Below are positions 1-64,000 of a stretch of DNA of 64,000 nt, piece after piece; within the stretch, counting starts at the first letter, position 1, and each line of letters begins with the position of its first letter. Source of the DNA: Pseudomaricurvus alkylphenolicus (GTDB lineage Bacteria; Pseudomonadota; Gammaproteobacteria; Pseudomonadales; Cellvibrionaceae); assembly GCF_011683955.1 (NCBI RefSeq), contig NZ_JAAQPI010000011.1, positions 124,001 to 188,000 on the forward strand, given 5' to 3'. The notes beneath the pieces are model-generated. The model had not been told where the DNA came from, ran no database searches, and saw only the letters and a program-made list of their open reading frames with translations. A program made the position numbers and the translations under genes.

Positions 1-780
1 TCGCGGTTGGTGGCCCATGACGATATCAGTGCGGTGAACTTTACCGGCGGTACGGCTGCCGCCAATGCTATTGCTGCGGCAGCGGGTTATAAAAAACTGC
101 TTTTGGAACTGGGCGGCAATGACCCTTTGATCGTCATGCCTGACGGCGACCTGGAAGCCGCTGTGGCGGGGGCGATCAATCAGCGTTTTGCCACCGCCGG
201 TCAGAGGTGTACCGCCGCCAAGCGATTGTTTATCCATGGGGATGTCTATGACCGCTTCCGCGACTTGCTGGTGCAAAAGAGCACCGCGCTGAAGGTGGGT
301 GATCCTATGGACGATGACACCTTTGTTGGCCCCGTGATTCATTCCGGGGCGGCCGCAGAAATTCGCTCTCGCATCGAGGATGCCATTGAGAAAGGGGCCA
401 CGGTGGCTCTGGGCAACCGCTATGAAGGTGCCTTTGTTTACCCCACCATTCTGGAAAACGTGAGTACCGATTGTGAGCTGATGGTGGAGGAAACTTTTGG
501 TCCAGTAATGCCTCTCTGCCGGTTTACCGATGTGGAGGACATCATCCCCGTGATCAACAACACAGCCTATGGTCTGCAGGCCGGTATTTTTACCCAGAAC
601 CTGGGCCTGGTTCGCTATTTATTCGAACAGCTGGATGTGGGGACGCTGGCCTGCAATGATGGCCCCGGCTTTCGCACCGAGCACTTCCCTTTCGGTGGGG
701 TAAAACAAAGTGGTGTGGGGCGTGAGGGGATTAAGTACGCCGTGCGGGAAATGAGCGTCGTCAAAACATTGGTGATCTAA
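1..780 (+). CDS. Aldehyde dehydrogenase family protein (5' end outside window)
   Basis: This is the C-terminal half (about 259 residues) of an NAD(P)-dependent aldehyde dehydrogenase, which oxidises an aldehyde to a carboxylate in the cytoplasm. The frame is open from base 1, so the true start lies upstream. Visible landmarks are LELGGNDP with the general-base Glu (codon at 106-108), GQRCTAAKR with the catalytic Cys (codon at 208-210), and the C-terminal HFPFGGVKQSGVGREG segment. That last segment resembles the lactaldehyde/phosphonoacetaldehyde/GAPN-like branch rather than betaine aldehyde dehydrogenases, but the substrate cannot be read from this fragment. It ends 103 bases before a MocR-type regulator on the same strand. 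Family assignment is firm; substrate is unknown. Confidence 0.9.
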   Translation, partial: SRLVAHDDISAVNFTGGTAAANAIAAAAGYKKLLLELGGNDPLIVMPDGDLEAAVAGAINQRFATAGQRCTAAKRLFIHGDVYDRFRDLLVQKSTALKVGDPMDDDTFVGPVIHSGAAAEIRSRIEDAIEKGATVALGNRYEGAFVYPTILENVSTDCELMVEETFGPVMPLCRFTDVEDIIPVINNTAYGLQAGIFTQNLGLVRYLFEQLDVGTLACNDGPGFRTEHFPFGGVKQSGVGREGIKYAVREMSVVKTLVI

Positions 781-883
781 TGTTCTGAACCCAGACGGCG
801 GTACGTGACCGTCGGGTGTCATGGTCTAAGATCTGAATAACTGCCAAAGCAGTGATTAATCCAATGGGAATCGATAGGTCATT

Positions 884-2365
884 ATGCTGGAACAGCTGAT
901 TCAACTGGACAAAGACAGCGAAGACAACCTTAAGAACCAGATCCGTAAGGGACTGGCTGTCGCCATTCTCGAAGGTCGCATTGCCCCGGACCAACCTATC
1001 GCCTCCAGCCGCAAATTGTCCCAGGCACTTAAGGTTTCACGCCAGACGGTGATGCTTGCCTACGAAGAACTGGTGGATGATGGCTACCTGGTGGCTCGGG
1101 AGCGACGCGGTTACTTTGTTAACCCCGAAATCCTGGAGGGTCGGGTTAAACCGGGCTCTGTTGCCGCACCGACCGCTGCGCCGACCGGGTCTGCTCCGGG
1201 CTGGAGTGAGAAGCTGGCATTTCAGCCCAGTCGTCAGCGCAATATCACCAAGCCTGCAGACTGGCAGCGTTATCCACATCCCTTTCTCACCGGTCAGATT
1301 GACCCCAAGACCTTTCCCCTCGCTGAATGGCGGGAATGCTCCAAGCAGGCACTGAGTGTTCTGGCCGTTCGGGACTGGACGGGTGACAGTATGGACGCCG
1401 ATGACCCCATGCTGATCGAGCAGATTCGCTCGCGAGTGCTGCCGCGCCGGGGCATCTGGGCCAAACCTGAGGAAATACTGGTGACCGTGGGAACCCAGCA
1501 TTCCCTCTACCTGCTGTCCACGCTTTTATCCCGTCGCAATGCGCGTATGGCCATGGAAAATCCCGGTTACCCTGATGCGCGCAATATTTTTGCCACCCAC
1601 TTTGACGAAGTGGTCTCCCAGCCGGTGGATGATCAGGGGCTGGTGGTCGACCGGCAGTTGGCAGGTTGTGACTACGTCTATACCACACCAAGTCACCAGT
1701 GGCCCACCTCCGTCACTTTGCCGATTGAGCGTCGTCGGCAGTTGTTGGAGATGGCCCAGGCTGACGATTTGGTCATTCTGGAGGACGACTACGAAATTGA
1801 AACCAACTATATTGATGACCCTTTACCAGCCCTTAAGAGCCTGGATCAGAACGGGCGGGTAATCTATATGAGCAGCCTTTCCAAGGTACTGGCACCGGGG
1901 CTGCGCATCGGCTTTATGGTGGCAGCGCCGGAACTGATTGCCGAGGCGCGGGTACTGCGGCGCTTGATGATGCGCCACCCGCCCATGAACAACCAGCGCA
2001 TGACGGCGTTGTTTCTGTCACGGGGTCACTACGATGCGTTGCTTAAGCGGTTGTGGCGTAATTACAAACGTAACTGGGACGCGATCACCCGGGCCATTGA
2101 ACGCCATATCCCCTCCAATCGGGTCGCGCCGGTATACGGTGGCACCGCGTGCTGGGTCAGGGGGCCGGAGGGGTTGGATTGCCGGGAGTTGCGGGAGCGG
2201 GCTCAGCAACAGGGGGTACTGATGGAATTGGGGGATATCGCCTTTGCCGAAGAAGAGGGCCCCCGACACTATTTCCGGCTCGGATTTACGGCCATTGAAG
2301 AAGACAAAATTGAACCCGGAGTGGCGAAAATTGCAGCGATCATCGCTGAGCTGACCTCCTACTAG
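884..2365 (+). CDS. MocR/GntR-family transcriptional regulator with aminotransferase-like domain
   Basis: A 493-residue regulator of the MocR type. An N-terminal GntR winged helix (about residues 10-80, ending YLVARERRGYFV) is fused to a fold-type I aminotransferase domain (about 130-490). The PLP-binding lysine is present in SLSK (Lys334), and DDYEIE supplies the cofactor-ring aspartate, so PLP should bind. MocR proteins use PLP or its adducts as effector for a neighbouring amine pathway (examples GabR, TauR, PdxR). The aldehyde dehydrogenase gene immediately upstream is a possible target, but both genes point the same way, so this is inference. The ATG at 884 gives a normal family length. 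It ends with TAG. Confidence 0.9.
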   Translation: MLEQLIQLDKDSEDNLKNQIRKGLAVAILEGRIAPDQPIASSRKLSQALKVSRQTVMLAYEELVDDGYLVARERRGYFVNPEILEGRVKPGSVAAPTAAPTGSAPGWSEKLAFQPSRQRNITKPADWQRYPHPFLTGQIDPKTFPLAEWRECSKQALSVLAVRDWTGDSMDADDPMLIEQIRSRVLPRRGIWAKPEEILVTVGTQHSLYLLSTLLSRRNARMAMENPGYPDARNIFATHFDEVVSQPVDDQGLVVDRQLAGCDYVYTTPSHQWPTSVTLPIERRRQLLEMAQADDLVILEDDYEIETNYIDDPLPALKSLDQNGRVIYMSSLSKVLAPGLRIGFMVAAPELIAEARVLRRLMMRHPPMNNQRMTALFLSRGHYDALLKRLWRNYKRNWDAITRAIERHIPSNRVAPVYGGTACWVRGPEGLDCRELRERAQQQGVLMELGDIAFAEEEGPRHYFRLGFTAIEEDKIEPGVAKIAAIIAELTSY

Positions 2366-2451
2366 AGGGGTGCCAGGAAGGCCTCTGGTCCCTCCGCTCA
2401 AATCCGAGTACACTCGAACGCCTCAAACTCATCAGGTTTCGAGCAGTATTC

Positions 2452-2832
2452 ATGAAAACCGTTTACCTTCTCCAGAATCAACACAAGCACCTCCTCAGCA
2501 AGGGCGGCGAATGGGTTGATGGTCGCGATGCCAACCTTCTGTACCGCAGTGTTCACCGCGATGAAGCCCTCAATCAAATGATCGAGACCAACGCCAGGGA
2601 TTACACCCTGCGCATCCGTATTTTGGAGGCGCAGGTGAATGATCGTGGCCGCCCGCTGTTGAAGGATGAAGATTTGCCCCCATTAGGAGAACTGAGCACT
2701 GGTGCTGTGCCCTCGACAGAACAGGATAACAGCATCTCTGCAGAACCCACCGCTGATGAATCGCCGATTGTCTCCGATGAAGGCCAGAGCGCAGAGGTGG
2801 ATGCAGGAGCAAGTGTTACCGAGCCACTATAA
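2452..2832 (+). CDS. Conserved hypothetical protein with acidic C-terminal tail
   Basis: A 126-residue soluble protein that I do not recognise. The first 75 residues look folded, with a basic N-terminus (MKTVYLLQNQHKHLLSKGGEW) and a charged helical stretch ending QVNDRGRPLLKDEDLPP. The last 50 are low complexity and rich in Glu, Ser, Ala and Val, so probably disordered. There is no signal peptide or membrane segment. It has its own intergenic space on both sides (86 and 107 bases) and lies just ahead of gshA on the same strand. Codon use resembles its neighbours, and the matching tail argues for a real gene, but function is unknown. Confidence 0.6.
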   Translation: MKTVYLLQNQHKHLLSKGGEWVDGRDANLLYRSVHRDEALNQMIETNARDYTLRIRILEAQVNDRGRPLLKDEDLPPLGELSTGAVPSTEQDNSISAEPTADESPIVSDEGQSAEVDAGASVTEPL

Positions 2833-2939
2833 GGCTCTGTGATGCCCCAAAACGGGATTTCCTGCCCACCGGCTATTGCCGTCGTAAGTCGGCGAAGCCG
2901 CAAGATTACCAGCCCCCGTGGCCATAGAGGGAGTCGATT

Positions 2940-4526
2940 TTGTCTCTTTTAAGTCAACGCCTTGCCGTATTAACCCAGTCCGAGAATCATCACGTGACCC
3001 GCGTGATCAAAGGGCTGGAGAAAGAGAGCCTGCGAATTACCCCGGAGGGCTCTCTGGCGCAGACGCCACACCCTAAAGGGCTGGGGTCGGCCATGACGCA
3101 CGGCGCCATCACCACCGATTACAGTGAAGCGCTGCTGGAGTTTATTACCGAGCCCACAGAGAGTACCGAAGAACTGCTGGGTGCTCTGGATGAGATCCAG
3201 CGTTATACCTATCAACAGCTCGATGGTGAACAGCTGTGGGTAGCCAGTATGCCCTGTGTGTTGGCGGGTGATGAGCATATTCCGGTGGGGCAATATGGCA
3301 GTTCCAATCCGGGACGCATGAAGACGATTTATCGCCTGGGCCTGGGTGAGCGCTACGGCCGCTCCATGCAGACCATTGCCGGAGTGCACTACAACTTTTC
3401 TCTGAGCGATGAATTCTGGGCATTTTGGCACGAACGAGAGGGCTGTTGTGGCGAAGACCTTCAGGCCTACAAGAATCGTCGTTATTTCGATCTGATTCGC
3501 AATTTCCGCCGCAATTTCTGGTTGTTGCTGTATCTGTTTGGCGCATCGCCGGCCGTCTGCCGCAGTTTTGTCAAGGGGCGTGACCACAACCTCCAGACTT
3601 TTGGTGACGATGAGCACAGTCTGCACCAGCCTCATGCCACCTCCCTGCGCATGGGAGATCTCGGTTACCAGAGCAGCGCTCAGGATTCCCTGGTGGTGTG
3701 TTACAACAATCTCGACAGTTACATTAAGACGCTATGTGGGGCGATTACCCAGCCTCACCAGGATTATGTAAGTGCCGGGCTGCGTGACGAGGATGGGCAG
3801 TACAAGCAGCTCAATACCAGCCTGTTGCAGATCGAGAATGAGTTTTACAGCACGATTCGTCCCAAGCGGGCTGCAAACTCCGGGGAAACGGCCCTGGGAG
3901 CATTGCATGGCCGCGGGGTCGAATATATTGAGGTGCGCTGCATTGACCTCAACCCCTACGAACCTCTGGGCGTATCGGCTGAGCAGCTGCACTTTATAGA
4001 TGTGTTCCTGCTTTATTGCCTGCTGACAGAAAGTCCTGAAACCGATGATCAAAAGTATCTGCGTTCTCTCGAGAACCAGCGCCGGGTGGTGTATCAGGGC
4101 CGCGACCCGGACATGCGCCTGCTCAGCTCAGCGGGGGAACAATCCCTGACCCAATGGGGCAGCGCTCTGATCGAAGATATGGAGCGTGTCGCGCATGTGC
4201 TCGATACCAGTTACGATACTGAGGTTTATTCGCAGGCGCTGGCCTCGCAGGCCAAGAAATTGTGCGATCCGGAATTAACCCCTTCTGCAATGCTGCTGGC
4301 GGACATGAAGTCCGAGAACAAGACGTTCTTCCGAGTGGCGATGGAACTGTCTGAGGCGACCAGTGACTATTACGCGGCGCGTCCCTTGCAGGGGGATCAG
4401 TTGCGTGCCATGGAGCATGCAGCCGAAGCCTCCCTGGAGCGGCAGGCCCAGCTCGATCAGGAGCCTCAAATTGACTTTGATGACTACCTGAAGTCCTACT
4501 ACGCGCAGTACACCTGCTGTTCTTGA
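2940..4526 (+). CDS. gshA: Glutamate-cysteine ligase
   Basis: GshA joins L-glutamate and L-cysteine using ATP, the first and rate-limiting step of glutathione synthesis in the cytoplasm. At 528 residues it matches the proteobacterial GshA family (E. coli about 518). Recognisable stretches are the N-terminal GLEKESLRIT, TDYSEALLEFIT, SMPCVL, GVHYNFS and YIEVRCIDLNPYEP. The start is a TTG at 2940 preceded by an AGAGGGAG ribosome-binding site; no better ATG lies near. The ACP phosphodiesterase gene follows after nine bases, so the two are likely co-transcribed. gshB is not in the window. Confidence 0.97.
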   Translation: MSLLSQRLAVLTQSENHHVTRVIKGLEKESLRITPEGSLAQTPHPKGLGSAMTHGAITTDYSEALLEFITEPTESTEELLGALDEIQRYTYQQLDGEQLWVASMPCVLAGDEHIPVGQYGSSNPGRMKTIYRLGLGERYGRSMQTIAGVHYNFSLSDEFWAFWHEREGCCGEDLQAYKNRRYFDLIRNFRRNFWLLLYLFGASPAVCRSFVKGRDHNLQTFGDDEHSLHQPHATSLRMGDLGYQSSAQDSLVVCYNNLDSYIKTLCGAITQPHQDYVSAGLRDEDGQYKQLNTSLLQIENEFYSTIRPKRAANSGETALGALHGRGVEYIEVRCIDLNPYEPLGVSAEQLHFIDVFLLYCLLTESPETDDQKYLRSLENQRRVVYQGRDPDMRLLSSAGEQSLTQWGSALIEDMERVAHVLDTSYDTEVYSQALASQAKKLCDPELTPSAMLLADMKSENKTFFRVAMELSEATSDYYAARPLQGDQLRAMEHAAEASLERQAQLDQEPQIDFDDYLKSYYAQYTCCS

Positions 4527-4535
4527 TGAGGTAGT

Positions 4536-5165
4536 GTGAACTACCTGGCCCATATCCTGTTATCAGGTCCTGACCCCCAGTGGCAACTGGGGGGCTACCT
4601 TGGAGATTTTGTCAAAGGGCCCCTTAACAGCAATCGTCTGGATCGAACCGGGCAGCCCTGGTCGGCCAGGGAGCTCGCCGGTATTGCTCTGCATCGCCGT
4701 ATTGATGCATGGATCGATGAGCAGCCATTGTTTATGGCCTGCGTGGCGTGCCTGGGACCAAAGTATCGTCGCGTGGGCGGTATCGCTATGGATGTCATGT
4801 TTGACCATCTTCTGGCCCGGCATTGGGACCAGTATGTGCACCAGGCATTGAGCGAGCCCCAATCTCTGCAGTCTTTCAGTCGTAATTTTTACGCGCTTTG
4901 TCTTGATCAGAGAGACCGGCTGCCCGAAAGGGCGGAGCTGTTTATCAGTCGCGCGGCGGAGCACGATCTGTTCCGGGGGTATGCCCGACCCGAGCTGGTA
5001 ATGGGGGTGTTGGAGCGCATTGAGCAGCGGCTCCGATTCGGCACCAATCTTGTCCAGGCGGGAGAGGTGATGATGACGGAGTACGATAATATTGAGCGAC
5101 TTTTTTTCGAACTAATGCCCGTGCTGCTTGCGTTTGCTGCTGAGCAGCGAAGGGTTAACGCATAG
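4536..5165 (+). CDS. acpH: Acyl carrier protein phosphodiesterase family (AcpH)
   Basis: A 209-residue member of the AcpH (DUF479) family. It removes the 4'-phosphopantetheine group from holo-acyl carrier protein, a Mn-dependent reaction opposing AcpS. The N-terminus MNYLAHILLSG followed by GGYLGDFVKGPL is the family signature, and LHRRIDAWID carries the conserved His/Asp cluster of the HD-like fold. The start is GTG at 4536, nine bases after gshA, with GAGG upstream inside the gshA stop region. Cellular purpose of ACP turnover in this lineage is not established. Confidence 0.85.
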   Translation: MNYLAHILLSGPDPQWQLGGYLGDFVKGPLNSNRLDRTGQPWSARELAGIALHRRIDAWIDEQPLFMACVACLGPKYRRVGGIAMDVMFDHLLARHWDQYVHQALSEPQSLQSFSRNFYALCLDQRDRLPERAELFISRAAEHDLFRGYARPELVMGVLERIEQRLRFGTNLVQAGEVMMTEYDNIERLFFELMPVLLAFAAEQRRVNA

Positions 5166-5202
5166 CAGCGATGCTTGACCAAGCCTCAATCGGAGCTGTG
5201 AC

Positions 5203-6075
5203 TCAACAATAATAATCGCCGCCGCCGAGGCCCATTTCCTGGATTTGCTGCTCCAGACTGGAGAAATCGTACTCGCTCATGCCAACGTAGATCAGCAGGG
5301 CTTCTTCAATACGATTCCATTCGTGGTCGACGTCACAATTGCCCAGAATGCGGTGAGTTCCGCAGATATGCTCGGCCATTTTAAGGATAGCCAGCAGGGT
5401 TTTCTTGTTGGGATCCGGGCTTTCGTTGGCGAACACTTTCTCGATGCTGTGGTGTTCGTGAATGGCCTGGCACAGGTAGGCGGGCAGGTTCCAGGACTTG
5501 CCCACGTAATAGCCGACCACGGCATGGTTGGTGTGGATGCTGTCATTTTCCACATCGATAATGCGTTCCTGTTCCCGGTTATAGGCATTCACCATGGTCT
5601 CGGGGTAGTTGTCGAACCGCATCATCAGCAGCGGAATGCCACAGTTGTGGAACAGGCCCAGGGTGTAGGCTTCGTCGGGAGAGGGGAAGCCAATCTGCTT
5701 GGCGATGACCGCAGAGGCCATGGCCACTTCCATGGAACTGTCCCAGAATTTTCCCAAGGCGACGATCTGATCGTCTGAGAGTTCACCCCGGATCGACAGA
5801 CCGTTGACAAGGTTGATCACTGAGTTCACGCCCAGCAGGTTGACGGCTTGATTGATGGAGGTGATCTTGTTGCTGAGCCCATAGAATGGGGAATTCACCG
5901 TTTTGAGTATACTGCCCGCAAGGCCAATGTCCTGCCCAATCAGACGGGCAATATTTTCAATGGAGCAGCTTGGTGACATTTGCTCCATCTGCAGATCCAC
6001 CATGATCTGCGGCTGTGGCGGGATGGAGATCCCCTGCAATATTTGTTGAACCTGTTCCTGGGTTAAATCGGTCAT
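5203..6075 (-). CDS. HDOD domain protein
   Basis: A 290-residue cytoplasmic protein made almost wholly of one HDOD domain (about residues 15-220), a relative of HD phosphohydrolases usually found in signalling proteins. Typical segments are LAGSILKTVNSPFYGL, INQAVNLLGVNSVINLV and LGLFHNCGIPLL. There is no attached GGDEF, EAL or receiver domain, so it is a stand-alone HDOD protein. Such proteins modulate flagella, biofilm or competence in other gammaproteobacteria, but no specific role can be assigned here. It is divergent from the methyltransferase gene, sharing a 192-base intergenic region. Confidence 0.85.
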   Translation of the reverse strand: MTDLTQEQVQQILQGISIPPQPQIMVDLQMEQMSPSCSIENIARLIGQDIGLAGSILKTVNSPFYGLSNKITSINQAVNLLGVNSVINLVNGLSIRGELSDDQIVALGKFWDSSMEVAMASAVIAKQIGFPSPDEAYTLGLFHNCGIPLLMMRFDNYPETMVNAYNREQERIIDVENDSIHTNHAVVGYYVGKSWNLPAYLCQAIHEHHSIEKVFANESPDPNKKTLLAILKMAEHICGTHRILGNCDVDHEWNRIEEALLIYVGMSEYDFSSLEQQIQEMGLGGGDYYC

Positions 6076-6267
6076 AATGTCTGGATTACACTGATTTTCG
6101 AAAGGGTCACGGCGAAGGAGTCAGCAGGGTTACTCTGATTCAATATGCCAGTATCCAACAGTCCTTTTGATACCGCTTCTTAGTTTAGTTGACAGTTCGG
6201 GTAGTGTGTCGCTTTTTCCCCTATAATGCGCGCCCCTGAGTTTAACCCAATCCCATCGGAGTACACC

Positions 6268-7473
6268 ATGGCGGATAATGCCTCTCAATTGCCTAAATTG
6301 GTACTTAAGTCCCAGGCGGATCGCCGACTCAAGCGCGGACATCTCTGGATCTATTCCAATGAGGTGGATATTAAGGCGTCCCCTCTTAAGGCTTTTCAGC
6401 CGGGCGAGCAGGCTCTGGTTTGTGCTCAGGGCGGCAAGCCTCTGGCTATTGCCACACTTAATCCGGGTGGTTTGATCTGCGCCAGGGTGATTAACCGCGA
6501 TACCGCGCATCCGTTGGACAAGTCGTTGTTGGTGCACCGTCTTAAGCAGGCGCTGGCGCTGCGGCAGGCCTGTTTTGAGGATGATTTCTATCGTCTGGTG
6601 TATGGCGACAGTGATTTGTTGCCGGGGTTGGTGGTGGATCGGTTCGGTGAGTATCTGGTGGTGCAGATGGCTACGGCCGGTATGGAGGCTCAAAAGGAGG
6701 CGATTGTTGAGGCGCTGCAGCAGGTGCTGAAGCCCGCCGGCATTTTGCTTCGCAATGACCACACTGCGCGTTCGCTGGAAGGGCTGGACGCTTATGTGGA
6801 GACGGTTGGGGATGTGCCGGAGGCGGTTGAGCTGGTGGAAAATGGTGTTCGGTTGCTGGCACCTATCGCGGATGGGCAGAAAACGGGGTGGTTTTATGAT
6901 CACCGGGAGAATCGCCGTTTGTTGCAGCGTCTGGCGCCGGGTAAGCGTGTGCTGGATGTGTTTTCGTACGCCGGTGGCTGGGGGGTGCAGGCGGCGGTGG
7001 CAGGGGCCAGTGAGGTGGTGTGTGTGGACGCTTCGGAGCAGGCTCTGCAGTGGGTGGGCGAGAATGCTCACATCAACGGGGTCGAGGAGCGCATGCAGGG
7101 GATTCACGGCAAGGCGGTGCATGTGCTGAAGGATTTGGTGGCTCGGGGGGAGCAGTTCGATATTGTGGTGTTGGATCCACCGGCATTTATTAAGCGTAAG
7201 AAGGATCAGAAGTCGGGTGAGGCGGCCTACCGGCATATTAATGAGTTGGGGATGCGGCTGTTGGCCCGTGATGGTCTGCTGGTGAGTGCGTCTTGTTCGA
7301 TGCATTTGGAGCGGTCGACGCTGGTGGAGATTGTGCGGGGGGCGGCGCGGCATTTGGATCGGCATGCGCAGATTATTCATCAGGGGGGCCAGGGCGCCGA
7401 TCATCCGGTGCATCCGGCGATTCCTGAGACGGATTATTTGAAGGCGGTGTTTGCCCGGGTTTATTTGCCCTGA
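6268..7473 (+). CDS. rlmI: Class I SAM-dependent rRNA methyltransferase, RlmI-like (23S rRNA m5C)
   Basis: A 401-residue protein of the RlmI/RlmK family that methylates a cytosine C5 in 23S rRNA. An N-terminal PUA-like domain (about 10-80, with LKRGHLWIYSNEVD) is followed by the Rossmann methyltransferase domain: SAM motif VLDVFSYAGGWG, acidic VCVDASEQAL, DPPAFIKRKKDQ, and SASCSMHL with the likely catalytic Cys. The length fits RlmI (396 in E. coli). I chose the ATG at 6268, which has GGAG seven bases upstream; an in-frame extension to 6226 adds no family sequence. Base choice is strongly G-rich at third positions in the second half. Confidence 0.85.
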   Translation: MADNASQLPKLVLKSQADRRLKRGHLWIYSNEVDIKASPLKAFQPGEQALVCAQGGKPLAIATLNPGGLICARVINRDTAHPLDKSLLVHRLKQALALRQACFEDDFYRLVYGDSDLLPGLVVDRFGEYLVVQMATAGMEAQKEAIVEALQQVLKPAGILLRNDHTARSLEGLDAYVETVGDVPEAVELVENGVRLLAPIADGQKTGWFYDHRENRRLLQRLAPGKRVLDVFSYAGGWGVQAAVAGASEVVCVDASEQALQWVGENAHINGVEERMQGIHGKAVHVLKDLVARGEQFDIVVLDPPAFIKRKKDQKSGEAAYRHINELGMRLLARDGLLVSASCSMHLERSTLVEIVRGAARHLDRHAQIIHQGGQGADHPVHPAIPETDYLKAVFARVYLP

Positions 7474-7502
7474 TCGGGTGCTTGTGATTTCTTGCCACAA
7501 AC

Positions 7503-7643
7503 GGCGGCTGGGTTGTTATTTTTGGAGCTGTCGGTCGGCCCTCCGGGCTGCCCTCAGTCCCGAAAAAGCCTGGCAAAAAGCGCCAGTCTTTTTCACTCCT
7601 TCAGCTCCCTCTTTGATGCTCCAAAAATAACAACCCAGCCGCC
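7503..7643. repeat. 141-bp element bounded by perfect 26-bp inverted repeats
   Basis: The arms at 7503-7528 and 7618-7643 are exact reverse complements over 26 bases, separated by 89 bases. Inside lies a second hairpin: 13-base arms with one mismatch (GAAAAAGCCTGGC at 7562-7574, GCCAGTCTTTTTC at 7582-7594) around a 7-base loop. There is no open reading frame. It sits between the convergent rRNA methyltransferase and imelysin genes, so it could act as a bidirectional terminator or be a small MITE-like mobile repeat. No target-site duplication is visible at its edges. Confidence 0.8.
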
Positions 7644-7709
7644 TTCAGTATGAGGTGTCCGGCGTTGGGTGGTCTGAATCAACAGGGTGTTCTGCCAGCA
7701 GGCGTTGGC

Positions 7710-7744
7710 GTAGGGTGGGTTAGGCGCTAGCGCCGTAACCCACC
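7710..7744 (+). repeat. GTAGG-headed palindromic repeat, copy 1
   Basis: Head GTAGGGT, then arms GGTGGGTTA / TAACCCACC around the self-complementary core GGCGCTAGCGCC. It is one of six related copies in the window, with compensating arm changes (GGTTA with TAACC here, GGATTA with TAATCC elsewhere). It resembles REP-type extragenic palindromes. Confidence 0.75.
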
Positions 7745-7778
7745 TTGGGTGCGCACTGCACCTGCTGAAGTCTCCCTA

Positions 7779-8804
7779 TTACTTTACCGGTAATTCCGCC
7801 AGCAGTTCTGTCACCGGCTTTTCTGAATTGGGTTGGCCATCCGGGAACAGCCAGGCCACCAGCGGTTTGCTTTGGCCAGCACTGAACAGCAGTTGGCTGA
7901 TCGCCAGCCTCAAGGACTCTTCGCTTCGCTCCGGCTGGCCACTGTACCGGGTGCGCAGCTCGGTCGCCGTGGATTCACTCTCAATCTGATCTTTTAGACG
8001 TCCCAATACTTGTTTCCACAGTTGTATGTGGGCTGCCGGAGTTAGTGAGTGGTAACTATTGCTAAGCCCGCTGGCGCTGTGGGTGAGTTTGTATTGCAGG
8101 TTGGTGAGGTCATCGAGGTAGAGGGCGGTAATCAGTTTGAGCAGGGTCGCCCGTCGCTGTTGGGGCAGGTCGATGATTTTAAGGCCGTCGCGGCGCTGGG
8201 CTTCGGTCAGTGCGCCGGGTTGGAAGTCGCTCACCGGGCGTTGTTGGTTTTCTCCCCAGAGCAGGTAGGCGATGGCGTGCAGTCCGAGTACCACGTCGGT
8301 GTCACTGGTCATGCCGTGTTGCCGTCGAATGGTGTCAGCGTTGAGCGGTAAGACGATGTCGTTAACGATGCCGCTGTGTTGGTAGACATCAAAATAGTCG
8401 AGGTAGCCGGGTTCGATGGGATGGGCGTCCAGCAGGAAGTGGCTGTCGCTCAGTTGGCGGAACAGGCCGGGGTTGACCTCGCCCAGGGCAAAGTAGGCTG
8501 ACAGGGCCAGGAGTTTGTCGTGGGCGGCGTGCCATTGTTGGCGTGCAGTTTCAAGTTGGGTGTCCTGGGGCTCGGCCACCAGGTCATTGATGGCTTGTTC
8601 CAGGGTTTTGGCGGCGTCGAGGGCCTGGGTGGCCTTGACGGCAGCCAGGCTCCACAGATGTGTGGTGGTGGCTGCCATGGCGTCGTTCGGTGTCTGTTCG
8701 GTCGTCGCCGGTTGGGCTGTGGTCTCGGGTTTGGTTTCCGGTTCGCAGGCCAGCAGTAAGAGCGCTGTGGCCAGCAGACCTAGCCGTATAGCCAGTGAGG
8801 TCAT
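7779..8804 (-). CDS. Imelysin (peptidase M75) family lipoprotein
   Basis: A 341-residue exported lipoprotein. The N-terminus is a lipoprotein signal with lipobox LLLAC near residue 20, followed by a Thr/Glu-rich linker and an imelysin-like helical domain (about 50-330). The family GxHxxE-type signature appears as LGLHAIAYLLWGE, with Ala-Tyr replacing part of the motif. Imelysins are periplasmic or surface proteins tied to iron uptake in several bacteria; peptidase activity is doubtful for most. No iron transport gene adjoins it. The HAD phosphatase gene lies upstream on the same strand, 45 bases away. Confidence 0.8.
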   Translation of the reverse strand: MTSLAIRLGLLATALLLLACEPETKPETTAQPATTEQTPNDAMAATTTHLWSLAAVKATQALDAAKTLEQAINDLVAEPQDTQLETARQQWHAAHDKLLALSAYFALGEVNPGLFRQLSDSHFLLDAHPIEPGYLDYFDVYQHSGIVNDIVLPLNADTIRRQHGMTSDTDVVLGLHAIAYLLWGENQQRPVSDFQPGALTEAQRRDGLKIIDLPQQRRATLLKLITALYLDDLTNLQYKLTHSASGLSNSYHSLTPAAHIQLWKQVLGRLKDQIESESTATELRTRYSGQPERSEESLRLAISQLLFSAGQSKPLVAWLFPDGQPNSEKPVTELLAELPVK

Positions 8805-8849
8805 GGTCCAGGTGCCGTCTATGGGAGTGCTGTTAAAGCTAGGTGTAAT

Positions 8850-9518
8850 TTAACGGAGGCTCATAATCTGCCAGCCACGTGTCTCGGCTTCCTGGCGCAG
8901 GGCGTCGTCCGGATCAACGGCGACGGGGTTGTCGACTTCGGCCAGCAGGGGCAGGTCATTGATGGAGTCGCTGTAGAAGTAGCAGTCTTTGAGGTCGCCT
9001 TCGAAGCCATATTGCGCGCTTTCTTGCAGCCAGTCGTGCAGTCGGGTGATTTTGCCGTCCTGGTAACAGGGGGTGCCCTGCAGGTTGCCTGTGTAGCGGT
9101 TGTCGATGATTTCGGCGTCGGTGGCGAGTATGTGGTCTACCCTCAGGGATGCGGCGATGGGTTTGGTGATAAAGCCGTTGGTGGAGGTGATCACCAGCAG
9201 GTAGTCACCCTGGTCGCGATGCTGTTGCAGCAGGGCCTCGGCCTTTGGCAGGCGCATGGGCTCAATGACGGTTTGCATGAATTTGTCGTGGTGGCGCTTG
9301 AGCTCTGCCATGCTGTAGTGGGTCAGGGGTTCGAGTGAGAATTTGAGGTAGGCGTGCAGGTCCATTTCGCCCCGTTCGTAGTCGGCATAGAACTGGTCGT
9401 TGGTGCGGCGGTAGTATTCGGCATCCACCAGTCCCTCGGTCACCATAAACTCGCCCCAGCCGTGGTCGCTATCACCACCAATCAGGGTGTTATCCAGGTC
9501 AAATATTGCCAGTCTCAC
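8850..9518 (-). CDS. HAD-IB family phosphatase (SerB-like)
   Basis: A 222-residue cytoplasmic HAD-superfamily hydrolase. Motif I is FDLDNTLIGGDSD (nucleophile Asp9), motif II is LLVITSTNGF (the conserved Thr/Ser), and the C-terminal motif is YSDSINDLPLL with the Mg-binding aspartates. The IB subgroup includes phosphoserine and related phosphatases; the exact substrate is unknown. The gene is divergent from rppH. I recall the same HAD-rppH-ptsP neighbourhood in Pseudomonas, so it is part of a conserved block rather than an acquisition. Confidence 0.88.
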   Translation of the reverse strand: MRLAIFDLDNTLIGGDSDHGWGEFMVTEGLVDAEYYRRTNDQFYADYERGEMDLHAYLKFSLEPLTHYSMAELKRHHDKFMQTVIEPMRLPKAEALLQQHRDQGDYLLVITSTNGFITKPIAASLRVDHILATDAEIIDNRYTGNLQGTPCYQDGKITRLHDWLQESAQYGFEGDLKDCYFYSDSINDLPLLAEVDNPVAVDPDDALRQEAETRGWQIMSLR

Positions 9519-9759
9519 TTGTACTCCTCACTGCTTATTTGGCGCTCCCGCGCCGGGGGCACAAGCATACCCCAGGGGCGTCACCAAGTGTTACTAAAGG
9601 TGATGAATTCCCTTCGTCGGTGACAGGTTGTTTCTGGTAATGTTTCCTAAGTTATTGTCTCCATTGATGAATCTTGTTTGTTTTGGAACAATAGCCCTTC
9701 GCCCCGGAGTCTTTTCCGAGGGTTTTGCAGCACTGAGAGATTGGCTAAGGAGAGATTGA

Positions 9760-10308
9760 GTGATAGATGCTGACGGCTTCAGACCTAACGTGGGCATTAT
9801 TCTGGCCAATCGTGAAGGCAAACTGCTCTGGGCCCGCCGCGTGGGTGGGCAGGATGCCTGGCAGTTCCCCCAGGGGGGGATCAACGATAAAGAAGATCCG
9901 GAGCAGGCGCTCTACCGCGAGTTGTATGAGGAGGTCGGGTTAAGGCGCAAGCACGTCAAAATTCTGGCCCGCACCCGTGGCTGGTTGCGCTATCGGTTGC
10001 CGCGGCGGCTGTTACGCCACGGCTCCAATCCATTGTGCATCGGCCAGAAGCAAAAATGGTTCTTACTGCAAATGCTGGCCGATGATGATGAAATCAGTCT
10101 TCAGAATGGAGGACCGGCAGAATTTGATCATTGGCGTTGGGTTTCCTACTGGTATCCTCTGGATCAAGTGGTATCGTTTAAACGAGATGTGTATCGCAGG
10201 GCCATGAAGGAATTGGCGCCTGCCCATTGTGCACTGGAAAACCGTTATTTCGACCAATTACAAGCGCAAGAGGAGCGCACCAGCCCCACTGGCCTGCCAG
10301 GGAGCTGA
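9760..10308 (+). CDS. rppH: RNA pyrophosphohydrolase (Nudix)
   Basis: RppH removes pyrophosphate from the 5' triphosphate end of mRNA, which triggers RNase E decay. The 182-residue protein opens with the family-typical [14 protein letters not shown]. The Nudix box runs from [20 protein letters not shown] to VGL, with all metal-binding glutamates. Translation starts at GTG 9760, after AAGGAGAGA at 9748-9756. ptsP begins nine bases after its stop, and the two genes are usually adjacent in gammaproteobacteria. Confidence 0.96.
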
Positions 10309-10317
10309 TCACTGCCT

Positions 10318-12594
10318 ATGCTGAATTCACTCCGCAGTATTGTTCAGGAAGTCAACTCCGCCCGGGATCTGTCCTCGGCGTTGGGCATTATCGTGCGGCG
10401 AGTGAAGGCAGTGATGAAAACGGAGGTGTGTTCCACCTACTTGCGCGATGGCACCGGTCAATATGTGTTGATGGCCACCGATGGCCTGAATCCGGCGGCT
10501 GTGGGCAATGTGAGCCTGGCGGCCGGCGAGGGGTTGGTTGGGCATGTGGCCCAGCGCGAGGAGCCGATCAACCTTGAATTGGCCACTGCCCACCCGAAAT
10601 ACCAGTATTTTGAAGCCACCGGCGAGGAGAAGTTCAGCTCCTTCCTGGGGGTGCCCATTATCCACCACCGTGAGGTGCTGGGGGTGCTGGTTATCCAGCA
10701 AACCGAACGACGCCGGTTCGATGAGGGTGAAGAAGCCTTTTTAGTCACCATGTCGGCACAGCTGGCCGGCGTGATTGCCCACGCTGAAGCCACGGGCGTG
10801 CTGGAGCGCATGGGGCAGCATGCACACGAGGCCAAATTCAAAGGTGTGGCCGGTTCGCCGGGGGTAGCAATAGGTAAGGCGGTGGTCATTTCACCCGTCG
10901 CTGATTTGCGTGGCGTGCCTTATCAGACCTGCGACAATGTCGATCTGGAGCTGGATTTCTTCCACGAGTGCCTGGCGAAGGCGCGCAAGGATGTGAAGAA
11001 TCTGGGCAAGCAGCTGGAAACCCGGCTGAATCAGCAGGAGCGGGCTCTTTTCGACGCTTATCTGGCAATGCTGGATGACGCCAGTCTCGGCAGTGAGGTG
11101 ACCGAACGCATCAGTAAGGGGGTCAGCGCCGCCTACGCCTGGAGTGAGGTGATTCTCGAACACGAACGCAATTTCAGCAGCATGAATGACGCTTACCTGC
11201 GTGAGCGGGCGGCAGACGTGCGGGATTTGGGGCGCCGGGTGTTGGCCTATCTGCAGGAGTCTGCACAGCACTGCCGGGTGTTTCCGGAAAACACCATTCT
11301 GGTGGGCGAGGAGCTCACCGCCTCCATGTTGGGCGAGGTGCCCAAGGAGCGTTTATCCGGTCTTGTTTCGGTGCAGGGCTCCAGTAATTCCCACGTTGCC
11401 ATTCTCGCCCGCGCTATGGGATTGCCGACGGTAATGGGAGCGGTGGATCTACCATTTACCCAGATCGAAGGCCGTGAGGTGATTGTCGACGGTTATCGTG
11501 GCAGCATTTACAGTGATCCCGGCGCCACGCTGCGCAAGCACTACGAGCGTATCTGCGATGAAGAGCGGGAGATTGTGCGGGGCCTGGAGGCGCTCAAGGA
11601 GTTGCCCTGTGAAACCCTGGACAAGCATCGCGTCCCGCTGTGGGTCAACACCGGTTTGATGGCCGATGTGGTTCGATCTCTGGAGCGTGGCGCCGAAGGG
11701 GTGGGGCTGTACCGGACGGAGATCCCTTTCCTGCTGCGCGACCGCTTCCCCAGTGAGGAGGAGCAACGGCTCATTTACCGGGAGCAGCTCGAAGCATTCG
11801 CCCCTCATACCGTGACCATGCGTACGCTGGATGTGGGCGGGGACAAGTCGCTAAGCTATTTCCCGATCGAAGAAGAGAACCCGTTCCTCGGGTGGCGGGG
11901 CATCCGGGTTACCCTGGACCACCCGGAGATCTTTCTTGCACAGGTGCGGGCGATGTTGAAGGCCAGCGAAGGCCTCAACAATATGCGCATTATGTTGCCC
12001 ATGGTTGCCAGCGTCAGTGAGCTGGAGGCCGCCAAATCTCTCATCTACCGGGCCTTTCATGAATTGCTGGAGGAGGGCTTCCAGATTGAGTTGCCGCCTA
12101 TCGGAGTGATGATCGAGGTGCCCGCAGCCGTATACCAGGCGCGGGAGCTGGCTGCTCGTTCCGACTTCCTGTCGGTGGGCAGCAATGACTTGACCCAGTA
12201 TCTCCTTGCCGTGGATCGCAATAATCCACAGGTGGCCGATCTCTATCAGGCTTACCACCCGGCGGTATTGCGCGCACTTCACCAGGTGGTTCGAGACGGT
12301 CACAGTCAGGGCGCCAGTGTTGGTATATGCGGCGAGTTGGCAGGGGACCCGGCAGCTGCTGTGCTGCTGATGGCGATGGGCTACGACGTGCTGTCCATGA
12401 ATGCCACTAACCTGCCCAAAGTGAAGAAGGTGATCCGCAATATCACGTTGCAGCAGGCCGAAGATTTGCTCGACGAGGTGATGCATCAGGAAGACGCTGA
12501 TTCGGTGAATCGTTGCCTGGAGCGTGTGCTGGAGCGCGAGGGGATGCTGCGGTTTACCGGCTGGCCCAGTGGCGGTGAATCAGCCGTACACTAA
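10318..12594 (+). CDS. ptsP: PEP-protein phosphotransferase of the nitrogen PTS (EI-Ntr)
   Basis: PtsP (758 residues) starts the nitrogen-related phosphorelay: PEP to EI-Ntr, then NPr and EIIA-Ntr. An N-terminal GAF domain (about 15-165), which senses glutamine in E. coli, precedes the EI N-domain (about 175-390), with the swivelling phospho-histidine in GSSNSHVAILARAMG. The PEP-binding TIM barrel (about 410-720) shows GVGLYRTEIPFL, RTLDVGGDK, and GSNDLTQYLLAVDR. The ATG at 10318 follows GGGAG at the end of rppH. It overlaps the stop of the convergent NRDE gene by four bases. Relevant to the nitrogen theme of the window, but it is a core gene. Confidence 0.96.
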   Translation: MLNSLRSIVQEVNSARDLSSALGIIVRRVKAVMKTEVCSTYLRDGTGQYVLMATDGLNPAAVGNVSLAAGEGLVGHVAQREEPINLELATAHPKYQYFEATGEEKFSSFLGVPIIHHREVLGVLVIQQTERRRFDEGEEAFLVTMSAQLAGVIAHAEATGVLERMGQHAHEAKFKGVAGSPGVAIGKAVVISPVADLRGVPYQTCDNVDLELDFFHECLAKARKDVKNLGKQLETRLNQQERALFDAYLAMLDDASLGSEVTERISKGVSAAYAWSEVILEHERNFSSMNDAYLRERAADVRDLGRRVLAYLQESAQHCRVFPENTILVGEELTASMLGEVPKERLSGLVSVQGSSNSHVAILARAMGLPTVMGAVDLPFTQIEGREVIVDGYRGSIYSDPGATLRKHYERICDEEREIVRGLEALKELPCETLDKHRVPLWVNTGLMADVVRSLERGAEGVGLYRTEIPFLLRDRFPSEEEQRLIYREQLEAFAPHTVTMRTLDVGGDKSLSYFPIEEENPFLGWRGIRVTLDHPEIFLAQVRAMLKASEGLNNMRIMLPMVASVSELEAAKSLIYRAFHELLEEGFQIELPPIGVMIEVPAAVYQARELAARSDFLSVGSNDLTQYLLAVDRNNPQVADLYQAYHPAVLRALHQVVRDGHSQGASVGICGELAGDPAAAVLLMAMGYDVLSMNATNLPKVKKVIRNITLQQAEDLLDEVMHQEDADSVNRCLERVLEREGMLRFTGWPSGGESAVH

Positions 12595-13385
12595 ATTACT
12601 TCTGCCGCAATGGCGGTCTGGCGTCTAAAACGCCGGGTCTCTTGTTCGCCTTCCCGATCGAAATTTCGTTCAACAAACTCAATCTCGCCACTGCGGTGGT
12701 ATAACACCAGCGTTGAGGCGCGGGTACCGTAGTCTTGGCTGTGAATAAATCGGGGTGACAGCAGCGACTCCCACTCCCGGTTGATGCCCGTATCCGGCAG
12801 TTGATTATCCGGGGCGCGCTCACGATTGGCCAACAAACCAAACAGATCTTCTTGCCGCTGCTTTAAGTCGGTCCAATCCCGCTTCAGGATATCAGTCAGT
12901 TCCGCCTTGCCGTTCATTACCTTGGGCCAGGGGCTGTCCAACGAGGCATTGCTGAGGCCATAAACGCCGGCTTCCAGTTGTTGCTGCTGGTCGGGGTGGT
13001 TGCCGAGATAGTGGAGTTCGTCCGGGCCGCCGACCAGGAGATTAAAGCCGTTGTATTGATCGGCTACCTCGGACAAGGCGTCAAAGTAAGCCGATGGTGA
13101 GAGGGTGCTATCTCGCAGATAGCCTACCGGCAATTCGCCACGAGAACGGGGGCGATCGAGCTGTACCCGCCCATCCCGCACATTGGTGACAGCCGCAAAC
13201 CGGCCGGTATCACTGATTCCCATCCAGGTGCCACCCGCCTGGCGATCCCTGCCGGCGAGAATGCCGCCGGCTTCACCCCAGGGTTGGGCGCAATCTGTGG
13301 GGCGCTGGAAAAATTCATCGCGATTGGCGGCGACGATCAATGGAAAGTCGGGATGGCTGTGAAGAGCAAACAGGATCAGGCACAT
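12591..13385 (-). CDS. NRDE (TANGO2-like) family protein
   Basis: A 264-residue NRDE-family protein, homologous to eukaryotic TANGO2. The family name comes from the motif seen here as AANRDEFFQRPT near residue 20. The start at ATG 13385 places Cys at position 2 (MCLILFALH), as is usual for this family and for N-terminal-nucleophile-like folds; an upstream in-frame start adds only three residues. Eukaryotic relatives are linked to haem and lipid handling; the bacterial role is unclear. It is convergent with ptsP, with a 4-base overlap. Confidence 0.85.
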   Translation of the reverse strand: MCLILFALHSHPDFPLIVAANRDEFFQRPTDCAQPWGEAGGILAGRDRQAGGTWMGISDTGRFAAVTNVRDGRVQLDRPRSRGELPVGYLRDSTLSPSAYFDALSEVADQYNGFNLLVGGPDELHYLGNHPDQQQQLEAGVYGLSNASLDSPWPKVMNGKAELTDILKRDWTDLKQRQEDLFGLLANRERAPDNQLPDTGINREWESLLSPRFIHSQDYGTRASTLVLYHRSGEIEFVERNFDREGEQETRRFRRQTAIAAEVI

Positions 13386-13482
13386 AGGTAACAAGCTTCA
13401 ATAAATCGCCCTACACCCTAACAGAAAAGCTATTCTCATTCAGTTGCCACTCCCCCATAATGCGCTGCTGCTTGGGGGACCT

Positions 13483-14289
13483 ATGTTAACGTTATTGCTT
13501 GTATTCGCTCTGGTTGGGGCGCTCGCCGGTCTGATTGCCGGCTTGTTCGGCCTTGGCGGGGGCGTGGTCATGGTGCCGGCCATGATCTATACCTTCTCAC
13601 TGCTTAACTTTCCCGAATCGGTCTCTACCCATCTGGCGATCGGTACATCCCTGGCCTGTATTGTCGTCACCGCCAGTATTTCCAGCTGGACTCACTGGCA
13701 GAAAAAGGCCATCGATTCCCAATTACTCAAACATTTGGTTCCTGGGGTGATTGTCGGCGCCTGGTTTGGTGGTGTGGTGGCCTCGCTGCTTGAGGGCCTT
13801 GAGTTGCAGTTCGTGTTCGCCCTGTTCCTGATTTTTGTTTCTGTCACCATGCTGGCCTCGGTAGCGAAAGATAAATTTTCTTTGCCCGGTCGTTTCGGCC
13901 TGGGTTCAAGCGCAGTATTGATCGGCGGCCTGTCCTCTTTGTTTGGCGTCGGGGGCGGTTCCATGACCGTGCCCTACCTGAGACTGTGTGCGGTGCCTAT
14001 GGTCAGGGCGGTAGCCACTTCCGCGGCGCTGGGTTTGCCCATTGCCCTGTCCGGTGCGGTTTCCTATGTGACTCAGGGGTGGGGGCAAGACAAATTACCG
14101 GACTGGTCTCTGGGTTTTGTCTATCTGCCGGCATTTGCGGGCATGGTTGTCTGCAGCGCGCCGGCGTCGCGGATTGGAGCGAAGCTGGCTCATCGTCTGC
14201 CCGCTGATCGATTGCAACAGGCCTTTGCCATAGTTTTATTGCTGATTGCTGCTGAACTGCTGGTAAGTGGTATGATGGCCTCCTCTTAA
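13483..14289 (+). CDS. TauE/SafE family inner-membrane permease
   Basis: A 268-residue integral membrane protein with about eight hydrophobic helices and the family glycine-rich loops [14 protein letters not shown] (near residue 22) and [19 protein letters not shown] (near 150), the two halves of an internal repeat. TauE/SafE proteins export sulfite, sulfoacetate or other small anions; the substrate here is unknown. The ATG at 13483 has GGGGGA upstream and starts directly with the first membrane helix. It is followed closely by lgt, an arrangement I recall in Pseudomonas, so its presence near a taurine aminotransferase 15 kb away may be coincidental. Confidence 0.85.
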
Positions 14290-14290
14290 A

Positions 14291-15232
14291 GTGACCCCTC
14301 AACAGATGGATTCCATATTGAACTACCCCGATATTGATGCAGTTGCGCTTTCGCTGGGAACCTTTGAAATTGGGGACTGGACGATTGGCCCTATTGAGAT
14401 TCACTGGTACGGCATCATGTATTTGCTGGCATTTGCCGGTGCCTGGGGGCTGGCCATGTACCGGGCTGGTAAGCCTGAGGCGGCAATCAAACGTCCGCAT
14501 GTGGAAGACTTGATCGTTTATGGTGCCCTGGGGGTGGTATTGGGTGGCCGTTGTGGCTATGTCCTGTTCTATCACTTTGAGCGTTTTCTGACTGACCCCA
14601 TTTGGCTGTTGCGGGTATGGGAAGGTGGCATGTCTTTCCACGGAGGTCTGATCGGGGTCACTCTGGCGATGGTGATCTATGCGCGCCGCATCAACGTGCG
14701 TTTTTTCGATCTTATGGACTTTGTCGCTCCCCTGGTGCCTCTGGGTTTGGGCTTTGGTCGCCTCGGTAACTTTATCGGGCAAGAACTCTGGGGGAGACCC
14801 ACCGACAGCGCCTGGGGCATGGTGTTTCCCAAGGATCCGGAAGCATTGGCCCGGCATCCGTCGCAGTTGTATCAGGCTGCTCTTGAAGGCTTGGTGCTGT
14901 TTCTGGTGTTGCTTTGGTTTTCCGCCAAGCCGCGCCCAAGAATGGCCGTGAGTGGTCTGTTTCTGGTGCTGTATGGCTGTTTCCGCTTCCTGGTGGAATT
15001 TGTGCGAGAGCCCGACAGCCATATTGGCTTTGACCTGCTGGGCTGGATGACCCGGGGACAGTTGCTGACCATACCCATGGTGGTATTGGGGCTGGTGTTA
15101 GTCGCAGTGGCGTACACTCGAGCCGCAGAGCCGGACCAGTTGGCAATGGCAGGCAGCAGTAACAAAGGGCACTCAAAGAAAAGCCAAAAGCGCAATAAGA
15201 GCAAGAAAAACCCTGAGGAAGTACAGGCCTAG
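14291..15232 (+). CDS. lgt: Prolipoprotein diacylglyceryl transferase
   Basis: Lgt transfers diacylglycerol from phosphatidylglycerol to the lipobox cysteine of prelipoproteins in the inner membrane, the first step of lipoprotein maturation. The protein has up to 313 residues and about seven membrane helices. It shows [10 protein letters not shown], the catalytic-region [11 protein letters not shown], and the Lgt signature [16 protein letters not shown]. The C-terminus ends in a Lys/Ser-rich tail. The start is GTG 14291 or ATG 14306; the latter gives 308 residues. It begins one base after the permease stop. The imelysin-like lipoprotein in this window would be one substrate. Confidence 0.95.
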
Positions 15233-15320
15233 TGATCTGTACGGCTAATGCATCGGATTGAGCTGACAAGTGGCTGAACCCGGTTTGGCTTCTTCAGAGG
15301 ACAAAAATAGGAACAGTAAG

Positions 15321-16172
15321 ATGAAACAATATCTGGATTTGTGTCAGCGCATTATTGATGAAGGCATCTGGGTAGAAAACGAGCGTACCGGCAAACGCTG
15401 CCTGACAATCATCAATGCCGATCTGTCCTACGATGTGGCCGCTAACAAGTTCCCCCTTATTACGACTCGCAAGAGTTACTGGAAGGCGGCTATCGCGGAG
15501 CTGTTGGGATACATTCGCGGCTATGACAATGCAGCGGACTTCCGCAAGCTCGGTACCAAAACCTGGGATGCCAATGCCAACGACAATCTGATGTGGCTGG
15601 CGAGCCCTCACCGCAAAGGCGATGACGATATGGGGCGGGTATACGGGGTACAGGGCCGCAGCTGGGCCAAGCCGGATGGTGGCCACGTGGACCAATTGCG
15701 CAAATTGGTGGACAACCTCAGTAAGGGGTTGGACGACCGGGGTGAAATTCTTTCTTTTTATAACCCGGGTGAGTTTCATTTGGGCTGCCTGCGTCCGTGC
15801 ATGCACACCCATAACTTTTCCCTGTTGGGGGACACACTTTATCTGACCTCCTATCAGCGATCCTGCGATGTGCCCCTGGGATTGAATTTCAATCAGATTC
15901 AAGTCTTCACGCTGCTGGCCCTGGTGGCCCAGATCACCGGCCATAAAGCCGGAACCGCGTACCACAAAATCGTTAATGCTCACATCTATGAAGACCAGCT
16001 GGCCTTGATGCGGGATGTGCAGATCAAGCGCGAGCCCTATGAATCTCCGCAGCTCGAGATCAATCCAAACATCAAGTCGCTGGAGGATCTGGAAACCTGG
16101 GTGACCATGGATGACTTCGAGGTGGTGGGCTACCAGCATCATGACCCGATTGACTATCCGTTTTCCGTGTAA
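15321..16172 (+). CDS. thyA: Thymidylate synthase
   Basis: ThyA methylates dUMP to dTMP using methylene-tetrahydrofolate, producing dihydrofolate. The 283-residue protein belongs to the longer Vibrio/Shewanella-type ThyA rather than the 264-residue E. coli type. The active-site Cys lies in [12 protein letters not shown], followed by [14 protein letters not shown] (dUMP and phosphate contacts) and [13 protein letters not shown]. The ATG at 15321 sits behind AGGAACAGTAAG; an in-frame extension to 15270 is not family-like. folA follows 57 bases later, coupling dihydrofolate production to its recycling. Confidence 0.96.
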
Positions 16173-16229
16173 CCGCCGTTCACAGCATATAAACCGTTTT
16201 CCCTATATATAGAAAGAAGAAGCGTTCGT

Positions 16230-16757
16230 ATGACAACACCCCGCATCGCACTCATCGTCGCCCAGGCAGAAAATCGGGTCATTGGCAGCGAAAACCAGAT
16301 GCCATGGCATTTGCCGGAAGACCTCAAACACTTTAAGCGTGTGACGATGGGTAAGCCGGTGGTCATGGGACGCAAGACGTTCGATTCCATCGGTCGGCCA
16401 CTGCCGGGTAGAACCAATATTGTCATCACCCGTCAGGGGGATTGGCAGTCAGATGGGGTCAAAGTAGCCTCCACGCTGGAACAAGCACTGGATCTGGCGG
16501 TCCAAGCTGCCCGTGAGAAATCAGCTGCGGGCGAACCGGTGGATGAGATCATGGTGATCGGAGGCGCTCAGATTTACGCCCAGAGCCTGGAAAGGGCTGA
16601 GCGGATTTATCTGACCCAAATCCATCAGGCATTTGAGGGTGACGCTCAATTTCCCCGGCTTTCTGAAGGTGATTGGTGCGAAGTGGCCAGTGTGCGAAGT
16701 GAGGCGTCAGAGCCTGTCTGCACGTTTGTTACTCTCGATCGTGTTACAAATCGTTAA
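16230..16757 (+). CDS. folA: Dihydrofolate reductase
   Basis: FolA reduces dihydrofolate to tetrahydrofolate with NADPH and is the trimethoprim target. The 175-residue protein shows the usual landmarks: VAQAENRVIGSENQMPWHLP with the catalytic acid (Asp in LPEDLKHF), the cofactor segment GRKTFDSIGRPLPGR, and the IGGAQIY glycine pair. The length is slightly above the E. coli enzyme because of a short insertion near residue 90 (AREKSAAGEP). It lies directly downstream of thyA, and an AGAAAGAAGAAG ribosome-binding region precedes the ATG. Confidence 0.96.
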   Translation: MTTPRIALIVAQAENRVIGSENQMPWHLPEDLKHFKRVTMGKPVVMGRKTFDSIGRPLPGRTNIVITRQGDWQSDGVKVASTLEQALDLAVQAAREKSAAGEPVDEIMVIGGAQIYAQSLERAERIYLTQIHQAFEGDAQFPRLSEGDWCEVASVRSEASEPVCTFVTLDRVTNR

Positions 16758-17209
16758 CACTGGTGAAAAAGGTGATACCTGGCCTTGTTTGTTAGTGCTC
16801 ACTATCGTTAGGCGCTTTGTTAGTGGCCGCTTATAGTCACCTTTGTTACTCATTACCCCGCAGGTAAAATTCGGGTTGTTACCCTCCTTGATACTTATTT
16901 ACACATATTAACGGACTTTCGGAATAACCATTGAATGTTTATTGCCGCTGGTATTAAATGGCGAGCTTCAAATTGCCGCCGAATTTGGTGGTTATTCGAG
17001 GGTACCTCTGGAGATCGTGACTTTTCCGGACGACGGCAGGGAAGCGCCGCATTTCAGCAGTGACGTGTATGGAGAGTACACCCATTGCAACGTGCGGGTC
17101 TGACGCAGCCATCGCTGGTGAGTCGTGTTTAAAAGTGGTGTCCCAAAGAAAAAGAGCGGCGTTTTGTCGCAAATTAGAGTTGATTGTACGTACCCACACT
17201 GGGGGATTT
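16758..17209. promoter_or_regulatory. Gene-free 450-base leader ahead of the TonB2-type operon
   Basis: This long interval between folA and the DUF3450 gene must contain the promoter of the six-gene energy-transduction operon. I cannot place a convincing -35/-10 pair or a Fur box. A TTTGTTAGTG direct repeat occurs at 16788-16797 and 16816-16825, with a partial third copy at 16852-16860. The DUF3450 frame remains open back to 17060, but that stretch is cysteine-rich and lies before the signal peptide, so I treat it as untranslated. Confidence 0.4.
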
Positions 17210-17995
17210 ATGAAGAAGCAGCGATTAAAAGCCGTGGCTCTGTCCACTGTGCTTTCTGCCGGCGCGCTTGTTGGAAGCGTCGCGCAGGCGGACCAGACGT
17301 TGAATTCCATTCTGCAAGTTGGTGAGCAAAAAACTAAGCTCGCTCAGGCCTCTCAGCAAAAGATCGATAAGATCGCTGATCAGACCGCCAGCCTGTTGAA
17401 TGACTTCAAGGTTGTAAACAAACAGATCGAAGGACTGCGTGTTTACAACGCGCAGCTGGAAAAGCAAATTGCCAACCAGCTGAAGGTGATCGGTCAGCTG
17501 GAAGAGTCGATCGAGAACGTCACCGTGATGGAGCGTCAGATCCAACCGCTGATTCTGAAGATGCTGGACGGTCTGGAGCAGTTCGTTGCCCTGGACGTGC
17601 CTTTCCACAAGGCCGAGCGTGAAGAGCGCCTCGAAATGTTGCGCAACAACCAGGAGCGCGCGGATATCTCCGTAGCTGAGAAATTCCGTCAGGTTCTGGA
17701 AGCCTACAAGATTGAATCTGAGTACGGTCGTAAGATCGACACTTATAAGGATACTCTGACCGTTGGTGGTCAGGAGCGCGAAGTTAACGTACTGCGCGTT
17801 GGCCGTATCGCCCTTATGTACCAGACTACCGACACTGAGTTGTCCGGTGCCTGGGATCAGCGCGCGCAGGCCTGGACTGAGCTGGACTCCGGTGAATACC
17901 GCAGTGCCATCCTCAAGGGCATTCGTATCGCCAAGAAACAAGCTTCTATTGATGTGCTGAAACTGCCTATCCTGGCTCCGGAGGCTGCGCAATGA
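17210..17995 (+). CDS. DUF3450 periplasmic coiled-coil protein of TonB2-type system
   Basis: A 261-residue exported protein. A Sec signal peptide with cleavage near AQA-DQ (about residue 26) precedes a long coiled coil (about 35-130, rich in Gln/Lys/Leu heptads) and a conserved C-terminal domain containing NVLRVGRIALMYQT. DUF3450 proteins are encoded at the head of TtpC-ExbB-ExbD-TonB-TPR clusters in Vibrio, Alteromonas and relatives, and are presumed periplasmic partners of the transduction complex. The ATG at 17210 follows GGGGGA and starts exactly at the signal peptide. It overlaps the next gene by four bases, indicating translational coupling. Confidence 0.9.
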   Translation: MKKQRLKAVALSTVLSAGALVGSVAQADQTLNSILQVGEQKTKLAQASQQKIDKIADQTASLLNDFKVVNKQIEGLRVYNAQLEKQIANQLKVIGQLEESIENVTVMERQIQPLILKMLDGLEQFVALDVPFHKAEREERLEMLRNNQERADISVAEKFRQVLEAYKIESEYGRKIDTYKDTLTVGGQEREVNVLRVGRIALMYQTTDTELSGAWDQRAQAWTELDSGEYRSAILKGIRIAKKQASIDVLKLPILAPEAAQ

Positions 17996-19368
17996 AAATG
18001 AGTTTTGCTAAACGCTGCCTCGCCGTGGCAGCCGCTGGTATGTTGAGCGCCAGCGCCGTTATGGCTCAAGAGAAGGCCCAGTCTCTTGATCAACTGTTGA
18101 ACATGGTTAAAGACAGCAAGGTTTCCGAAAGTGCCGAGCACAAAAAGCGTGAAGCCGAGTTCCGTCGCCAGAAGGCCAATCAGCAGAACCTGCTGAACCA
18201 GGCCAAAACCACCAAAAAGAACGAAGAAAACCGTTCTGCCCGTCTGGAAAAGCAGTACGAGCAGCAGGAACTGGACGTAGCGGCCAAGCGCAAGCAGCTG
18301 CAAGAGCGTCTGGGTTCTCTGAAGGAACTGTTCGGTCACCTGACCTCTACCGCGGGCGACCTGCGTACCAACCTCGCCACCTCTATCGTATCTGCTCAGA
18401 TCCCTGGCCGTGCGGCCTTCCTGGATGAGCTGATCGAGAAGATGAACAGCGCTACCCAGCTGCCCACCATCGAAGAGATCGAGCGTCTGTGGTACGAAAT
18501 CCAGCGTGAAACCATTGAAGGCAGCAAGACTGTCAAGTTCACTGGTACCGTTATCAAGCCTAATGGCGAGCAGGCCACTCAGGACGTTGTTCGTGTAGGT
18601 AACTTCCAGCTGCTGTCTGACGGCGCTTACCTGGAATTCCTGCAGCAGGGCGAGAAAATGGCCGAGCTGACCCGTCAGCCTGCCGGCGATCTGCAAACAG
18701 CTGCTGCGACCCTGCAGGGTTCCACTAGCGGTTTCACCCGCGTAGGCATCGACCCCACCGGACCTTCCGGCGGTTCCTACCTGGCGGCTTTGATCAACAG
18801 CCCTTCTATTGTTGAGCGTTGGCACCAGGGTGGCCTGGTTGGCTACATCATCTCTGGCGTCGGTGCATTCGCTATGCTGCTGGCTCTGTGGCGCTTTGTC
18901 GTCCTGGCTGGTATCTCCGCCAAGGTTAGCTCTCAGCTGAAGGCCTCTTCTGCCAACACCAACAACCCACTGGGTCGCGTGCTGAAGATTGCAGAAGACA
19001 ACAAGGGTCTGGACGGCGAGTCTCTGGAGCTGAAGCTGGAAGAAGCTGTGCTGAAAGAGCGTCCCGCTATCGAATCCGGCCTCAACCTGTTGAAGATCAT
19101 CTCCATGGTAGCTCCGCTGCTGGGTCTGCTGGGTACTGTTACCGGTATGATCATCACCTTCCAGGCGATCACCATCTTCGGTGCCGGTGATCCTAAAGCC
19201 ATGGCGGGCGGTATCTCCGGTGCTCTGGTAACCACCGTACTGGGTCTGGTTGTAGCCATTCCTACAGTACTGATGCACACCCTCGTTAACGGCCGTGCCA
19301 AGCGTGTTCTCCACATCCTGGAAGAGCAGACTGCTGGTATCATCGCCGAAAACGCTGAAGGCAAGTAA
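17992..19368 (+). CDS. TtpC-like MotA/TolQ/ExbB proton channel family protein
   Basis: A 458-residue protein of the TtpC type found in TonB2 systems. The signal peptide (cleaved near VMAQE) is followed by a charged periplasmic coiled coil (about 40-110), a second periplasmic region (110-260), then three membrane helices with the MotA/TolQ/ExbB domain (about 275-450), including SMVAPLLGLLGTVTGMI. In Vibrio TtpC is required with ExbB2, ExbD2 and TonB2 for siderophore-receptor energisation. The N-terminal extension separates it from the short ExbB encoded next. Unusually even codon choice suggests high expression. Confidence 0.9.
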   Translation: MKMSFAKRCLAVAAAGMLSASAVMAQEKAQSLDQLLNMVKDSKVSESAEHKKREAEFRRQKANQQNLLNQAKTTKKNEENRSARLEKQYEQQELDVAAKRKQLQERLGSLKELFGHLTSTAGDLRTNLATSIVSAQIPGRAAFLDELIEKMNSATQLPTIEEIERLWYEIQRETIEGSKTVKFTGTVIKPNGEQATQDVVRVGNFQLLSDGAYLEFLQQGEKMAELTRQPAGDLQTAAATLQGSTSGFTRVGIDPTGPSGGSYLAALINSPSIVERWHQGGLVGYIISGVGAFAMLLALWRFVVLAGISAKVSSQLKASSANTNNPLGRVLKIAEDNKGLDGESLELKLEEAVLKERPAIESGLNLLKIISMVAPLLGLLGTVTGMIITFQAITIFGAGDPKAMAGGISGALVTTVLGLVVAIPTVLMHTLVNGRAKRVLHILEEQTAGIIAENAEGK

Positions 19369-19379
19369 GGAGAAGTCGC

Positions 19380-19907
19380 ATGTTGGCATTGATGGACGCA
19401 CTTGCAGCCATTAAAGCCTTTGTGGATCAAGGCGGTTTTGTTCTGTATCTGATCGCCGCCTTGACCTTCGTCATGTGGACTCTGATTTTCGAACGTGTCT
19501 GGTATTTCCACGGGTCTCTGAAGAAAGACGTTCAGAATGCCCTGGACACCTGGGAAGCGCGCCCCGAGCGTAAATCCTGGAATGCTCACCAGATTCGTTA
19601 TGCACTGATCTCTCGCGTATCCGAGAAGGTTTCAACCAATATGGACATGGTTGCCACTCTGGTAGCCCTGGCCCCGTTGTTTGGCCTGCTCGGTACAGTT
19701 ACCGGGATGATCGAAGTGTTTACCGTACTGGCGATTACCGGTGGTGGTGACGCGAAATCTATGGCTGGCGGTGTATCCAAAGCTACTATCCCGACAATGG
19801 CGGGTATGGTTGCGGCACTGTCGGGCGTATTTGGCAACACCTACATCACCCGTACCGCAGAGCGTGAAAATCAGCTGCTTGAAGACCACTTGACGATGGA
19901 CCATTAA
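19380..19907 (+). CDS. exbB: ExbB-type proton channel subunit (ExbB2-like)
   Basis: A 175-residue MotA/TolQ/ExbB protein with three predicted membrane helices. The first is near residues 15-35 (VLYLIAALTFVMWTLIF), and the second and third surround ATLVALAPLFGLLGTVTGMI and SKATIPTMAGMVAALSGV. With ExbD it forms the inner-membrane proton-driven motor that energises TonB. It is a short ExbB of the TonB2 class, directly after the TtpC-like gene (11-base gap, AAGGAG ribosome-binding site) and 40 bases before exbD. Confidence 0.92.
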   Translation: MLALMDALAAIKAFVDQGGFVLYLIAALTFVMWTLIFERVWYFHGSLKKDVQNALDTWEARPERKSWNAHQIRYALISRVSEKVSTNMDMVATLVALAPLFGLLGTVTGMIEVFTVLAITGGGDAKSMAGGVSKATIPTMAGMVAALSGVFGNTYITRTAERENQLLEDHLTMDH

Positions 19908-19947
19908 GGCTTGATCAAAGCATTAACCGGTTACTAAGAGAGTTATC

Positions 19948-20352
19948 ATGGGCAGAAGAAATAGTGCAGCTGAAGAAGATCAAAACGCGATCGACTTGAC
20001 GCCGATGCTCGACGTCGTGTTTATCATGTTGATCTTCTTTATCGTAACTGCTTCATTCATTAAAGAAACCGGCATTGAGATTAATCGCCCTGAGGCGACA
20101 ACAGCAGTGCTGAAAAAGAACGCCAACATTCTTGTAGCTGTCAGCTCAAATAATGAAGTTTGGATCGACAAGGCCCGCGTAGACATTCGTGCTGTCAAAG
20201 GCAGTATCGAGCGTTTGCACGCGGAAAACCCGAAAGGGGCCGTGGTGATCCAGGCGGACGATGAGTCTAATATCGAAACTCTCACCAAGGTCGCCCAGGC
20301 GGCCCGAGAGGCTGGCGTATTGGATGTTTCTGTATCTACGGAGAAGAAATAG
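19948..20352 (+). CDS. exbD: ExbD-type biopolymer transport protein
   Basis: A 134-residue ExbD/TolR protein with a short cytoplasmic N-terminus, one membrane helix (VVFIMLIFFIVTASFI), and a periplasmic domain. The essential proton-path aspartate is present in DLTPMLDVVF at the membrane entrance. It partners ExbB to convert the proton gradient into movement of TonB. AGAGAGTT precedes the ATG, and tonB begins six bases after the stop. Confidence 0.94.
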   Translation: MGRRNSAAEEDQNAIDLTPMLDVVFIMLIFFIVTASFIKETGIEINRPEATTAVLKKNANILVAVSSNNEVWIDKARVDIRAVKGSIERLHAENPKGAVVIQADDESNIETLTKVAQAAREAGVLDVSVSTEKK

Positions 20353-20358
20353 ACCGCT

Positions 20359-20967
20359 ATGAATGTTGCAAGATTGTTATTGGCGGGGGTGTTGGCGGCA
20401 GCCACAACCTTTGGCCTACTGTTTTTGATGCACGCATTGATTGCGGCTAACAATAAGCCCCCCGAGGAAGTCGAGGAGCGTAAGGTAGCCGACATTCATA
20501 TGCCTGAGCGTCAGATCGAAACGCAGTACGAAACCGAGAAGCCGGATAAGCCGGAAGACCCGGAAGAGCCGCCGCCCGATATGCCTGAGCCAGAGTTCGA
20601 TCAGCCCGATGTGAACCCTGACGCCCTGAGCATGTCGGCACCTAAGATCAACCCGAACCTGAACGTTAAAGGTGTGGGTGGGTTTGGCTCTGACGGTGAG
20701 TACCTGCCAATTGTGAAGGTACAGCCGCAGTATCCGCGCCGCGCCCTGTCACGTGGTATCGAAGGTTACGTTATTGTTGAATTCACAGTGACCACCAACG
20801 GCTCCGTTCGCGATCCCGTTGTGGTTGAGGCAGATCCACCCAATATCTTCAACCGTGCCGCTATGAAGGCCGCGCTGAAGTTTAAGTACAAGCCCCGTGT
20901 TATTGACGGTGAGCCGGTGGAAGTGCCTGGTGTACGCAACAAGATCACCTTTGCTATTGCCAAGTAA
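20359..20967 (+). CDS. tonB: TonB energy-transducing protein
   Basis: A 202-residue TonB family protein. One N-terminal membrane anchor (about residues 5-32) precedes a Glu/Pro-rich periplasmic spacer (about 45-95, EEPPPDMPEPEFDQPD), shorter and more acidic than in E. coli TonB. The C-terminal TonB domain (about 115-200) contains YPRRALSRGIEGYVIVEF and ends in the usual beta strand. This short form is typical of TonB2. It should contact TonB boxes of outer-membrane receptors; no receptor gene lies in the window. Confidence 0.93.
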   Translation: MNVARLLLAGVLAAATTFGLLFLMHALIAANNKPPEEVEERKVADIHMPERQIETQYETEKPDKPEDPEEPPPDMPEPEFDQPDVNPDALSMSAPKINPNLNVKGVGGFGSDGEYLPIVKVQPQYPRRALSRGIEGYVIVEFTVTTNGSVRDPVVVEADPPNIFNRAAMKAALKFKYKPRVIDGEPVEVPGVRNKITFAIAK

Positions 20968-20970
20968 ACA

Positions 20971-22326
20971 ATGGGAAAGACTATGAAGATGACGGCTAGG
21001 GTTTCGAAGCTCGTCAGACAAACTCTCCTGGCGGCGCCAATTGCTTTGGCGCCAGCGGCCTCGAGTGTTGTACTGCAGTCTCTGGGTATGGAAGCGCTGT
21101 CTGCCGGCAGTGTCTTCGCTCAGGAAGGCGAGAAGCAGAAACCGAAATACAAGACGAAAAAATCATACTCTCTGCGTCAGCCCGTATTTAAAGATTTCGC
21201 AAAGGTTCAGGAAAAGACCGACGCCAATGATTGGCCTGGTGCGCTGGAGGTCCTTAACGACATCCGCAAGAAAAGCGAAAAGTACACCAGCTTTGAAAAG
21301 GCGAATCTGTGGAATTATTACGGTTGGGTGTATTACTCCCTGGAGAATTACCCCGAGGCCCTTCGCTACTACGGCAAGGTTATCGCTGAAGAGCAGCTTT
21401 CTGACGCTCTGAAGATAGGCACTCTGTACACCATGGCACAGCTCATGTTCGTACAAGAGGACTATCGCGGTGCCATCGAAAAGCTGAAGCAGTGGATGGA
21501 GATCCAGCCTATTGTTGGTGCGGATGCGTTTGTACTCCTGGCGCAGGGCTATTACCAGCTCAACGACATGAACAACGCGCTGACAAACATCAACACAGCG
21601 GTTGAGCGTTTCGAAAGCAAAGGCAAGGTTCCCAAGGAAAACTGGTACACCCTGCAGCGTGCGGTTTACTTTGAGAAGGGCGATAACAAGAAAGTTATCG
21701 AAATTCTCCACAAGTTGCTGCGCCACTATCCGAAGCCCACTTACTGGAAGCAGTTGTCCGGTATGTACGGTGCCGAGGGGCAGGAAAAGAACCAGCTTCA
21801 CTCTCTGGAAGTGGTTTACCTGATGGGTGAGCTGGGCAAAGAGAAGGAATTGCTGAACCTGGCTTACCTGTTTATGGGTGAGGATGTGCCTTATAAAGCA
21901 GCCCGGATTATCGAAAAAGGTATGAAGGCCGGCATTATTGAGGAAACCTCCAAGAACCTGGAAGTACTGGCGACCGCATGGCGCCTGGCCCAGAACGTGA
22001 AAAAGTCTATTCCAGAGATGGAAAAGGCGGCGCAGAAGTCCGACAAGGGCGATCTGTATGCACGTCTGGCAGGTATTTACCTGGATAACGATCAAAACGA
22101 GAAGGCTCTGGAAGCCGGTGCCAAGGCGTACAAGCGCAAGGGTATCAAGCGTCCTGACCAGCTCCAGATTGTTCTGGGTATGGCCAACGCCAACCTTGGT
22201 AAGTACAAAACTGCTATTAAAGAATTTGAAAAGGCCGCCAAAGACAAGCGCAGCCGCAAATTCGCCAGGCAGTGGATCGAGTTTGCCAAGGGCGAGCTCA
22301 AGCGTAAGCAGTCTCTGGGTATCTAA
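20971..22326 (+). CDS. TPR-repeat protein of the TonB2-type operon
   Basis: A protein of up to 451 residues with an N-terminal signal sequence (hydrophobic stretch to about residue 50) and tetratricopeptide-like repeats over most of its length. Examples are WNYYGWVYYSLENYPEALRY, YQLNDMNNALTNINTA and ARLAGIYLDNDQNEKALEAG. TPR proteins close TonB2 operons in vibrios and relatives and are thought to be periplasmic scaffolds. ATG 20971 or ATG 20983 is possible; the second has GGGAAAG just upstream and gives 447 residues. It is the last gene of the operon. Confidence 0.88.
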   Translation: MGKTMKMTARVSKLVRQTLLAAPIALAPAASSVVLQSLGMEALSAGSVFAQEGEKQKPKYKTKKSYSLRQPVFKDFAKVQEKTDANDWPGALEVLNDIRKKSEKYTSFEKANLWNYYGWVYYSLENYPEALRYYGKVIAEEQLSDALKIGTLYTMAQLMFVQEDYRGAIEKLKQWMEIQPIVGADAFVLLAQGYYQLNDMNNALTNINTAVERFESKGKVPKENWYTLQRAVYFEKGDNKKVIEILHKLLRHYPKPTYWKQLSGMYGAEGQEKNQLHSLEVVYLMGELGKEKELLNLAYLFMGEDVPYKAARIIEKGMKAGIIEETSKNLEVLATAWRLAQNVKKSIPEMEKAAQKSDKGDLYARLAGIYLDNDQNEKALEAGAKAYKRKGIKRPDQLQIVLGMANANLGKYKTAIKEFEKAAKDKRSRKFARQWIEFAKGELKRKQSLGI

Positions 22327-22403
22327 ACCCAACTGCTTACGAGAGTACCTGTCGGTTTCAGTCTCTGCATTGGGCTGACAGGTTACTCAAGCATTTCTTT
22401 GTT

Positions 22404-22457
22404 CCCGCCGGTGCGATCCGCGGGCGGGGGCACCGATGTGGCTCACGAGGCCACATC
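22404..22457. terminator. Two hairpins between convergent TPR and Crp/Fnr genes
   Basis: CCCGCC at 22404-22409 pairs with GGCGGG at 22423-22428. Immediately after, GATGTGGC at 22435-22442 pairs exactly with GCCACATC at 22450-22457 around a 7-base loop. There is no clear T-run on either strand, so termination is inferred from position between two convergent genes. Confidence 0.4.
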
Positions 22458-22488
22458 AACCGTTGCTCTTCTATCGTTTCTTCTCTTT

Positions 22489-23190
22489 TCAGTCTTCGTC
22501 GCGATCGGCGGCTACCTGTTTCAATCCTTCCAGGTCCAACAGTTCGATCTTGCGGTAACCCAAGTCGATCAAGCCTTCGGACTGCCATTGTTTGACCGCT
22601 TTGTTGATGTGCTGCCGACTGACGCCCAGGGAGGCGGCGAGCTCTTCCTGGGAGACACTGATGGTGAGCGCAGATTCCTGCAGCTGTTGTTGGCTCTCGC
22701 TGACAAACAGTAATCGGCGAGCGAGTTGTTGGCGCAGCTCCAGGCTGTGGGCATCCTGGTGCATGTTGATAAGGATACGCATGCGGCGGGCGAAGTATTG
22801 CAGCATGGATTCGGTGATTTCGGGGTGTTCGCGCGTTAATGCGTCATAGTCCCGCCGGTTCAGTACGGCGACGGTGCAGTCGGTGCTGGCGATGGCAAAG
22901 TTCTGCCTGGGCTGTTGGTCGACGAAGCTGAGATCGCCGAAGCTGCTGCCGTGCGGGAGTGTGGTGATGGCGACGTCTTTCCCGGACTCGGTGGTGTTGG
23001 TGATGATCACCGTGCCTTCGATAAGGGTGTAGATTTCAACGATTTGGGAGTGGAGGGCGTAGATTTGGTCCTGGCGTTTGTACTGGCGGGTGGTCATGGT
23101 GTCCAGGACCTTTTGCTGCAGGTCTTCTCTTAGCCCGTAGAGCCATTGTTGCGTTGATTTTAATGGGTAGTTTTTGAGTTCTGGCTGCAT
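22489..23190 (-). CDS. Crp/Fnr-family transcriptional regulator
   Basis: A regulator of about 233 residues with an N-terminal cyclic-nucleotide-binding fold (LIEGTVIITN, then GSSFGDLSFVDQQPRQNFA in the phosphate-binding cassette position) and a C-terminal winged helix (ISVSQEELAASLGVSRQHINKAVKQW). No Fnr-type cysteine cluster is seen. Whether it binds cAMP is uncertain: the Arg of the cassette is present but the following Ser is Gln. The frame is open to 23373, but the upstream part reads through a palindromic repeat, so I start at ATG 23190; ATG 23232 is an alternative. Neither has a strong ribosome-binding site. Confidence 0.8.
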   Translation of the reverse strand: MQPELKNYPLKSTQQWLYGLREDLQQKVLDTMTTRQYKRQDQIYALHSQIVEIYTLIEGTVIITNTTESGKDVAITTLPHGSSFGDLSFVDQQPRQNFAIASTDCTVAVLNRRDYDALTREHPEITESMLQYFARRMRILINMHQDAHSLELRQQLARRLLFVSESQQQLQESALTISVSQEELAASLGVSRQHINKAVKQWQSEGLIDLGYRKIELLDLEGLKQVAADRDED

Positions 23191-23221
23191 CTGGGGGACG
23201 TCCAGGCATGGTGCCAGAGCA

Positions 23222-23323
23222 GCGTTCGGCATTTGCTGCTGCGACACGCTCAAGCACATCCATGTGTCGCTCTGCTGCCGCCATCCCTGGCGGCAGACGG
23301 TCGCCTCAGCAAACGCCGAACGC
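23222..23323. repeat. 102-bp nested palindromic element
   Basis: Outer arms at 23222-23238 and 23307-23323 match over 16 of 17 positions as reverse complements. Between them are two more hairpins: GCGACAC (23241-23247) with GTGTCGC (23264-23270), and GCCGCCA (23277-23283) with TGGCGGC (23288-23294). It lies just upstream of the Crp/Fnr start, where that gene's promoter or leader would be. It is non-coding in appearance. Confidence 0.7.
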
Positions 23324-23338
23324 CGCTCCTTTGTAGTC

Positions 23339-23428
23339 GTAGGGTGGATTAGCCGCGCAGCAGCGTAATCCACCGTTGTTGACCGGAGCTTTGGTGGATT
23401 ACGCCGCTTCTCGGCTAATCCACCCTAC
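23339..23428. repeat. Inverted pair of GTAGG-headed palindromes (copies 2 and 3)
   Basis: Copy 2 (about 23339-23375) reads GTAGGGTGGATTAG and ends GTAATCCACC. Copy 3 (about 23394-23428) is its mirror image, beginning GGTGGATTACG and ending CTAATCCACCCTAC. The pair, separated by under 20 bases, forms a long imperfect cruciform like the REP doublets called REPINs. It lies between ilvD and the Crp/Fnr gene. Confidence 0.8.
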
Positions 23429-23457
23429 GAACATGGTAGTGTTTCCGAATTACTCTC

Positions 23458-25293
23458 TTAGTCTAACTGACTCAGATCTCTGACTGCACCTTTGTCCGCA
23501 CTGGTCGCCAGCTTAGCGTAGGCCTTAAGCGCGGCACTGACTTTACGCGGGCGTTCCTTGACAGGTTTCCAACCCAGTTTGTCTTGTTCGGCTCGGCGTT
23601 GGGCCAGTTCTTCGTCGCTGATCAGTACGTCGATGCTGCGGTTGGGAATGTCAATTTTGATGCGATCACCGTTGCGCACCAGACCGATGGCACCGCCGGC
23701 GGCGGCTTCCGGGGAAACGTGGCCAATGGAGAGGCCGGAGGTTCCGCCGGAGAAACGGCCGTCGGTCAGCAGAGCACATTCTTTGCCCAGGCCTTTGGAT
23801 TTGATGTAGGAGGTGGGGTAGAGCATTTCCTGCATGCCCGGGCCTCCGCGGGGGCCTTCGTAGCGGACGATGACGATGTCGCCGGCTTTGACCTTGTCGT
23901 CGAGAATGTCGCGCACGGCTTCGTCCTGGGATTCGGTCACGTAAGCGCTGCCCTCGAACACGAGGATGGATTCGTCAACACCGGCGGTTTTTACCACGCA
24001 GCCATCGAGGGCGATGTTACCTTTGAGGACCGCAAGGCCACCCTCCAGGCTAAAGGCGTTTTCCAGGGAGCGGATGCAGCCATTGGCGCGGTCGGCGTCG
24101 AGGCTGGGCCAGCGGGTGGACTGGCTAAAGGCAACCTGGGTGGGAATGCCCGCCGGGCCGGCTTTGTAGAACTCCATCACTTCGGGGCTCGGACTGCGCA
24201 TGATATCCCACTGGTCCAGGGCGTCCTTCATGGTGGCGCTGTGAACGGTGGGCAGCTCGGAGTGCAGCAGGCCGGCACGATCGAGTTCACCGAGGATAGC
24301 CATGATACCACCGGCGCGGTGAACGTCTTCGATGTGGTATTTCTGGGTGTTGGGGGCGACCTTGCACAACTGCGGAATTTTCAGTGACAGACGATTGATG
24401 TCGTCCATGGTGAAGTCGACCTCGGCCTCTTGGGCGATGGCCAGCAGGTGCAGAATGGTGTTGGTGGAGCCACCCATGGCGATGTCGAGGGCAACACAAT
24501 TCTCGAAGGCTTCGAAGGTGCCGATGGAGCGGGGCAGAACACTCTCGTCGTCATTTTCATAGTAGCGTTTGGCCATGTCGACAATGGTGCGGCCTGCTCG
24601 CAGGAACAACTGCTCGCGGTCGGCGTGGGTTGCTACAACGGTGCCGTTGCCTGGTAATGCCAATCCGAGGGCTTCTGCAAGGCAGTTCATGGAGTTTGCA
24701 GTGAACATACCGGAGCAGGAACCACAGGTCGGGCAGGCGCTGCGCTCAATCGCATCTACCGTCTCGTCTGAGACATTATCGTCCGCCGCAACCACCATGG
24801 CGTCAACCAGGTCGAGTTTGTGATCGGCGAGTTTGGTCTTGCCGGCTTCCATGGGGCCACCGGTGACGAAGATCACAGGGATGTTCAGGCGCATGGAGGC
24901 CATCAGCATGCCCGGGGTGATTTTGTCGCAATTGGAGATACACACCAGGGCGTCGGCGCAGTGGGCGTTGACCATGTATTCGACGCTGTCGGCAATGATG
25001 TCTCGCGATGGCAGGCTGTAGAGCATGCCGTCGTGACCCATGGCGATGCCGTCGTCTACAGCGATGGTATTAAACTCCTTGGCGACACCACCCGCTTTTT
25101 CGATTTCCCGGGCCACCAGTTGACCCATGTCCTTCAGGTGAACGTGCCCGGGCACGAACTGGGTAAAGGAGTTGGAAACGGCGATAATCGGCTTGTGGAA
25201 ATCCTCGTCTTTCATCCCGGTGGCGCGCCACAGGGCGCGGGCGCCGGCCATGTTGCGACCGGCGGTGGATGTTTTGGAGCGATAGGCGGGCAT
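23458..25293 (-). CDS. ilvD: Dihydroxy-acid dehydratase
   Basis: IlvD (611 residues) dehydrates dihydroxy-isovalerate and dihydroxy-methylvalerate to the keto acids that precede valine and isoleucine. It is an iron-sulfur enzyme, and the cluster cysteines are visible in [13 protein letters not shown] and [18 protein letters not shown]. The N-terminus [27 protein letters not shown] is split by no gap and has the usual form. ilvE, which finishes the pathway, lies 36 kb away in the same window. Its upstream region carries an AGGTGACTCC leader ribosome-binding site. Confidence 0.97.
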
Positions 25294-25354
25294 GGAGTCA
25301 CCTCGGCAAAGTCAGGACTAATCAATCAGGCCCGGCATTTTAGCAGACTTTTCT

Positions 25355-26368
25355 CTATTTACCTGTCTGGATTTGTTGGTCTCGGTACTCGTTGGGCGTG
25401 CACTGAAAGTGCCGGCGGAAAGCGCGGCGAAAGTTGCCCGCATCCTGGTACCCCAGGAGGGCGGCAATAGCCTCAACGCTGGTGTCAGTATCACACAGAT
25501 AGTGATCGGCCCACTCCATCACTACTTGCAGGCGCAGGTCACGATAGCTCTGTTGTTCCTCATGCAGCCGCCGAAGCAGGGTGCGCTCCGATAATGCCAG
25601 GTGTCTGGCGACTTCGTTGAGGTCGGGCAGTGGTGGGCGTTTGCCCCGCAGCAGGCTGAGGATATGCTGGCTGTATAGCTGACGGTCGCGGCTGTTGAGT
25701 TCGGTCATCAGGGCCAGTGAGTTATTTCGGCCGCGCTCCCAAAGCGCCTGGTTAAAATAGGGCGAAGGGGCTTGCGTCAGGCTTCGGGGAATGTCGATAC
25801 CGCTGGAGTCGGCGTCAAATTCGCAGGGACAATGGAAAGCCTCCTCGTAGCGTTTTGAGTATTCGGGCTCTGGGAAGGAAAACCAATAACGGCCCTCGGT
25901 GAAGGGGCGTCCCAGTACCAGTTCAATGGCATTCTGGAGGCTGAGAATCATAACTTCGTGCTGAGTTCGCCGAGTGCTATCCAGCGAACTTGTTTCCCGG
26001 GCTCGCAGGCGAAGCTTTTTCAATCCAACCCAGACCTCCATCTCAATGTATTCCGCCTGCAAGCGACTGAAGTCGCCAATCGCCTGCATGACCTCCATCA
26101 GGTTGGGCGCTGCAATCGCGGCGAACATGGCCTCACCGCTCATCATCAGGTTGGGGTGTCGACCAAAACGCAGCCCCAATCCAGGGTCGTTGCTGGCTTC
26201 CAGGGCATTTTCCAGCAGGCGATTGAAATCCTGCAGCGGCATCTGGGGTTGTTGCAGGATTTGGTTGGCCTCCAATTGCAGGCCTTTGAGCAGGGCGGGC
26301 CAGGGGTCACCTAGTGGAGATAATTCGCGGGCAATCAAGCGAGCAAAGAGTGTGGAAATTCGAGGCAT
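25355..26368 (-). CDS. AraC-family transcriptional regulator (arabinose-binding-domain type)
   Basis: A 337-residue regulator. The N-terminal 210 residues match the AraC-type ligand/dimerisation domain found in OruR/ArgR-like regulators of Pseudomonas (LGLRFGRHPNLMMSGEAMFA). The C-terminal 100 residues form the double helix-turn-helix, with EVARHLALSERTLLRRL and AIAALLGYQDAGNFRRAF. I use ATG 26368; a GTG at 26404 would add 12 residues. It sits between ilvD and argA on the same strand. The ligand is unknown; regulation of amino-acid metabolism is only a guess from context. Confidence 0.85.
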   Translation of the reverse strand: MPRISTLFARLIARELSPLGDPWPALLKGLQLEANQILQQPQMPLQDFNRLLENALEASNDPGLGLRFGRHPNLMMSGEAMFAAIAAPNLMEVMQAIGDFSRLQAEYIEMEVWVGLKKLRLRARETSSLDSTRRTQHEVMILSLQNAIELVLGRPFTEGRYWFSFPEPEYSKRYEEAFHCPCEFDADSSGIDIPRSLTQAPSPYFNQALWERGRNNSLALMTELNSRDRQLYSQHILSLLRGKRPPLPDLNEVARHLALSERTLLRRLHEEQQSYRDLRLQVVMEWADHYLCDTDTSVEAIAALLGYQDAGNFRRAFRRHFQCTPNEYRDQQIQTGK

Positions 26369-26559
26369 AGTGTCCGGAGGAGTGTTTTTCAAATTCGGTG
26401 ACACTTGGCATTAAATGACACCCTGTTGGCAAGCTTAACACTGGGGGCGCTCAGAGGTAAGGGTACCAATATTCGCTGAATCCAATCAGGCGGAGAGCGA
26501 TATGCCTCAAACTATGAAGGCTTCGTCCCTTAAAACCGGAGAAAGCGGGTTAAGCGAAG

Positions 26560-27933
26560 CTAAAGCGACTTAATAAACACCTTGGAGTTGCGCTGCAGAT
26601 TGTACAGATCCTGCTTTTGCGACGGCAGTCGCTCCAGAGAGGCTGCGGCGAACCCCTTTTCCATAAACCAGTGAGCGGTCTGTGTGGTGAGCACAAACAG
26701 CTCGCCGATACCATCCTGTCGGGCCCGGGATTCTATCGCTTCCAATACTGTCGCCGCGCGCCCGCCTTTTTGGTAGTCGGGGTGGGTGGCAACACAGGCG
26801 AGCTCTGCCATGTCGGCATTGGCCCCGCCGGGATTGTCCTCGAACGGGTACAGCGCGGCACAGGCGATAATGGCCCCGTCTTTTTCCAGCACGGTAAAAC
26901 GCTCGATCTCCGCTTCCAGACGCTCGCGCGAACGCCGCACCAGAGCACCTTGTCGCTCCAGGGGTTCGATGATTTCCAGCAGGCCACCGACGTCGTCGAT
27001 GTTCGCCTGGCGCACGGATTCGTAGTTGTCCCGGTGTACCAAAGTGCCGCTGCCGTCGCGGGTGAACAGTTCCTGCAGCAGGGCGCCGTCGCGGCTGTAG
27101 CTGATCATTTGGCTGCGTGGCACACCGCCCTGGCAGGCATCAAAGCAGGCCTGCAGGGATTGAGACGGCTGATCGCGGGTTGCCAGCTCCTGGAGCTGTT
27201 GTTCGCACTCTTTCAGACTTAACTGGCGCAGCAGCTCTCCCTCCGGTGTGCGGCAGCCGTCCCGGGAGGAAAACGCCACCAGCTTATCGGCCTGCAGCGC
27301 AATCGACACGCTTGTCGCCACTTCTGCATAACACAGGTTGAACATCTCACCGGTGGGTGAATATCCCAGTGAGGAGACAACCACAATCGCATTGTTATCC
27401 AGAGCTCGATTGAGTGCTTCAGCATCCACCCGGCGCACCTTGCCGGTGTGTTGCAGATCAACGCCATCAATAACACCTATGGGGCGTGCCGTCACATAGT
27501 TGCCGCCCACCACGCGGATGTCCGCACCGTGCATTGGAGAGTTGGGTAACCCCGTAGACAATGCCGCCTCAATGCCAAAACGAACCTCGCCCACCGCCTG
27601 CGCTACTGCGCCGATCTGGTCATGCCCGGTTACCCGCCACTGGCGGTGGAACCGGGAAGGCAGATTTTGTACTGCCAGGCGGGCATCAATCTGCGGGCGT
27701 GCTCCGTGCACCAGCACCAGTCTTACCCCCAGGCTGTTGAGCAGAGCGATGTCGTGCACAATATTGGAGAAGTTTTCCTCTGCCATAGCCGCACCGGGCA
27801 GCATCAGTACAAAGGTCTTACCTCGGTGCGCATTGATATAGGGCGAGGACTGGCGAAACCACTTCACGTAATCATCGAGATCGCTGTTTACCGAGTCGTG
27901 TTTCTGTGGCTGGCCTGGGGTGTTGCTGGTCAC
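26560..27933 (-). CDS. argA: Amino-acid N-acetyltransferase (N-acetylglutamate synthase)
   Basis: ArgA makes N-acetylglutamate from glutamate and acetyl-CoA, the entry to arginine synthesis. The 457-residue protein has the classic two-part layout: an amino-acid-kinase-like domain (about 25-290, with YVKWFRQSSPYINAHRGKTF and VLVHGARPQID) that binds feedback arginine, then a GNAT acetyltransferase domain (about 310-450, VATHPDYQKGGRAATVLEAI). I start at GTG 27933 because AAGGA lies six bases upstream; the open frame to 27987 adds no family sequence. It lies directly downstream of argE, likely in one transcript. Confidence 0.95.
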   Translation of the reverse strand: MTSNTPGQPQKHDSVNSDLDDYVKWFRQSSPYINAHRGKTFVLMLPGAAMAEENFSNIVHDIALLNSLGVRLVLVHGARPQIDARLAVQNLPSRFHRQWRVTGHDQIGAVAQAVGEVRFGIEAALSTGLPNSPMHGADIRVVGGNYVTARPIGVIDGVDLQHTGKVRRVDAEALNRALDNNAIVVVSSLGYSPTGEMFNLCYAEVATSVSIALQADKLVAFSSRDGCRTPEGELLRQLSLKECEQQLQELATRDQPSQSLQACFDACQGGVPRSQMISYSRDGALLQELFTRDGSGTLVHRDNYESVRQANIDDVGGLLEIIEPLERQGALVRRSRERLEAEIERFTVLEKDGAIIACAALYPFEDNPGGANADMAELACVATHPDYQKGGRAATVLEAIESRARQDGIGELFVLTTQTAHWFMEKGFAAASLERLPSQKQDLYNLQRNSKVFIKSL

Positions 27934-27986
27934 TTTGGTTCCTTGGTGTGTGAAATTGCCGGTTCCCCCGAAGAGGGAAAGCATCA

Positions 27987-29135
27987 TTATAAGCAGAATT
28001 GGCGGATCAAGGCTTTTAAGGTCTCGACGGCGGGTTTGATCTGCTCTGTGGGAATGAATTCGTTGGGCTGGTGGGCCTGGTCGATACTGCCGGGACCCAT
28101 CACGATAGTTTCCATACCCAGCTGCTGCAAATAGGGGGCCTCGGTGGCAAAGGCGACACTGGCGGCATGGTGTCCGGTGTGGCTCTCAACCGCTTTCACC
28201 AGCTCCGAATTTGCCGGCTCTTCGTAGGCCGGTACGCCGCCAAACAGGGTTTGCCGCTGTATGCGACTGCCGCTGCGTTCAGCAATTTCTGACAGGCGCA
28301 GGTCAATTTCTCCTCGCAACGCATCGTTGTCCATACCGGGCACGGCCCTCAGGTCGAATTGCAATTCGCAATGGCCGCAAATCCGGTTGGGATTATCGCC
28401 ACCGTGAATACAGCCGAGATTGAGGGTGGGTACGGGAATGGCAAAGCCCGGGTGCTGGTAGCGTTGTTGCAACTGTTGGCGATAGGTTATCAGCTCACTG
28501 ATCACCTGATGCATGGACTCCAGCGCATTGTTGCCGAGACTCGGGTCGGAAGAGTGCCCGGACAAACCTTCAATTTGTACCGATTCCATCATAATGCCCT
28601 TGTGCATGCGGATCGGTTGCAGGCCCGTGGGTTCACCAATCACCGCGTAGCGGGCCTTGGGCCGACCCATCTGGGCGAGTGCGCGGGCACCGCTCATGGA
28701 GCTCTCTTCGTCTGCGGTGGCGAGGATGATTAATGGCTGTTGTAGGGGAGTCTCCGAGAATGCCCGAGCGGCTTCGATAGCCACCGGGAAAAAGCCCTTC
28801 ATATCAGTGGAACCGAGGCCGTACCAGCGGTTATCCCGTTCCTGAAGCTTAAAAGGATCACTCTGCCATTTGCCGTCATCGTAGGGCACCGTATCGGTGT
28901 GCCCCGACAGTACCAGCCCACCCGGACCACTGCCGAGGGTGGCAATCAGATTGCACTTTTTGCCATTGCCGCCGGGGACATCGAGGATCTCACAGTTGAA
29001 GCCCAAGTCCCTCAGCCAGGTAGCCAGCAGTTCGACCACAGCGCGGTTGCCCATATCCCAGGATGGCGTATAGCTACTGACGGACGGCGTTGCCACCAGT
29101 TCCTGGAGTTGGTCAAACAAATTGGGCAGGGGCAT
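27987..29135 (-). CDS. argE: Acetylornithine deacetylase
   Basis: ArgE removes the acetyl group from N-acetylornithine. The 382-residue protein is an M20 metallopeptidase-fold enzyme: LVLSGHTDTVP carries the first metal ligands His and Asp, ATADEESSMSGA the catalytic Glu, and VIGEPTGLQPIRMHKG the third ligand region. Dimerisation-domain sequence follows (about 175-290). Only 53 bases separate it from the argA start, and both are on the minus strand. Having ArgE as well as ArgA suggests the linear rather than the recycling arginine route, though argJ could lie elsewhere. Confidence 0.94.
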   Translation of the reverse strand: MPLPNLFDQLQELVATPSVSSYTPSWDMGNRAVVELLATWLRDLGFNCEILDVPGGNGKKCNLIATLGSGPGGLVLSGHTDTVPYDDGKWQSDPFKLQERDNRWYGLGSTDMKGFFPVAIEAARAFSETPLQQPLIILATADEESSMSGARALAQMGRPKARYAVIGEPTGLQPIRMHKGIMMESVQIEGLSGHSSDPSLGNNALESMHQVISELITYRQQLQQRYQHPGFAIPVPTLNLGCIHGGDNPNRICGHCELQFDLRAVPGMDNDALRGEIDLRLSEIAERSGSRIQRQTLFGGVPAYEEPANSELVKAVESHTGHHAASVAFATEAPYLQQLGMETIVMGPGSIDQAHQPNEFIPTEQIKPAVETLKALIRQFCL

Positions 29136-29306
29136 AACAGTCAGCCTTGGGTTTAAACGGAGTTCAAGCCTAATGTAACAGAGTTTGGCAGTGATGACAG
29201 GCCAGGCTGGACTGATGGAAGCCCGGCTGCTGGTTCTACTGGCGGGGGGATGGTGTTCTCTACTATAGACGCTGCAACAAACACCGATCTGTCAGTGGAG
29301 GTAGCC

Positions 29307-30707
29307 ATGTCTGATCTCAATGCCGCCGAAGTCATCAATCAGGATCGCCAGCACGTCTGGCACCATCTGACTCAGCACAAAACGCTGGAGCACACCGATC
29401 CCATGGTGGTGGTCCGGGGTGAGGGTATGCGTGTTTGGGATGCCTGGGACAATGAATATCTGGATGCGGTATCCGGAGCGGTATGGACGGTTAATGTGGG
29501 TTATGGGCGTACCGAGATAGCCGATGCCGTTCGCGATCAATTGGTGTGCATGAACTACTTCGCGCAGTCGGCCGGCAATGTACCGGCTGCGCAATTCGCC
29601 GAGCGACTGCTGGGAAAAATGCCGGGCATGAGCCGTGTGTATTATTCCAACTCCGGTTCTGAAGCCAATGAAAAGGCGTTCAAGATGGTGCGCCAGATTG
29701 CCGAGAAGAAGTATGGTGGCAATAAGCGCAAAATACTGTTTCGCGAAAGGGATTACCACGGTACCACTATTGCGTGCCTCAGTGCGACGGGACAGTTTGA
29801 GCGAAAAAATCAGTATGGTCCGTTTGTGCCGGAGTTTGTGGAGGTGCCTCACTGCTGCGAATATCGCTCCCAATGGGGAGAGGTGGATGACTATGGTATT
29901 CGTGCGGCCAACGAAATCGAACGGGTCATTCTGGAGCAGGGACCCGAGACCATTGGTGCGCTGTGTTTAGAACCTATTACGGCCGGAGGCGGTGTGATCG
30001 AGCCACCGGCAGGTTATTGGCCCCGAGTGCAGGAGATCTGCAAGCAATACGACATTCTGCTGCATATCGATGAAGTGGTTTGCGGTATGGGGCGAACCGG
30101 CACCTGGTTTGGCTACCAGCACTATGGCATCGAGCCAGACATTGTCACCATGGCGAAAGGATTGGCGTCCGGTTACGCCGCCATCTCATGTACGGTTACC
30201 AACGACAAAGTATTCAACCTGGTGCAGGATGATGATGGCGATGGACGTATGGACTATTTTCGCGATATCTCCACCTTTGGTGGTTGCACAGCGGGACCCG
30301 CTGCTGCACTGGCCAACCTGGAAATCCTGGAACGGGAAAACCTGTTGGAAAATGTTCAGATCCAGGGCGTCTATTTACAGGAACAATTGCAACGCTTGAT
30401 GGAGAAACACCCATTGATGGGAGATGTGCGCGGCAAAGGTCTATTCGCAGGATTCGAGTTGGTGAAAGATCGAGTCAGCAAGGAGCCTGTGGATGAAAGT
30501 GTATCCGCCAAAGTTGTAGGGCTTTGCATGCAACAAGGAGTGATTATCGGGCGAACCAATCGCTCCTTCCGCGACTATAACAACACCATCTGCCTGGCCC
30601 CGGCGCTGATTGCAACACGTGAAGACATTGATGTTATTATCGATGCCATCGACCAAGCGCTGTTGCGAATTGGGGAAGAGGGAATTGAGCCAAGTATTAC
30701 GAGCTGA
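29307..30707 (+). CDS. tpa: Taurine:pyruvate aminotransferase-like class III aminotransferase
   Basis: A 466-residue PLP enzyme resembling Tpa, which moves the amino group of taurine to pyruvate, giving sulfoacetaldehyde and alanine. Family stretches I recognise include VWTVNVGYGRTEIADAVRDQ, RVYYSNSGSEANEKAF, RERDYHGTTIACLSATG, the PLP Asp in LLHIDEVVCGMGRTG, the Schiff-base Lys in TMAKGLASGYAA, and YFRDISTFGGCTAGPAA. ATG 29307 has GGAGGT four bases upstream. No sulfoacetaldehyde acetyltransferase (xsc) gene is nearby, so the product may be handled elsewhere, or the amine may differ (hypotaurine, other omega-amines). It opens the nitrogen-scavenging region. Confidence 0.82.
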   Translation: MSDLNAAEVINQDRQHVWHHLTQHKTLEHTDPMVVVRGEGMRVWDAWDNEYLDAVSGAVWTVNVGYGRTEIADAVRDQLVCMNYFAQSAGNVPAAQFAERLLGKMPGMSRVYYSNSGSEANEKAFKMVRQIAEKKYGGNKRKILFRERDYHGTTIACLSATGQFERKNQYGPFVPEFVEVPHCCEYRSQWGEVDDYGIRAANEIERVILEQGPETIGALCLEPITAGGGVIEPPAGYWPRVQEICKQYDILLHIDEVVCGMGRTGTWFGYQHYGIEPDIVTMAKGLASGYAAISCTVTNDKVFNLVQDDDGDGRMDYFRDISTFGGCTAGPAAALANLEILERENLLENVQIQGVYLQEQLQRLMEKHPLMGDVRGKGLFAGFELVKDRVSKEPVDESVSAKVVGLCMQQGVIIGRTNRSFRDYNNTICLAPALIATREDIDVIIDAIDQALLRIGEEGIEPSITS

Positions 30708-31224
30708 CCAAACACTTCGAACTGACATCGCCGGCTGGGATGGAAAGTCTTCCGCTGATATCGAAAAGCTCTACCTGAAGCATAACCCGTCTGCGGAGCT
30801 CGTGGACGGGTTGCTGAGTTTAATGGCAATACCGGAAACATCAAAGGGCTCCAGCTGGTTGCTCAAGCATCACCTGGAAAACGGTGGTTCGCTAGAGGTT
30901 CAACAACGGGCTGAGCTGATTAAACAGTTGCTGCCGATGGATGATTGGCAAAGTCAGCTGCATCTGTTGCAGTGTCTCCCCTATGTGACATTTCCCGCTC
31001 GCCAGAAAAAGAAAGTTGAGCGTTTTCTGAGAGGCTGTCTGGGTTCCGAAAACAAGTTTGTGCGAACCTGGTCCTACAATGGTTTCTATTTGCTGGCGGA
31101 TCAGTTCCCGGAATACCGCGAAGAAGCACAACAATTTCTGCAAATGGCCCTCCGGGATGAAGCCGCGTCTGTGAAAGCTCGAATCCGCAACATCATCAAG
31201 CAGGGGGCCGGTTGGTTAAAATAA
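30685..31224 (+). CDS. Hypothetical HEAT-like helical protein
   Basis: A soluble protein of about 179 residues that I do not recognise. It is all-helical in appearance, with repeated amphipathic units (LVDGLLSLMAIPETSKGSSW, LLQCLPYVTFPARQKKKVER, YNGFYLLADQFPEYREEAQQ) like HEAT/armadillo repeat proteins. The likely start is TTG 30685, preceded by GAAGAGGGA, so it overlaps the aminotransferase gene by 23 bases and is probably translated from the same message. Nothing links it to a reaction. Confidence 0.65.
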   Translation: MSQVLRADQTLRTDIAGWDGKSSADIEKLYLKHNPSAELVDGLLSLMAIPETSKGSSWLLKHHLENGGSLEVQQRAELIKQLLPMDDWQSQLHLLQCLPYVTFPARQKKKVERFLRGCLGSENKFVRTWSYNGFYLLADQFPEYREEAQQFLQMALRDEAASVKARIRNIIKQGAGWLK

Positions 31225-31314
31225 GGCCTCCTCTGCGCGGATAGACAACTTTTAATACCTTTCTGATTAAGTCGCCAAAGCCCACCTTGACTACTATAGC
31301 TCTGTCAAAACGAT

Positions 31315-31331
31315 AACGGCCCGCTACCGTT
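31315..31331. promoter_or_regulatory. Inverted repeat upstream of the nitrilase gene
   Basis: AACGG (31315-31319) and CCGTT (31327-31331) flank a 7-base centre, 18 bases before the nitrilase ATG. It could be an operator or a leader hairpin. A TTGACT at 31287-31292 lies upstream but has no well-spaced -10 partner. Tentative. Confidence 0.25.
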
Positions 31332-31349
31332 TTATAGGAGCACACCTCA

Positions 31350-32378
31350 ATGACTCAAGCGCAGCAGTACAAAGCCGCCGTGGTCCAAGCCGCACCAGGG
31401 TTTCTGGATCTAGCCGCGAGCGTGGACAAGACCATCACACTGATTGAACAAGCCGCAAACCAGGGTGCTTCAGTGGTCGCCTTTCCCGAGGCATGGATTC
31501 CGGGTTACCCCTGGTGGATCTGGCTGGGATCACCTGCCTGGGGGCTTAAATTCGTCCAGGCTTACCACCAAAACAGCCTGGTAAAAGACAGCCCGGAAAT
31601 GGATCAAATACGAGAAGCTGCCCGTGCCAACAGCATCATGGTATCTCTCGGAGCCAGCGAGCGTGATCACGGTTCACTGTATCTGGCGCAATTTTTGATT
31701 GGAGCTGACGGCAACCTGATTCACGCGCGCCGCAAGCTTAAGCCCACCCATGCAGAACGCACGGTATTTGGCGATGGTGACGGCAGCAGTCTGGAGGTGC
31801 ATGACACACCATTGGGACGGATCGGTAACCTGTGTTGTTGGGAACATCTGCAGCCATTGACCAAGTACGCAATGTTCTCCATGCACGAGCAGGTGCATAT
31901 CGGTGCCTGGCCCTCGTTTACCTGCTATCCCCAGGCCTACAGCCTGAGTGCGGAAATGAATATGGCCGTGTCTTCAGTGTATTCGCTGGAGGGACAGTGT
32001 TACTTCCTGGCGCCCACCGCAGTGGTGTCTCAGGGCATGCTGGATGTACTGATTGATTCTCCCGATCAGCAGGAACTCTTTGGCGGCGGCGGTGGTAGCG
32101 CCATGATCTATGGTCCGGACGGCAAGCCGCTGTGTGAACCCATTGATCCGCAACAGGAAGGCATGCTGATCGCCGACATTGACCTTGGCGCTATCGCCGT
32201 CGCCAAGTCCTTTGCTGATCCCGTCGGGCACTATTCCCGACCCGACGTCACTCGCTTATTGCTCAACAAAAAACCGGCCCCACCGGTGCAGGAGTTGTAT
32301 GTGCCCACTGCCATTGCACCGGATCTGGAAGTGCTGGAAGAGCCGGAATTGACCGAGAGCGCCATCGTGGTTGACTAG
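31350..32378 (+). CDS. Nitrilase
   Basis: A 342-residue carbon-nitrogen hydrolase that converts a nitrile directly to carboxylic acid and ammonia. The catalytic triad is complete: Glu47 (VAFPEAWIPGYPWW), Lys129 (HARRKLKPTH) and Cys163 (GNLCCWEHLQP). The second Glu of the family (near ASERDHGS) is followed by normal spacing. The sequence looks like the aliphatic/arylacetonitrilase branch associated with aldoxime dehydratases rather than cyanide hydratase. The aldoxime dehydratase gene follows after 52 bases, so the two enzymes form a pathway: aldoxime to nitrile to acid plus ammonia. It ends in TAG. Confidence 0.92.
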   Translation: MTQAQQYKAAVVQAAPGFLDLAASVDKTITLIEQAANQGASVVAFPEAWIPGYPWWIWLGSPAWGLKFVQAYHQNSLVKDSPEMDQIREAARANSIMVSLGASERDHGSLYLAQFLIGADGNLIHARRKLKPTHAERTVFGDGDGSSLEVHDTPLGRIGNLCCWEHLQPLTKYAMFSMHEQVHIGAWPSFTCYPQAYSLSAEMNMAVSSVYSLEGQCYFLAPTAVVSQGMLDVLIDSPDQQELFGGGGGSAMIYGPDGKPLCEPIDPQQEGMLIADIDLGAIAVAKSFADPVGHYSRPDVTRLLLNKKPAPPVQELYVPTAIAPDLEVLEEPELTESAIVVD

Positions 32379-32430
32379 CTGCGCTCGTCAGCAGCATCCT
32401 CTCTATTCAAACACACAGCGTTGAGTTGCC

Positions 32431-33444
32431 ATGCCACAAGCCAATATGCCTAAAGATTGGGAACCACCGGCTCCCGCCTGGAGCGCCAGATTCGACAAGC
32501 GCGTCACCCATGTTGTCATCGGCTACTTTGCCGTTCAGCAGCGGCAGTCGCAAACCATTGGATTTCATCACTGGTTCCATCAATGTCTGCAACAGTCTGG
32601 TGCACCTGAGCGGGTGGAACGAGGCAATTTCACCGACAATCAAGACTGTTACAACGATGTGTTTATTGCTTACTGGACCGATGAAGGTGCATTCGAGCGC
32701 TGGCGCAGCAGCGATATATTTCGCAATTGGTGGGACGCCGCAGAACGGAAGACGGAAACGCAGGGTTACTGGTGCGAGATTCTTCGTGTGCCGGTTGAAC
32801 GACTGGAAACCCTGGCCTCTTCTGAAAGCCAGGATGGCGTTTCTGCAGCTGCCCCCACTATTGAGGGGCCCATTCGAGAGCACGGGTATTGGGGGGGCGC
32901 CCGTGATCGACTGGCCGCCAGCGCCAGCGACGATCTTGCAACGGAAGTGGAAAGCTTGTCGGGCAAGGTCGTTGACAGTCACGGACAACGATTGCAGATT
33001 CGGCCGCCACACAACCTCTGCCTGCTGCGTTCGGCGCAGAACTGGAGTGCCTGCCAGGGCGAGGAACGTGAGGTCTATACCCAAAAGGTGCATCCGGTAC
33101 TGCAGCAGGGTATGCGCTATCTGGTGGAAAACCCTGAAGAATCCGGCTGTTGCAGCTGTCGTTTTATGGACGAAACCAGCGTCGCAGGTGAGGTCCAGGA
33201 CAAAAGCTTCGGTATGGTCTGGTTTCTCAGCCTGGAGCACCTGGAAACCTGGGCCAAGACCCATCCCACTCATTTGGCCATCTATGGTGAATTTATGGCG
33301 ATGGTGGAGCGGTTTAACTTTCAGACGGCCCTGCAGCTATGGCATGAAGGGGTTGTGGTGGAGGCGCAGCACGCCCACTTCGAATACGTGAACTGCCATT
33401 CGGCGACTGGCTTGCTGCCTTATTTTGATTCAGTATCAATTTGA
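32431..33444 (+). CDS. oxd: Haem-containing aldoxime dehydratase (phenylacetaldoxime dehydratase family)
   Basis: A 337-residue enzyme that removes water from an aldoxime to give a nitrile, using a b-type haem that binds the substrate nitrogen. By analogy with OxdA/OxdRE, Ser201 (LLRSAQNW), the proximal haem ligand His281 (THLAIYG) and the distal catalytic His305 (LQLWHE) can be assigned; spacing agrees with the family apart from a 3-residue shift. A second, +2-shifted frame covers most of the gene but lacks family sequence. Located between nitrilase and an AraC gene, the standard context for this enzyme. Confidence 0.92.
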   Translation: MPQANMPKDWEPPAPAWSARFDKRVTHVVIGYFAVQQRQSQTIGFHHWFHQCLQQSGAPERVERGNFTDNQDCYNDVFIAYWTDEGAFERWRSSDIFRNWWDAAERKTETQGYWCEILRVPVERLETLASSESQDGVSAAAPTIEGPIREHGYWGGARDRLAASASDDLATEVESLSGKVVDSHGQRLQIRPPHNLCLLRSAQNWSACQGEEREVYTQKVHPVLQQGMRYLVENPEESGCCSCRFMDETSVAGEVQDKSFGMVWFLSLEHLETWAKTHPTHLAIYGEFMAMVERFNFQTALQLWHEGVVVEAQHAHFEYVNCHSATGLLPYFDSVSI

Positions 33445-33644
33445 TGGGTTTATATAAGCGAAAGCTTTTAGAGCCAGCGGCGCCTTCGGAGGCCAAATTG
33501 CGGCTTGGGACCGTGGTTAGACCCGCAGCCATAAAAGCCAGGCGGATTCCCTGGCACCCCCGGCCCGCTGCGGAATTGACAGCATCATCGCCCAAGCCGT
33601 ACATTAACCGGGTACCCACTCCGGTTTGTGCTGCGGTTGACGAA

Positions 33645-34631
33645 ATGCCCACTCACCTTCTTCATGCTGATCATTCATTTACCACGGCGGGGCTTAAACC
33701 CCGGGACCAGTTCGAATACTGGCGTGAGCTGGTATGTGATGAGTTTGTGCAGCTGGACTGTGAACGCGCTGATCGGGGTGCCTTCAGTGGCGAAATCCGC
33801 AGCGACAAGTTGGACCGGATCCAGCTTTCAGAGGTCTCCTCCGACCCGCAGCACGTGGTGCGCTCCAATCGTCAGATCTCCCGCTCCAGCGAACGTGAGT
33901 TTCTACTGAGCCTCCAGATCAGTTCGACCGGTGTCGTCCGCCAGGGCGGCAGAGAAGCCGTACTGCAGCCCGGGGATTTTGCTATTTACGACAGCGCCAG
34001 GCCCTATACGCTGGACTTCCACCAACCCTTCCAGCAACTGGTGTTGCAAATTCCCCATGAGGTTCTCTCAAACTACCTGAAGTCGGCGGAAGACTGCACC
34101 GCTATCGCCATCTCGGGGCAGAGCGGCGCCGGTTCTCTGGTTTCTCAGTTTCTTTCCTCGGTGGCCGGGCGTACGCGGGAACTTGATCAGGTCAGGCCCC
34201 AGATTGAAGACAATATCTTTAGTCTGCTGTGCATGAGTCTTGGCAGCGCCAAGGAGTTACAGGCGGTGGATAGCCGCTCTTCGGTTATGGTGGCACAGCT
34301 GGAGAAAATAAAAGTATTTATCGAAAACAATCTGCACGATGAGCGTTTGTCGCCGCAGTTTGTGGCCGATGCGTTCAATATATCCAAGCGTTATTTGCAC
34401 AAGCTGTTTGAACTGGAAGAAATGCCCGTAGCGCGCTTTATTCTTCAGCGACGCCTGGAACAGTGTCGCCAGCATCTGTTAGATCCGCGTTTTGCCGGCC
34501 AACGAATCGAGCAAATTGCCTTTCGCTGGGGCTTTAACAGCTCACCGCACTTCAGCAAGGTATTTAAGCAATTTACCGGGTTATCACCCAGGGCCTATCG
34601 AAATCGCCATTTTGGCAAAGCCACGCACTAG
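33645..34631 (+). CDS. AraC-family regulator of the aldoxime/nitrile genes
   Basis: A 328-residue regulator. The N-terminal part (about 10-190) is the AraC-binding-like domain of the FeaR/NitR type (DQFEYWRELVCDEFVQLDCE, VLQPGDFAIYDSARPY). The C-terminal 100 residues are a double helix-turn-helix (FVADAFNISKRYLHKLFE and IEQIAFRWGFNSSPHFSKVF). The frame is open back to 33441, overlapping the dehydratase stop, but that 68-residue extension is unlike the family, so I use ATG 33645, leaving a 200-base gap. It most likely activates the nitrilase and dehydratase genes in response to a nitrile or aldoxime, as in characterised clusters. Confidence 0.85.
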   Translation: MPTHLLHADHSFTTAGLKPRDQFEYWRELVCDEFVQLDCERADRGAFSGEIRSDKLDRIQLSEVSSDPQHVVRSNRQISRSSEREFLLSLQISSTGVVRQGGREAVLQPGDFAIYDSARPYTLDFHQPFQQLVLQIPHEVLSNYLKSAEDCTAIAISGQSGAGSLVSQFLSSVAGRTRELDQVRPQIEDNIFSLLCMSLGSAKELQAVDSRSSVMVAQLEKIKVFIENNLHDERLSPQFVADAFNISKRYLHKLFELEEMPVARFILQRRLEQCRQHLLDPRFAGQRIEQIAFRWGFNSSPHFSKVFKQFTGLSPRAYRNRHFGKATH

Positions 34632-34826
34632 TCTCGCAAACCTGAAGCTTTTCTAACAGCTCTTCAGATTCCCTTCTTCTCTCCCGCAATAGTCTCAGGG
34701 GTAATGAGCCTCGGGTCGCTTATGACCGGTAATTATACCCAGTTATCTGCCCGGGTTATCTCCCGTCATTGACTATAATTTCAGAGACAGCGTGTACGCT
34801 TGGTCCATCGAAAAGAGGTAGCCTTA

Positions 34827-35168
34827 ATGAACACGATCGAACTCGACTGCTGGCACAAAGAAGCCGGTGCAACACAATCCACACCCGTAGGGATGATCAG
34901 CTTTCGCGTCAGTGAGAGCACACATCTGGAATTGGAAAAAGCCGAGGAAGAGCTGAAGACCCATCCGCATGATGACTTGATGCTGGAAGTGGATCCTCGT
35001 CAGATGGAAATGCAAACCCCCCGGGAAATCGGATTACTCTCGGACTGCCAGCTCAGGGTCTATCTGCATAAAGACGATCTCCGCGGTCATTTTCATCTGG
35101 TCGGTCACCGTGCTGCAGATGGCAGCCTGGTGTACAGCAACGCCGTGATGGTGGACCAGCTGGGCTGA
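34827..35168 (+). CDS. Unknown 113-residue protein between nitrile and urea genes
   Basis: I do not recognise this small soluble protein (113 residues). It has no signal peptide or membrane segment. The central region is acidic (LELEKAEEELKTHPHDDLML) and the C-terminal part looks like beta strands rich in His (LRVYLHKDDLRGHFHLVGHR). ATG 34827 has AAGAGGTA upstream. It is flanked by a 195-base gap before and a hairpin after, so it may be its own transcription unit. A TATAAT sits at 34774-34779 without a clear -35. Its position suggests involvement in nitrogen-compound use, but that is inference only. Confidence 0.65.
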   Translation: MNTIELDCWHKEAGATQSTPVGMISFRVSESTHLELEKAEEELKTHPHDDLMLEVDPRQMEMQTPREIGLLSDCQLRVYLHKDDLRGHFHLVGHRAADGSLVYSNAVMVDQLG

Positions 35169-35190
35169 TTTTCTGCTGCTCGAACGACTC

Positions 35191-35217
35191 ACTGGCGGCG
35201 ATTCCGATGCCGCCAGT
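35191..35217 (+). terminator. Hairpin after the 113-residue gene
   Basis: ACTGGCGGC (35191-35199) pairs perfectly with GCCGCCAGT (35209-35217) around a 9-base loop and is followed by TTTC. The T-run is short, so intrinsic termination is likely but not certain. It would separate the small gene from the porin-urea operon. Confidence 0.5.
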
Positions 35218-35346
35218 TTCAACGCTATACGTCATTTGACGTACCCCACTGGGCCAATTGCCCAATAGTGACCTCCCTCCCCCCTGTGAATAATAAGCTT
35301 CGAAAAAAGGCGGTATCAGAAACATCATCACAGACTGGGGAAGGTT

Positions 35347-36513
35347 ATGAGCAAGCAAGAAAACGGGATCATTCGATCCAAAAATCCAATTCGACTGGCC
35401 GTAGCGGCCGCAGCGCTGGCTATGGGTGGGCTGTCTGCTCCGGTATTAGCGGGTGGCAAGGTTGCCATTGACGATACCAAATGGCTGAGTGTCGGGGCCG
35501 GCTTCCGCGCCCAGTACGATTCAGTTGAAGACGGCGCCAACGGCGGCGAAGACCGCAGTAATGAATTCACCATGAGCAACATGCGCTTGTACCTCTCCGG
35601 TCAGCTGCATGAGATGATCAAGTTCACCTTCAACACCGAAAAGCTCGACGGCGAAGACATCGAGGTTCTGGACGCGGTTGCCCAGTTTGAGCTGAGCCCC
35701 GCCTTTAACATCTGGGTTGGCCGCATGCTGACCCCGGCGGATCGTATCGAAATGAGCGGCCCCTTTTATGCACTGAGCTGGAACCAGTACCGCCAGCCGC
35801 TGTACGCCTCCGACCAGGGCGGCGAGGCCGGCCGCATCGGTCGTGACGAAGGTATTACCCTGTGGGGTTCCATGGGTAAATTCCAGTACGCTATTGGCGC
35901 TTTTGACGGCCTCGAAGGTGGTGCCAACCAGTCGGACGAACTGCTCTACGCCGGTCGTTTCGCCTACAACTTTCTCAATAAGGAAGACAATCCGGGCTAC
36001 TACACCAGCTCCACCTACTACGGCAGCCTCGGCAATATCTTCACCCTGGGTGCGTCCTTCCAGAGCCAGAGCGACGGTGTGGGTAGCGAAGGCGAGGCCG
36101 GTGACTTTACCGGTTACACCCTGGATTTGCTGTCGGAAACCGTACTGGACGGTGGCGGTGTGGTAACCGTGGAAGCGGAATACAAGGACTTCGATGCGGA
36201 TTACACACTGGCCACCACACCCACATCCGGTGATTGTTTCTGCCTGTTTGACGGCGATTCCTGGTTCGCCACTGCCGCCTATCTGTTCCCTGCTGAGGTG
36301 GGCCCCGGCAAGTTCCAGCCATACGTGCGGTTTGTGGAAAACAATCCATCGGACGCCGACTCCAGCGACGCCACTGAGTTTGGTCTCAACTACGTAATCT
36401 CCGGCCACAACGCCCGCCTCAATATCAACTTCGTCGATGGTGATGCCAACGCCAGCGGTTACGCGGGTGCTGACGTCAACAGCTTCACCGTAGGTGTGCA
36501 GGTTCAACTCTAA
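35347..36513 (+). CDS. Outer-membrane porin, OprO/OprP-like fold
   Basis: A 388-residue beta-barrel porin. A signal peptide (cleaved near VLAGG, residue 36) precedes alternating strands with aromatic girdles, typical [20 protein letters not shown], and a C-terminal strand ending in hydrophobic residues (FTVGVQVQL). The family is the phosphate-selective porin O/P group, but porins of this fold adjoining urt genes are more likely to pass urea or short amides. urtA starts 22 bases downstream, so they are co-transcribed. An extracellular loop carries a Cys pair (GDCFCLFDG). Confidence 0.85.
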
Positions 36514-36535
36514 ATCGAATTCAAGGAATAACATT

Positions 36536-37822
36536 ATGAAACTGAAAAAACTGGCTACCACCATGGCGCTCAGTATCAGCGCCTCCATGTTCTCCCTGGG
36601 CGCACTGGCCGCGGACACCATTAAAGTCGGGGTGTTGCACTCTCTGTCCGGCACCATGGCGATCAGTGAAACTACGCTCAAAGATACCGTTCTGATGATG
36701 ATCGAAGATCAGAACAAAAAGGGCGGTCTGCTCGGCAAGAAACTCGAAGCGGTAGTTGTAGACCCCGCTTCCAACTGGCCTTTGTTTGCGGAGAAAACCC
36801 GCGAACTGTTGGACCAGGAAGAGGTGGACGTAATCTTCGGCTGCTGGACCTCCGTATCCCGTAAATCTGTTTTACCCGTGATCGAAGAACTGAACGGGCT
36901 GATGTTCTACCCGGTACAGTACGAGGGCGAAGAGTCCTCCAAGAATGTTTTTTATACCGGCGCCGCACCCAACTAGCAGGCCATTCCTGCGGTGGACTAT
37001 CTGATGGAAGAGGCCGGTATCAAACGCTGGGTGTTGGCGGGTACCGACTATGTTTATCCTCGTACCACCAACAAAATTCTGGAAGCTTACCTGAAGTCCA
37101 AAGGCGTTAAAGACAAGGACATCTTGATCAACTACACGCCGTTCGGTCACTCCGACTGGCAGGGCATTGTATCCAGCATCAAGAAGTTCGGCAGTGCCGG
37201 CAAGCCTACCGCCGTGGTCTCCACGATTAACGGTGATGCCAATGTGCCTTTCTACAAAGAACTGGGTAACCAGGGAATCAGTGCAGAAGATATCCCCGTG
37301 GTGGCTTTCTCTGTCGGTGAAGAAGAACTTTCCGGGTTTGATACCGCCCCACTGGTGGGCCACCTGGCGGCCTGGAATTATTTCCAGTCTGCGGAATCTG
37401 ATGCGAACGAAGAGTTTATCGCCAAATGGAAAGGCTTTATCAAGGACGAAAAGCGCGTAACCAACGACCCTATGGAAGCCACTTACGTTGGCTTTAAAGC
37501 CTGGGCCAAGGCAGTGAAGAAAGCTGGTACTGTGGACGTGGATAAAGTGCGTAACGCGCTCTACGGCATCAAGGTGAAAAACCTGACTGGTGGCGTGGCT
37601 GAAGTACTGCCCAACCACCACTTTACCAAGCCGGTGCTGATTGGTGAAATTCAGGAAGACGGTCAGTTTGAAATCGTTTCCCAAACGACGGAAGTACCCG
37701 GTGATGCCTGGACCGACCATCTGCCAGAGAGTTCCAAGATTATTTCCAATTGGCAAGATCCGAGCATTAACTGCGGTAACTACAATACCAAGACCAAAAA
37801 GTGTTCCGGTCAGAATTACTGA
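36536..37822 (+). pseudogene. urtA: Urea ABC transporter substrate-binding protein UrtA, interrupted by an in-frame TAG
   Basis: UrtA is the periplasmic urea-binding protein of the UrtABCDE transporter. The frame from ATG 36536 to 37822 encodes 428 positions, with a signal peptide (cleaved near ALAAD) and family sequence throughout ([43 protein letters not shown], then QAIPAVDYLMEEAG, FSVGEEELSG). A TAG at 36974-36976 stands where homologues have Gln in GAAPNQQAIPA, a one-base change from CAG. No other damage is visible. TAG is an ordinary stop elsewhere in this window, so the product should be truncated at 146 residues unless the base is a sequencing error or is suppressed. Confidence 0.9.
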
Positions 37823-37863
37823 TCGCTCTTAAGTTCTTTCGTTTCACTTTCTAAGTGATTTAA

Positions 37864-37897
37864 GCCGGAATGGCAGACGCCGTTCCGGCCGTTTTTT
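37864..37897 (+). terminator. Intrinsic terminator/attenuator between urtA and urtB
   Basis: GCCGGAA (37864-37870) pairs with TTCCGGC (37883-37889), followed by CG and six Ts (37892-37897). Stem and T-run fit a rho-independent terminator. It lies inside the otherwise continuous urt-ure series and would give more urtA than urtBCDE message, as is common for binding-protein transporters. Confidence 0.7.
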
Positions 37898-37918
37898 GAA
37901 GACCAGTGAGGATAGACC

Positions 37919-39562
37919 GTGGTTCGATCGATACCCATCTGGATTCTGTCTCTATTGCTTTGTTTGAATGCCGGCAGGTTGGCAGCCGAAGACTTTGATG
38001 CAGTCGTGGAGACACACCCCGTTTACGAATTGCTTTTACAGCTCCCCAAAGCCAGTTTTAAAACAAAAAACCAGGTGCTGAAGGGCCTGCAAAAGCTTTC
38101 CGGCAATGACGCCGTACCCATCATGGAAATGTGGTTGGCCAGTGAACTCTATTACGACAAGGCCAGTCGTCAACAAATCTACAGAGTCAGTAAGAATGCC
38201 GAGGGCAAGTTCGACATTGCTCGACTGTTAAGGGCGGATATTTCTTTGGTCCCCACCCAGTCCATCGATAAAAAATTACTGAAGAAAGTACGCACAAACA
38301 ACAAGCTGCGCAAAGCACTGCGTGAGGCGATCGCCCGTACCACGCTGGTTAACGGCAGTGAATCCGAGCGCTTACAGGCCGTTAATGCGATGCTGGCGAC
38401 CATTAATTCGGACTCTGCACAGCTGATTGAAGCGGCGCTGGAAAACGAAAAATCCGGCGAAGTTCGCGAACTGATGCAGGTGGCGCTGGCGCTTCATTTG
38501 TTGATAGACGGTACACCTGAACAACAGCTGTCGGCACTGCCGCAACTGCAGGAGCGTCTTGAGCCCGCTGTTAGATCTGCACTGAACAACGCGCTTGAAA
38601 GCGCGGAAGCAGACTCCAGACTCAGCCTTGCCCTGAGTAACACCCTGCGCAAAATCGAAGACCGCATTGAATTCTATGGGCTGGTGGAAAAGCTGTTCTT
38701 TGGTCTCAGTCTGGGTTCAGTGTTCCTGTTGGCAGCCATCGGTCTGGCCATCACTTTTGGGGTGATGGGGGTGATCAATATGGCCCACGGCGAAATGATC
38801 ATGCTCGGTGCCTACACCACTTATGTGGTACAGCTGTTGATGCCCAATCACCTGGAGTATTCTATTCTGGTGGCGATTCCCGCCGCGTTTGTGGTGTCCG
38901 GTTTGGTGGGTGTGGCCATTGAACAGGGCGTGATTCGCTTTCTGCACGGCCGGCCGCTGGAGACATTACTGGCGACTTTTGGTATTAGCCTGATTTTGCA
39001 GCAGCTGGTCAGAACCATCTTTACCCCCCTAAACCGTCAAGTGGCCTCACCGGAGTGGATGAGCGGTGCCTTGGAGCTCAATCCGGTGTTATCCCTGACC
39101 TATAACCGACTTTACATCCTGGCATTTTCGCTGCTGGTGTTCGGGATCCTGATGTATATCTTCAAGAAAACCAATTTGGGCTTAAACGTTCGTGCGGTAT
39201 CGCAAAACCGTGCCATGGCCAAAGCCATGGGTGTTAAAACCCAATGGGTCGACGCCATGACCTTTGGGCTGGGCTCCGGTGTCGCGGGCGTCGCGGGTGT
39301 GGCGCTGAGCCAGTTAACCAATGTGGGACCCAACCTGGGGCAATCCTATATCATCGACTCGTTTATGGTGGTGGTGTTTGGCGGTGTGGGTAACTTGTTG
39401 GGAACACTGGTGGGAGCTTTCTCGCTGGGTGTCACCAATAAGTTCCTGGAGCCGGTCACGGGTGCCGTACTCGCCAATATTCTGGTTTTGGTGTTTATTA
39501 TTCTGTTTATCCAGAAGCGGCCCAAAGGGCTGTTTCCCCAAAAGGGGAGGGCAGCCGAATGA
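37919..39562 (+). CDS. urtB: Urea ABC transporter permease UrtB
   Basis: UrtB (547 residues) is a LivH-type permease of the urea importer. It has the long periplasmic N-terminal extension that distinguishes UrtB from LivH: a signal-like start and about 240 helical residues, then eight or so membrane helices (from about 260) with FGVMGVINMAHGEMIMLGAY and the cytoplasmic loop GLNVRAVSQNRAMAKAMGV that contacts the ATPases. Translation starts at GTG 37919 behind GAGGAT. It overlaps urtC by four bases (ATGA). Confidence 0.95.
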   Translation: MVRSIPIWILSLLLCLNAGRLAAEDFDAVVETHPVYELLLQLPKASFKTKNQVLKGLQKLSGNDAVPIMEMWLASELYYDKASRQQIYRVSKNAEGKFDIARLLRADISLVPTQSIDKKLLKKVRTNNKLRKALREAIARTTLVNGSESERLQAVNAMLATINSDSAQLIEAALENEKSGEVRELMQVALALHLLIDGTPEQQLSALPQLQERLEPAVRSALNNALESAEADSRLSLALSNTLRKIEDRIEFYGLVEKLFFGLSLGSVFLLAAIGLAITFGVMGVINMAHGEMIMLGAYTTYVVQLLMPNHLEYSILVAIPAAFVVSGLVGVAIEQGVIRFLHGRPLETLLATFGISLILQQLVRTIFTPLNRQVASPEWMSGALELNPVLSLTYNRLYILAFSLLVFGILMYIFKKTNLGLNVRAVSQNRAMAKAMGVKTQWVDAMTFGLGSGVAGVAGVALSQLTNVGPNLGQSYIIDSFMVVVFGGVGNLLGTLVGAFSLGVTNKFLEPVTGAVLANILVLVFIILFIQKRPKGLFPQKGRAAE

Positions 39563-40719
39563 GTTTTCTGCAGCGTGCATTAAATGCCGGCCGCTTTGGT
39601 CGCCAGAGCACCACCTGGGTGGTGGGGTTGCTGTTTGCGGTTACCCTCTACGCCTCGGTGTGTAACCTGCTGCTGCCACCCGAGTCCATGTTCTACGTCA
39701 GCACTTATACCATTACCTTGCTGGGCAAGTATCTATGCTTTGCATTGCTGGCTTTGTCGGTGGATGTGGTTTGGGGCTACTGCGGTGTACTCAGTCTCGG
39801 CCACGGTGCTTTTTTTGCTCTGGGCGGATACGGCATGGGCATGTACCTGATGCGCCAGATCGGTGATCGTGGTGTCTACGGTAACCCGGAATTACCGGAT
39901 TTTATGGTGTTTCTGAACTGGGATACTCTGCCCTGGTATTGGTACGGTATGGATCAGTTCTGGTTCGCCATGCTGATGGCGGTGGCAGTGCCTGGTCTGC
40001 TGGCATTCGTATTTGGCTGGCTGGCATTCCGCTCTCGGGTGACCGGTGTGTATCTGTCGATTATGACCCAGGCGCTCACCTATGCCTTGATGTTGGCATT
40101 CTTCCGCAATGAAATGGGTTTTGGTGGCAACAACGGCCTCACTGATTTCAAAGAGTTGCTGGGTTTTGATTTGCAGGCGGATACCACCAGGGTGGCATTG
40201 TTTGCGGTAACGGCCATGCTGCTGGCGCTGGCGTTTTTGGCAAGCCGATTTATCATGGACTCGCGCTTTGGTCGCGTCATTGTTGCCATTCGCGATGCCG
40301 AACCGCGTACGCGCTTTGTGGGTTACCGCACGGATCATTATAAGGTCTGGTTGTTCGTTTATTCCGCAGCACTGGCGGCCATTGCCGGCGCCCTCTATGT
40401 ACCCCAGGTGGGCATTATCAATCCCGGTGAGTTCTCTCCCATCAACTCCATTGAGGTGGTGGTGTGGGTAGCCGTCGGTGGTCGCGGCACCTTGTACGGC
40501 GCTATCGCAGGCGCTCTGCTGGTGAATTACGCCAAGACCCGTTTTACCGCGATCATGCCTGATGGCTGGTTGTTTGCCCTGGGGGCTCTGTTTGTCTGGG
40601 TGACCCTGTTCCTGCCTCAGGGGCTCGCAGGTTTTGTGGAAAAACAGCTGGCGCGTTTCAAATCCTCATCGAAAACAGGCTCTTCAGCTTCGGACTTGGT
40701 TGAGGAGGCAAGCTCATGA
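39559..40719 (+). CDS. urtC: Urea ABC transporter permease UrtC
   Basis: UrtC (386 residues) is the LivM-type second permease. Membrane helices fill residues 20-355; VDVVWGYCGVLSLGHGAFFALGGY and the EAA-like loop FGRVIVAIRDAEPRTRFVGY are the family landmarks. The C-terminal tail (KFKSS-like, Ser-rich) is cytoplasmic. Both ends overlap neighbours by four bases (ATGA), showing tight translational coupling with urtB and urtD. Confidence 0.95.
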   Translation: MSFLQRALNAGRFGRQSTTWVVGLLFAVTLYASVCNLLLPPESMFYVSTYTITLLGKYLCFALLALSVDVVWGYCGVLSLGHGAFFALGGYGMGMYLMRQIGDRGVYGNPELPDFMVFLNWDTLPWYWYGMDQFWFAMLMAVAVPGLLAFVFGWLAFRSRVTGVYLSIMTQALTYALMLAFFRNEMGFGGNNGLTDFKELLGFDLQADTTRVALFAVTAMLLALAFLASRFIMDSRFGRVIVAIRDAEPRTRFVGYRTDHYKVWLFVYSAALAAIAGALYVPQVGIINPGEFSPINSIEVVVWVAVGGRGTLYGAIAGALLVNYAKTRFTAIMPDGWLFALGALFVWVTLFLPQGLAGFVEKQLARFKSSSKTGSSASDLVEEASS

Positions 40720-41549
40720 CCATGTTGGAATCCACCCGTGAGTTTTGGCGCCGGGATCAGGTTTGGCCGGTGCTGATGGACGACGATGTTAAGGTTGACG
40801 TGTCCAAACAAGTCATCCTCTATGTGGAAGGTTTGAGTGTCAGCTTCGATGGCTTTAAAGCCCTTAACGACCTTAATCTGTACATCAATGACGGTGAGCT
40901 GCGCTGTCTGATTGGCGCCAACGGCGCCGGTAAAACCACTCTGATGGATGTGATTACCGGCAAGACTGCCTGTGATACCGGCACGGTGTATTTTGGTCAG
41001 ACCATTAACCTGCTGAAACACAGTGAGGCGGAAATCGCTCAGCTGGGCATCGGGCGCAAATTCCAGAAGCCGACAGTGTTTGAGGCTCAAACCGTTTGGG
41101 AAAACCTGGAGCTGGCTCTCAAGGCGAGCAAGGGCATCTGGTACAACCTGCGGGCCAGTTTGTCCGCCAGCGAACAGGATCTGATGCTGGGCATACTCGA
41201 TACCATCGGTCTGCAGACACAAAGCAAGCAGTTGGCGGGAGCCCTCTCGCACGGACAAAAACAGTGGTTGGAAATCGGTATGCTATTGGCCTCTCAACCC
41301 AGACTGTTATTGATCGACGAACCCGTTGCCGGTATGACGGCGCAGGAAACCGAACGCACCGCTGAGCTGCTGACCTCCCTGGCGGGTGATCGCACGGTGG
41401 TGGTGGTTGAACACGATATGGAATTTGTGCGCAGTATTGCCCGCACTGTGACCGTCTTGCATCAAGGTTCTGTCCTCGCCGAAGGCACTATGGACGATGT
41501 GCAGAACAACCGTGACGTCATCGAGGTGTACCTGGGGGAAGAAGCATGA
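40716..41549 (+). CDS. urtD: Urea ABC transporter ATP-binding protein UrtD
   Basis: UrtD (277 residues) is a LivG-type ATPase. Walker A is IGANGAGKTTLMD, the signature appears as GALSHGQKQWLEIGMLL, Walker B is LLLIDEPVAGM, and the switch His is in VVVVEHDMEF. It has an N-terminal extension of about 30 residues before the ABC core, normal for UrtD. With UrtE it forms the ATPase pair driving urea uptake. It overlaps both urtC and urtE by four bases. Confidence 0.95.
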   Translation: MTMLESTREFWRRDQVWPVLMDDDVKVDVSKQVILYVEGLSVSFDGFKALNDLNLYINDGELRCLIGANGAGKTTLMDVITGKTACDTGTVYFGQTINLLKHSEAEIAQLGIGRKFQKPTVFEAQTVWENLELALKASKGIWYNLRASLSASEQDLMLGILDTIGLQTQSKQLAGALSHGQKQWLEIGMLLASQPRLLLIDEPVAGMTAQETERTAELLTSLAGDRTVVVVEHDMEFVRSIARTVTVLHQGSVLAEGTMDDVQNNRDVIEVYLGEEA

Positions 41550-42241
41550 TCTCCATTAATAAGGTTAACCAGAAGTATGGTGGCACGCAAATCCTCTGGG
41601 ACCTGGATCTGGATATACAGCAAGGCAGCCGTACCTGCATTATGGGTCGTAATGGTGTGGGCAAAACCACCCTGTTGAAATGCCTGATGGGGTTATTGCC
41701 GATCAACAGTGGCGAGATTCGCTACCAGGGCCAGCCCATTCACGATAAAACCCCGGAGTCCCGCGCACCCATGGGCATAGGCTACGTGCCCCAGGGGCGG
41801 GACATTTTCCCGCTGCTGACGGTGGAGGAAAACCTGCGCATTGGACTGCCCTGTCGTCAAGATGGCCTTAAGACCATCCCCGACAAAATTTACCAGCTGT
41901 TCCCGGTACTGAAAGACATGACCCACCGCCTGGGCGGTGACCTGTCCGGGGGGCAGCAACAGCAGTTGGCCATCGGTCGGGCCCTGGTGACGGACCCTCA
42001 GGTGTTGATTCTCGACGAGCCCAATGAGGGCATTCAACCCAACATTGTTAAGCAAATTGGCGATGTTCTTCTAAAGTTAAACGAGGAAGATGGGCTGACG
42101 GTGATCCTGGTGGAGCAAAAACTGGGGTTCGCCCGGCGCATTGGCCAGGAATTTCGGTTGATGGAAAAGGGCAGGGTAGTGGCCAGTGATCGCATGGATA
42201 ACCTTAACGATGACCTGATCAAGCAGCATCTGGCGGTATAG
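41546..42241 (+). CDS. urtE: Urea ABC transporter ATP-binding protein UrtE
   Basis: UrtE (231 residues) is the LivF-type ATPase of the urea importer. Walker A is MGRNGVGKTTLLKCLMG, the signature GGDLSGGQQQQLAIGRAL, Walker B VLILDEPNEGIQPN, and the switch region VILVEQKLGFA, where Gln replaces the His usual in other ABC ATPases, a feature of LivF/UrtE proteins. ureD begins only two bases after its stop, joining transporter and urease into one operon. Confidence 0.95.
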   Translation: MISINKVNQKYGGTQILWDLDLDIQQGSRTCIMGRNGVGKTTLLKCLMGLLPINSGEIRYQGQPIHDKTPESRAPMGIGYVPQGRDIFPLLTVEENLRIGLPCRQDGLKTIPDKIYQLFPVLKDMTHRLGGDLSGGQQQQLAIGRALVTDPQVLILDEPNEGIQPNIVKQIGDVLLKLNEEDGLTVILVEQKLGFARRIGQEFRLMEKGRVVASDRMDNLNDDLIKQHLAV

Positions 42242-42243
42242 GC

Positions 42244-43161
42244 GTGGCAAATTCTTCCACCAATAACGCGGTACGGCAAGCTGAACAGGCCACCACCCCG
42301 GCCAGTGTCAGTCATATTGGCCACTGGCCCGCCAATCTTGAGCTGCAATTTGCCCGGGGTGCCAGAGGCACGCGGCTGGTGCGCAATCGCCATCAGGGCC
42401 CGCTCTACGTTCAAAGGCCTTTCTACCCGGAGGGCCCTGATCTACCCCATGCCTATCTGCTTCACCCTCCGGGCGGCATTGTTTCGGGAGATCGATTGCA
42501 GGTTAAGGTGCAGATGGAGGCTAATGCCCGGGCATTGTTGACCACGCCTGGCGCGGGCAGGGTCTACCGGGCCCGGCCAGACCGCGCCCTGCAACATCAG
42601 ATCAATGTTCTCCGTATTGATGCCGGTGCCAGCCTGGAATGGCTGCCCCTTGAGACCATTGTCTTCCCCGATGCCCGTACCCGTCTGGAAACCCGGGTTG
42701 AGTTGCAGGGCGACGCGCGCTTTATCGGTTGGGAGGTGACCTCGCTGGGACTGCCGGCCTGTGAACAGCATTTTGATCGCGGTGAGCTGAGCCAGCGTTT
42801 TTCTGTTCACCGCGATGGCATTCCGATGGTGCTGGAGCAACTGCGCCTGGACGATCAGCATCGCAAGCTCTATCAATCGGCGGCAGGAATGCGTTCACAA
42901 CCGATCAACGGGTTATTTGTTGCCGGGCCCTTCGCCGCTTCTGACCTCCAAGAAAATCAGATGGAGGCACTTCGCCAATTGCCAGAGCCCAATGGACGGG
43001 ATTATATCGCGGGTATCAGCCTGACCGGTGAATTTGCGCTGGGACGTTACCTGGGCTCCTGCTCCGAACAGGCCCGCCTGGTGTTTGAATACTGGTGGCA
43101 ACAACTGCGCCCCGTGTTGTTGCAGCGCGAGGCCTGTCGCCCGCGCATCTGGTTTACCTGA
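42244..43161 (+). CDS. ureD: Urease accessory protein UreD
   Basis: UreD (305 residues) forms the UreD-UreF-UreG complex that carries nickel into apo-urease. Family segments include LPHAYLLHPPGGIVSGDRL, TTPGAGRVYR, and the C-terminal YLGSCSEQARLVFEYWWQQLRP. Start is GTG 42244, two bases after urtE. UreD first, then structural genes, is the common gammaproteobacterial order. Confidence 0.95.
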   Translation: MANSSTNNAVRQAEQATTPASVSHIGHWPANLELQFARGARGTRLVRNRHQGPLYVQRPFYPEGPDLPHAYLLHPPGGIVSGDRLQVKVQMEANARALLTTPGAGRVYRARPDRALQHQINVLRIDAGASLEWLPLETIVFPDARTRLETRVELQGDARFIGWEVTSLGLPACEQHFDRGELSQRFSVHRDGIPMVLEQLRLDDQHRKLYQSAAGMRSQPINGLFVAGPFAASDLQENQMEALRQLPEPNGRDYIAGISLTGEFALGRYLGSCSEQARLVFEYWWQQLRPVLLQREACRPRIWFT

Positions 43162-43188
43162 GAACTTTTTCGATAACGAGAAACTGCT

Positions 43189-43491
43189 ATGGAACTGCTG
43201 CCTAGAGAGAAAGACAAGCTGCTGGTGTTTACCGCGGCACTGTTGGCCGAACGTCGTCTTAATCGTGGCCTTAAGCTTAACTACCCCGAAGCGGTGGCGC
43301 TGATCACCATGGAAATTATCGAGGGCGCCCGTGACGGCAAAACGGTGGCCGAGCTGATGAGCTACGGCAAGGAAATCCTCAGCGCCGATCAGGTGATGGA
43401 CGGAGTGGCCGAAATGATTCACGAAGTACAGGTGGAAGCCACGTTCCCCGACGGTACCAAGCTGGTTACCGTTCACGATCCGATTAACTGA
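43189..43491 (+). CDS. ureA: Urease gamma subunit
   Basis: UreA (100 residues) is the small gamma subunit of urease, which hydrolyses urea to ammonia and carbamate. The sequence begins [20 protein letters not shown] and contains [22 protein letters not shown], both typical. Length matches the stand-alone gamma subunit (about 100), so gamma and beta are not fused here. It lies 27 bases after ureD and 12 before ureB. Confidence 0.97.
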
Positions 43492-43503
43492 AAGGAGCGC
43501 CCA

Positions 43504-43827
43504 ATGATTCCCGGAGAAATACAAACCGGCAGTGGCGAGATCGAGCTCAATGTTGGCCGTGAAACTCGCACATTACGAGTAGAAAATATCGGAGACCGCC
43601 CGGTGCAGGTGGGTTCCCACTACCACTTTTTCGAGGTGAATCCAGCACTGAAATTTGATCGCGACAAAGCCCTGGGGTTTCATCTGAATATTGCTTCGGG
43701 CACAGCGGTGCGTTTTGAACCCGGTCAGGGGCGCGAAGTGGAATTGGTGGCGTTTGCCGGTGACCGAAAAATCTTTGGCTTCCGGGGTGATGTCATGGGC
43801 GACCTTCCAAAAGGAGCGGCATCATGA
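43504..43827 (+). CDS. ureB: Urease beta subunit
   Basis: UreB (107 residues) is the beta subunit of the urease heterotrimer. It opens [20 protein letters not shown] and shows the diagnostic [14 protein letters not shown] and [22 protein letters not shown] precedes the ATG. It overlaps ureC by four bases (ATGA), which should keep subunit amounts equal. Confidence 0.97.
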
Positions 43828-45536
43828 GCAAAATGGACAGGCATGCTTACGCCCATATGTTTGGCCCCACGGTGGGCGACAAAGTCCGCCTGGGTGACAC
43901 TGAACTTTGGATCGAGGTGGAAAAGGACTACACCACTTACGGCGACGAAGTTAAGTTCGGTGGTGGCAAAGTCATTCGCGACGGCATGGGACAGAGTCAG
44001 CGCGCTTGTGGCGACACGGTGGATCTGGTGATCACCAATGCGTTGATCCTGGATCACTGGGGCATTGTTAAGGCGGATGTCGGTATTAACGACGGCCGCA
44101 TCGTCACCATCGGCAAGGCCGGTAACCCGGACGTACAGGATGGTGTGGACATTGTTATAGGCCCGGGCACAGAGGTGATTGCCGGCGAGGGTTCTATACT
44201 GACCGCCGGTGCCATCGACGCCCATATTCACTTTATCTGCCCACAGCAGGTGGAAGAAGCATTGATGTCCGGCATTACCACCATGATTGGCGGCGGCACC
44301 GGCCCGGCGACTGGCACCAATGCCACGACCTGTACGCCAGGCCCCTGGAATATCGGCAAGATGCTGCAGGCGACCGATTCCCTACCCATGAACCTGGGGT
44401 TTCTCGGTAAGGGTAACGCCAGTCTACCCATCGCTTTGGAAGAACAGCTGGAAGCCGGTGCCTGCGGACTGAAGTTGCACGAAGATTGGGGTACGACTCC
44501 CGCCTCTATTGATTGCTGCCTGACGGTGGCGGAAAAATATGATGTACAGGTGGCGATTCACACCGACACACTCAATGAGTCCGGTTTTGTCGATGATACG
44601 CTCGGCGCGTTTAAAAACCGGGTGATTCACACCTACCACACCGAAGGCGCCGGTGGTGGTCACGCCCCGGATATTATCAAGGCTTGTGCGTCACCTAACG
44701 TCTTACCCTCGTCCACCAACCCGACTCGCCCCTATACCATCAACACCATCGACGAGCATCTGGATATGTTGATGGTCTGCCATCACTTGGACCCCGGCAT
44801 TCCGGAAGACGTGGCCTTTGCGGACTCTCGTATTCGCAAGGAAACCATCGCTGCCGAAGACATTTTTCATGACCTGGGTGCCTTCAGTATGATCTCGTCG
44901 GATTCCCAGGCCATGGGCCGGGTGGGGGAGGTGATTACCCGTACCTGGCAGACCGCGCACAAAATGAAAGTTCAGCGGGGGCACCTGGCGGGCGAATCCG
45001 AAAGCGATAATCTTGCCGATAACTTTCGCGCCCGTCGCTATGTCGCCAAGTACACCATTAATCCGGCCATCACCCACGGTGTGTCCGAGCATGTCGGCTC
45101 CGTCGAGGCGGGTAAGCTCGCTGATCTGGTGTTGTGGAAACCGGCGTTCTTTGGCATCAAACCGTCACTGATTATCAAAGGCGGCATGATTGCCGCAGCG
45201 CCTATGGGCGACCCCAATGCATCCATTCCAACGCCACAACCCGTGCATTACAGACCCATGTTCGGCGCCCATGGACTGGCGGCGGCAAAGACGTCGTTTA
45301 CGTTTACCTCTCAGGCGGCCCTGGATGCCGACGTGGGGACAAAGCTGGGCTTACAACGCCAATTGCTGGCCTGCACCAATACCCGTACGCTTACCAAAGC
45401 CGACATGATTCTTAACAACTGGATGCCCCACGTCGAGGTGGATCCGCAAACCTACGAGGTGCGGGCTGACGGTGTTTTACTGACGTGTGAACCGGCGACC
45501 GAGCTGCCGTTGGCGCAGCGTTATACGCTGTTTTAA
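43824..45536 (+). CDS. ureC: Urease alpha (catalytic) subunit
   Basis: UreC (570 residues) holds the dinickel centre. All known active-site elements are present: [11 protein letters not shown] (two His ligands), GLKLHEDWG (carbamylated Lys bridging the nickels and nearby His), [27 protein letters not shown] (His ligands), the flap MVCHHLDP with its Cys, and [11 protein letters not shown] with the Asp ligand. Length equals that of well-studied enzymes. With ureA and ureB intact, the enzyme should be functional if nickel is delivered. Confidence 0.98.
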
Positions 45537-45563
45537 ACATCCGGTTCTAACAGGAGAAGCTTT

Positions 45564-46004
45564 TTGGACGTATATCAGAGACTGGGCGTACAAACCGCAA
45601 CGTCGTTTGACGATGTCATTGTATTGACACAGGAGCAGCGGGACAAAGGCCGGCTTAAGGCCGAGGCAAAAAGCGGCGCAGAGGTCCGCATTTTTTTGGA
45701 GCGGGGCAAGCCACTGCAAGTGGGCGAACTGCTGCAAAGTGATTGCGGAAAACAAATTCTGATTGAAGGCGCGGAAGAAGAAGTCACTTATGCGGAGTGT
45801 GATGATTGGCATACCTTTGCCAGAGCCTGTTACCACTTGGGCAATCGCCATGTGAAATTGCAGGTGGGAGAGCGCTGGCTGCAAATGACACCCGACCATG
45901 TATTGGAGGAAATGTTGGAAGGCTTGGGCCTCACGGTGTCCCGCCGCCGCGCTGTGTTTGTGCCCGAGTCCGGAGCTTATAGCCATGGCCATCACCATCA
46001 CTGA
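45564..46004 (+). CDS. ureE: Urease accessory nickel chaperone UreE
   Basis: UreE (146 residues) is a cytoplasmic nickel-binding chaperone that delivers Ni to the UreDFG-apourease complex. N-terminal peptide-binding domain and C-terminal metal domain are present (YHLGNRHVKLQVGERWLQM). The C-terminus is a nickel-binding tail, SHGHHHH, shorter than the ten-His tail of Klebsiella. Start is TTG 45564 behind CAGGAGAAG. The tail codons overlap the first codons of ureF by 20 bases. Confidence 0.95.
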   Translation: MDVYQRLGVQTATSFDDVIVLTQEQRDKGRLKAEAKSGAEVRIFLERGKPLQVGELLQSDCGKQILIEGAEEEVTYAECDDWHTFARACYHLGNRHVKLQVGERWLQMTPDHVLEEMLEGLGLTVSRRRAVFVPESGAYSHGHHHH

Positions 46005-46653
46005 TACCGGCTTGCTGCGCTTATTGCAGCTCAGCAGTGTCAGCCTGCCGGTTGGCGGATATGCTTTTTCACAGGGGCTGGAATACGCCGTCGAGGTGGG
46101 TTGGGTGCATTCTTTGGACTCTTCCCGTGAGTGGCTGCAGCAGCAATTGCAGGATGCGCTGGCGAGAGTGGATCTGCCGATATTGTTCCGCGCCTATAAC
46201 GCCGTTGATGAGAGTGAGGTGTTTTACTGTGATCAGTTGGCGTTGGCCTGCCGGGAAACCCGTGAGTTGCGTTTAACCGATACGGCGATGGCCGAGGCAA
46301 TATTGCGACTATTGCCGAATCTGGGCGTTGACGACTTATTGCCGCCGGCACCGGAACACAGCTTTGTGGTGGCCTTTGCAAGGGTGGCTAAACAGTGGAA
46401 CGTCTGCCAGGATGCTGCCTTGCTCGGTTACGCTTGGGCATGGCTGGAAAACCAGGTGGCAGCGGCCACGAAACTGGTGCCTTTGGGGCAGACCCAGGCG
46501 CAGCAGTTGCTCAGTGATTTACAGTTGGCTTTGCCGCCGGCACTGGAGCAGGCAAAGACGCTGGAGGAAGAAGACATAGGCGCATGCCTGCCGGCGCTGG
46601 CTATTGCCAGTGCCCAACACGAAACTCAATACACACGATTGTTTAGATCCTGA
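45985..46653 (+). CDS. ureF: Urease accessory protein UreF
   Basis: UreF (222 residues) is the helical fidelity factor bridging UreD and UreG during nickel insertion. It begins [20 protein letters not shown], with family motifs [17 protein letters not shown] and the cytoplasmic helices that follow. ATG 45985 lies inside the last codons of ureE; the frame is open further upstream but that part is antisense in style to UreE coding and not UreF-like. C-terminal [15 protein letters not shown] is typical. Confidence 0.94.
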
Positions 46654-46678
46654 TAACTTTTTCATGGAGGACATTACC

Positions 46679-47332
46679 ATGACAACAACTCGACCCAAAC
46701 AAACCCTGCGCGTGGGCGTGGGTGGTCCGGTAGGTTCCGGCAAAACGGCGTTGCTGCGAACGCTTTGTTCGGCCATGCGGGATTATTACAATATCGCGGT
46801 GGTGACCAACGATATTTATACCCAGGAGGATTCGCAGTTTCTGACGCGCCATAATGTGCTGGATGCGGATCGGATTATCGGTGTAGAAACCGGGGGCTGC
46901 CCGCATACGGCGATTCGAGAGGATGCGTCGATGAATCTGGCAGCCATTGACGAGTTGCTAAAGCGCCACGGAGAGTTGGATGTGGTGTTTGTGGAGAGCG
47001 GCGGCGATAACCTGAGTGCGACCTTCAGCCCGGAGCTCTCCGATCTGACCATTTACGTTATCGACGTTTCTGCGGGCGACAAGATTCCCCGCAAGGGTGG
47101 TCCCGGTATCACCAAGTCGGATTTGTTGATCATCAATAAAACGGATCTGGCGCCTTTGGTGGGTGCTTCTTTGGAGGTAATGGATCGCGACGCCAAGAAG
47201 ATGCGTGGTGAGCGTCCGTTTGTATTTTCGAATCTGAAGGCGGGTCAGGGTATCGATGACATCATCAACTTTATTATCGACGCCGGCATGCTGCCACCCA
47301 AAGAGCTGCCGCCGGCCAAGGCGGTTGTTTAA
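46679..47332 (+). CDS. ureG: Urease accessory GTPase UreG
   Basis: UreG (217 residues) is a SIMIBI-class GTPase that couples GTP hydrolysis to nickel insertion in urease. The P-loop is [27 protein letters not shown] and the metal-binding [19 protein letters not shown] (Cys-Pro-His) follow; [17 protein letters not shown] and [14 protein letters not shown] (NKTD base recognition) complete it. ATG 46679 has GGAGGA seven bases upstream. It is the last classical urease gene of the operon. Confidence 0.97.
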
Positions 47333-47430
47333 GTGCCAACCCCTAATTTCCAATTCTTTGCTCAAGGACGTTCTATTTAAGGACTTCGACTTGATCGTCA
47401 AGACAACAGTATCGTAATAGGAACACAGTA

Positions 47431-47616
47431 ATGTCTATCAAAAAAGCAACAACAACTTTCCTGCTCCTGGCAGTGTCATCCACGGTTCTGGCTCATGGCG
47501 GCCATGGTGGTGATGCCGGTATCGGACATGATTTGGAGCATATGCTTTGGAGTCTGGCGGCGGTGGGTGTGGTGGTGGCCGCTGGTGTGGCTATGATGCG
47601 GAAGAAAACACGTTAA
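47431..47616 (+). CDS. Small exported His-rich membrane protein, HupE/UreJ-like N-terminus
   Basis: A 61-residue protein: Sec-type signal (MSIKKATTTFLLLAVSSTVLA), then a mature end beginning HGGHGGDAGIGHDLEHMLW, one hydrophobic helix and a basic end (MRKKTR). The His-rich start followed by HDLEHML recalls the metal-binding N-terminus of HupE/UreJ nickel permeases, but those have six or more helices and this has one. It lies 98 bases after ureG on the same strand, so a nickel-related role is a reasonable guess. TAATAGGAA precedes the ATG. Confidence 0.7.
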   Translation: MSIKKATTTFLLLAVSSTVLAHGGHGGDAGIGHDLEHMLWSLAAVGVVVAAGVAMMRKKTR

Positions 47617-47803
47617 CTAGTCTTCCATTGAAGGATATCGTCAGTCAGTCAAATGCCGCGACCTTTCCTCGCTAGTCGCGTGTAGTAAATGCCAACTAAC
47701 ATGGCGAGTGTGAGCCTGGCCTTTTAAGACCACTTGCTAAATAAGACTGTAGCTGTAGTATTGTCAGTCTGACTTGCGATAATTTGTCGGAAAGGAATCC
47801 GCT

Positions 47804-48040
47804 ATGCATCTGTTTATCTTTAGTATTCTCCTGGCCATTCTGGTGGTCTCTTATGCCCGCTTTTATCCCTCTCAAGACCGTTCCAAGCTGGAGTCTGAGC
47901 TGTGCCGCATGTGCGGTGGCAATCAGGATGTTGCCAACAGCCTGGTGGCACATGAATATCGCCGCAGGCCTCATACCGGGCGGGTTAGGGCCCTCAGTAA
48001 TGCCATTAGCCGTTTAAAGCGTGACCAGGGATACGCTTAG
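47804..48040 (+). CDS. Small membrane-anchored CxxC protein
   Basis: A 78-residue protein I do not recognise. An N-terminal hydrophobic helix (MHLFIFSILLAILVVSYARF) anchors a basic cytoplasmic or periplasmic part containing ELCRMCGG (a CxxC pair) and AISRLKRDQGYA. AAGGAATCC lies just ahead of the ATG. An overlapping +1 frame of similar length reads as low-quality sequence and is discarded. Confidence 0.6.
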   Translation: MHLFIFSILLAILVVSYARFYPSQDRSKLESELCRMCGGNQDVANSLVAHEYRRRPHTGRVRALSNAISRLKRDQGYA

Positions 48041-48389
48041 TACCTAAGGGCAAATCATATGCATATTTTAATAGGCTTCCTCACATATGTTGAGCGAGGC
48101 TGGTCACTTGCCCTCCGAGGTGCGCAATATCCTGGCGCCTTCCAGGTCTTCTTACCGTTCGGATCAAGTGTAGAGCTTGCTTTCGATGATGGAGGCAGTG
48201 GCTTCGGCGGAGTGCGAGGTCCTGGATTTGCAGCAGGAGTTGATTCAGACGGTGGGCAAAGAGTTGCAGACTACTGAATCATCAACTCCAAGCTGGTAGC
48301 GGAAAATACCTTTATACTACCAGTCGGCTCGTTGTAAATTGACATCTCTCAAACATTGGCGTCCACCAGTAGACGCGAGCAGGCCACAT
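48041..48389. other. Gene-poor interval with a possible decayed gene
   Basis: About 350 bases between two small genes. The only structure I see is the TAG-interrupted frame at 48087-48299, listed separately. Confidence 0.5.
48087..48299 (+). pseudogene. Possible decayed small gene, interrupted by TAG
   Basis: From ATG 48087 a frame reads MLSEAGHLPSEVRNILAP and on for 28 codons to a TAG at 48171-48173, then continues for 41 protein-like codons (LLSMMEAVASAECEVLDLQQ) to a second TAG at 48297-48299. The helical, Glu/Gln/Leu-rich composition looks like real protein, but I know no homologue and there is no clear ribosome-binding site. A competing frame at 48059-48277 reads Gly/Phe-rich and looks less real. 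Confidence 0.25.
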
Positions 48390-48752
48390 ATGAAGGTTAA
48401 AGATCTGGAAGAGTATTCCGAAGCATGGAACTCACATGACATCGATAAGATCATGAGTTTTATGACGGACGACTGTATTTTTGAAACAGGTGGCGGAACG
48501 GAAAGATACGGAACCCGTTTCGTCGGCCAGGACCTTGTCCGCGAACGATTTATCGAAGTTTGGACTGAAATACCGGATGTTCAGTTCGTCAACGGTTTGC
48601 ATTTTGTGCAGGATGACCATGGTTGTTCGGAGTGGACTTTTATCGGGACAAGGCAAGATGGCACAAAAATTGAGATCGATGGCTGTGATCTGTTTACTTT
48701 TGAGCGGGGAAAGATTAAGTCGAAGCGGTCATATATCAAGAACCGTGTGTAA
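48390..48752 (+). CDS. SnoaL/NTF2-like domain protein
   Basis: A 120-residue protein with an NTF2-like (SnoaL) cone fold: an N-terminal helix pair (YSEAWNSHDIDKIMSFMTDD), then strands with GTRFVGQDLVRERFIEVW, SEWTFIGTRQDGTKIEIDG and a closing FERGKIKSKRSYIK. Such proteins are ketosteroid-isomerase-like enzymes or small-ligand binders; the substrate is unknown. ATG 48390 begins at the domain boundary; the open frame upstream to 48339 is unsupported. It stands alone between small unknown genes. Confidence 0.8.
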   Translation: MKVKDLEEYSEAWNSHDIDKIMSFMTDDCIFETGGGTERYGTRFVGQDLVRERFIEVWTEIPDVQFVNGLHFVQDDHGCSEWTFIGTRQDGTKIEIDGCDLFTFERGKIKSKRSYIKNRV

Positions 48753-48794
48753 CAGCCGTCAAAGGCTCAGAGTTTCGTAAGGTATTGCAAAATC

Positions 48795-49061
48795 ATGAAT
48801 CTTCAAGAGCTAGGAGAAAACACAGACTGCGAGTATGACAAAGAGCATCGTTGTGCGGAAAACCAATATCCGAAGTCAGATCGTCTGGTTCACTGCATTT
48901 CCAGCCGGGATCAAGCGCAGGACAACTGGCAGCTCCATTGCATCCACTATGCCGATCAGGAAGAGGTTGATATTGGTGAGGCAGAGTATGTGGGAGAGAT
49001 TACCTATCACAGCATGATATTGGTTAACTTCTGCCCTTTCTGTGGAGAAAAGTTGACATAA
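48795..49061 (+). CDS. Small hypothetical protein with C-terminal CPFC zinc-ribbon-like motif
   Basis: An 88-residue acidic protein. It has several Cys and His: CEYDKEHRCAEN near the start, LHCIHYADQ in the middle and NFCPFCGEKLT at the end. CPxCGxxL is the usual half of a zinc ribbon that closes small single-domain proteins, so zinc binding is plausible. I do not recognise a family. It is 42 bases after the SnoaL-like gene, probably co-transcribed. Confidence 0.6.
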   Translation: MNLQELGENTDCEYDKEHRCAENQYPKSDRLVHCISSRDQAQDNWQLHCIHYADQEEVDIGEAEYVGEITYHSMILVNFCPFCGEKLT

Positions 49062-49279
49062 GCCCTTTCAGGGCTTGCTGTCTCTCTATTAAGTCGGTTT
49101 CTCCGAAGGATTCGCGGCTATTACCTGCTCGGAAAGATCTGAATTGTTTAACACTCAAACTATATGTATTGCCAAACCTGGCCTTTGAATCTGAATTTGC
49201 ATACGCTAGAAAAGTAAGGCGTAGACAGGCAGCAAAGTGCCATAACCGGAAGTTCGAAACGGCAGGATTTTCTTCCCGC

Positions 49280-49319
49280 GTAGGTCGGATTAGCTCCGCT
49301 TCGCGGAGCGTAATCCGAC
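49280..49319 (+). repeat. GTAGG-headed palindromic repeat, copy 4
   Basis: Head GTAGG, arms GTCGGATTA / TAATCCGAC, and an inner hairpin GCTCCGC-TTC-GCGGAGC. The T-to-C arm change is compensated on the other side (CACC to CGAC), so pairing is conserved. Confidence 0.75.
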
Positions 49320-49429
49320 GGTTCCGCTGGAGCTGTTCGTTGGCTGCGGCCCGGTTTTTAACACCCTTGAATATGCCTGCAACAGGTGATTTGTACACGG
49401 CCGCCGCCAATTTAAACCTTCGGCGGATC

Positions 49430-49469
49430 GGTGGATTACGAAGCGCAAAGCGCTTCTAATCCACCCTAC
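49430..49469 (-). repeat. GTAGG-headed palindromic repeat, copy 5
   Basis: Opposite orientation to copy 4. Arms GGTGGATTA / TAATCCACC with inner hairpin AAGCGC-AAA-GCGCTT, ending CCCTAC (the reversed head). Confidence 0.75.
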
Positions 49470-49610
49470 CTCGTGCGGCCGTTGCGGACATTATCGAACG
49501 CCCATGGTGCCCTGAACCAGGATTATGAACTTCCGGTTATGGCACTTTGCTGCCAAAGCCTAAACCCAAACAACTCAAAATTCTTTTGAAGATCCATCAA
49601 ATCTGGTAAC

Positions 49611-50528
49611 TCAAACCGGCTCACTTATCAACCGTATTGCCACGCTGGCTGCAGCGGTGCGGTTTTCAACCCCCACCTTTTGAAAAACTTGTTCCAGATG
49701 TTTGTTGACAGTTCTTGGACTTATGCTCAATATTTCCCCAATTTCCTTATTGGTTTTACCGCAGGCGATCCAGTTCAGGACCTCAGCTTCGCGACCGGTC
49801 AAGCTAAAGCGTTCCTGCAGACGCTGTTCGTCAGAAATGCAAACACCATCCACCAGCTTCAGCAAAAACTGATCATCGTTACGGGCCTCAACAAACACAA
49901 CGGATAAAGGGTGTTGCAGCTGGCTCAGTTCCAACTTGTGTTGTGCTTCCGGTTTGTGCTGTAACCATATTCGCAGTGCGGGGGCCAGTGTCTGGCTGCG
50001 CCATTCGACATCTGCCTGCGCCAGCTGGAACAGTTCGTAAGCCTGTGGCGTTGCCCAAAGCAATTCACCGCGGCTGTTTACGGTCAATAGTACCTGCCCG
50101 GTAGAGTCCAATGCGGTCTGTGCGCTTTGCGTCAGGCGGGCATTGTTCAGATGCACTTTCATTCGAGCCAGGAGTTCATTGGGATTGATCGGTTTGGTCA
50201 GGTAATCCACACCGCCCACTTCAAGACCCCGCACAATGTCTGAGGTGTCGGTCAGACCGGTCATAAAGATGACGGGGATATTGGCCAGCTCAGGGTCGGC
50301 CTTGAGTTGGCGGCAGGTTTCAAAGCCATCCATTTTCGGCATCACGGCGTCGAGCAGGATCATATCGGGGCGCAGGCGCTTGGCGATGGTCAGCGCTTGC
50401 TTGCCTTCGAGTGCTACAAGTACGTCAATGCCGGCTGCCTCCAGGGCATCACTGATCAAACTCAATGCATCGTGGGAGTCATCCACCACCAGCACGATGT
50501 CTTGGTTGGTTTGGCTGTCCGAAGTCAT
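49611..50528 (-). CDS. LuxR/FixJ-type response regulator
   Basis: A 305-residue response regulator. The receiver domain (about 10-130) has the acidic pair DD (16-17), phospho-acceptor Asp60 (MILLDAVMPKMDG) and the conserved Lys in YLTKPIN. A PAS-like linker (about 135-235) follows, then a GerE/LuxR helix-turn-helix (SLTGREAEVLNWIACGKTNK and ISPRTVNKHLEQVF). It overlaps the stop of the transporter-kinase gene by four bases, so it is its likely partner. Targets are unknown; the urea/urease and nitrilase genes nearby are candidates. Confidence 0.9.
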   Translation of the reverse strand: MTSDSQTNQDIVLVVDDSHDALSLISDALEAAGIDVLVALEGKQALTIAKRLRPDMILLDAVMPKMDGFETCRQLKADPELANIPVIFMTGLTDTSDIVRGLEVGGVDYLTKPINPNELLARMKVHLNNARLTQSAQTALDSTGQVLLTVNSRGELLWATPQAYELFQLAQADVEWRSQTLAPALRIWLQHKPEAQHKLELSQLQHPLSVVFVEARNDDQFLLKLVDGVCISDEQRLQERFSLTGREAEVLNWIACGKTNKEIGEILSISPRTVNKHLEQVFQKVGVENRTAAASVAIRLISEPV

Positions 50529-53500
50529 GCGGGGTTGCCCTCCAGGAGCAGTTCCATCTGTTCAAACTGCAGGCCCATGGCAAGTTTGTGCAGATGATTA
50601 AAAGTACTGTCGTCCAGCAGTTGCCGGGCTCTGATATCGTCGAGCAAATCGAGTACACCCTTGCGGTGCCCGATTTGTACACGGGTCAGGAGTGTTTGCA
50701 AGAGCGGGTGCTCCGGCAGGGCCGGCACTATGTCAACTTCCGTCTCTTGGGCTGCAGCGCCACCACAGGGTGCTGAGATCACTTGCGCATCGCCACTTTG
50801 GTATTGCCAATCCAGGTGCAAGAGCTTGCCGATTTTCTCCAACAGTACCGGGTTGCGGATGGGTTTTACCATATAGTCGTCGTGTGGTGTACGTTCCAGA
50901 GCATTCGGGTGTTGTTCGTTGGCCTCAGCAGAAAGCATCAGTATCGGCGCTTTGATACCTTGCTCCCGGAGTGTTCGTGCCAGCTCGTGGCCGTTCATGC
51001 CGGGCATATTGACGTCCAGTATAAACAGGTCCGGGGTGACTTCTTCCAGAGTCTGCAGGCAGTTTTCTGCGCTTTGAGCTTCTATCACATTAAATCCCAG
51101 CGGCATCAGAATGTCTGACATCAATCCGCGGTGCAGCGGCTCATCGTCGACGATCATCAGCGTGCGTCTCAATCCAAGGTAACCCGTTGTTACTTTGGGC
51201 AGCAATGAAGGTTCCTGACTGTCGTCAACCCAGGACAACATCAATGACACGGAAAAGCAGCTGCCGGCGCCTGGCGTGCTTTTTATATCGAGGTTGCCTC
51301 CCATGATTTCAGTCAGCAGCCGCACGATGGTCAAGCCAAGTCCGGTGCCGGGGGTATGGGGAGAGTTGCTGTTTCTGACTCGCTCAAAGGGTGTAAAGAT
51401 TCGTTCAATATCGTTCTGTGCAATGCCGATACCTGTGTCCACCACAGAGAATTCCGCCACTTGGTTTCGATAGTAGACGTGAAAGTCCACTCGGCCTTTG
51501 TCGGTGTATTTGATGGCGTTTGAGAGCAGGTTAATCAGTATTTGGCGCAGTCGTTTTTCATCGGCGATGACGAGTTTTGGCAAACGGTGGTGCAGTTGAA
51601 AATTGAACTCGATGCCCTTGTTGCGGGCTTGTTGCTCGAACATTTTGACCAGTTGATCAAGCAGCTCGGGCAGTCGCACGCGATTGCGGTAGATGTCCAG
51701 TCGGCCGGCTTCGATTTTGGAGATGTCGAGCAGCCCTTCAATCAGATCGGCAAGGTGTTCACCGCTGTTGCTGATAATACCAAGGGCGCGTTGGTGTTGA
51801 TCGGGAATATCTTTTTGGTTGGACAGCAGTTGTGCGTAGCCGAGAATGGATTGCAAGGGTGTGCGCAGTTCATGGCTGATGCCGGACAAGTAACGGGTCT
51901 TTGCACTGTTGGCGTTTTCGGCTTGTTCTTTGGCTAGCTGCAGTGCCCGGTCGGTTTCCTGGTGAGCTTCAATTTCATCGATAAGCAACTGTGTTTGGCG
52001 ATTGGATTCCTGTTGCGCCACCACGCGACTTTCATGGGCTAACAGGAATAACCAAGAGATAACTCCGGAGATTATGGAGAGGGAAAAGAACAGCATCCAG
52101 ATGGTGGTGCTGAGCAGTTGGGTTTCTGCGGCAGATTCGGGTTTGAGGTGAAAGTATATCAGTGCCAGGAAGCCGCCATTAAGCAAGCTCACGCAGGTAA
52201 GGGTGGTTGCAAAGCGCACGATGCGTGAATGGACGGCCTTAACGACAAGTGCCGGTGCAATACGGTCCAGCCAGTTGTTTAGCTGGGTTTTGAGGCGGGC
52301 ATCAGGTTTGCAATTATCCAGGCAACGGGCATCCAGCGAGCAGCAGAGGGAGCAGATGGGGCCCTGATAAGCCGGGCAGTGGCTCATGTCGTCGAGTTCG
52401 AACTCGCTCTCGCAAATGCAGCAACGTAGTCCTTTGGTGCTCTGGCCGGAGTGGCTGGGAATATCGACCGCTTCGTAGACCTTGATGTCTCCTCGTGGGC
52501 GGGCGAGGTAGAAGCGGCCACGGGTCAGCCAGGCGATCAGGGGGACGCAGATAAAGCAGGCAAGCAGGCTGATAAAGTGGGCCAGTTGACTGGCGCTTTC
52601 GCCCAGGTAACCCAGGTAGCAAACAAAACCGAGTATCGAGGCCAGTACCATAGAGCCGACGCCAACCGGGTTGATATCGTAAAGATAGGCGCGCTTGAAT
52701 TCCACCATGGGTGGGCTTAATCCCAGGGGTTTGTTGATCAGCAGGTCGGCGGAGAGGGAGGCGAGCCAACTGATGGCAACGATGGCAAAGATCCCGAGGA
52801 TGGCTTCCAGAACCCGGTACACGCCCAGTTCCATCAATACCAATGCAATGGTGACGTTAAAGACCAGCCATACGACGCGGCCGGGGTGGCTGTGGGTAAG
52901 GCGCGAGAAGAAGTTGGACCAGGCGATGGAGCCTGCGTAGGCGTTGGTCACGTTGATTTTCATCTGGGAGATGATAACCATCACACCGGCCAGTATCAGT
53001 GACAGGGAGGGCATGTTGGCAATGCCACTAAAGATATAGTCAAACGCCATCTGATACATGTACACCGGATCGATGGCTTTCTCGTAGGGCATGGCTTTGG
53101 TAAACGCCAGGTAGGCGAGAAAGGAGCCCAGCAGCATTTTGATAAGGCCGACCCAAATCCAGCCGGGCCCCGCCATAATCAGCCAGAACCACCAGCGCTT
53201 TTTATTTTTTTCGGTTTTCTGGGGGAAGAATCTCAGGTAGTCCACCTGCTCGCCGATCTGGGCAACCATGGCGAAGAAGATGGAGGCGGAGGCGCCGAAC
53301 AGGGCGAGATTAAAGCCCTGGACACCGGCGTGCTCGCGGGGGACGAATTGATGCCAGTGGTCGATGCGGTCGAATTCGTAGTAGACGACGGCGATGAGTG
53401 CACAGCATTGCAGCAGTAGCCAGAAGGGTTGGCTGCCGACCTGGAAGCGGCTGATGGCGGCGATGCCATGGGTAACGATAGGGACGACGATCAGTGCGCT

Positions 53501-53965
53501 GATGATGTAGCCGGCCCAGAGTGGGATTTGGAACAGGGCTTTGAGAGCGGAGGCAAAGATGGCGGCTTCGATGGCGAAGAAGATAAAGGTGAATGATGCG
53601 TAGATAAGTGAGGTGATGGTGGAGCCGAGATAGCCGAAGCCGCCTCCTCGGGTCAGCAGATCGATGTCGAGGCCGTGTTTGGCGGAGTAGTAGCTGATGG
53701 GGAAGCCGGTGATAAAGATGACGGCGGCAACGGCGAGCATGGCCCAGAGGGTGTTGATAAAGCCGTATTGGAGGGTGGCGGCGGCGCTCAGGGCTTCGAG
53801 CGCCATAAAGGCGGTGGCACCGAGGGCGGTCATGCCGATGCGGCCCAGGGGCCAGCGTCTGGCTCGGGTGGCGGTAAAGCGCAGGGCGTAGTCTTCGAGG
53901 GTTTCGTTGCCGACCCATTTGTTGTATTGGCGGCGGACCCGGAAGATGGATTGTGTGGCGCGCAT
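50525..53965 (-). CDS. NCS1 permease-histidine kinase-receiver hybrid (transporter-type sensor kinase)
   Basis: A sensor of about 1146 residues. Residues about 10-490 are a full NCS1 (nucleobase:cation symporter-1) transporter: N-terminal YNKWVGNETLEDYALRF, then some 12 membrane helices. A cysteine cluster follows (Cys515, 516, 518, 530, 538, 541, 542, 548, 552), then two more helices (about 580-645) and a coiled coil. HisKA has His698 (SGISHELRTP), the ATPase domain has its N-box (LLSNAIKY, Asn816) and G boxes, and a receiver has Asp984 (FILDVNMPGMNG). A 110-residue helical tail may be an HPt relic without a clear His. Start is ATG 53965; a GTG at 54034 adds 23 residues. It resembles in principle CbrA, where an SLC5 transporter is fused to a kinase. 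Confidence 0.9.
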   Translation of the reverse strand: MRATQSIFRVRRQYNKWVGNETLEDYALRFTATRARRWPLGRIGMTALGATAFMALEALSAAATLQYGFINTLWAMLAVAAVIFITGFPISYYSAKHGLDIDLLTRGGGFGYLGSTITSLIYASFTFIFFAIEAAIFASALKALFQIPLWAGYIISALIVVPIVTHGIAAISRFQVGSQPFWLLLQCCALIAVVYYEFDRIDHWHQFVPREHAGVQGFNLALFGASASIFFAMVAQIGEQVDYLRFFPQKTEKNKKRWWFWLIMAGPGWIWVGLIKMLLGSFLAYLAFTKAMPYEKAIDPVYMYQMAFDYIFSGIANMPSLSLILAGVMVIISQMKINVTNAYAGSIAWSNFFSRLTHSHPGRVVWLVFNVTIALVLMELGVYRVLEAILGIFAIVAISWLASLSADLLINKPLGLSPPMVEFKRAYLYDINPVGVGSMVLASILGFVCYLGYLGESASQLAHFISLLACFICVPLIAWLTRGRFYLARPRGDIKVYEAVDIPSHSGQSTKGLRCCICESEFELDDMSHCPAYQGPICSLCCSLDARCLDNCKPDARLKTQLNNWLDRIAPALVVKAVHSRIVRFATTLTCVSLLNGGFLALIYFHLKPESAAETQLLSTTIWMLFFSLSIISGVISWLFLLAHESRVVAQQESNRQTQLLIDEIEAHQETDRALQLAKEQAENANSAKTRYLSGISHELRTPLQSILGYAQLLSNQKDIPDQHQRALGIISNSGEHLADLIEGLLDISKIEAGRLDIYRNRVRLPELLDQLVKMFEQQARNKGIEFNFQLHHRLPKLVIADEKRLRQILINLLSNAIKYTDKGRVDFHVYYRNQVAEFSVVDTGIGIAQNDIERIFTPFERVRNSNSPHTPGTGLGLTIVRLLTEIMGGNLDIKSTPGAGSCFSVSLMLSWVDDSQEPSLLPKVTTGYLGLRRTLMIVDDEPLHRGLMSDILMPLGFNVIEAQSAENCLQTLEEVTPDLFILDVNMPGMNGHELARTLREQGIKAPILMLSAEANEQHPNALERTPHDDYMVKPIRNPVLLEKIGKLLHLDWQYQSGDAQVISAPCGGAAAQETEVDIVPALPEHPLLQTLLTRVQIGHRKGVLDLLDDIRARQLLDDSTFNHLHKLAMGLQFEQMELLLEGNPA

Positions 53966-54350
53966 GGATTGTCCGATATTGGCTCCAGACTGGGTTGCAC
54001 CAGGCTGGTGCTTGCCTTTTGTGGGGCGCACCAAGTTGGCGCGCCTTAGGTTGCTTGGAGCGCGGTTCTTTGATTGCTGCTTTTGTCTGGTGGGTAGTTG
54101 AGCAAGATTCGAGCCTTTATTTTGGTTCGGTGCTTGGTTTTAGGACGAAAGCAGGCTGCGGGTTGAGTGCCTCAATCGGGCGGCCCCCAGCCACCCTTGG
54201 TTCTGTAGTACGCGTTGTTGAGAGTTTTGAATAGAGGACACTTAAAGTGGGGTCTTATCTGAATGGCGCTTGGCTCAGGTAGCCGTGCCATATTCGTAGG
54301 GCGGAATAGTCGCGAAGCGACGTAATCCGCCTTGACGTAGCAGGCAGTCG
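53966..54350. other. Gene-free interval upstream of the transporter-kinase gene
   Basis: About 385 bases. It should hold the promoter of the kinase-regulator operon (reading leftward) and the end of the pit operon. It contains palindrome copy 6. I cannot place a promoter with confidence. Confidence 0.5.
54296..54331 (+). repeat. GTAGG-headed palindromic repeat, copy 6
   Basis: Head GTAGG, arms GGCGGAATA / GTAATCCGCC with one mismatch, and inner hairpin GTCGC-GAA-GCGAC. The arms again differ from other copies in a compensated way. It lies 20 bases from the end of pit. Confidence 0.7.
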
Positions 54351-55619
54351 TTAACTGAAGATGCCTTTAAATAGATAGAAAAACAAAATGGCCAGCCCGG
54401 CACCGGCCGGCAGGGTAATAATCCAGCTGGTAAAGATGGTACCAATCACCCGCAGGTTGAGTGCACCGATACCTCGCGCCAGGCCAACACCCAGTACGGC
54501 GCCTACGAGGGTGTGGGTGGTGGAGATGGGCAGGCCGGTACCGGAGGCAAGTACCACGGTGGCGGCAGCGCCCAGCTCGGCGGCAAAGCCCCGGCTGGGG
54601 GTAAGTTCGGTGATTTTTTTGCCGATGGTGGCGATCACCTTCCAGCCGTAGGTGGCCAGGCCGATCACAATACCGATACCACCGAGCAGGAGGATCCAGC
54701 TGGGCATGGTGGTCTTGGCGGCAACCGCACCGGTGCTGACCACGCCGTAGACGGCGGCGAGAGGGCCGACGGCGTTGGCGACATCGTTGGAGCCGTGGGC
54801 GAAGGCCATGGCACAGGCGGTGAAGATCATGAGTACGGCGAAAACCCGCTCCACGCTGGCGAAGCGGTTGTCTTCGTTGCCGACGTCTTTGATTTTACGC
54901 AGCATCCATATTCCGATAAACATGACCAGCAGGCCGAAGATGGCGGCGAGACCGGCATTTTCGATAAAGCTGAGTTTGACGCCCATGTCTTTAAAGACGT
55001 GTTTGAGGCCTTTCAGCAGAGTGACCATGGCCATAAGGAAGCCCACGGCGAACATGTAGATGGGGATGTAGCGCTTGGCGTTGGCGAAGGGGTTGTCGGT
55101 GTTGAGAATGAGTTTCTGGACACTCTTGAACAAAAAGAAGCTGATGGTGCCGGCCAGTACCGGGGAAACGACCCAGCTGGCGACGATTTTACCGACTTTG
55201 CCCCAGGCCACGGCGTCGAAGGAGATGCCCACGGCGGCAAAGCCGACAATGGCACCCACAATGGAGTGGGTGGTGGAGACGGGCCAGCCGAGGATACTGG
55301 CGACCAACAGCCAGGTGCCGGCGGCCAGCAGGGCGGACATCATGCCGAACACAAGCAGTTCGGGGGTGTCAGCCATGGTGGCCGGGTCAATGATGCCTTT
55401 GCGGATGGTGGAGGTTACCTCTCCTCCGGCCAGATAGGCACCCAGGAATTCGAAGATCATGGCGATGAGGATCGCCTGTTTGATGGTCAGTGCGCGGGAG
55501 CCGACGGAGGTGCCCATGGCGTTGGCAACGTCGTTGGCGCCCACACCCCAGGCCATAAAGACTCCGAAGAGGCAGGCCAGAATCAGCAGCGTCTGGCCGT
55601 GTTCAGCAAGTATAGACAT
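54351..55619 (-). CDS. pit: Low-affinity inorganic phosphate transporter, Pit family
   Basis: A 422-residue inner-membrane phosphate:cation symporter. Two inverted halves each carry the PiT signature: GVGANDVANAMGTSVGSRAL near residue 30 and AHGSNDVANAVGPLAAVYG near 275. About ten helices are predicted and there is a short cytoplasmic loop between halves (about 220-260). The DUF47 gene upstream ends 58 bases before it and encodes its usual partner. The pair is recalled as adjacent to argE in Pseudomonas aeruginosa, whereas here 25 kb intervene. Confidence 0.94.
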   Translation of the reverse strand: MSILAEHGQTLLILACLFGVFMAWGVGANDVANAMGTSVGSRALTIKQAILIAMIFEFLGAYLAGGEVTSTIRKGIIDPATMADTPELLVFGMMSALLAAGTWLLVASILGWPVSTTHSIVGAIVGFAAVGISFDAVAWGKVGKIVASWVVSPVLAGTISFFLFKSVQKLILNTDNPFANAKRYIPIYMFAVGFLMAMVTLLKGLKHVFKDMGVKLSFIENAGLAAIFGLLVMFIGIWMLRKIKDVGNEDNRFASVERVFAVLMIFTACAMAFAHGSNDVANAVGPLAAVYGVVSTGAVAAKTTMPSWILLLGGIGIVIGLATYGWKVIATIGKKITELTPSRGFAAELGAAATVVLASGTGLPISTTHTLVGAVLGVGLARGIGALNLRVIGTIFTSWIITLPAGAGLAILFFYLFKGIFS

Positions 55620-55677
55620 GGTTGGTTTTTCCCCTCTGCGTAGCGGGTATGAGTCAATGAAAAGGAAGGGTTAGGGT

Positions 55678-56358
55678 TTAGCGGGCCAGCAGCATTTGCA
55701 GGCGTGATCCTACTTTTTGGGCCCGGTCGGCAACGTCGCCCACCCACTCGATGACTCGGTAGATGAACATAACGTCGACGGGTGGCAGTTCCTTTTCCAC
55801 CTTGAAGAGTTCGGCGCGGATGTTGATTTGCAGTTGGTCGGTCTGGTGCTCGAGTCGATCCAGCTCTTCGATGAGCTTTTCCACCAGTTGCAGTTCGCGG
55901 CCACTAAAGCCGGTTTCCAGCAATTCGTCCAGTTCGTTGATGGCTTTGAGAGCCTGGGCGGTGGTGGCGAGGGTCGCATCCACAAAGGCCGTCATGTCTG
56001 TTTCGATGGCTTTGGGAATGGCCATTTCGCGGCCCAGCATGATGCCGGCGATGTCTTTGGCGCGGTTGGCGATTTTGTCCTGCATGCTCAGCAGTTCCAA
56101 CAGGTCGGATCGAGGTACCGGCAGGAAGAGGCTCTTGGGCAGATGAAGGCGGATTTCTTTCTTTAATTCGTCTGCGTGGTTTTCGAGTTCACTGATGCGT
56201 TGCTGGATCTCGGCCGCTGCAGTCCAGTCGCCTTTATTGGCCGCTTGAAAGAAGCCCGGAAGTTGCTCTGCGGTCTGGTGGGCGACCGCCATATGCTCCT
56301 GAATCGGTTTGATAGGTGACTTGCCGAACAGGTTGCCAAAGGGGTTGGAAATGGCCAT
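55678..56358 (-). CDS. PhoU-like DUF47 (TIGR00153) protein, Pit partner
   Basis: A 226-residue all-helical cytoplasmic protein of the PhoU-like DUF47 family, which is nearly always encoded beside Pit transporters and thought to control their activity. Helical repeats with metal-binding acids are visible (LFLPVPRSDLLELLSMQDKI, ANRAKDIAGI, and the mirrored RVIEWVGDVADRAQKVGSRL). It is transcribed just ahead of pit. GAGGAGTCT-like sequence precedes the start. Confidence 0.9.
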   Translation of the reverse strand: MAISNPFGNLFGKSPIKPIQEHMAVAHQTAEQLPGFFQAANKGDWTAAAEIQQRISELENHADELKKEIRLHLPKSLFLPVPRSDLLELLSMQDKIANRAKDIAGIMLGREMAIPKAIETDMTAFVDATLATTAQALKAINELDELLETGFSGRELQLVEKLIEELDRLEHQTDQLQINIRAELFKVEKELPPVDVMFIYRVIEWVGDVADRAQKVGSRLQMLLAR

Positions 56359-56582
56359 GTGAGACTCCTCGAAATATTGTCGCGGAGTATAAAGTCAGGT
56401 GGCGCAGAACTCACTCAAAAGTTACAGAAATATGTCTGTTTTATTAAGCTTAGATGAATTTTTGGCCAGGTGGATCTTGATGCTCTCCCTATGCCCTCCC
56501 GGCGAATCTAGCTACAATCCCAGACAGGTACCTATCCACTGGTTAGGTAAAATGGAATGGCCAAAGAAACACAGGGTGACCC

Positions 56583-58367
56583 ATGAAGGAATCGGGAGCT
56601 GCCGCCAATGCCGGCCGCATGGTGGATCTGCGCAATCTGCTGGATGATCTGGTGGAAGATGGACGTATTGGAGCGACTGACGCTAATTTTATCGCCGGTC
56701 AGTCCCGATCGCGTGAGCAGACGGCCATGCATCCCCTGAGTTATATCGCCACACAACAACTGGATGACCGCGCTAATCCCGGCACGGTGCTCGATGAACT
56801 GGTGTTGTCTCAATGGCTGGCGAATCGGGCCGAGCTCCCTTTAAAGCACATTGACCCTCTTAAGATCAAAGCCGGTGAAGTCACCGAGGTCATGTCTTAC
56901 GCCTTTGCCAAACGTCATGGCATTCTCTGTATCGATCTCAGCGCCGATGAGATGGTGGTCGCCTGCATGCAACCCTACGTGACGGACTGGGAGCCTCAGT
57001 TGGAGCATGTTGCCCGCCGCAAGGTGACGCGGGTATTTGTCATGCCCAGCGATGTGCAGCGCTACATGGTTGAATTCTATACGCTGTCCAAGTCCATCAG
57101 TGGCGCTTCCGGCATGGCCGGTGCCTCCAAGGTGACGAATTTTGAGCAGCTGCTGGAGCTGGGTTCGCTCAAGGATCCGGAGGCCAACGACCAGCATATT
57201 GTCAATATTGTGGACTGGCTGCTGCAGTACGCGTTTGATCAGCGCGCCAGCGATATTCACATTGAGCCCCGGCGCGAGGTGGGGCGGGTGCGTTTTCGTA
57301 TCGATGGGGTCTTGCATCAGGTGTATGAGTTGCCCGCCGCGATCACGACGGCGGTAACCAGCCGGCTTAAGATTCTGGGCCGTATGAATGTCGCGGAAAA
57401 GCGTAAGCCGCAGGATGGTCGCATCAAGACCAAGCGACCCAATGGCGGTGAGGTCGAGCTGCGTTTATCAACGTTACCCACGGCCTTTGGCGAAAAAATG
57501 GTCACCCGGATTTTTGATCCGGATGTGCTGTTGCGCAGTTTCACGGAGCTGGGCCTGACGGGAGATGACTACGAGCGCTGGAAGACGATGATGGATAGGC
57601 CCCACGGCATTGTGCTGGTGACGGGCCCCACGGGATCGGGTAAAACCACCACCCTTTATTCATCGCTGAAGCAGCTCGCCACCAGCGAGGTGAATGTCAG
57701 TACCATCGAAGATCCCATCGAGATGGTGGAAGAGGCTTTTAACCAGACCCAGGTGCAACACAATATTGATCTGGACTTTGCCGCCGGTGTGCGCACGCTT
57801 ATGCGACAGGACCCCGACATTATTATGGTGGGTGAGATTCGTGATCTGGAGACGGCGCAAATGGCCGTTCAGGCAGCGTTGACCGGGCATTTGGTGATAT
57901 CCACGCTGCACACGAATGATTCCGCCACAGGGGTTACCCGCCTGCTGGATTTGGGGGTGCCGTCCTACCTGATTCGCTCCACTGTGTTGGGCATTATGGC
58001 CCAACGCCTGGTGCGTACGCTTTGCCCCCACTGTAAAAAGGAAAGCCATGTGGAGCCTGAGGTATGGCAATCTCTGGTGGCGCCCTGGAAGGTGGCTCAC
58101 CCGAAAAAGGTGTTTGCACCCAACGGTTGCCTGGAGTGCCGCAATACCGGCTATCTGGGTCGTCAGGGTATCTACGAAATTATGGTTCTGACGGAATCCC
58201 TGCAACAATTGATCGACGACAATTGCGACCTGATAGAACTGCGTAAACTGGCGATGCGCGAGGGCATGCGCACCCTGCGGTTGTCCGGGGCTCAAAAAGT
58301 GGCTCAGGGAGTGACCACCATAGAGGAAGTACTGCGTGTAGCCCCACCGGTGGATACTTCCGGCTAG
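56583..58367 (+). CDS. GspE/PilB-type secretion ATPase, orphan
   Basis: A 594-residue hexameric ATPase of the type II secretion / type IV pilus family. N-terminal MshEN/GspE-N domain (about 60-170), then the core (about 215-580): GPTGSGKTTTLYSS (Walker A), the Asp box STIEDPIEMVEE, LMRQDPDIIMVGEIRD (Walker B) and the His box LVISTLHTNDS. A zinc-binding tetracysteine follows (CPHCKKES with CLECRNTGYLGR). No gsp or pil genes lie nearby, so it is an orphan here; it ends 49 bases before glnE. Confidence 0.92.
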   Translation: MKESGAAANAGRMVDLRNLLDDLVEDGRIGATDANFIAGQSRSREQTAMHPLSYIATQQLDDRANPGTVLDELVLSQWLANRAELPLKHIDPLKIKAGEVTEVMSYAFAKRHGILCIDLSADEMVVACMQPYVTDWEPQLEHVARRKVTRVFVMPSDVQRYMVEFYTLSKSISGASGMAGASKVTNFEQLLELGSLKDPEANDQHIVNIVDWLLQYAFDQRASDIHIEPRREVGRVRFRIDGVLHQVYELPAAITTAVTSRLKILGRMNVAEKRKPQDGRIKTKRPNGGEVELRLSTLPTAFGEKMVTRIFDPDVLLRSFTELGLTGDDYERWKTMMDRPHGIVLVTGPTGSGKTTTLYSSLKQLATSEVNVSTIEDPIEMVEEAFNQTQVQHNIDLDFAAGVRTLMRQDPDIIMVGEIRDLETAQMAVQAALTGHLVISTLHTNDSATGVTRLLDLGVPSYLIRSTVLGIMAQRLVRTLCPHCKKESHVEPEVWQSLVAPWKVAHPKKVFAPNGCLECRNTGYLGRQGIYEIMVLTESLQQLIDDNCDLIELRKLAMREGMRTLRLSGAQKVAQGVTTIEEVLRVAPPVDTSG

Positions 58368-58416
58368 CTACGCTACAGGCAACAACGCTTTAGGGAACAA
58401 CAATAACGGAGTCAAT

Positions 58417-61359
58417 ATGCTGTCTTTTGACCAGATCCCGCCTCAATTCCACACCCAGCTGCAACATCAGATTGATCAGTGGGTGGGCCGAACCAACGAT
58501 GACGAACAAAGTCAATTCAGCCAGTGGTTGCAGCAAAACCCGGAGTCGGGTGTGCAATTGGCCCGAATGTGGGTAGGTAGTGATTATCTTGCCCAGGTGG
58601 CGGTGAATCAGCCGGCGGATTTTCTTGGTTGGCTTTTGAGAAGTGATTATCAACACGCTATGACCCAGGCGGAGATGGCGCAGCAGCTGCAACAGCGGCT
58701 GCACGGCGAGCTCTCGGAAAAAGACCTGGATCGGCAGCTACGCCAGTTTCGCCGGGACATGATGATGCGCATTCTGTGGCGGGACTTCTGTCGAATGGCT
58801 GGCCTGGAGGAAACCTGCGCTGATATGACGGCGCTGGCGGAGGTGACCATCCAGGCGGCGATCCAGTTTCATCATGCTCAATTGCAAAAGCGCTTTGGCA
58901 TGCCCACCGGCAAACGTAGCGGTCAGCCACAGCCTCTGGTGGTGTTGGGTATGGGCAAATTGGGCGGCTACGAGCTCAACGTCTCTTCCGATATCGACCT
59001 GATCTTCGCCTATCCGGAAACGGGTGACACGGAAGGTGGACAAAAATCCATTTCCAACCAGGAGTATTTTATCAAGCTGGGTCAAAAAGTGATCAACAGC
59101 CTGGATAACTCGACGGTTGATGGTTTTGTCTTCCGCGTCGATATGCGGCTGCGACCTTACGGTCAAAGCGGTGCCCTGGTGCTCAACTTCGATTCCATGG
59201 AGGAGTACTACCAGACCCAGGGGCGGGACTGGGAGCGTTACGCCATGATCAAGGCGCGGGTGGTCTCGGGAGATGTGATGGCTGGCGGGCAGGCGGCCGG
59301 TGAGCAGCTCATGGAAATGCTGCGGCCATTTACCTACCGCAAGTATCTGGACTTCAGTGCCATTGAATCCATGCGCGACATGAAGACACTGATCAATCGC
59401 GAGGTACAGCGCAAGGGTATGAGCGCGGACGTGAAGCTGGGCGCCGGCGGCATTCGCGAAGTGGAATTTATCGTCCAGGTGTTCCAGATGATTCGTGGCG
59501 GGCGCGACGGTCGCCTGCACGAACGCCGGGTACTTAAATTGTTGCCCTTTCTGGAGGGCGAAGGATACCTGCCACAGGGTGCCGGTTTGCAACTGGCCCA
59601 GGCTTATATCTTCCTGCGCAATACGGAGCACGCCATTCAGGGCTATCAGGATAAACAAACCCAGTCCCTACCCGTGGATGAGATTGATCGCCAGCGTCTG
59701 GCCTGGGTCATGGGCTATGGGGAGCTGGCGGAGTTTGAGCGCCAGCTGGATCAGCATCGGGCGCTGGTGAATGACAACTTCCAGGCGGTCATTGCTGACT
59801 CCAATGAGCAGCAGGGTGACGAAGAAGACTGGCAGCAGTGGCAGAGCCTGTGGCCAGCGGGCTGCACGCCTGACAGTGCGGCCATGGAGCCCGAGCATCT
59901 GCAGGAACTGTTGATGCAGCGGGGGTTTGCTGAGCCCGAGGCCATTACCAAGGCCTTGCTGGGTCTGCTCAGCAGCCGTGCCCTGCAGAGTATGCAGGCG
60001 GAGGGACGCAGTCGGCTGGATGCATTGATGCCGCGCCTGTTGGCGCAGATTTGCGAACGCGGCGAGTGTGCCAAAACCCTGGAGCGGGTGCTGGTGCTGG
60101 TGGAAAAGGTTGCGCGCCGAACCGCCTACCTGCTGCTGCTTACCGAGAATCCCAATGCTCTCAAGCAACTGGTCAGACTGTGTGGGGCCAGCAGTTGGAT
60201 TGCCGACCAGCTGGCCAAGCATCCGGCCCTGTTGGATGAGCTGTTGGACCAGCGCAGTCTCTACAACCCGCCGGATAAAGCCACCTTGCGAGACGAGTTG
60301 CGTCAGCAAGTATTGCGGGTCGGTTGGGACGATCTGGAAGGGCAGATGGAAACCCTGCGCTATTTCCGTATGGCCCATGGTCTGCGGGTAGCCGCCAGCG
60401 AAGTGACTGATGTGCTGCCATTGATGAAGGTCAGCGATTATCTCACCTGGCTGGCCGAAGTGATTCTTGAGCATGTATTAACCTTGGCCTGGCAGCAAAT
60501 GAAGGCCCGCCATGGCAACCCGGGTCGGGTGGAGGGAGCTCCGGAGCCCGAATTCATAGTGGTTGGTTACGGTAAGCTGGGAGGCATCGAATTGGGCCAC
60601 GGTTCCGATCTGGATCTGGTCTTCGTCAACGATGCCAATTCCAAGGTCTACAGTGATGGCGACAAACCTCTGGATAACCAGACGTACTTTACCCGCCTGG
60701 GCCAAAAGATGATCCACATCCTCAATACCACGACCGTCTCCGGTCAGCTGTATGAGGTGGATATGCGCCTGCGTCCGTCCGGCAACTCCGGTCTGCTGGT
60801 CAGTACCCTGGCGGCCTTCGAGAGCTACCAGCGCAATGAGGCCTGGACCTGGGAACACCAGGCTCTCACCCGGGCGCGGGTAGTGGCTGGTGGCGAACGC
60901 CTGGCCGCCGAATTTGACGAGTTGCGCCACCAGATCCTGTGCCTGCCCCGGGAGCAGGGCGAATTGCGTCGCGATGTGGTGGAAATGCGCGAGAAAATGC
61001 GCAGCCATTTGGGCACCCAGGGCAACGAGGAGCAAAAAGCCCAAATATTCCATCTCAAACAGGATTCTGGCGGTATCGTTGATATTGAATTTATGGTTCA
61101 ATACGCCGTTTTAGCCTGGGCCCATAAAGCCCCCGCGCTAACTCGCTGGAGCGACAACATTCGCATCCTGGAAAGCCTGCAGGCTGAAGGGTTAATGACA
61201 GCAGAAGAGGTCGCGCAACTGATCGAAGCTTACAAGGCGTTTCGATCCACAGGACACCGGCTGGCGCTGCAAAGCCTCCCCGGCACCGTCAGTGGTGATA
61301 CCCACGCTGACGAACGAGTGTCAGTACAGTCTCTCTGGGAGGCCATGATGAACGCGTAG
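58417..61359 (+). CDS. glnE: Glutamine synthetase adenylyltransferase/deadenylylase
   Basis: GlnE (980 residues) adds AMP to or removes it from glutamine synthetase according to PII and glutamine, controlling ammonia assimilation. It has two nucleotidyltransferase halves. The N-terminal deadenylylase has GMGKLGGYELNVSSDIDLIF (near residue 175), and the C-terminal adenylyltransferase has GYGKLGGIELGHGSDLDLVF (near 710), each with the metal Asp pair. A central regulatory region separates them. ACGGAG precedes the ATG. This makes nitrogen control directly adjacent to the nitrogen-scavenging region, but the gene is core. Confidence 0.96.
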   Translation: MLSFDQIPPQFHTQLQHQIDQWVGRTNDDEQSQFSQWLQQNPESGVQLARMWVGSDYLAQVAVNQPADFLGWLLRSDYQHAMTQAEMAQQLQQRLHGELSEKDLDRQLRQFRRDMMMRILWRDFCRMAGLEETCADMTALAEVTIQAAIQFHHAQLQKRFGMPTGKRSGQPQPLVVLGMGKLGGYELNVSSDIDLIFAYPETGDTEGGQKSISNQEYFIKLGQKVINSLDNSTVDGFVFRVDMRLRPYGQSGALVLNFDSMEEYYQTQGRDWERYAMIKARVVSGDVMAGGQAAGEQLMEMLRPFTYRKYLDFSAIESMRDMKTLINREVQRKGMSADVKLGAGGIREVEFIVQVFQMIRGGRDGRLHERRVLKLLPFLEGEGYLPQGAGLQLAQAYIFLRNTEHAIQGYQDKQTQSLPVDEIDRQRLAWVMGYGELAEFERQLDQHRALVNDNFQAVIADSNEQQGDEEDWQQWQSLWPAGCTPDSAAMEPEHLQELLMQRGFAEPEAITKALLGLLSSRALQSMQAEGRSRLDALMPRLLAQICERGECAKTLERVLVLVEKVARRTAYLLLLTENPNALKQLVRLCGASSWIADQLAKHPALLDELLDQRSLYNPPDKATLRDELRQQVLRVGWDDLEGQMETLRYFRMAHGLRVAASEVTDVLPLMKVSDYLTWLAEVILEHVLTLAWQQMKARHGNPGRVEGAPEPEFIVVGYGKLGGIELGHGSDLDLVFVNDANSKVYSDGDKPLDNQTYFTRLGQKMIHILNTTTVSGQLYEVDMRLRPSGNSGLLVSTLAAFESYQRNEAWTWEHQALTRARVVAGGERLAAEFDELRHQILCLPREQGELRRDVVEMREKMRSHLGTQGNEEQKAQIFHLKQDSGGIVDIEFMVQYAVLAWAHKAPALTRWSDNIRILESLQAEGLMTAEEVAQLIEAYKAFRSTGHRLALQSLPGTVSGDTHADERVSVQSLWEAMMNA

Positions 61360-61432
61360 TATGCCAAGGCAGTACGCCAATCAGGTCGGCCTGAGCACAG
61401 AAACCACTTAGTTTAGTTTTTGGGAGTTTCCT

Positions 61433-62359
61433 ATGTCATTTGCCGATCGCGACGGCGTAATTTGGTTCGACGGCGAAATGGTGCCCTGGCGTGACGCCAA
61501 GGTTCACGTTCTGACCCACACACTGCACTACGGCATGGGCGTATTTGAAGGCGTCCGTGCCTATAACACCCCACGCGGTACCAGCATCTTCCGCCTGCAG
61601 GAGCACACCGACCGGCTCTATCGTTCAGCCCATATCATGGGTATGGACATGCCGTTCAGCAAAGACCAGCTCAACGACGCTCAGTGCCAGGTGGTTCGCG
61701 AGAATAACCTCGACGAAGCTTACCTGCGCCCCATGGCGTTCCTGGGCTCCGAGGGTATGGGGCTGCGTGCCGATCAGCTCAAGACCCATGTGATTGTTGC
61801 CGCCTGGGATTGGCCTTCTTATATGTCTCCGGAAGCCAAGGAGATCGGTATCAAGGTGCGCACCTCCAGCTACACCCGTCACCATGTGAATATCTCCATG
61901 TGTAAGGCCAAGGCCAATGGCCACTACATCAATTCCATGCTGGCGTTGAAAGAGGCCCTGGACAGCGGCTGCGAAGAAGCCCTGTTGCTGGACAACGAAG
62001 GTTATGTGGCCGAAGGTTCCGGCGAAAACATCTTTATCGTTCGTGACGGCATCATCTATACCCCCGAGTTGACCTCCTGCCTGGACGGCATTACCCGTGG
62101 CACCATCTTCCAGCTGGCCGACGAGTTTGGCTACGAGGTTCGCGAAAAGCGTATCACCCGTGACGAGGTTTACGTTGCGGACGAGGCTTTCTTTACCGGT
62201 ACCGCCGCTGAGGTTCTGCCCATCAACAGTCTGGATGGTCGCATCATCGGCGAGGGCCGCCGCGGTGAAATCACCACCAAGCTGCAGAGCACCTACTTTG
62301 ATGTGGTCAAGGGCCAGAGTGAAGCTCATGCAGGCTGGCTGACTCCAGTGGCAGGCTAA
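61433..62359 (+). CDS. ilvE: Branched-chain amino acid aminotransferase
   Basis: IlvE (308 residues) is a fold-type IV PLP enzyme that transfers amino groups to the keto acids of leucine, isoleucine and valine. Family marks: WFDGEMVPWRDAKVHVLTHT, HYGMGVFEGVRAY, the PLP Lys in SMCKAKANGHYINS, and EGSGENIFIV with the cofactor-binding Glu. It follows glnE by 73 bases. Its substrate keto acids come through ilvD, also in the window. Confidence 0.96.
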   Translation: MSFADRDGVIWFDGEMVPWRDAKVHVLTHTLHYGMGVFEGVRAYNTPRGTSIFRLQEHTDRLYRSAHIMGMDMPFSKDQLNDAQCQVVRENNLDEAYLRPMAFLGSEGMGLRADQLKTHVIVAAWDWPSYMSPEAKEIGIKVRTSSYTRHHVNISMCKAKANGHYINSMLALKEALDSGCEEALLLDNEGYVAEGSGENIFIVRDGIIYTPELTSCLDGITRGTIFQLADEFGYEVREKRITRDEVYVADEAFFTGTAAEVLPINSLDGRIIGEGRRGEITTKLQSTYFDVVKGQSEAHAGWLTPVAG

Positions 62360-62383
62360 GCACCGCAGGACTTTAACATTCCT

Positions 62384-63421
62384 ATGTTCCAGCCCCAGCG
62401 CATACTTATCGTCGGCCCGTCCTGGGTTGGCGATATGTTGATGAGCCACGCGCTCTATCGCCAGCTTAAAGCCCAATACCCTGAGTGCGAAATCGATGTG
62501 TTGGCGCCGGACTGGTGCCGGGCGCTGCTTGAGCGTATGCCCGAAGTCAGCAACTCGATCGCCATGCCGGTAGGGCATGGCAGCTTGCAATTGGGAGTGC
62601 GCCGCCGCTTGGCGGCCATGCTGGAACAGCGCGGTTACGATCAGGCAATCGTTTGCCCCAACTCTCTCAAATCTGCTCTGATTCCCTGGTTTGCCAATAT
62701 TCCCCTGCGCACCGGCTGGTTGGGGGAAATGCGCTACTGGCTGCTCAATGATCCGCGCAAGCTCAATAAAGAAGCTTTTCCGTTGATGGTCCAGCGCTAT
62801 GTGGCGCTCGCCGGCGAAGGTGTGCCCAGCGCCGAGCAGCTGCCGGAAATCTTACCGCCCAAGTTGACGGTTGATCGGGAAGCACAAGTAAAAGCCTTAC
62901 AGCAGTTCTCACTGCCTGCGGAAAAATTGATCGGTCTGTGCCCGGGGGCGGAGTTCGGCCCCGCCAAGCGCTGGCCGGACTATCATTACGCTGAGCTCGC
63001 CGCTCGCCTGATTGACGATGGCTACCAGATCGCCTGTTTCGGTTCGGCCAAAGACGCGGAGGTGGTGCGGGAAATCGCCGCGCGCCTGACGGGGGACCAG
63101 CGTAAAAGGTTTCATGCGCTGGCGGGCAAAACCAGCCTGCCCCAGGCAATCGACTTGCTCGCCGCCTGTGATGCGGTGATTACCAACGACTCCGGGTTGA
63201 TGCACGTGGCCGCTGCGGTATCCACCCCGTTGGTGGCGCTCTATGGTCCCACCAGCCCGGACTTTACGCCGCCGCTGAGTGACAAGGCAGAGGTGATTCG
63301 TCTGATCGAAGGCTATTTGAAAATCCGCAAGGGCGACGCTGATCAGGGCTACCACCAGTCGATGATTGATATCAGCCCTGACCTGGTTGCCGACGCCCTG
63401 AACAAGGTGATGCCCGCGTGA
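62384..63421 (+). CDS. waaF: ADP-heptose:LPS heptosyltransferase II
   Basis: WaaF (345 residues) adds the second heptose to the lipopolysaccharide inner core at the cytoplasmic face of the inner membrane. A GT9 fold: IVGPSWVGDMLMSHALYRQL near the start, GLCPGAEFGPAKRWP (donor-binding) and TNDSGLMHVAAAVSTPLVAL near residue 265, YGPTSPDFTPPL following. It lies 24 bases after ilvE; its stop overlaps the waaC start. Confidence 0.96.
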   Translation: MFQPQRILIVGPSWVGDMLMSHALYRQLKAQYPECEIDVLAPDWCRALLERMPEVSNSIAMPVGHGSLQLGVRRRLAAMLEQRGYDQAIVCPNSLKSALIPWFANIPLRTGWLGEMRYWLLNDPRKLNKEAFPLMVQRYVALAGEGVPSAEQLPEILPPKLTVDREAQVKALQQFSLPAEKLIGLCPGAEFGPAKRWPDYHYAELAARLIDDGYQIACFGSAKDAEVVREIAARLTGDQRKRFHALAGKTSLPQAIDLLAACDAVITNDSGLMHVAAAVSTPLVALYGPTSPDFTPPLSDKAEVIRLIEGYLKIRKGDADQGYHQSMIDISPDLVADALNKVMPA

Positions 63422-64000
63422 GAGTCCTGATTGTAAAAACCACGTCCATGGGCGATGTGATCCACACCCTGCCGGCACTGACTGATGCCAAACGCGCGCT
63501 GCCCCAGGTGCAGTTCGATTGGGTGGTGGAAGACAGTTTTGCCGAGGTGCCCAGCTGGCACCCAGCCGTGGATATGGTGATCCCGGTGGCCATTCGACGT
63601 TGGCGAAAGCACATTCTCGCGACCTTGCGTTCGAATGAGTGGAAGCAGTTTCGAACGCTGTTGCGAAAGCACCATTACGATCTGGTGATTGATGCCCAGG
63701 GATTGATCAAAAGTGCGTGGGTGACCTGGCTGACGAAAGCGCCGGCAGCGGGCTACGATCGCGAGTCAGCAAGGGAATCACTGGCTTCCTGGGCTTATCA
63801 GCATCGCTATAATGTGCCGCGGGAGTGCCATGCGGTGGAGAGAATTCGGCAGTTGTTTGCCAAAGCCCTCGACTACGAGCTGCCTGCCGGAAAAGGCAGT
63901 TATGGCCTCGATCGAAAGCGGTTTTGTGGTGGCACCCCCGAAGCACCCAACGTGGTGTTTCTGCACGGAACCACCTGGCATGACAAGCACTACCCCGAGG
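63418..64000 (+). CDS. waaC: LPS heptosyltransferase I WaaC (3' end outside window)
   Basis: The first 194 codons of WaaC, which adds the first heptose to Kdo-lipid A. It starts at GTG 63418, sharing bases with the waaF stop (GTGA). The translation reads MRVLIVKTTSMGDVIHTLPA and continues with FDWVVEDSFAEVPSWHP, LVIDAQGLIKSAWVTWL and the donor-site start NVVFLHGTTWHDKHYPE at the window edge. The family is clear; the end lies beyond base 64000. Confidence 0.93.
   Translation, partial: MRVLIVKTTSMGDVIHTLPALTDAKRALPQVQFDWVVEDSFAEVPSWHPAVDMVIPVAIRRWRKHILATLRSNEWKQFRTLLRKHHYDLVIDAQGLIKSAWVTWLTKAPAAGYDRESARESLASWAYQHRYNVPRECHAVERIRQLFAKALDYELPAGKGSYGLDRKRFCGGTPEAPNVVFLHGTTWHDKHYPE

Follow-up and report, generated by a model that had tools for sequence, protein, structure and literature searches.

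A hybrid histidine kinase with an NCS1-type transporter-like sensor domain, encoded beside urea and amide gene clusters, is a probable urea receptor

INTRODUCTION

The closest described relatives of the protein reported here are the SLC5-STAC sensor kinases CbrA, CrbS, and RpuS, in which a LeuT-fold transporter forms a single protein with a histidine kinase; paired with a response regulator, the kinase controls nutrient uptake or use (PMC13022988, PMC7096432, PMC9100948, PMC5715377). CrbS is, like the present protein, a hybrid kinase. CbrA sets a precedent for kinase-fused transport (PMC7096432, PMC13022988). A second precedent, this one for binding without transport, is Ks-Amt5, in which a nutrient transporter domain has likewise turned into a histidine-kinase receptor (PMC5764959), although its domain has the Amt fold, is trimeric, and takes ammonium as its ligand.

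The operons that adjoin most of the relatives examined below (the best 80 of at least 592) are of a known type, represented by FmdCABDEF of Methylophilus and by the urt-fmdA clusters. The FmdCABDEF operon type is induced by formamide and urea, and the text available to us names only a putative positive regulator, and no kinase, for it (PMC10781810). The transporter of the urt-fmdA clusters has been suggested to carry amides (PMC3098086, PMC13209695), and such a cluster occurs in Pseudomonas veronii (PMC13209695). Klebsiella CG307 carries urt-formamidase genes (PMC13060141); the terms histidine kinase and two-component are absent from the main text of that report. In a genome map of Ectopseudomonas, the neighbors drawn for a urtABCDE operon include a hybrid kinase and a regulator of the LuxR type (PMC13296017). 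Transporter-kinase fusions are thus already known, and in the literature covered, which includes few subscription journals, we found no description of an NCS1-kinase fusion, of its cysteine tail, of a urea or formamide sensor kinase, or of a tie between such a protein and the urea/formamide operons.

Here, we describe an NCS1-derived hybrid sensor histidine kinase of 1,146 aa encoded in a 64,000-nt stretch of the Pseudomaricurvus alkylphenolicus genome (contig NZ_JAAQPI010000011.1, positions 124,001 to 188,000), which we call the window and to which all unprefixed coordinates refer. We consider it probable that this protein is a receptor kinase whose NCS1-type permease sensor has been adapted to urea (and, in many relatives, to short-chain amides such as formamide) and which switches on a porin-urt-ure gene cluster.

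RESULTS

An NCS1-type permease domain is fused to a hybrid histidine kinase

The kinase gene occupies 50525..53965 on the minus strand, with an ATG at 53965 and a stop codon at 50525-50527. Pfam recognized HisKA (residues 688-754, with H698) and HATPase_c (residues 802-909), together encoded at 51239..51904, and a receiver domain (Response_reg, residues 937-1045, with D984; 50831..51157), all on the same strand, and returned no domain above cut-off for residues 1-687. The features of a hybrid kinase, namely HisKA with its His, HATPase, and a receiver with its Asp, were present in 16/16 sensors, and H698 was invariant among them. No HPt domain was recognized in the kinase in addition to its receiver, a point that counts against the urea-sensor explanation.

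The part of the protein that precedes the kinase comprises, again on the minus strand, an NCS1-type transporter-like sensor domain (residues ~20-490; 52496..53908), a cysteine-rich segment (residues 515-552; 52310..52423), and a second membrane pair (residues ~581-640; 52046..52225). In the structure model, helices 581-607 and 612-679 lie between the cysteines and the kinase, the second of them continuing towards the kinase. The earlier note on this DNA had described a whole NCS1 permease fused to a hybrid histidine kinase with a cysteine cluster between them, and this reading was borne out by the open reading frame, the Pfam domains, the NCS1 profile and fold (see below), the nine cysteines, and the helix pair. 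A gene absent from that note, 49611..50528 on the minus strand, encodes a 305-aa response regulator with a receiver (PF00072) and a LuxR/GerE helix-turn-helix (PF00196) and overlaps the kinase stop codon (ATGA), so that kinase and regulator look like a two-component pair.

A search of public genomes for the domain combination, which the note had proposed, found the N-terminal domain encoded by at least 592 stretches in a genome-contig search, and relatives with uncut frames measured 1,110 to 1,221 codons in 90/93 cases, the other three (L032, L050, and L095) being broken frames. Given this number and this uniform length, we conclude that the fusion is not a chance event. Within a sample of the phylum, 52/398 genomes gave a strong match (E <= 4.4e-186), and two further matches came from a fragment of a contig and from a distantly related stand-alone permease. 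The transporter domain also matched 537/72,556 plasmid records at E values up to 1, a figure that includes one chromosome-sized record and one weak match; 342 were from Klebsiella. The alignments below use 68 sensors chosen by hand from 103 open reading frames, with near-duplicates and cut or broken frames excluded.

The sensor domain is NCS1-derived and differs from NCS1 symporters at the sodium site

Profile-profile comparison by hhalign matched the sensor domain to a 12-sequence NCS1 profile at 98.8% (E 7.5e-17, 435 columns), compared to 0.2% for SLC5 (12 rows), 0.1% for BCCT (2 rows), and 1.2% for APC (7 rows). An SLC5 origin of the transporter domain, which we had considered, was rejected on this comparison. 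With permeases added, the match was 99.4%; single NCS1 sequences mostly gave low values (CodB 12.3%, L117 78.9%, L121 86.7%, L113 96.6%, and the rest <7%). The modeled domain (pLDDT 87.6) has CodB/Mhp1 as its closest fold. The Pfam NCS1 model PF02133 matched 0/16 sensors, for which reason we class the sensor as NCS1-derived and not as an NCS1 symporter, and since a sequence search of the PDB with the domain profiles gave no NCS1 match, the assignment rests on profile-profile comparison together with the fold. The SLC5-STAC kinases, in contrast, combine an SLC5 core with the described STAC domain, where the present protein has an NCS1 core, a cysteine tail, and an extra membrane pair.

The functional residues of CodB (PMC9379551) were mapped onto the sensor by hhalign. 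The Na2 side chains Thr278 and Thr279 align with Lys336 (68/68 sensors) and Ile337 (67/68), contrary to the earlier hope that the sodium-site residues would be kept. The residues that contact cytosine through their side chains are also changed: Gln105 aligns with Thr126 in 68/68 sensors and Trp108 with Phe129 in 66/68. One of the two aromatics that sandwich the substrate is this same Trp108, and the other, Phe204, falls in an alignment gap; Asn280 is kept as Asn338 in 68/68 sensors. The domain thus differs from the symporters CodB and Mhp1 in its Na2 side chains and its substrate side chains as well as in being fused to a kinase. The four close stand-alone permeases all have K336 as well, and the lysine therefore marks the subfamily rather than the sensors.

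Close stand-alone permeases adjoin urease or formamidase genes

Four close kinase-free permeases, from Klebsiella, L208, Tsukamurella, and L207, are encoded next to ure or fmdA genes. The Klebsiella gene (L152:7881-9488), annotated as a "cytosine permease," lies directly after ureG; its product is ~40% identical to the sensor domain (39.7-40.2%), matches PF02133 at 38.1 bits against a cut-off of 23.5, and carries a four-Cys version of the cysteine tail. It differs from the sensor in being free of a kinase and in having Asp at TM1 position 56. We regard it as a candidate urea permease. The Klebsiella record itself is labeled a plasmid and is 5.4 Mb long, which is chromosome-sized, and contains rpoD. 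The L208 permease gene is likewise found after ureG. That of Tsukamurella lies two genes ahead of a zinc-ribbon gene and fmdA, and that of L207 lies ahead of fmdA-fmdB, divergent from the sensor gene and in the place of urtABCDE; neither of these two permeases matched PF02133. Among more distant NCS1 relatives, a permease with 28-29% identity (L186:6949-11984) adjoins genes for a CN-hydrolase, a periplasmic-binding (AmiC-like) protein, and an AmiR-like protein. Against the pattern, the distant stand-alone relative L113 had no urt, fmdA, or ure match nearby.

The sensors branched apart from the permeases with moderate support (84/43 and 86/77). In two further relatives (L114:3651-8347 and L115:3634-8156), the NCS1-Cys module is joined to a kinase that is not a hybrid, indicating a move of the module to a different type of kinase. 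The kinase gene is followed by genes for a receiver-kinase and a regulator of the OmpR type and lies beside a formamidase gene, as identified by Pfam for L114 and judged by eye for L115.

The cysteine segment contains nine cysteines (515, 516, 518, 530, 538, 541, 542, 548, and 552), all of which except 516 are invariant in 68/68 aligned relatives. Searches with the segment returned weak zinc-finger-like rows only, FYVE/RING-like zinc fingers having been compared, and it is probably a zinc-finger-like domain. An iron-sulfur cluster was also considered; the weak matches were zinc-finger-like only. Because the stand-alone permeases carry the same segment, it is probably a metal-binding tail inherited from the permease and did not, on this reading, arise in order to couple transport with kinase activity. 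Of the earlier proposal that the cluster could bind a metal and link transport to kinase state, the first half accordingly stands as probable, and the idea of a purpose-made link is the less favored.

How much of the permease survives in the sensor bears on whether the protein is a receptor or a true transceptor, in which the NCS1 domain would still transport urea or an amide and turnover, rather than binding alone, would set the kinase. At 84/131 of the near-invariant sensor positions in residues 1-499, the same residue is found in all four close permeases, and TM8, with K336, is common to both groups; CbrA, moreover, transports histidine (PMC7096432). The two groups part company in TM1: position 56 is Leu in 67/68 sensors and Asp in 4/4 close permeases, and position 57 is Glu in 68/68 sensors and Phe or Gln in the permeases. 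Ks-Amt5 demonstrates that a transporter domain can turn into a pure receptor (PMC5764959), and histidine had no significant effect on the CbrA activities measured (PMC7096432). We therefore hold continued transport by the sensor to be possible but rather unlikely, and we prefer the reading of the domain as a urea receptor.

Relatives of the kinase gene are linked to urea and amide operons

We classified the gene neighborhoods of the best 80 of the at least 592 relatives; these are the loci most like the window, so the counts do not describe a random sample. Loci were called amide-type if they had that type of urtABCDE and/or fmdA, and urea-type if they had a urea-type urt and/or ure. The 79 loci classified (L072 had no ORF call) comprised 51 amide-type, 14 urea-type, 2 with urtA only, and 12 with none of these genes, 8 of the 12 having incomplete flanks. 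Among the 58 of these best-80 loci with full flanks (>=9 kb upstream and >=7 kb downstream), 54 were linked (42 amide-type, 10 urea-type, and 2 with urtA alone) and 4 were not. A urtA gene was found in 64/79 of these loci, upstream of and divergent from the kinase gene in 59 and within 900 bases of it in 54. Genes of the urt and ure sets were missing beside the close relatives L038, L039, L042, and L088. As a control, urtA/B/C, fmdA, ureC, and ureG were sought in 20 other kinase neighborhoods of the genome (~20 kb each) and found in 0/20, a count that omits urtD/E as generic ATPases.

The association is also visible in annotated records. Sensor genes accompany urt-formamidase genes in Klebsiella pHNLW22-1 (where the sensor is divergent from urtABCDE-formamidase), Chelatococcus pCO-6, and Peteryoungia pPRADMK78_01, a urea-type urt operon in Rhizobium T1470, and urease genes in Sphingobium. 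Phylogenetic analysis of 66 sensor domains placed the window in a seven-row clade (support 100/100) that was all urea-type, two of the seven rows being so labeled by urtA alone. The gene-type label requires six changes on the tree; one of these depends on L073, a row that was poorly cut and whose position carries no meaning. No PF03069 formamidase was found in the P. alkylphenolicus genome by a search that was positive in 4/14 control genomes, which makes urea the natural ligand candidate here. Two congeners, G004 and G002, have the same gene order as the window; in G001 and for one copy in G005, the ~40 kb fetched around the sensor gene contained neither urt nor ure genes. G005 (L012, L027, and L237-L239; contig C12) has two sensor copies, one of which is beside urtABCDE-formamidase.

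So constant a neighborhood with urt genes could also mean that the kinase reads UrtABCDE flux or the binding protein instead of urea, in which case the NCS1 domain would be a platform for docking. We think this improbable: the L207 sensor, which adjoins formamidase genes and a stand-alone permease, has no urt match in 20 kb, and the stand-alone NCS1 paralogs track the same substrates. It is more improbable still that the kinase senses nitrogen starvation or a nucleobase or hydantoin, as the NCS1 name and the cytosine and hydantoin substrates of the solved members (PMC9379551) would have it, given the urea/amide linkage in the full-flank loci and the CodB cytosine contacts replaced by Thr126 and Phe129. 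The earlier suggestion of a nitrogen-rich heterocycle or a urea-like compound as the ligand thus keeps its urea-like half, along with the predicted tracking with urt/ure genes, whereas its heterocycle half finds no support: in the five sensor loci that come with annotation, none of the genes is labeled as a purine or hydantoin gene.

A palindrome precedes the predicted target cluster

The DNA between urtA and the kinase gene comprised 58 regions, or 47 after exclusion of 11 near-duplicates (10 Bradyrhizobium and L065); each region begins where the urtA match starts, ends at the kinase start, and may contain some urtA codons. The 7-mer TACGTCA occurred in 39/47 non-redundant regions, whereas no 7-mer exceeded 15 in any of five shuffles. 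It forms half of a conserved palindrome, TACGTCA-NN-TGACGTA, which was present at <=2 mismatches in 34/58 regions (33/47 non-redundant) and lacking at that threshold in 24/58; the reversed pattern was found in 0/58. By density, there were 35 palindromes in 20,555 bases inside these regions versus 18 in 1,193,454 bases outside.

The pattern was learned without the window. At 3 mismatches, the window contains 2 matches where 1.24 are expected, so only its perfect match carries weight. This predicted response-regulator site, the 7-2-7 palindrome TACGTCATTTGACGTA (35228..35243, no strand assigned), has no second perfect match in the 8.9-Mb genome, which has a single 1-mismatch site, inside a 373-aa ORF, and none for the reversed control. 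The site lies 103 bases ahead of the porin start codon, the porin gene being the first of a porin-urtA-urtBCDE-ure cluster, and G004 and G002 each have one perfect palindrome ahead of porin-urt-ure. Elsewhere, its placement and presence vary. The amide-type copy in G005 (G005b) has its only site ~0.2 kb ahead of fmdA and not in the sensor-urtA gap; L207 has a 1-mismatch palindrome between sensor and permease; and the Bradyrhizobium regions have at best a diverged palindrome at 4 mismatches. No site within 2 mismatches was found in the DNA fetched for the urea-type loci L034, L045, L063, L073, L090, and L103, nor for L114 and L115, which have another regulator type. NarL binds sites of this 7-2-7 form, the engineered site TACCCCTAAAGGGGTA being laid out in this way (PMC4549865). 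Such a plan fits a response regulator with a GerE domain, and we infer that the regulator binds the palindrome.

All genes of the predicted target cluster are on the plus strand. The first encodes an outer-membrane porin (35347..36513) that scored above the cut-off for Porin_O_P and below that for the ExtI porin model. It is followed by urtA, for the urea-binding protein (36536..37813; 71% identical to annotated UrtA over 429 aa), and by urtB, urtC, urtD, and urtE (37919..42241), which exceeded the cut-offs of TIGR03409, 03408, 03411, and 03410. The urease cluster (42244..47332) completes the series; ureD, ureC, and ureG were matched to annotated Klebsiella urease genes and ureA, ureB, ureE, and ureF assigned by sight. 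In this assembly, urtA contains an in-frame TAG (36974-36976), which may be a genuine lesion or an error in the sequence and counts against the urea-sensor explanation. The predicted UrtB (37919-39562; 547 aa) matches the UrtB model only over residues 257-544 and has an N-terminal extension of ~250 aa; L155 likewise annotates a long urtB (1,620 bases). Genes for a nitrilase, an aliphatic aldoxime dehydratase, and a FeaR-like regulator lie in a row at 31350-34631 and make up an aldoxime-nitrile pathway cluster.

DISCUSSION

We propose that urea would enter or bind the NCS1 cavity of the sensor domain and shift the conformation of this LeuT-fold domain, and that the cysteine tail and second membrane pair would pass the shift to HisKA, changing autophosphorylation. 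Phosphate would then reach the overlapping LuxR-type regulator, which would bind the palindrome at 35228-35243 and activate the porin-urtABCDE-ure cluster. The observations behind this proposal are the architecture, the homology, the operon linkage, the paralogous permeases beside urease or formamidase genes, and the conserved DNA site; from them, we infer what the ligand is, that it binds directly in the NCS1 pocket, that the cysteine tail holds a metal, and in which direction the kinase responds. One point against the urea-receptor reading comes from CbrA, the best-studied analog, whose ligand had no significant effect on its kinase activities in vitro (PMC7096432).

On balance, we also lean, with less assurance than for the kinase in the window, towards a wider reading in which the permeases and sensors form an unrecognized NCS1 subfamily for urea and short amides rather than ring compounds, which, having a lysine in the sodium site, would probably be sodium-independent. 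One branch of it, cysteine tail included, would have been fused to histidine kinases, hybrid and separately non-hybrid, and would be the urea/formamide sensor so far missing for the urt-ure and urt-fmd operons of Pseudomonadota at large, the urt-formamidase clusters of Klebsiella plasmids among them.

The sensor is common, yet the text available to us (PMC10781810) names no sensor, other than a putative activator, through which substrates would induce formamidase operons. If our reading is true, it gives this induction a sensor, its regulator, and a searchable DNA site. The sensors would represent a new class of transporter-kinase fusion, one in which a stand-alone transporter paralog survives, so that the change from transporter to receptor would be directly testable. 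The same reading would suggest a substrate for the "cytosine permease" genes found beside urease.
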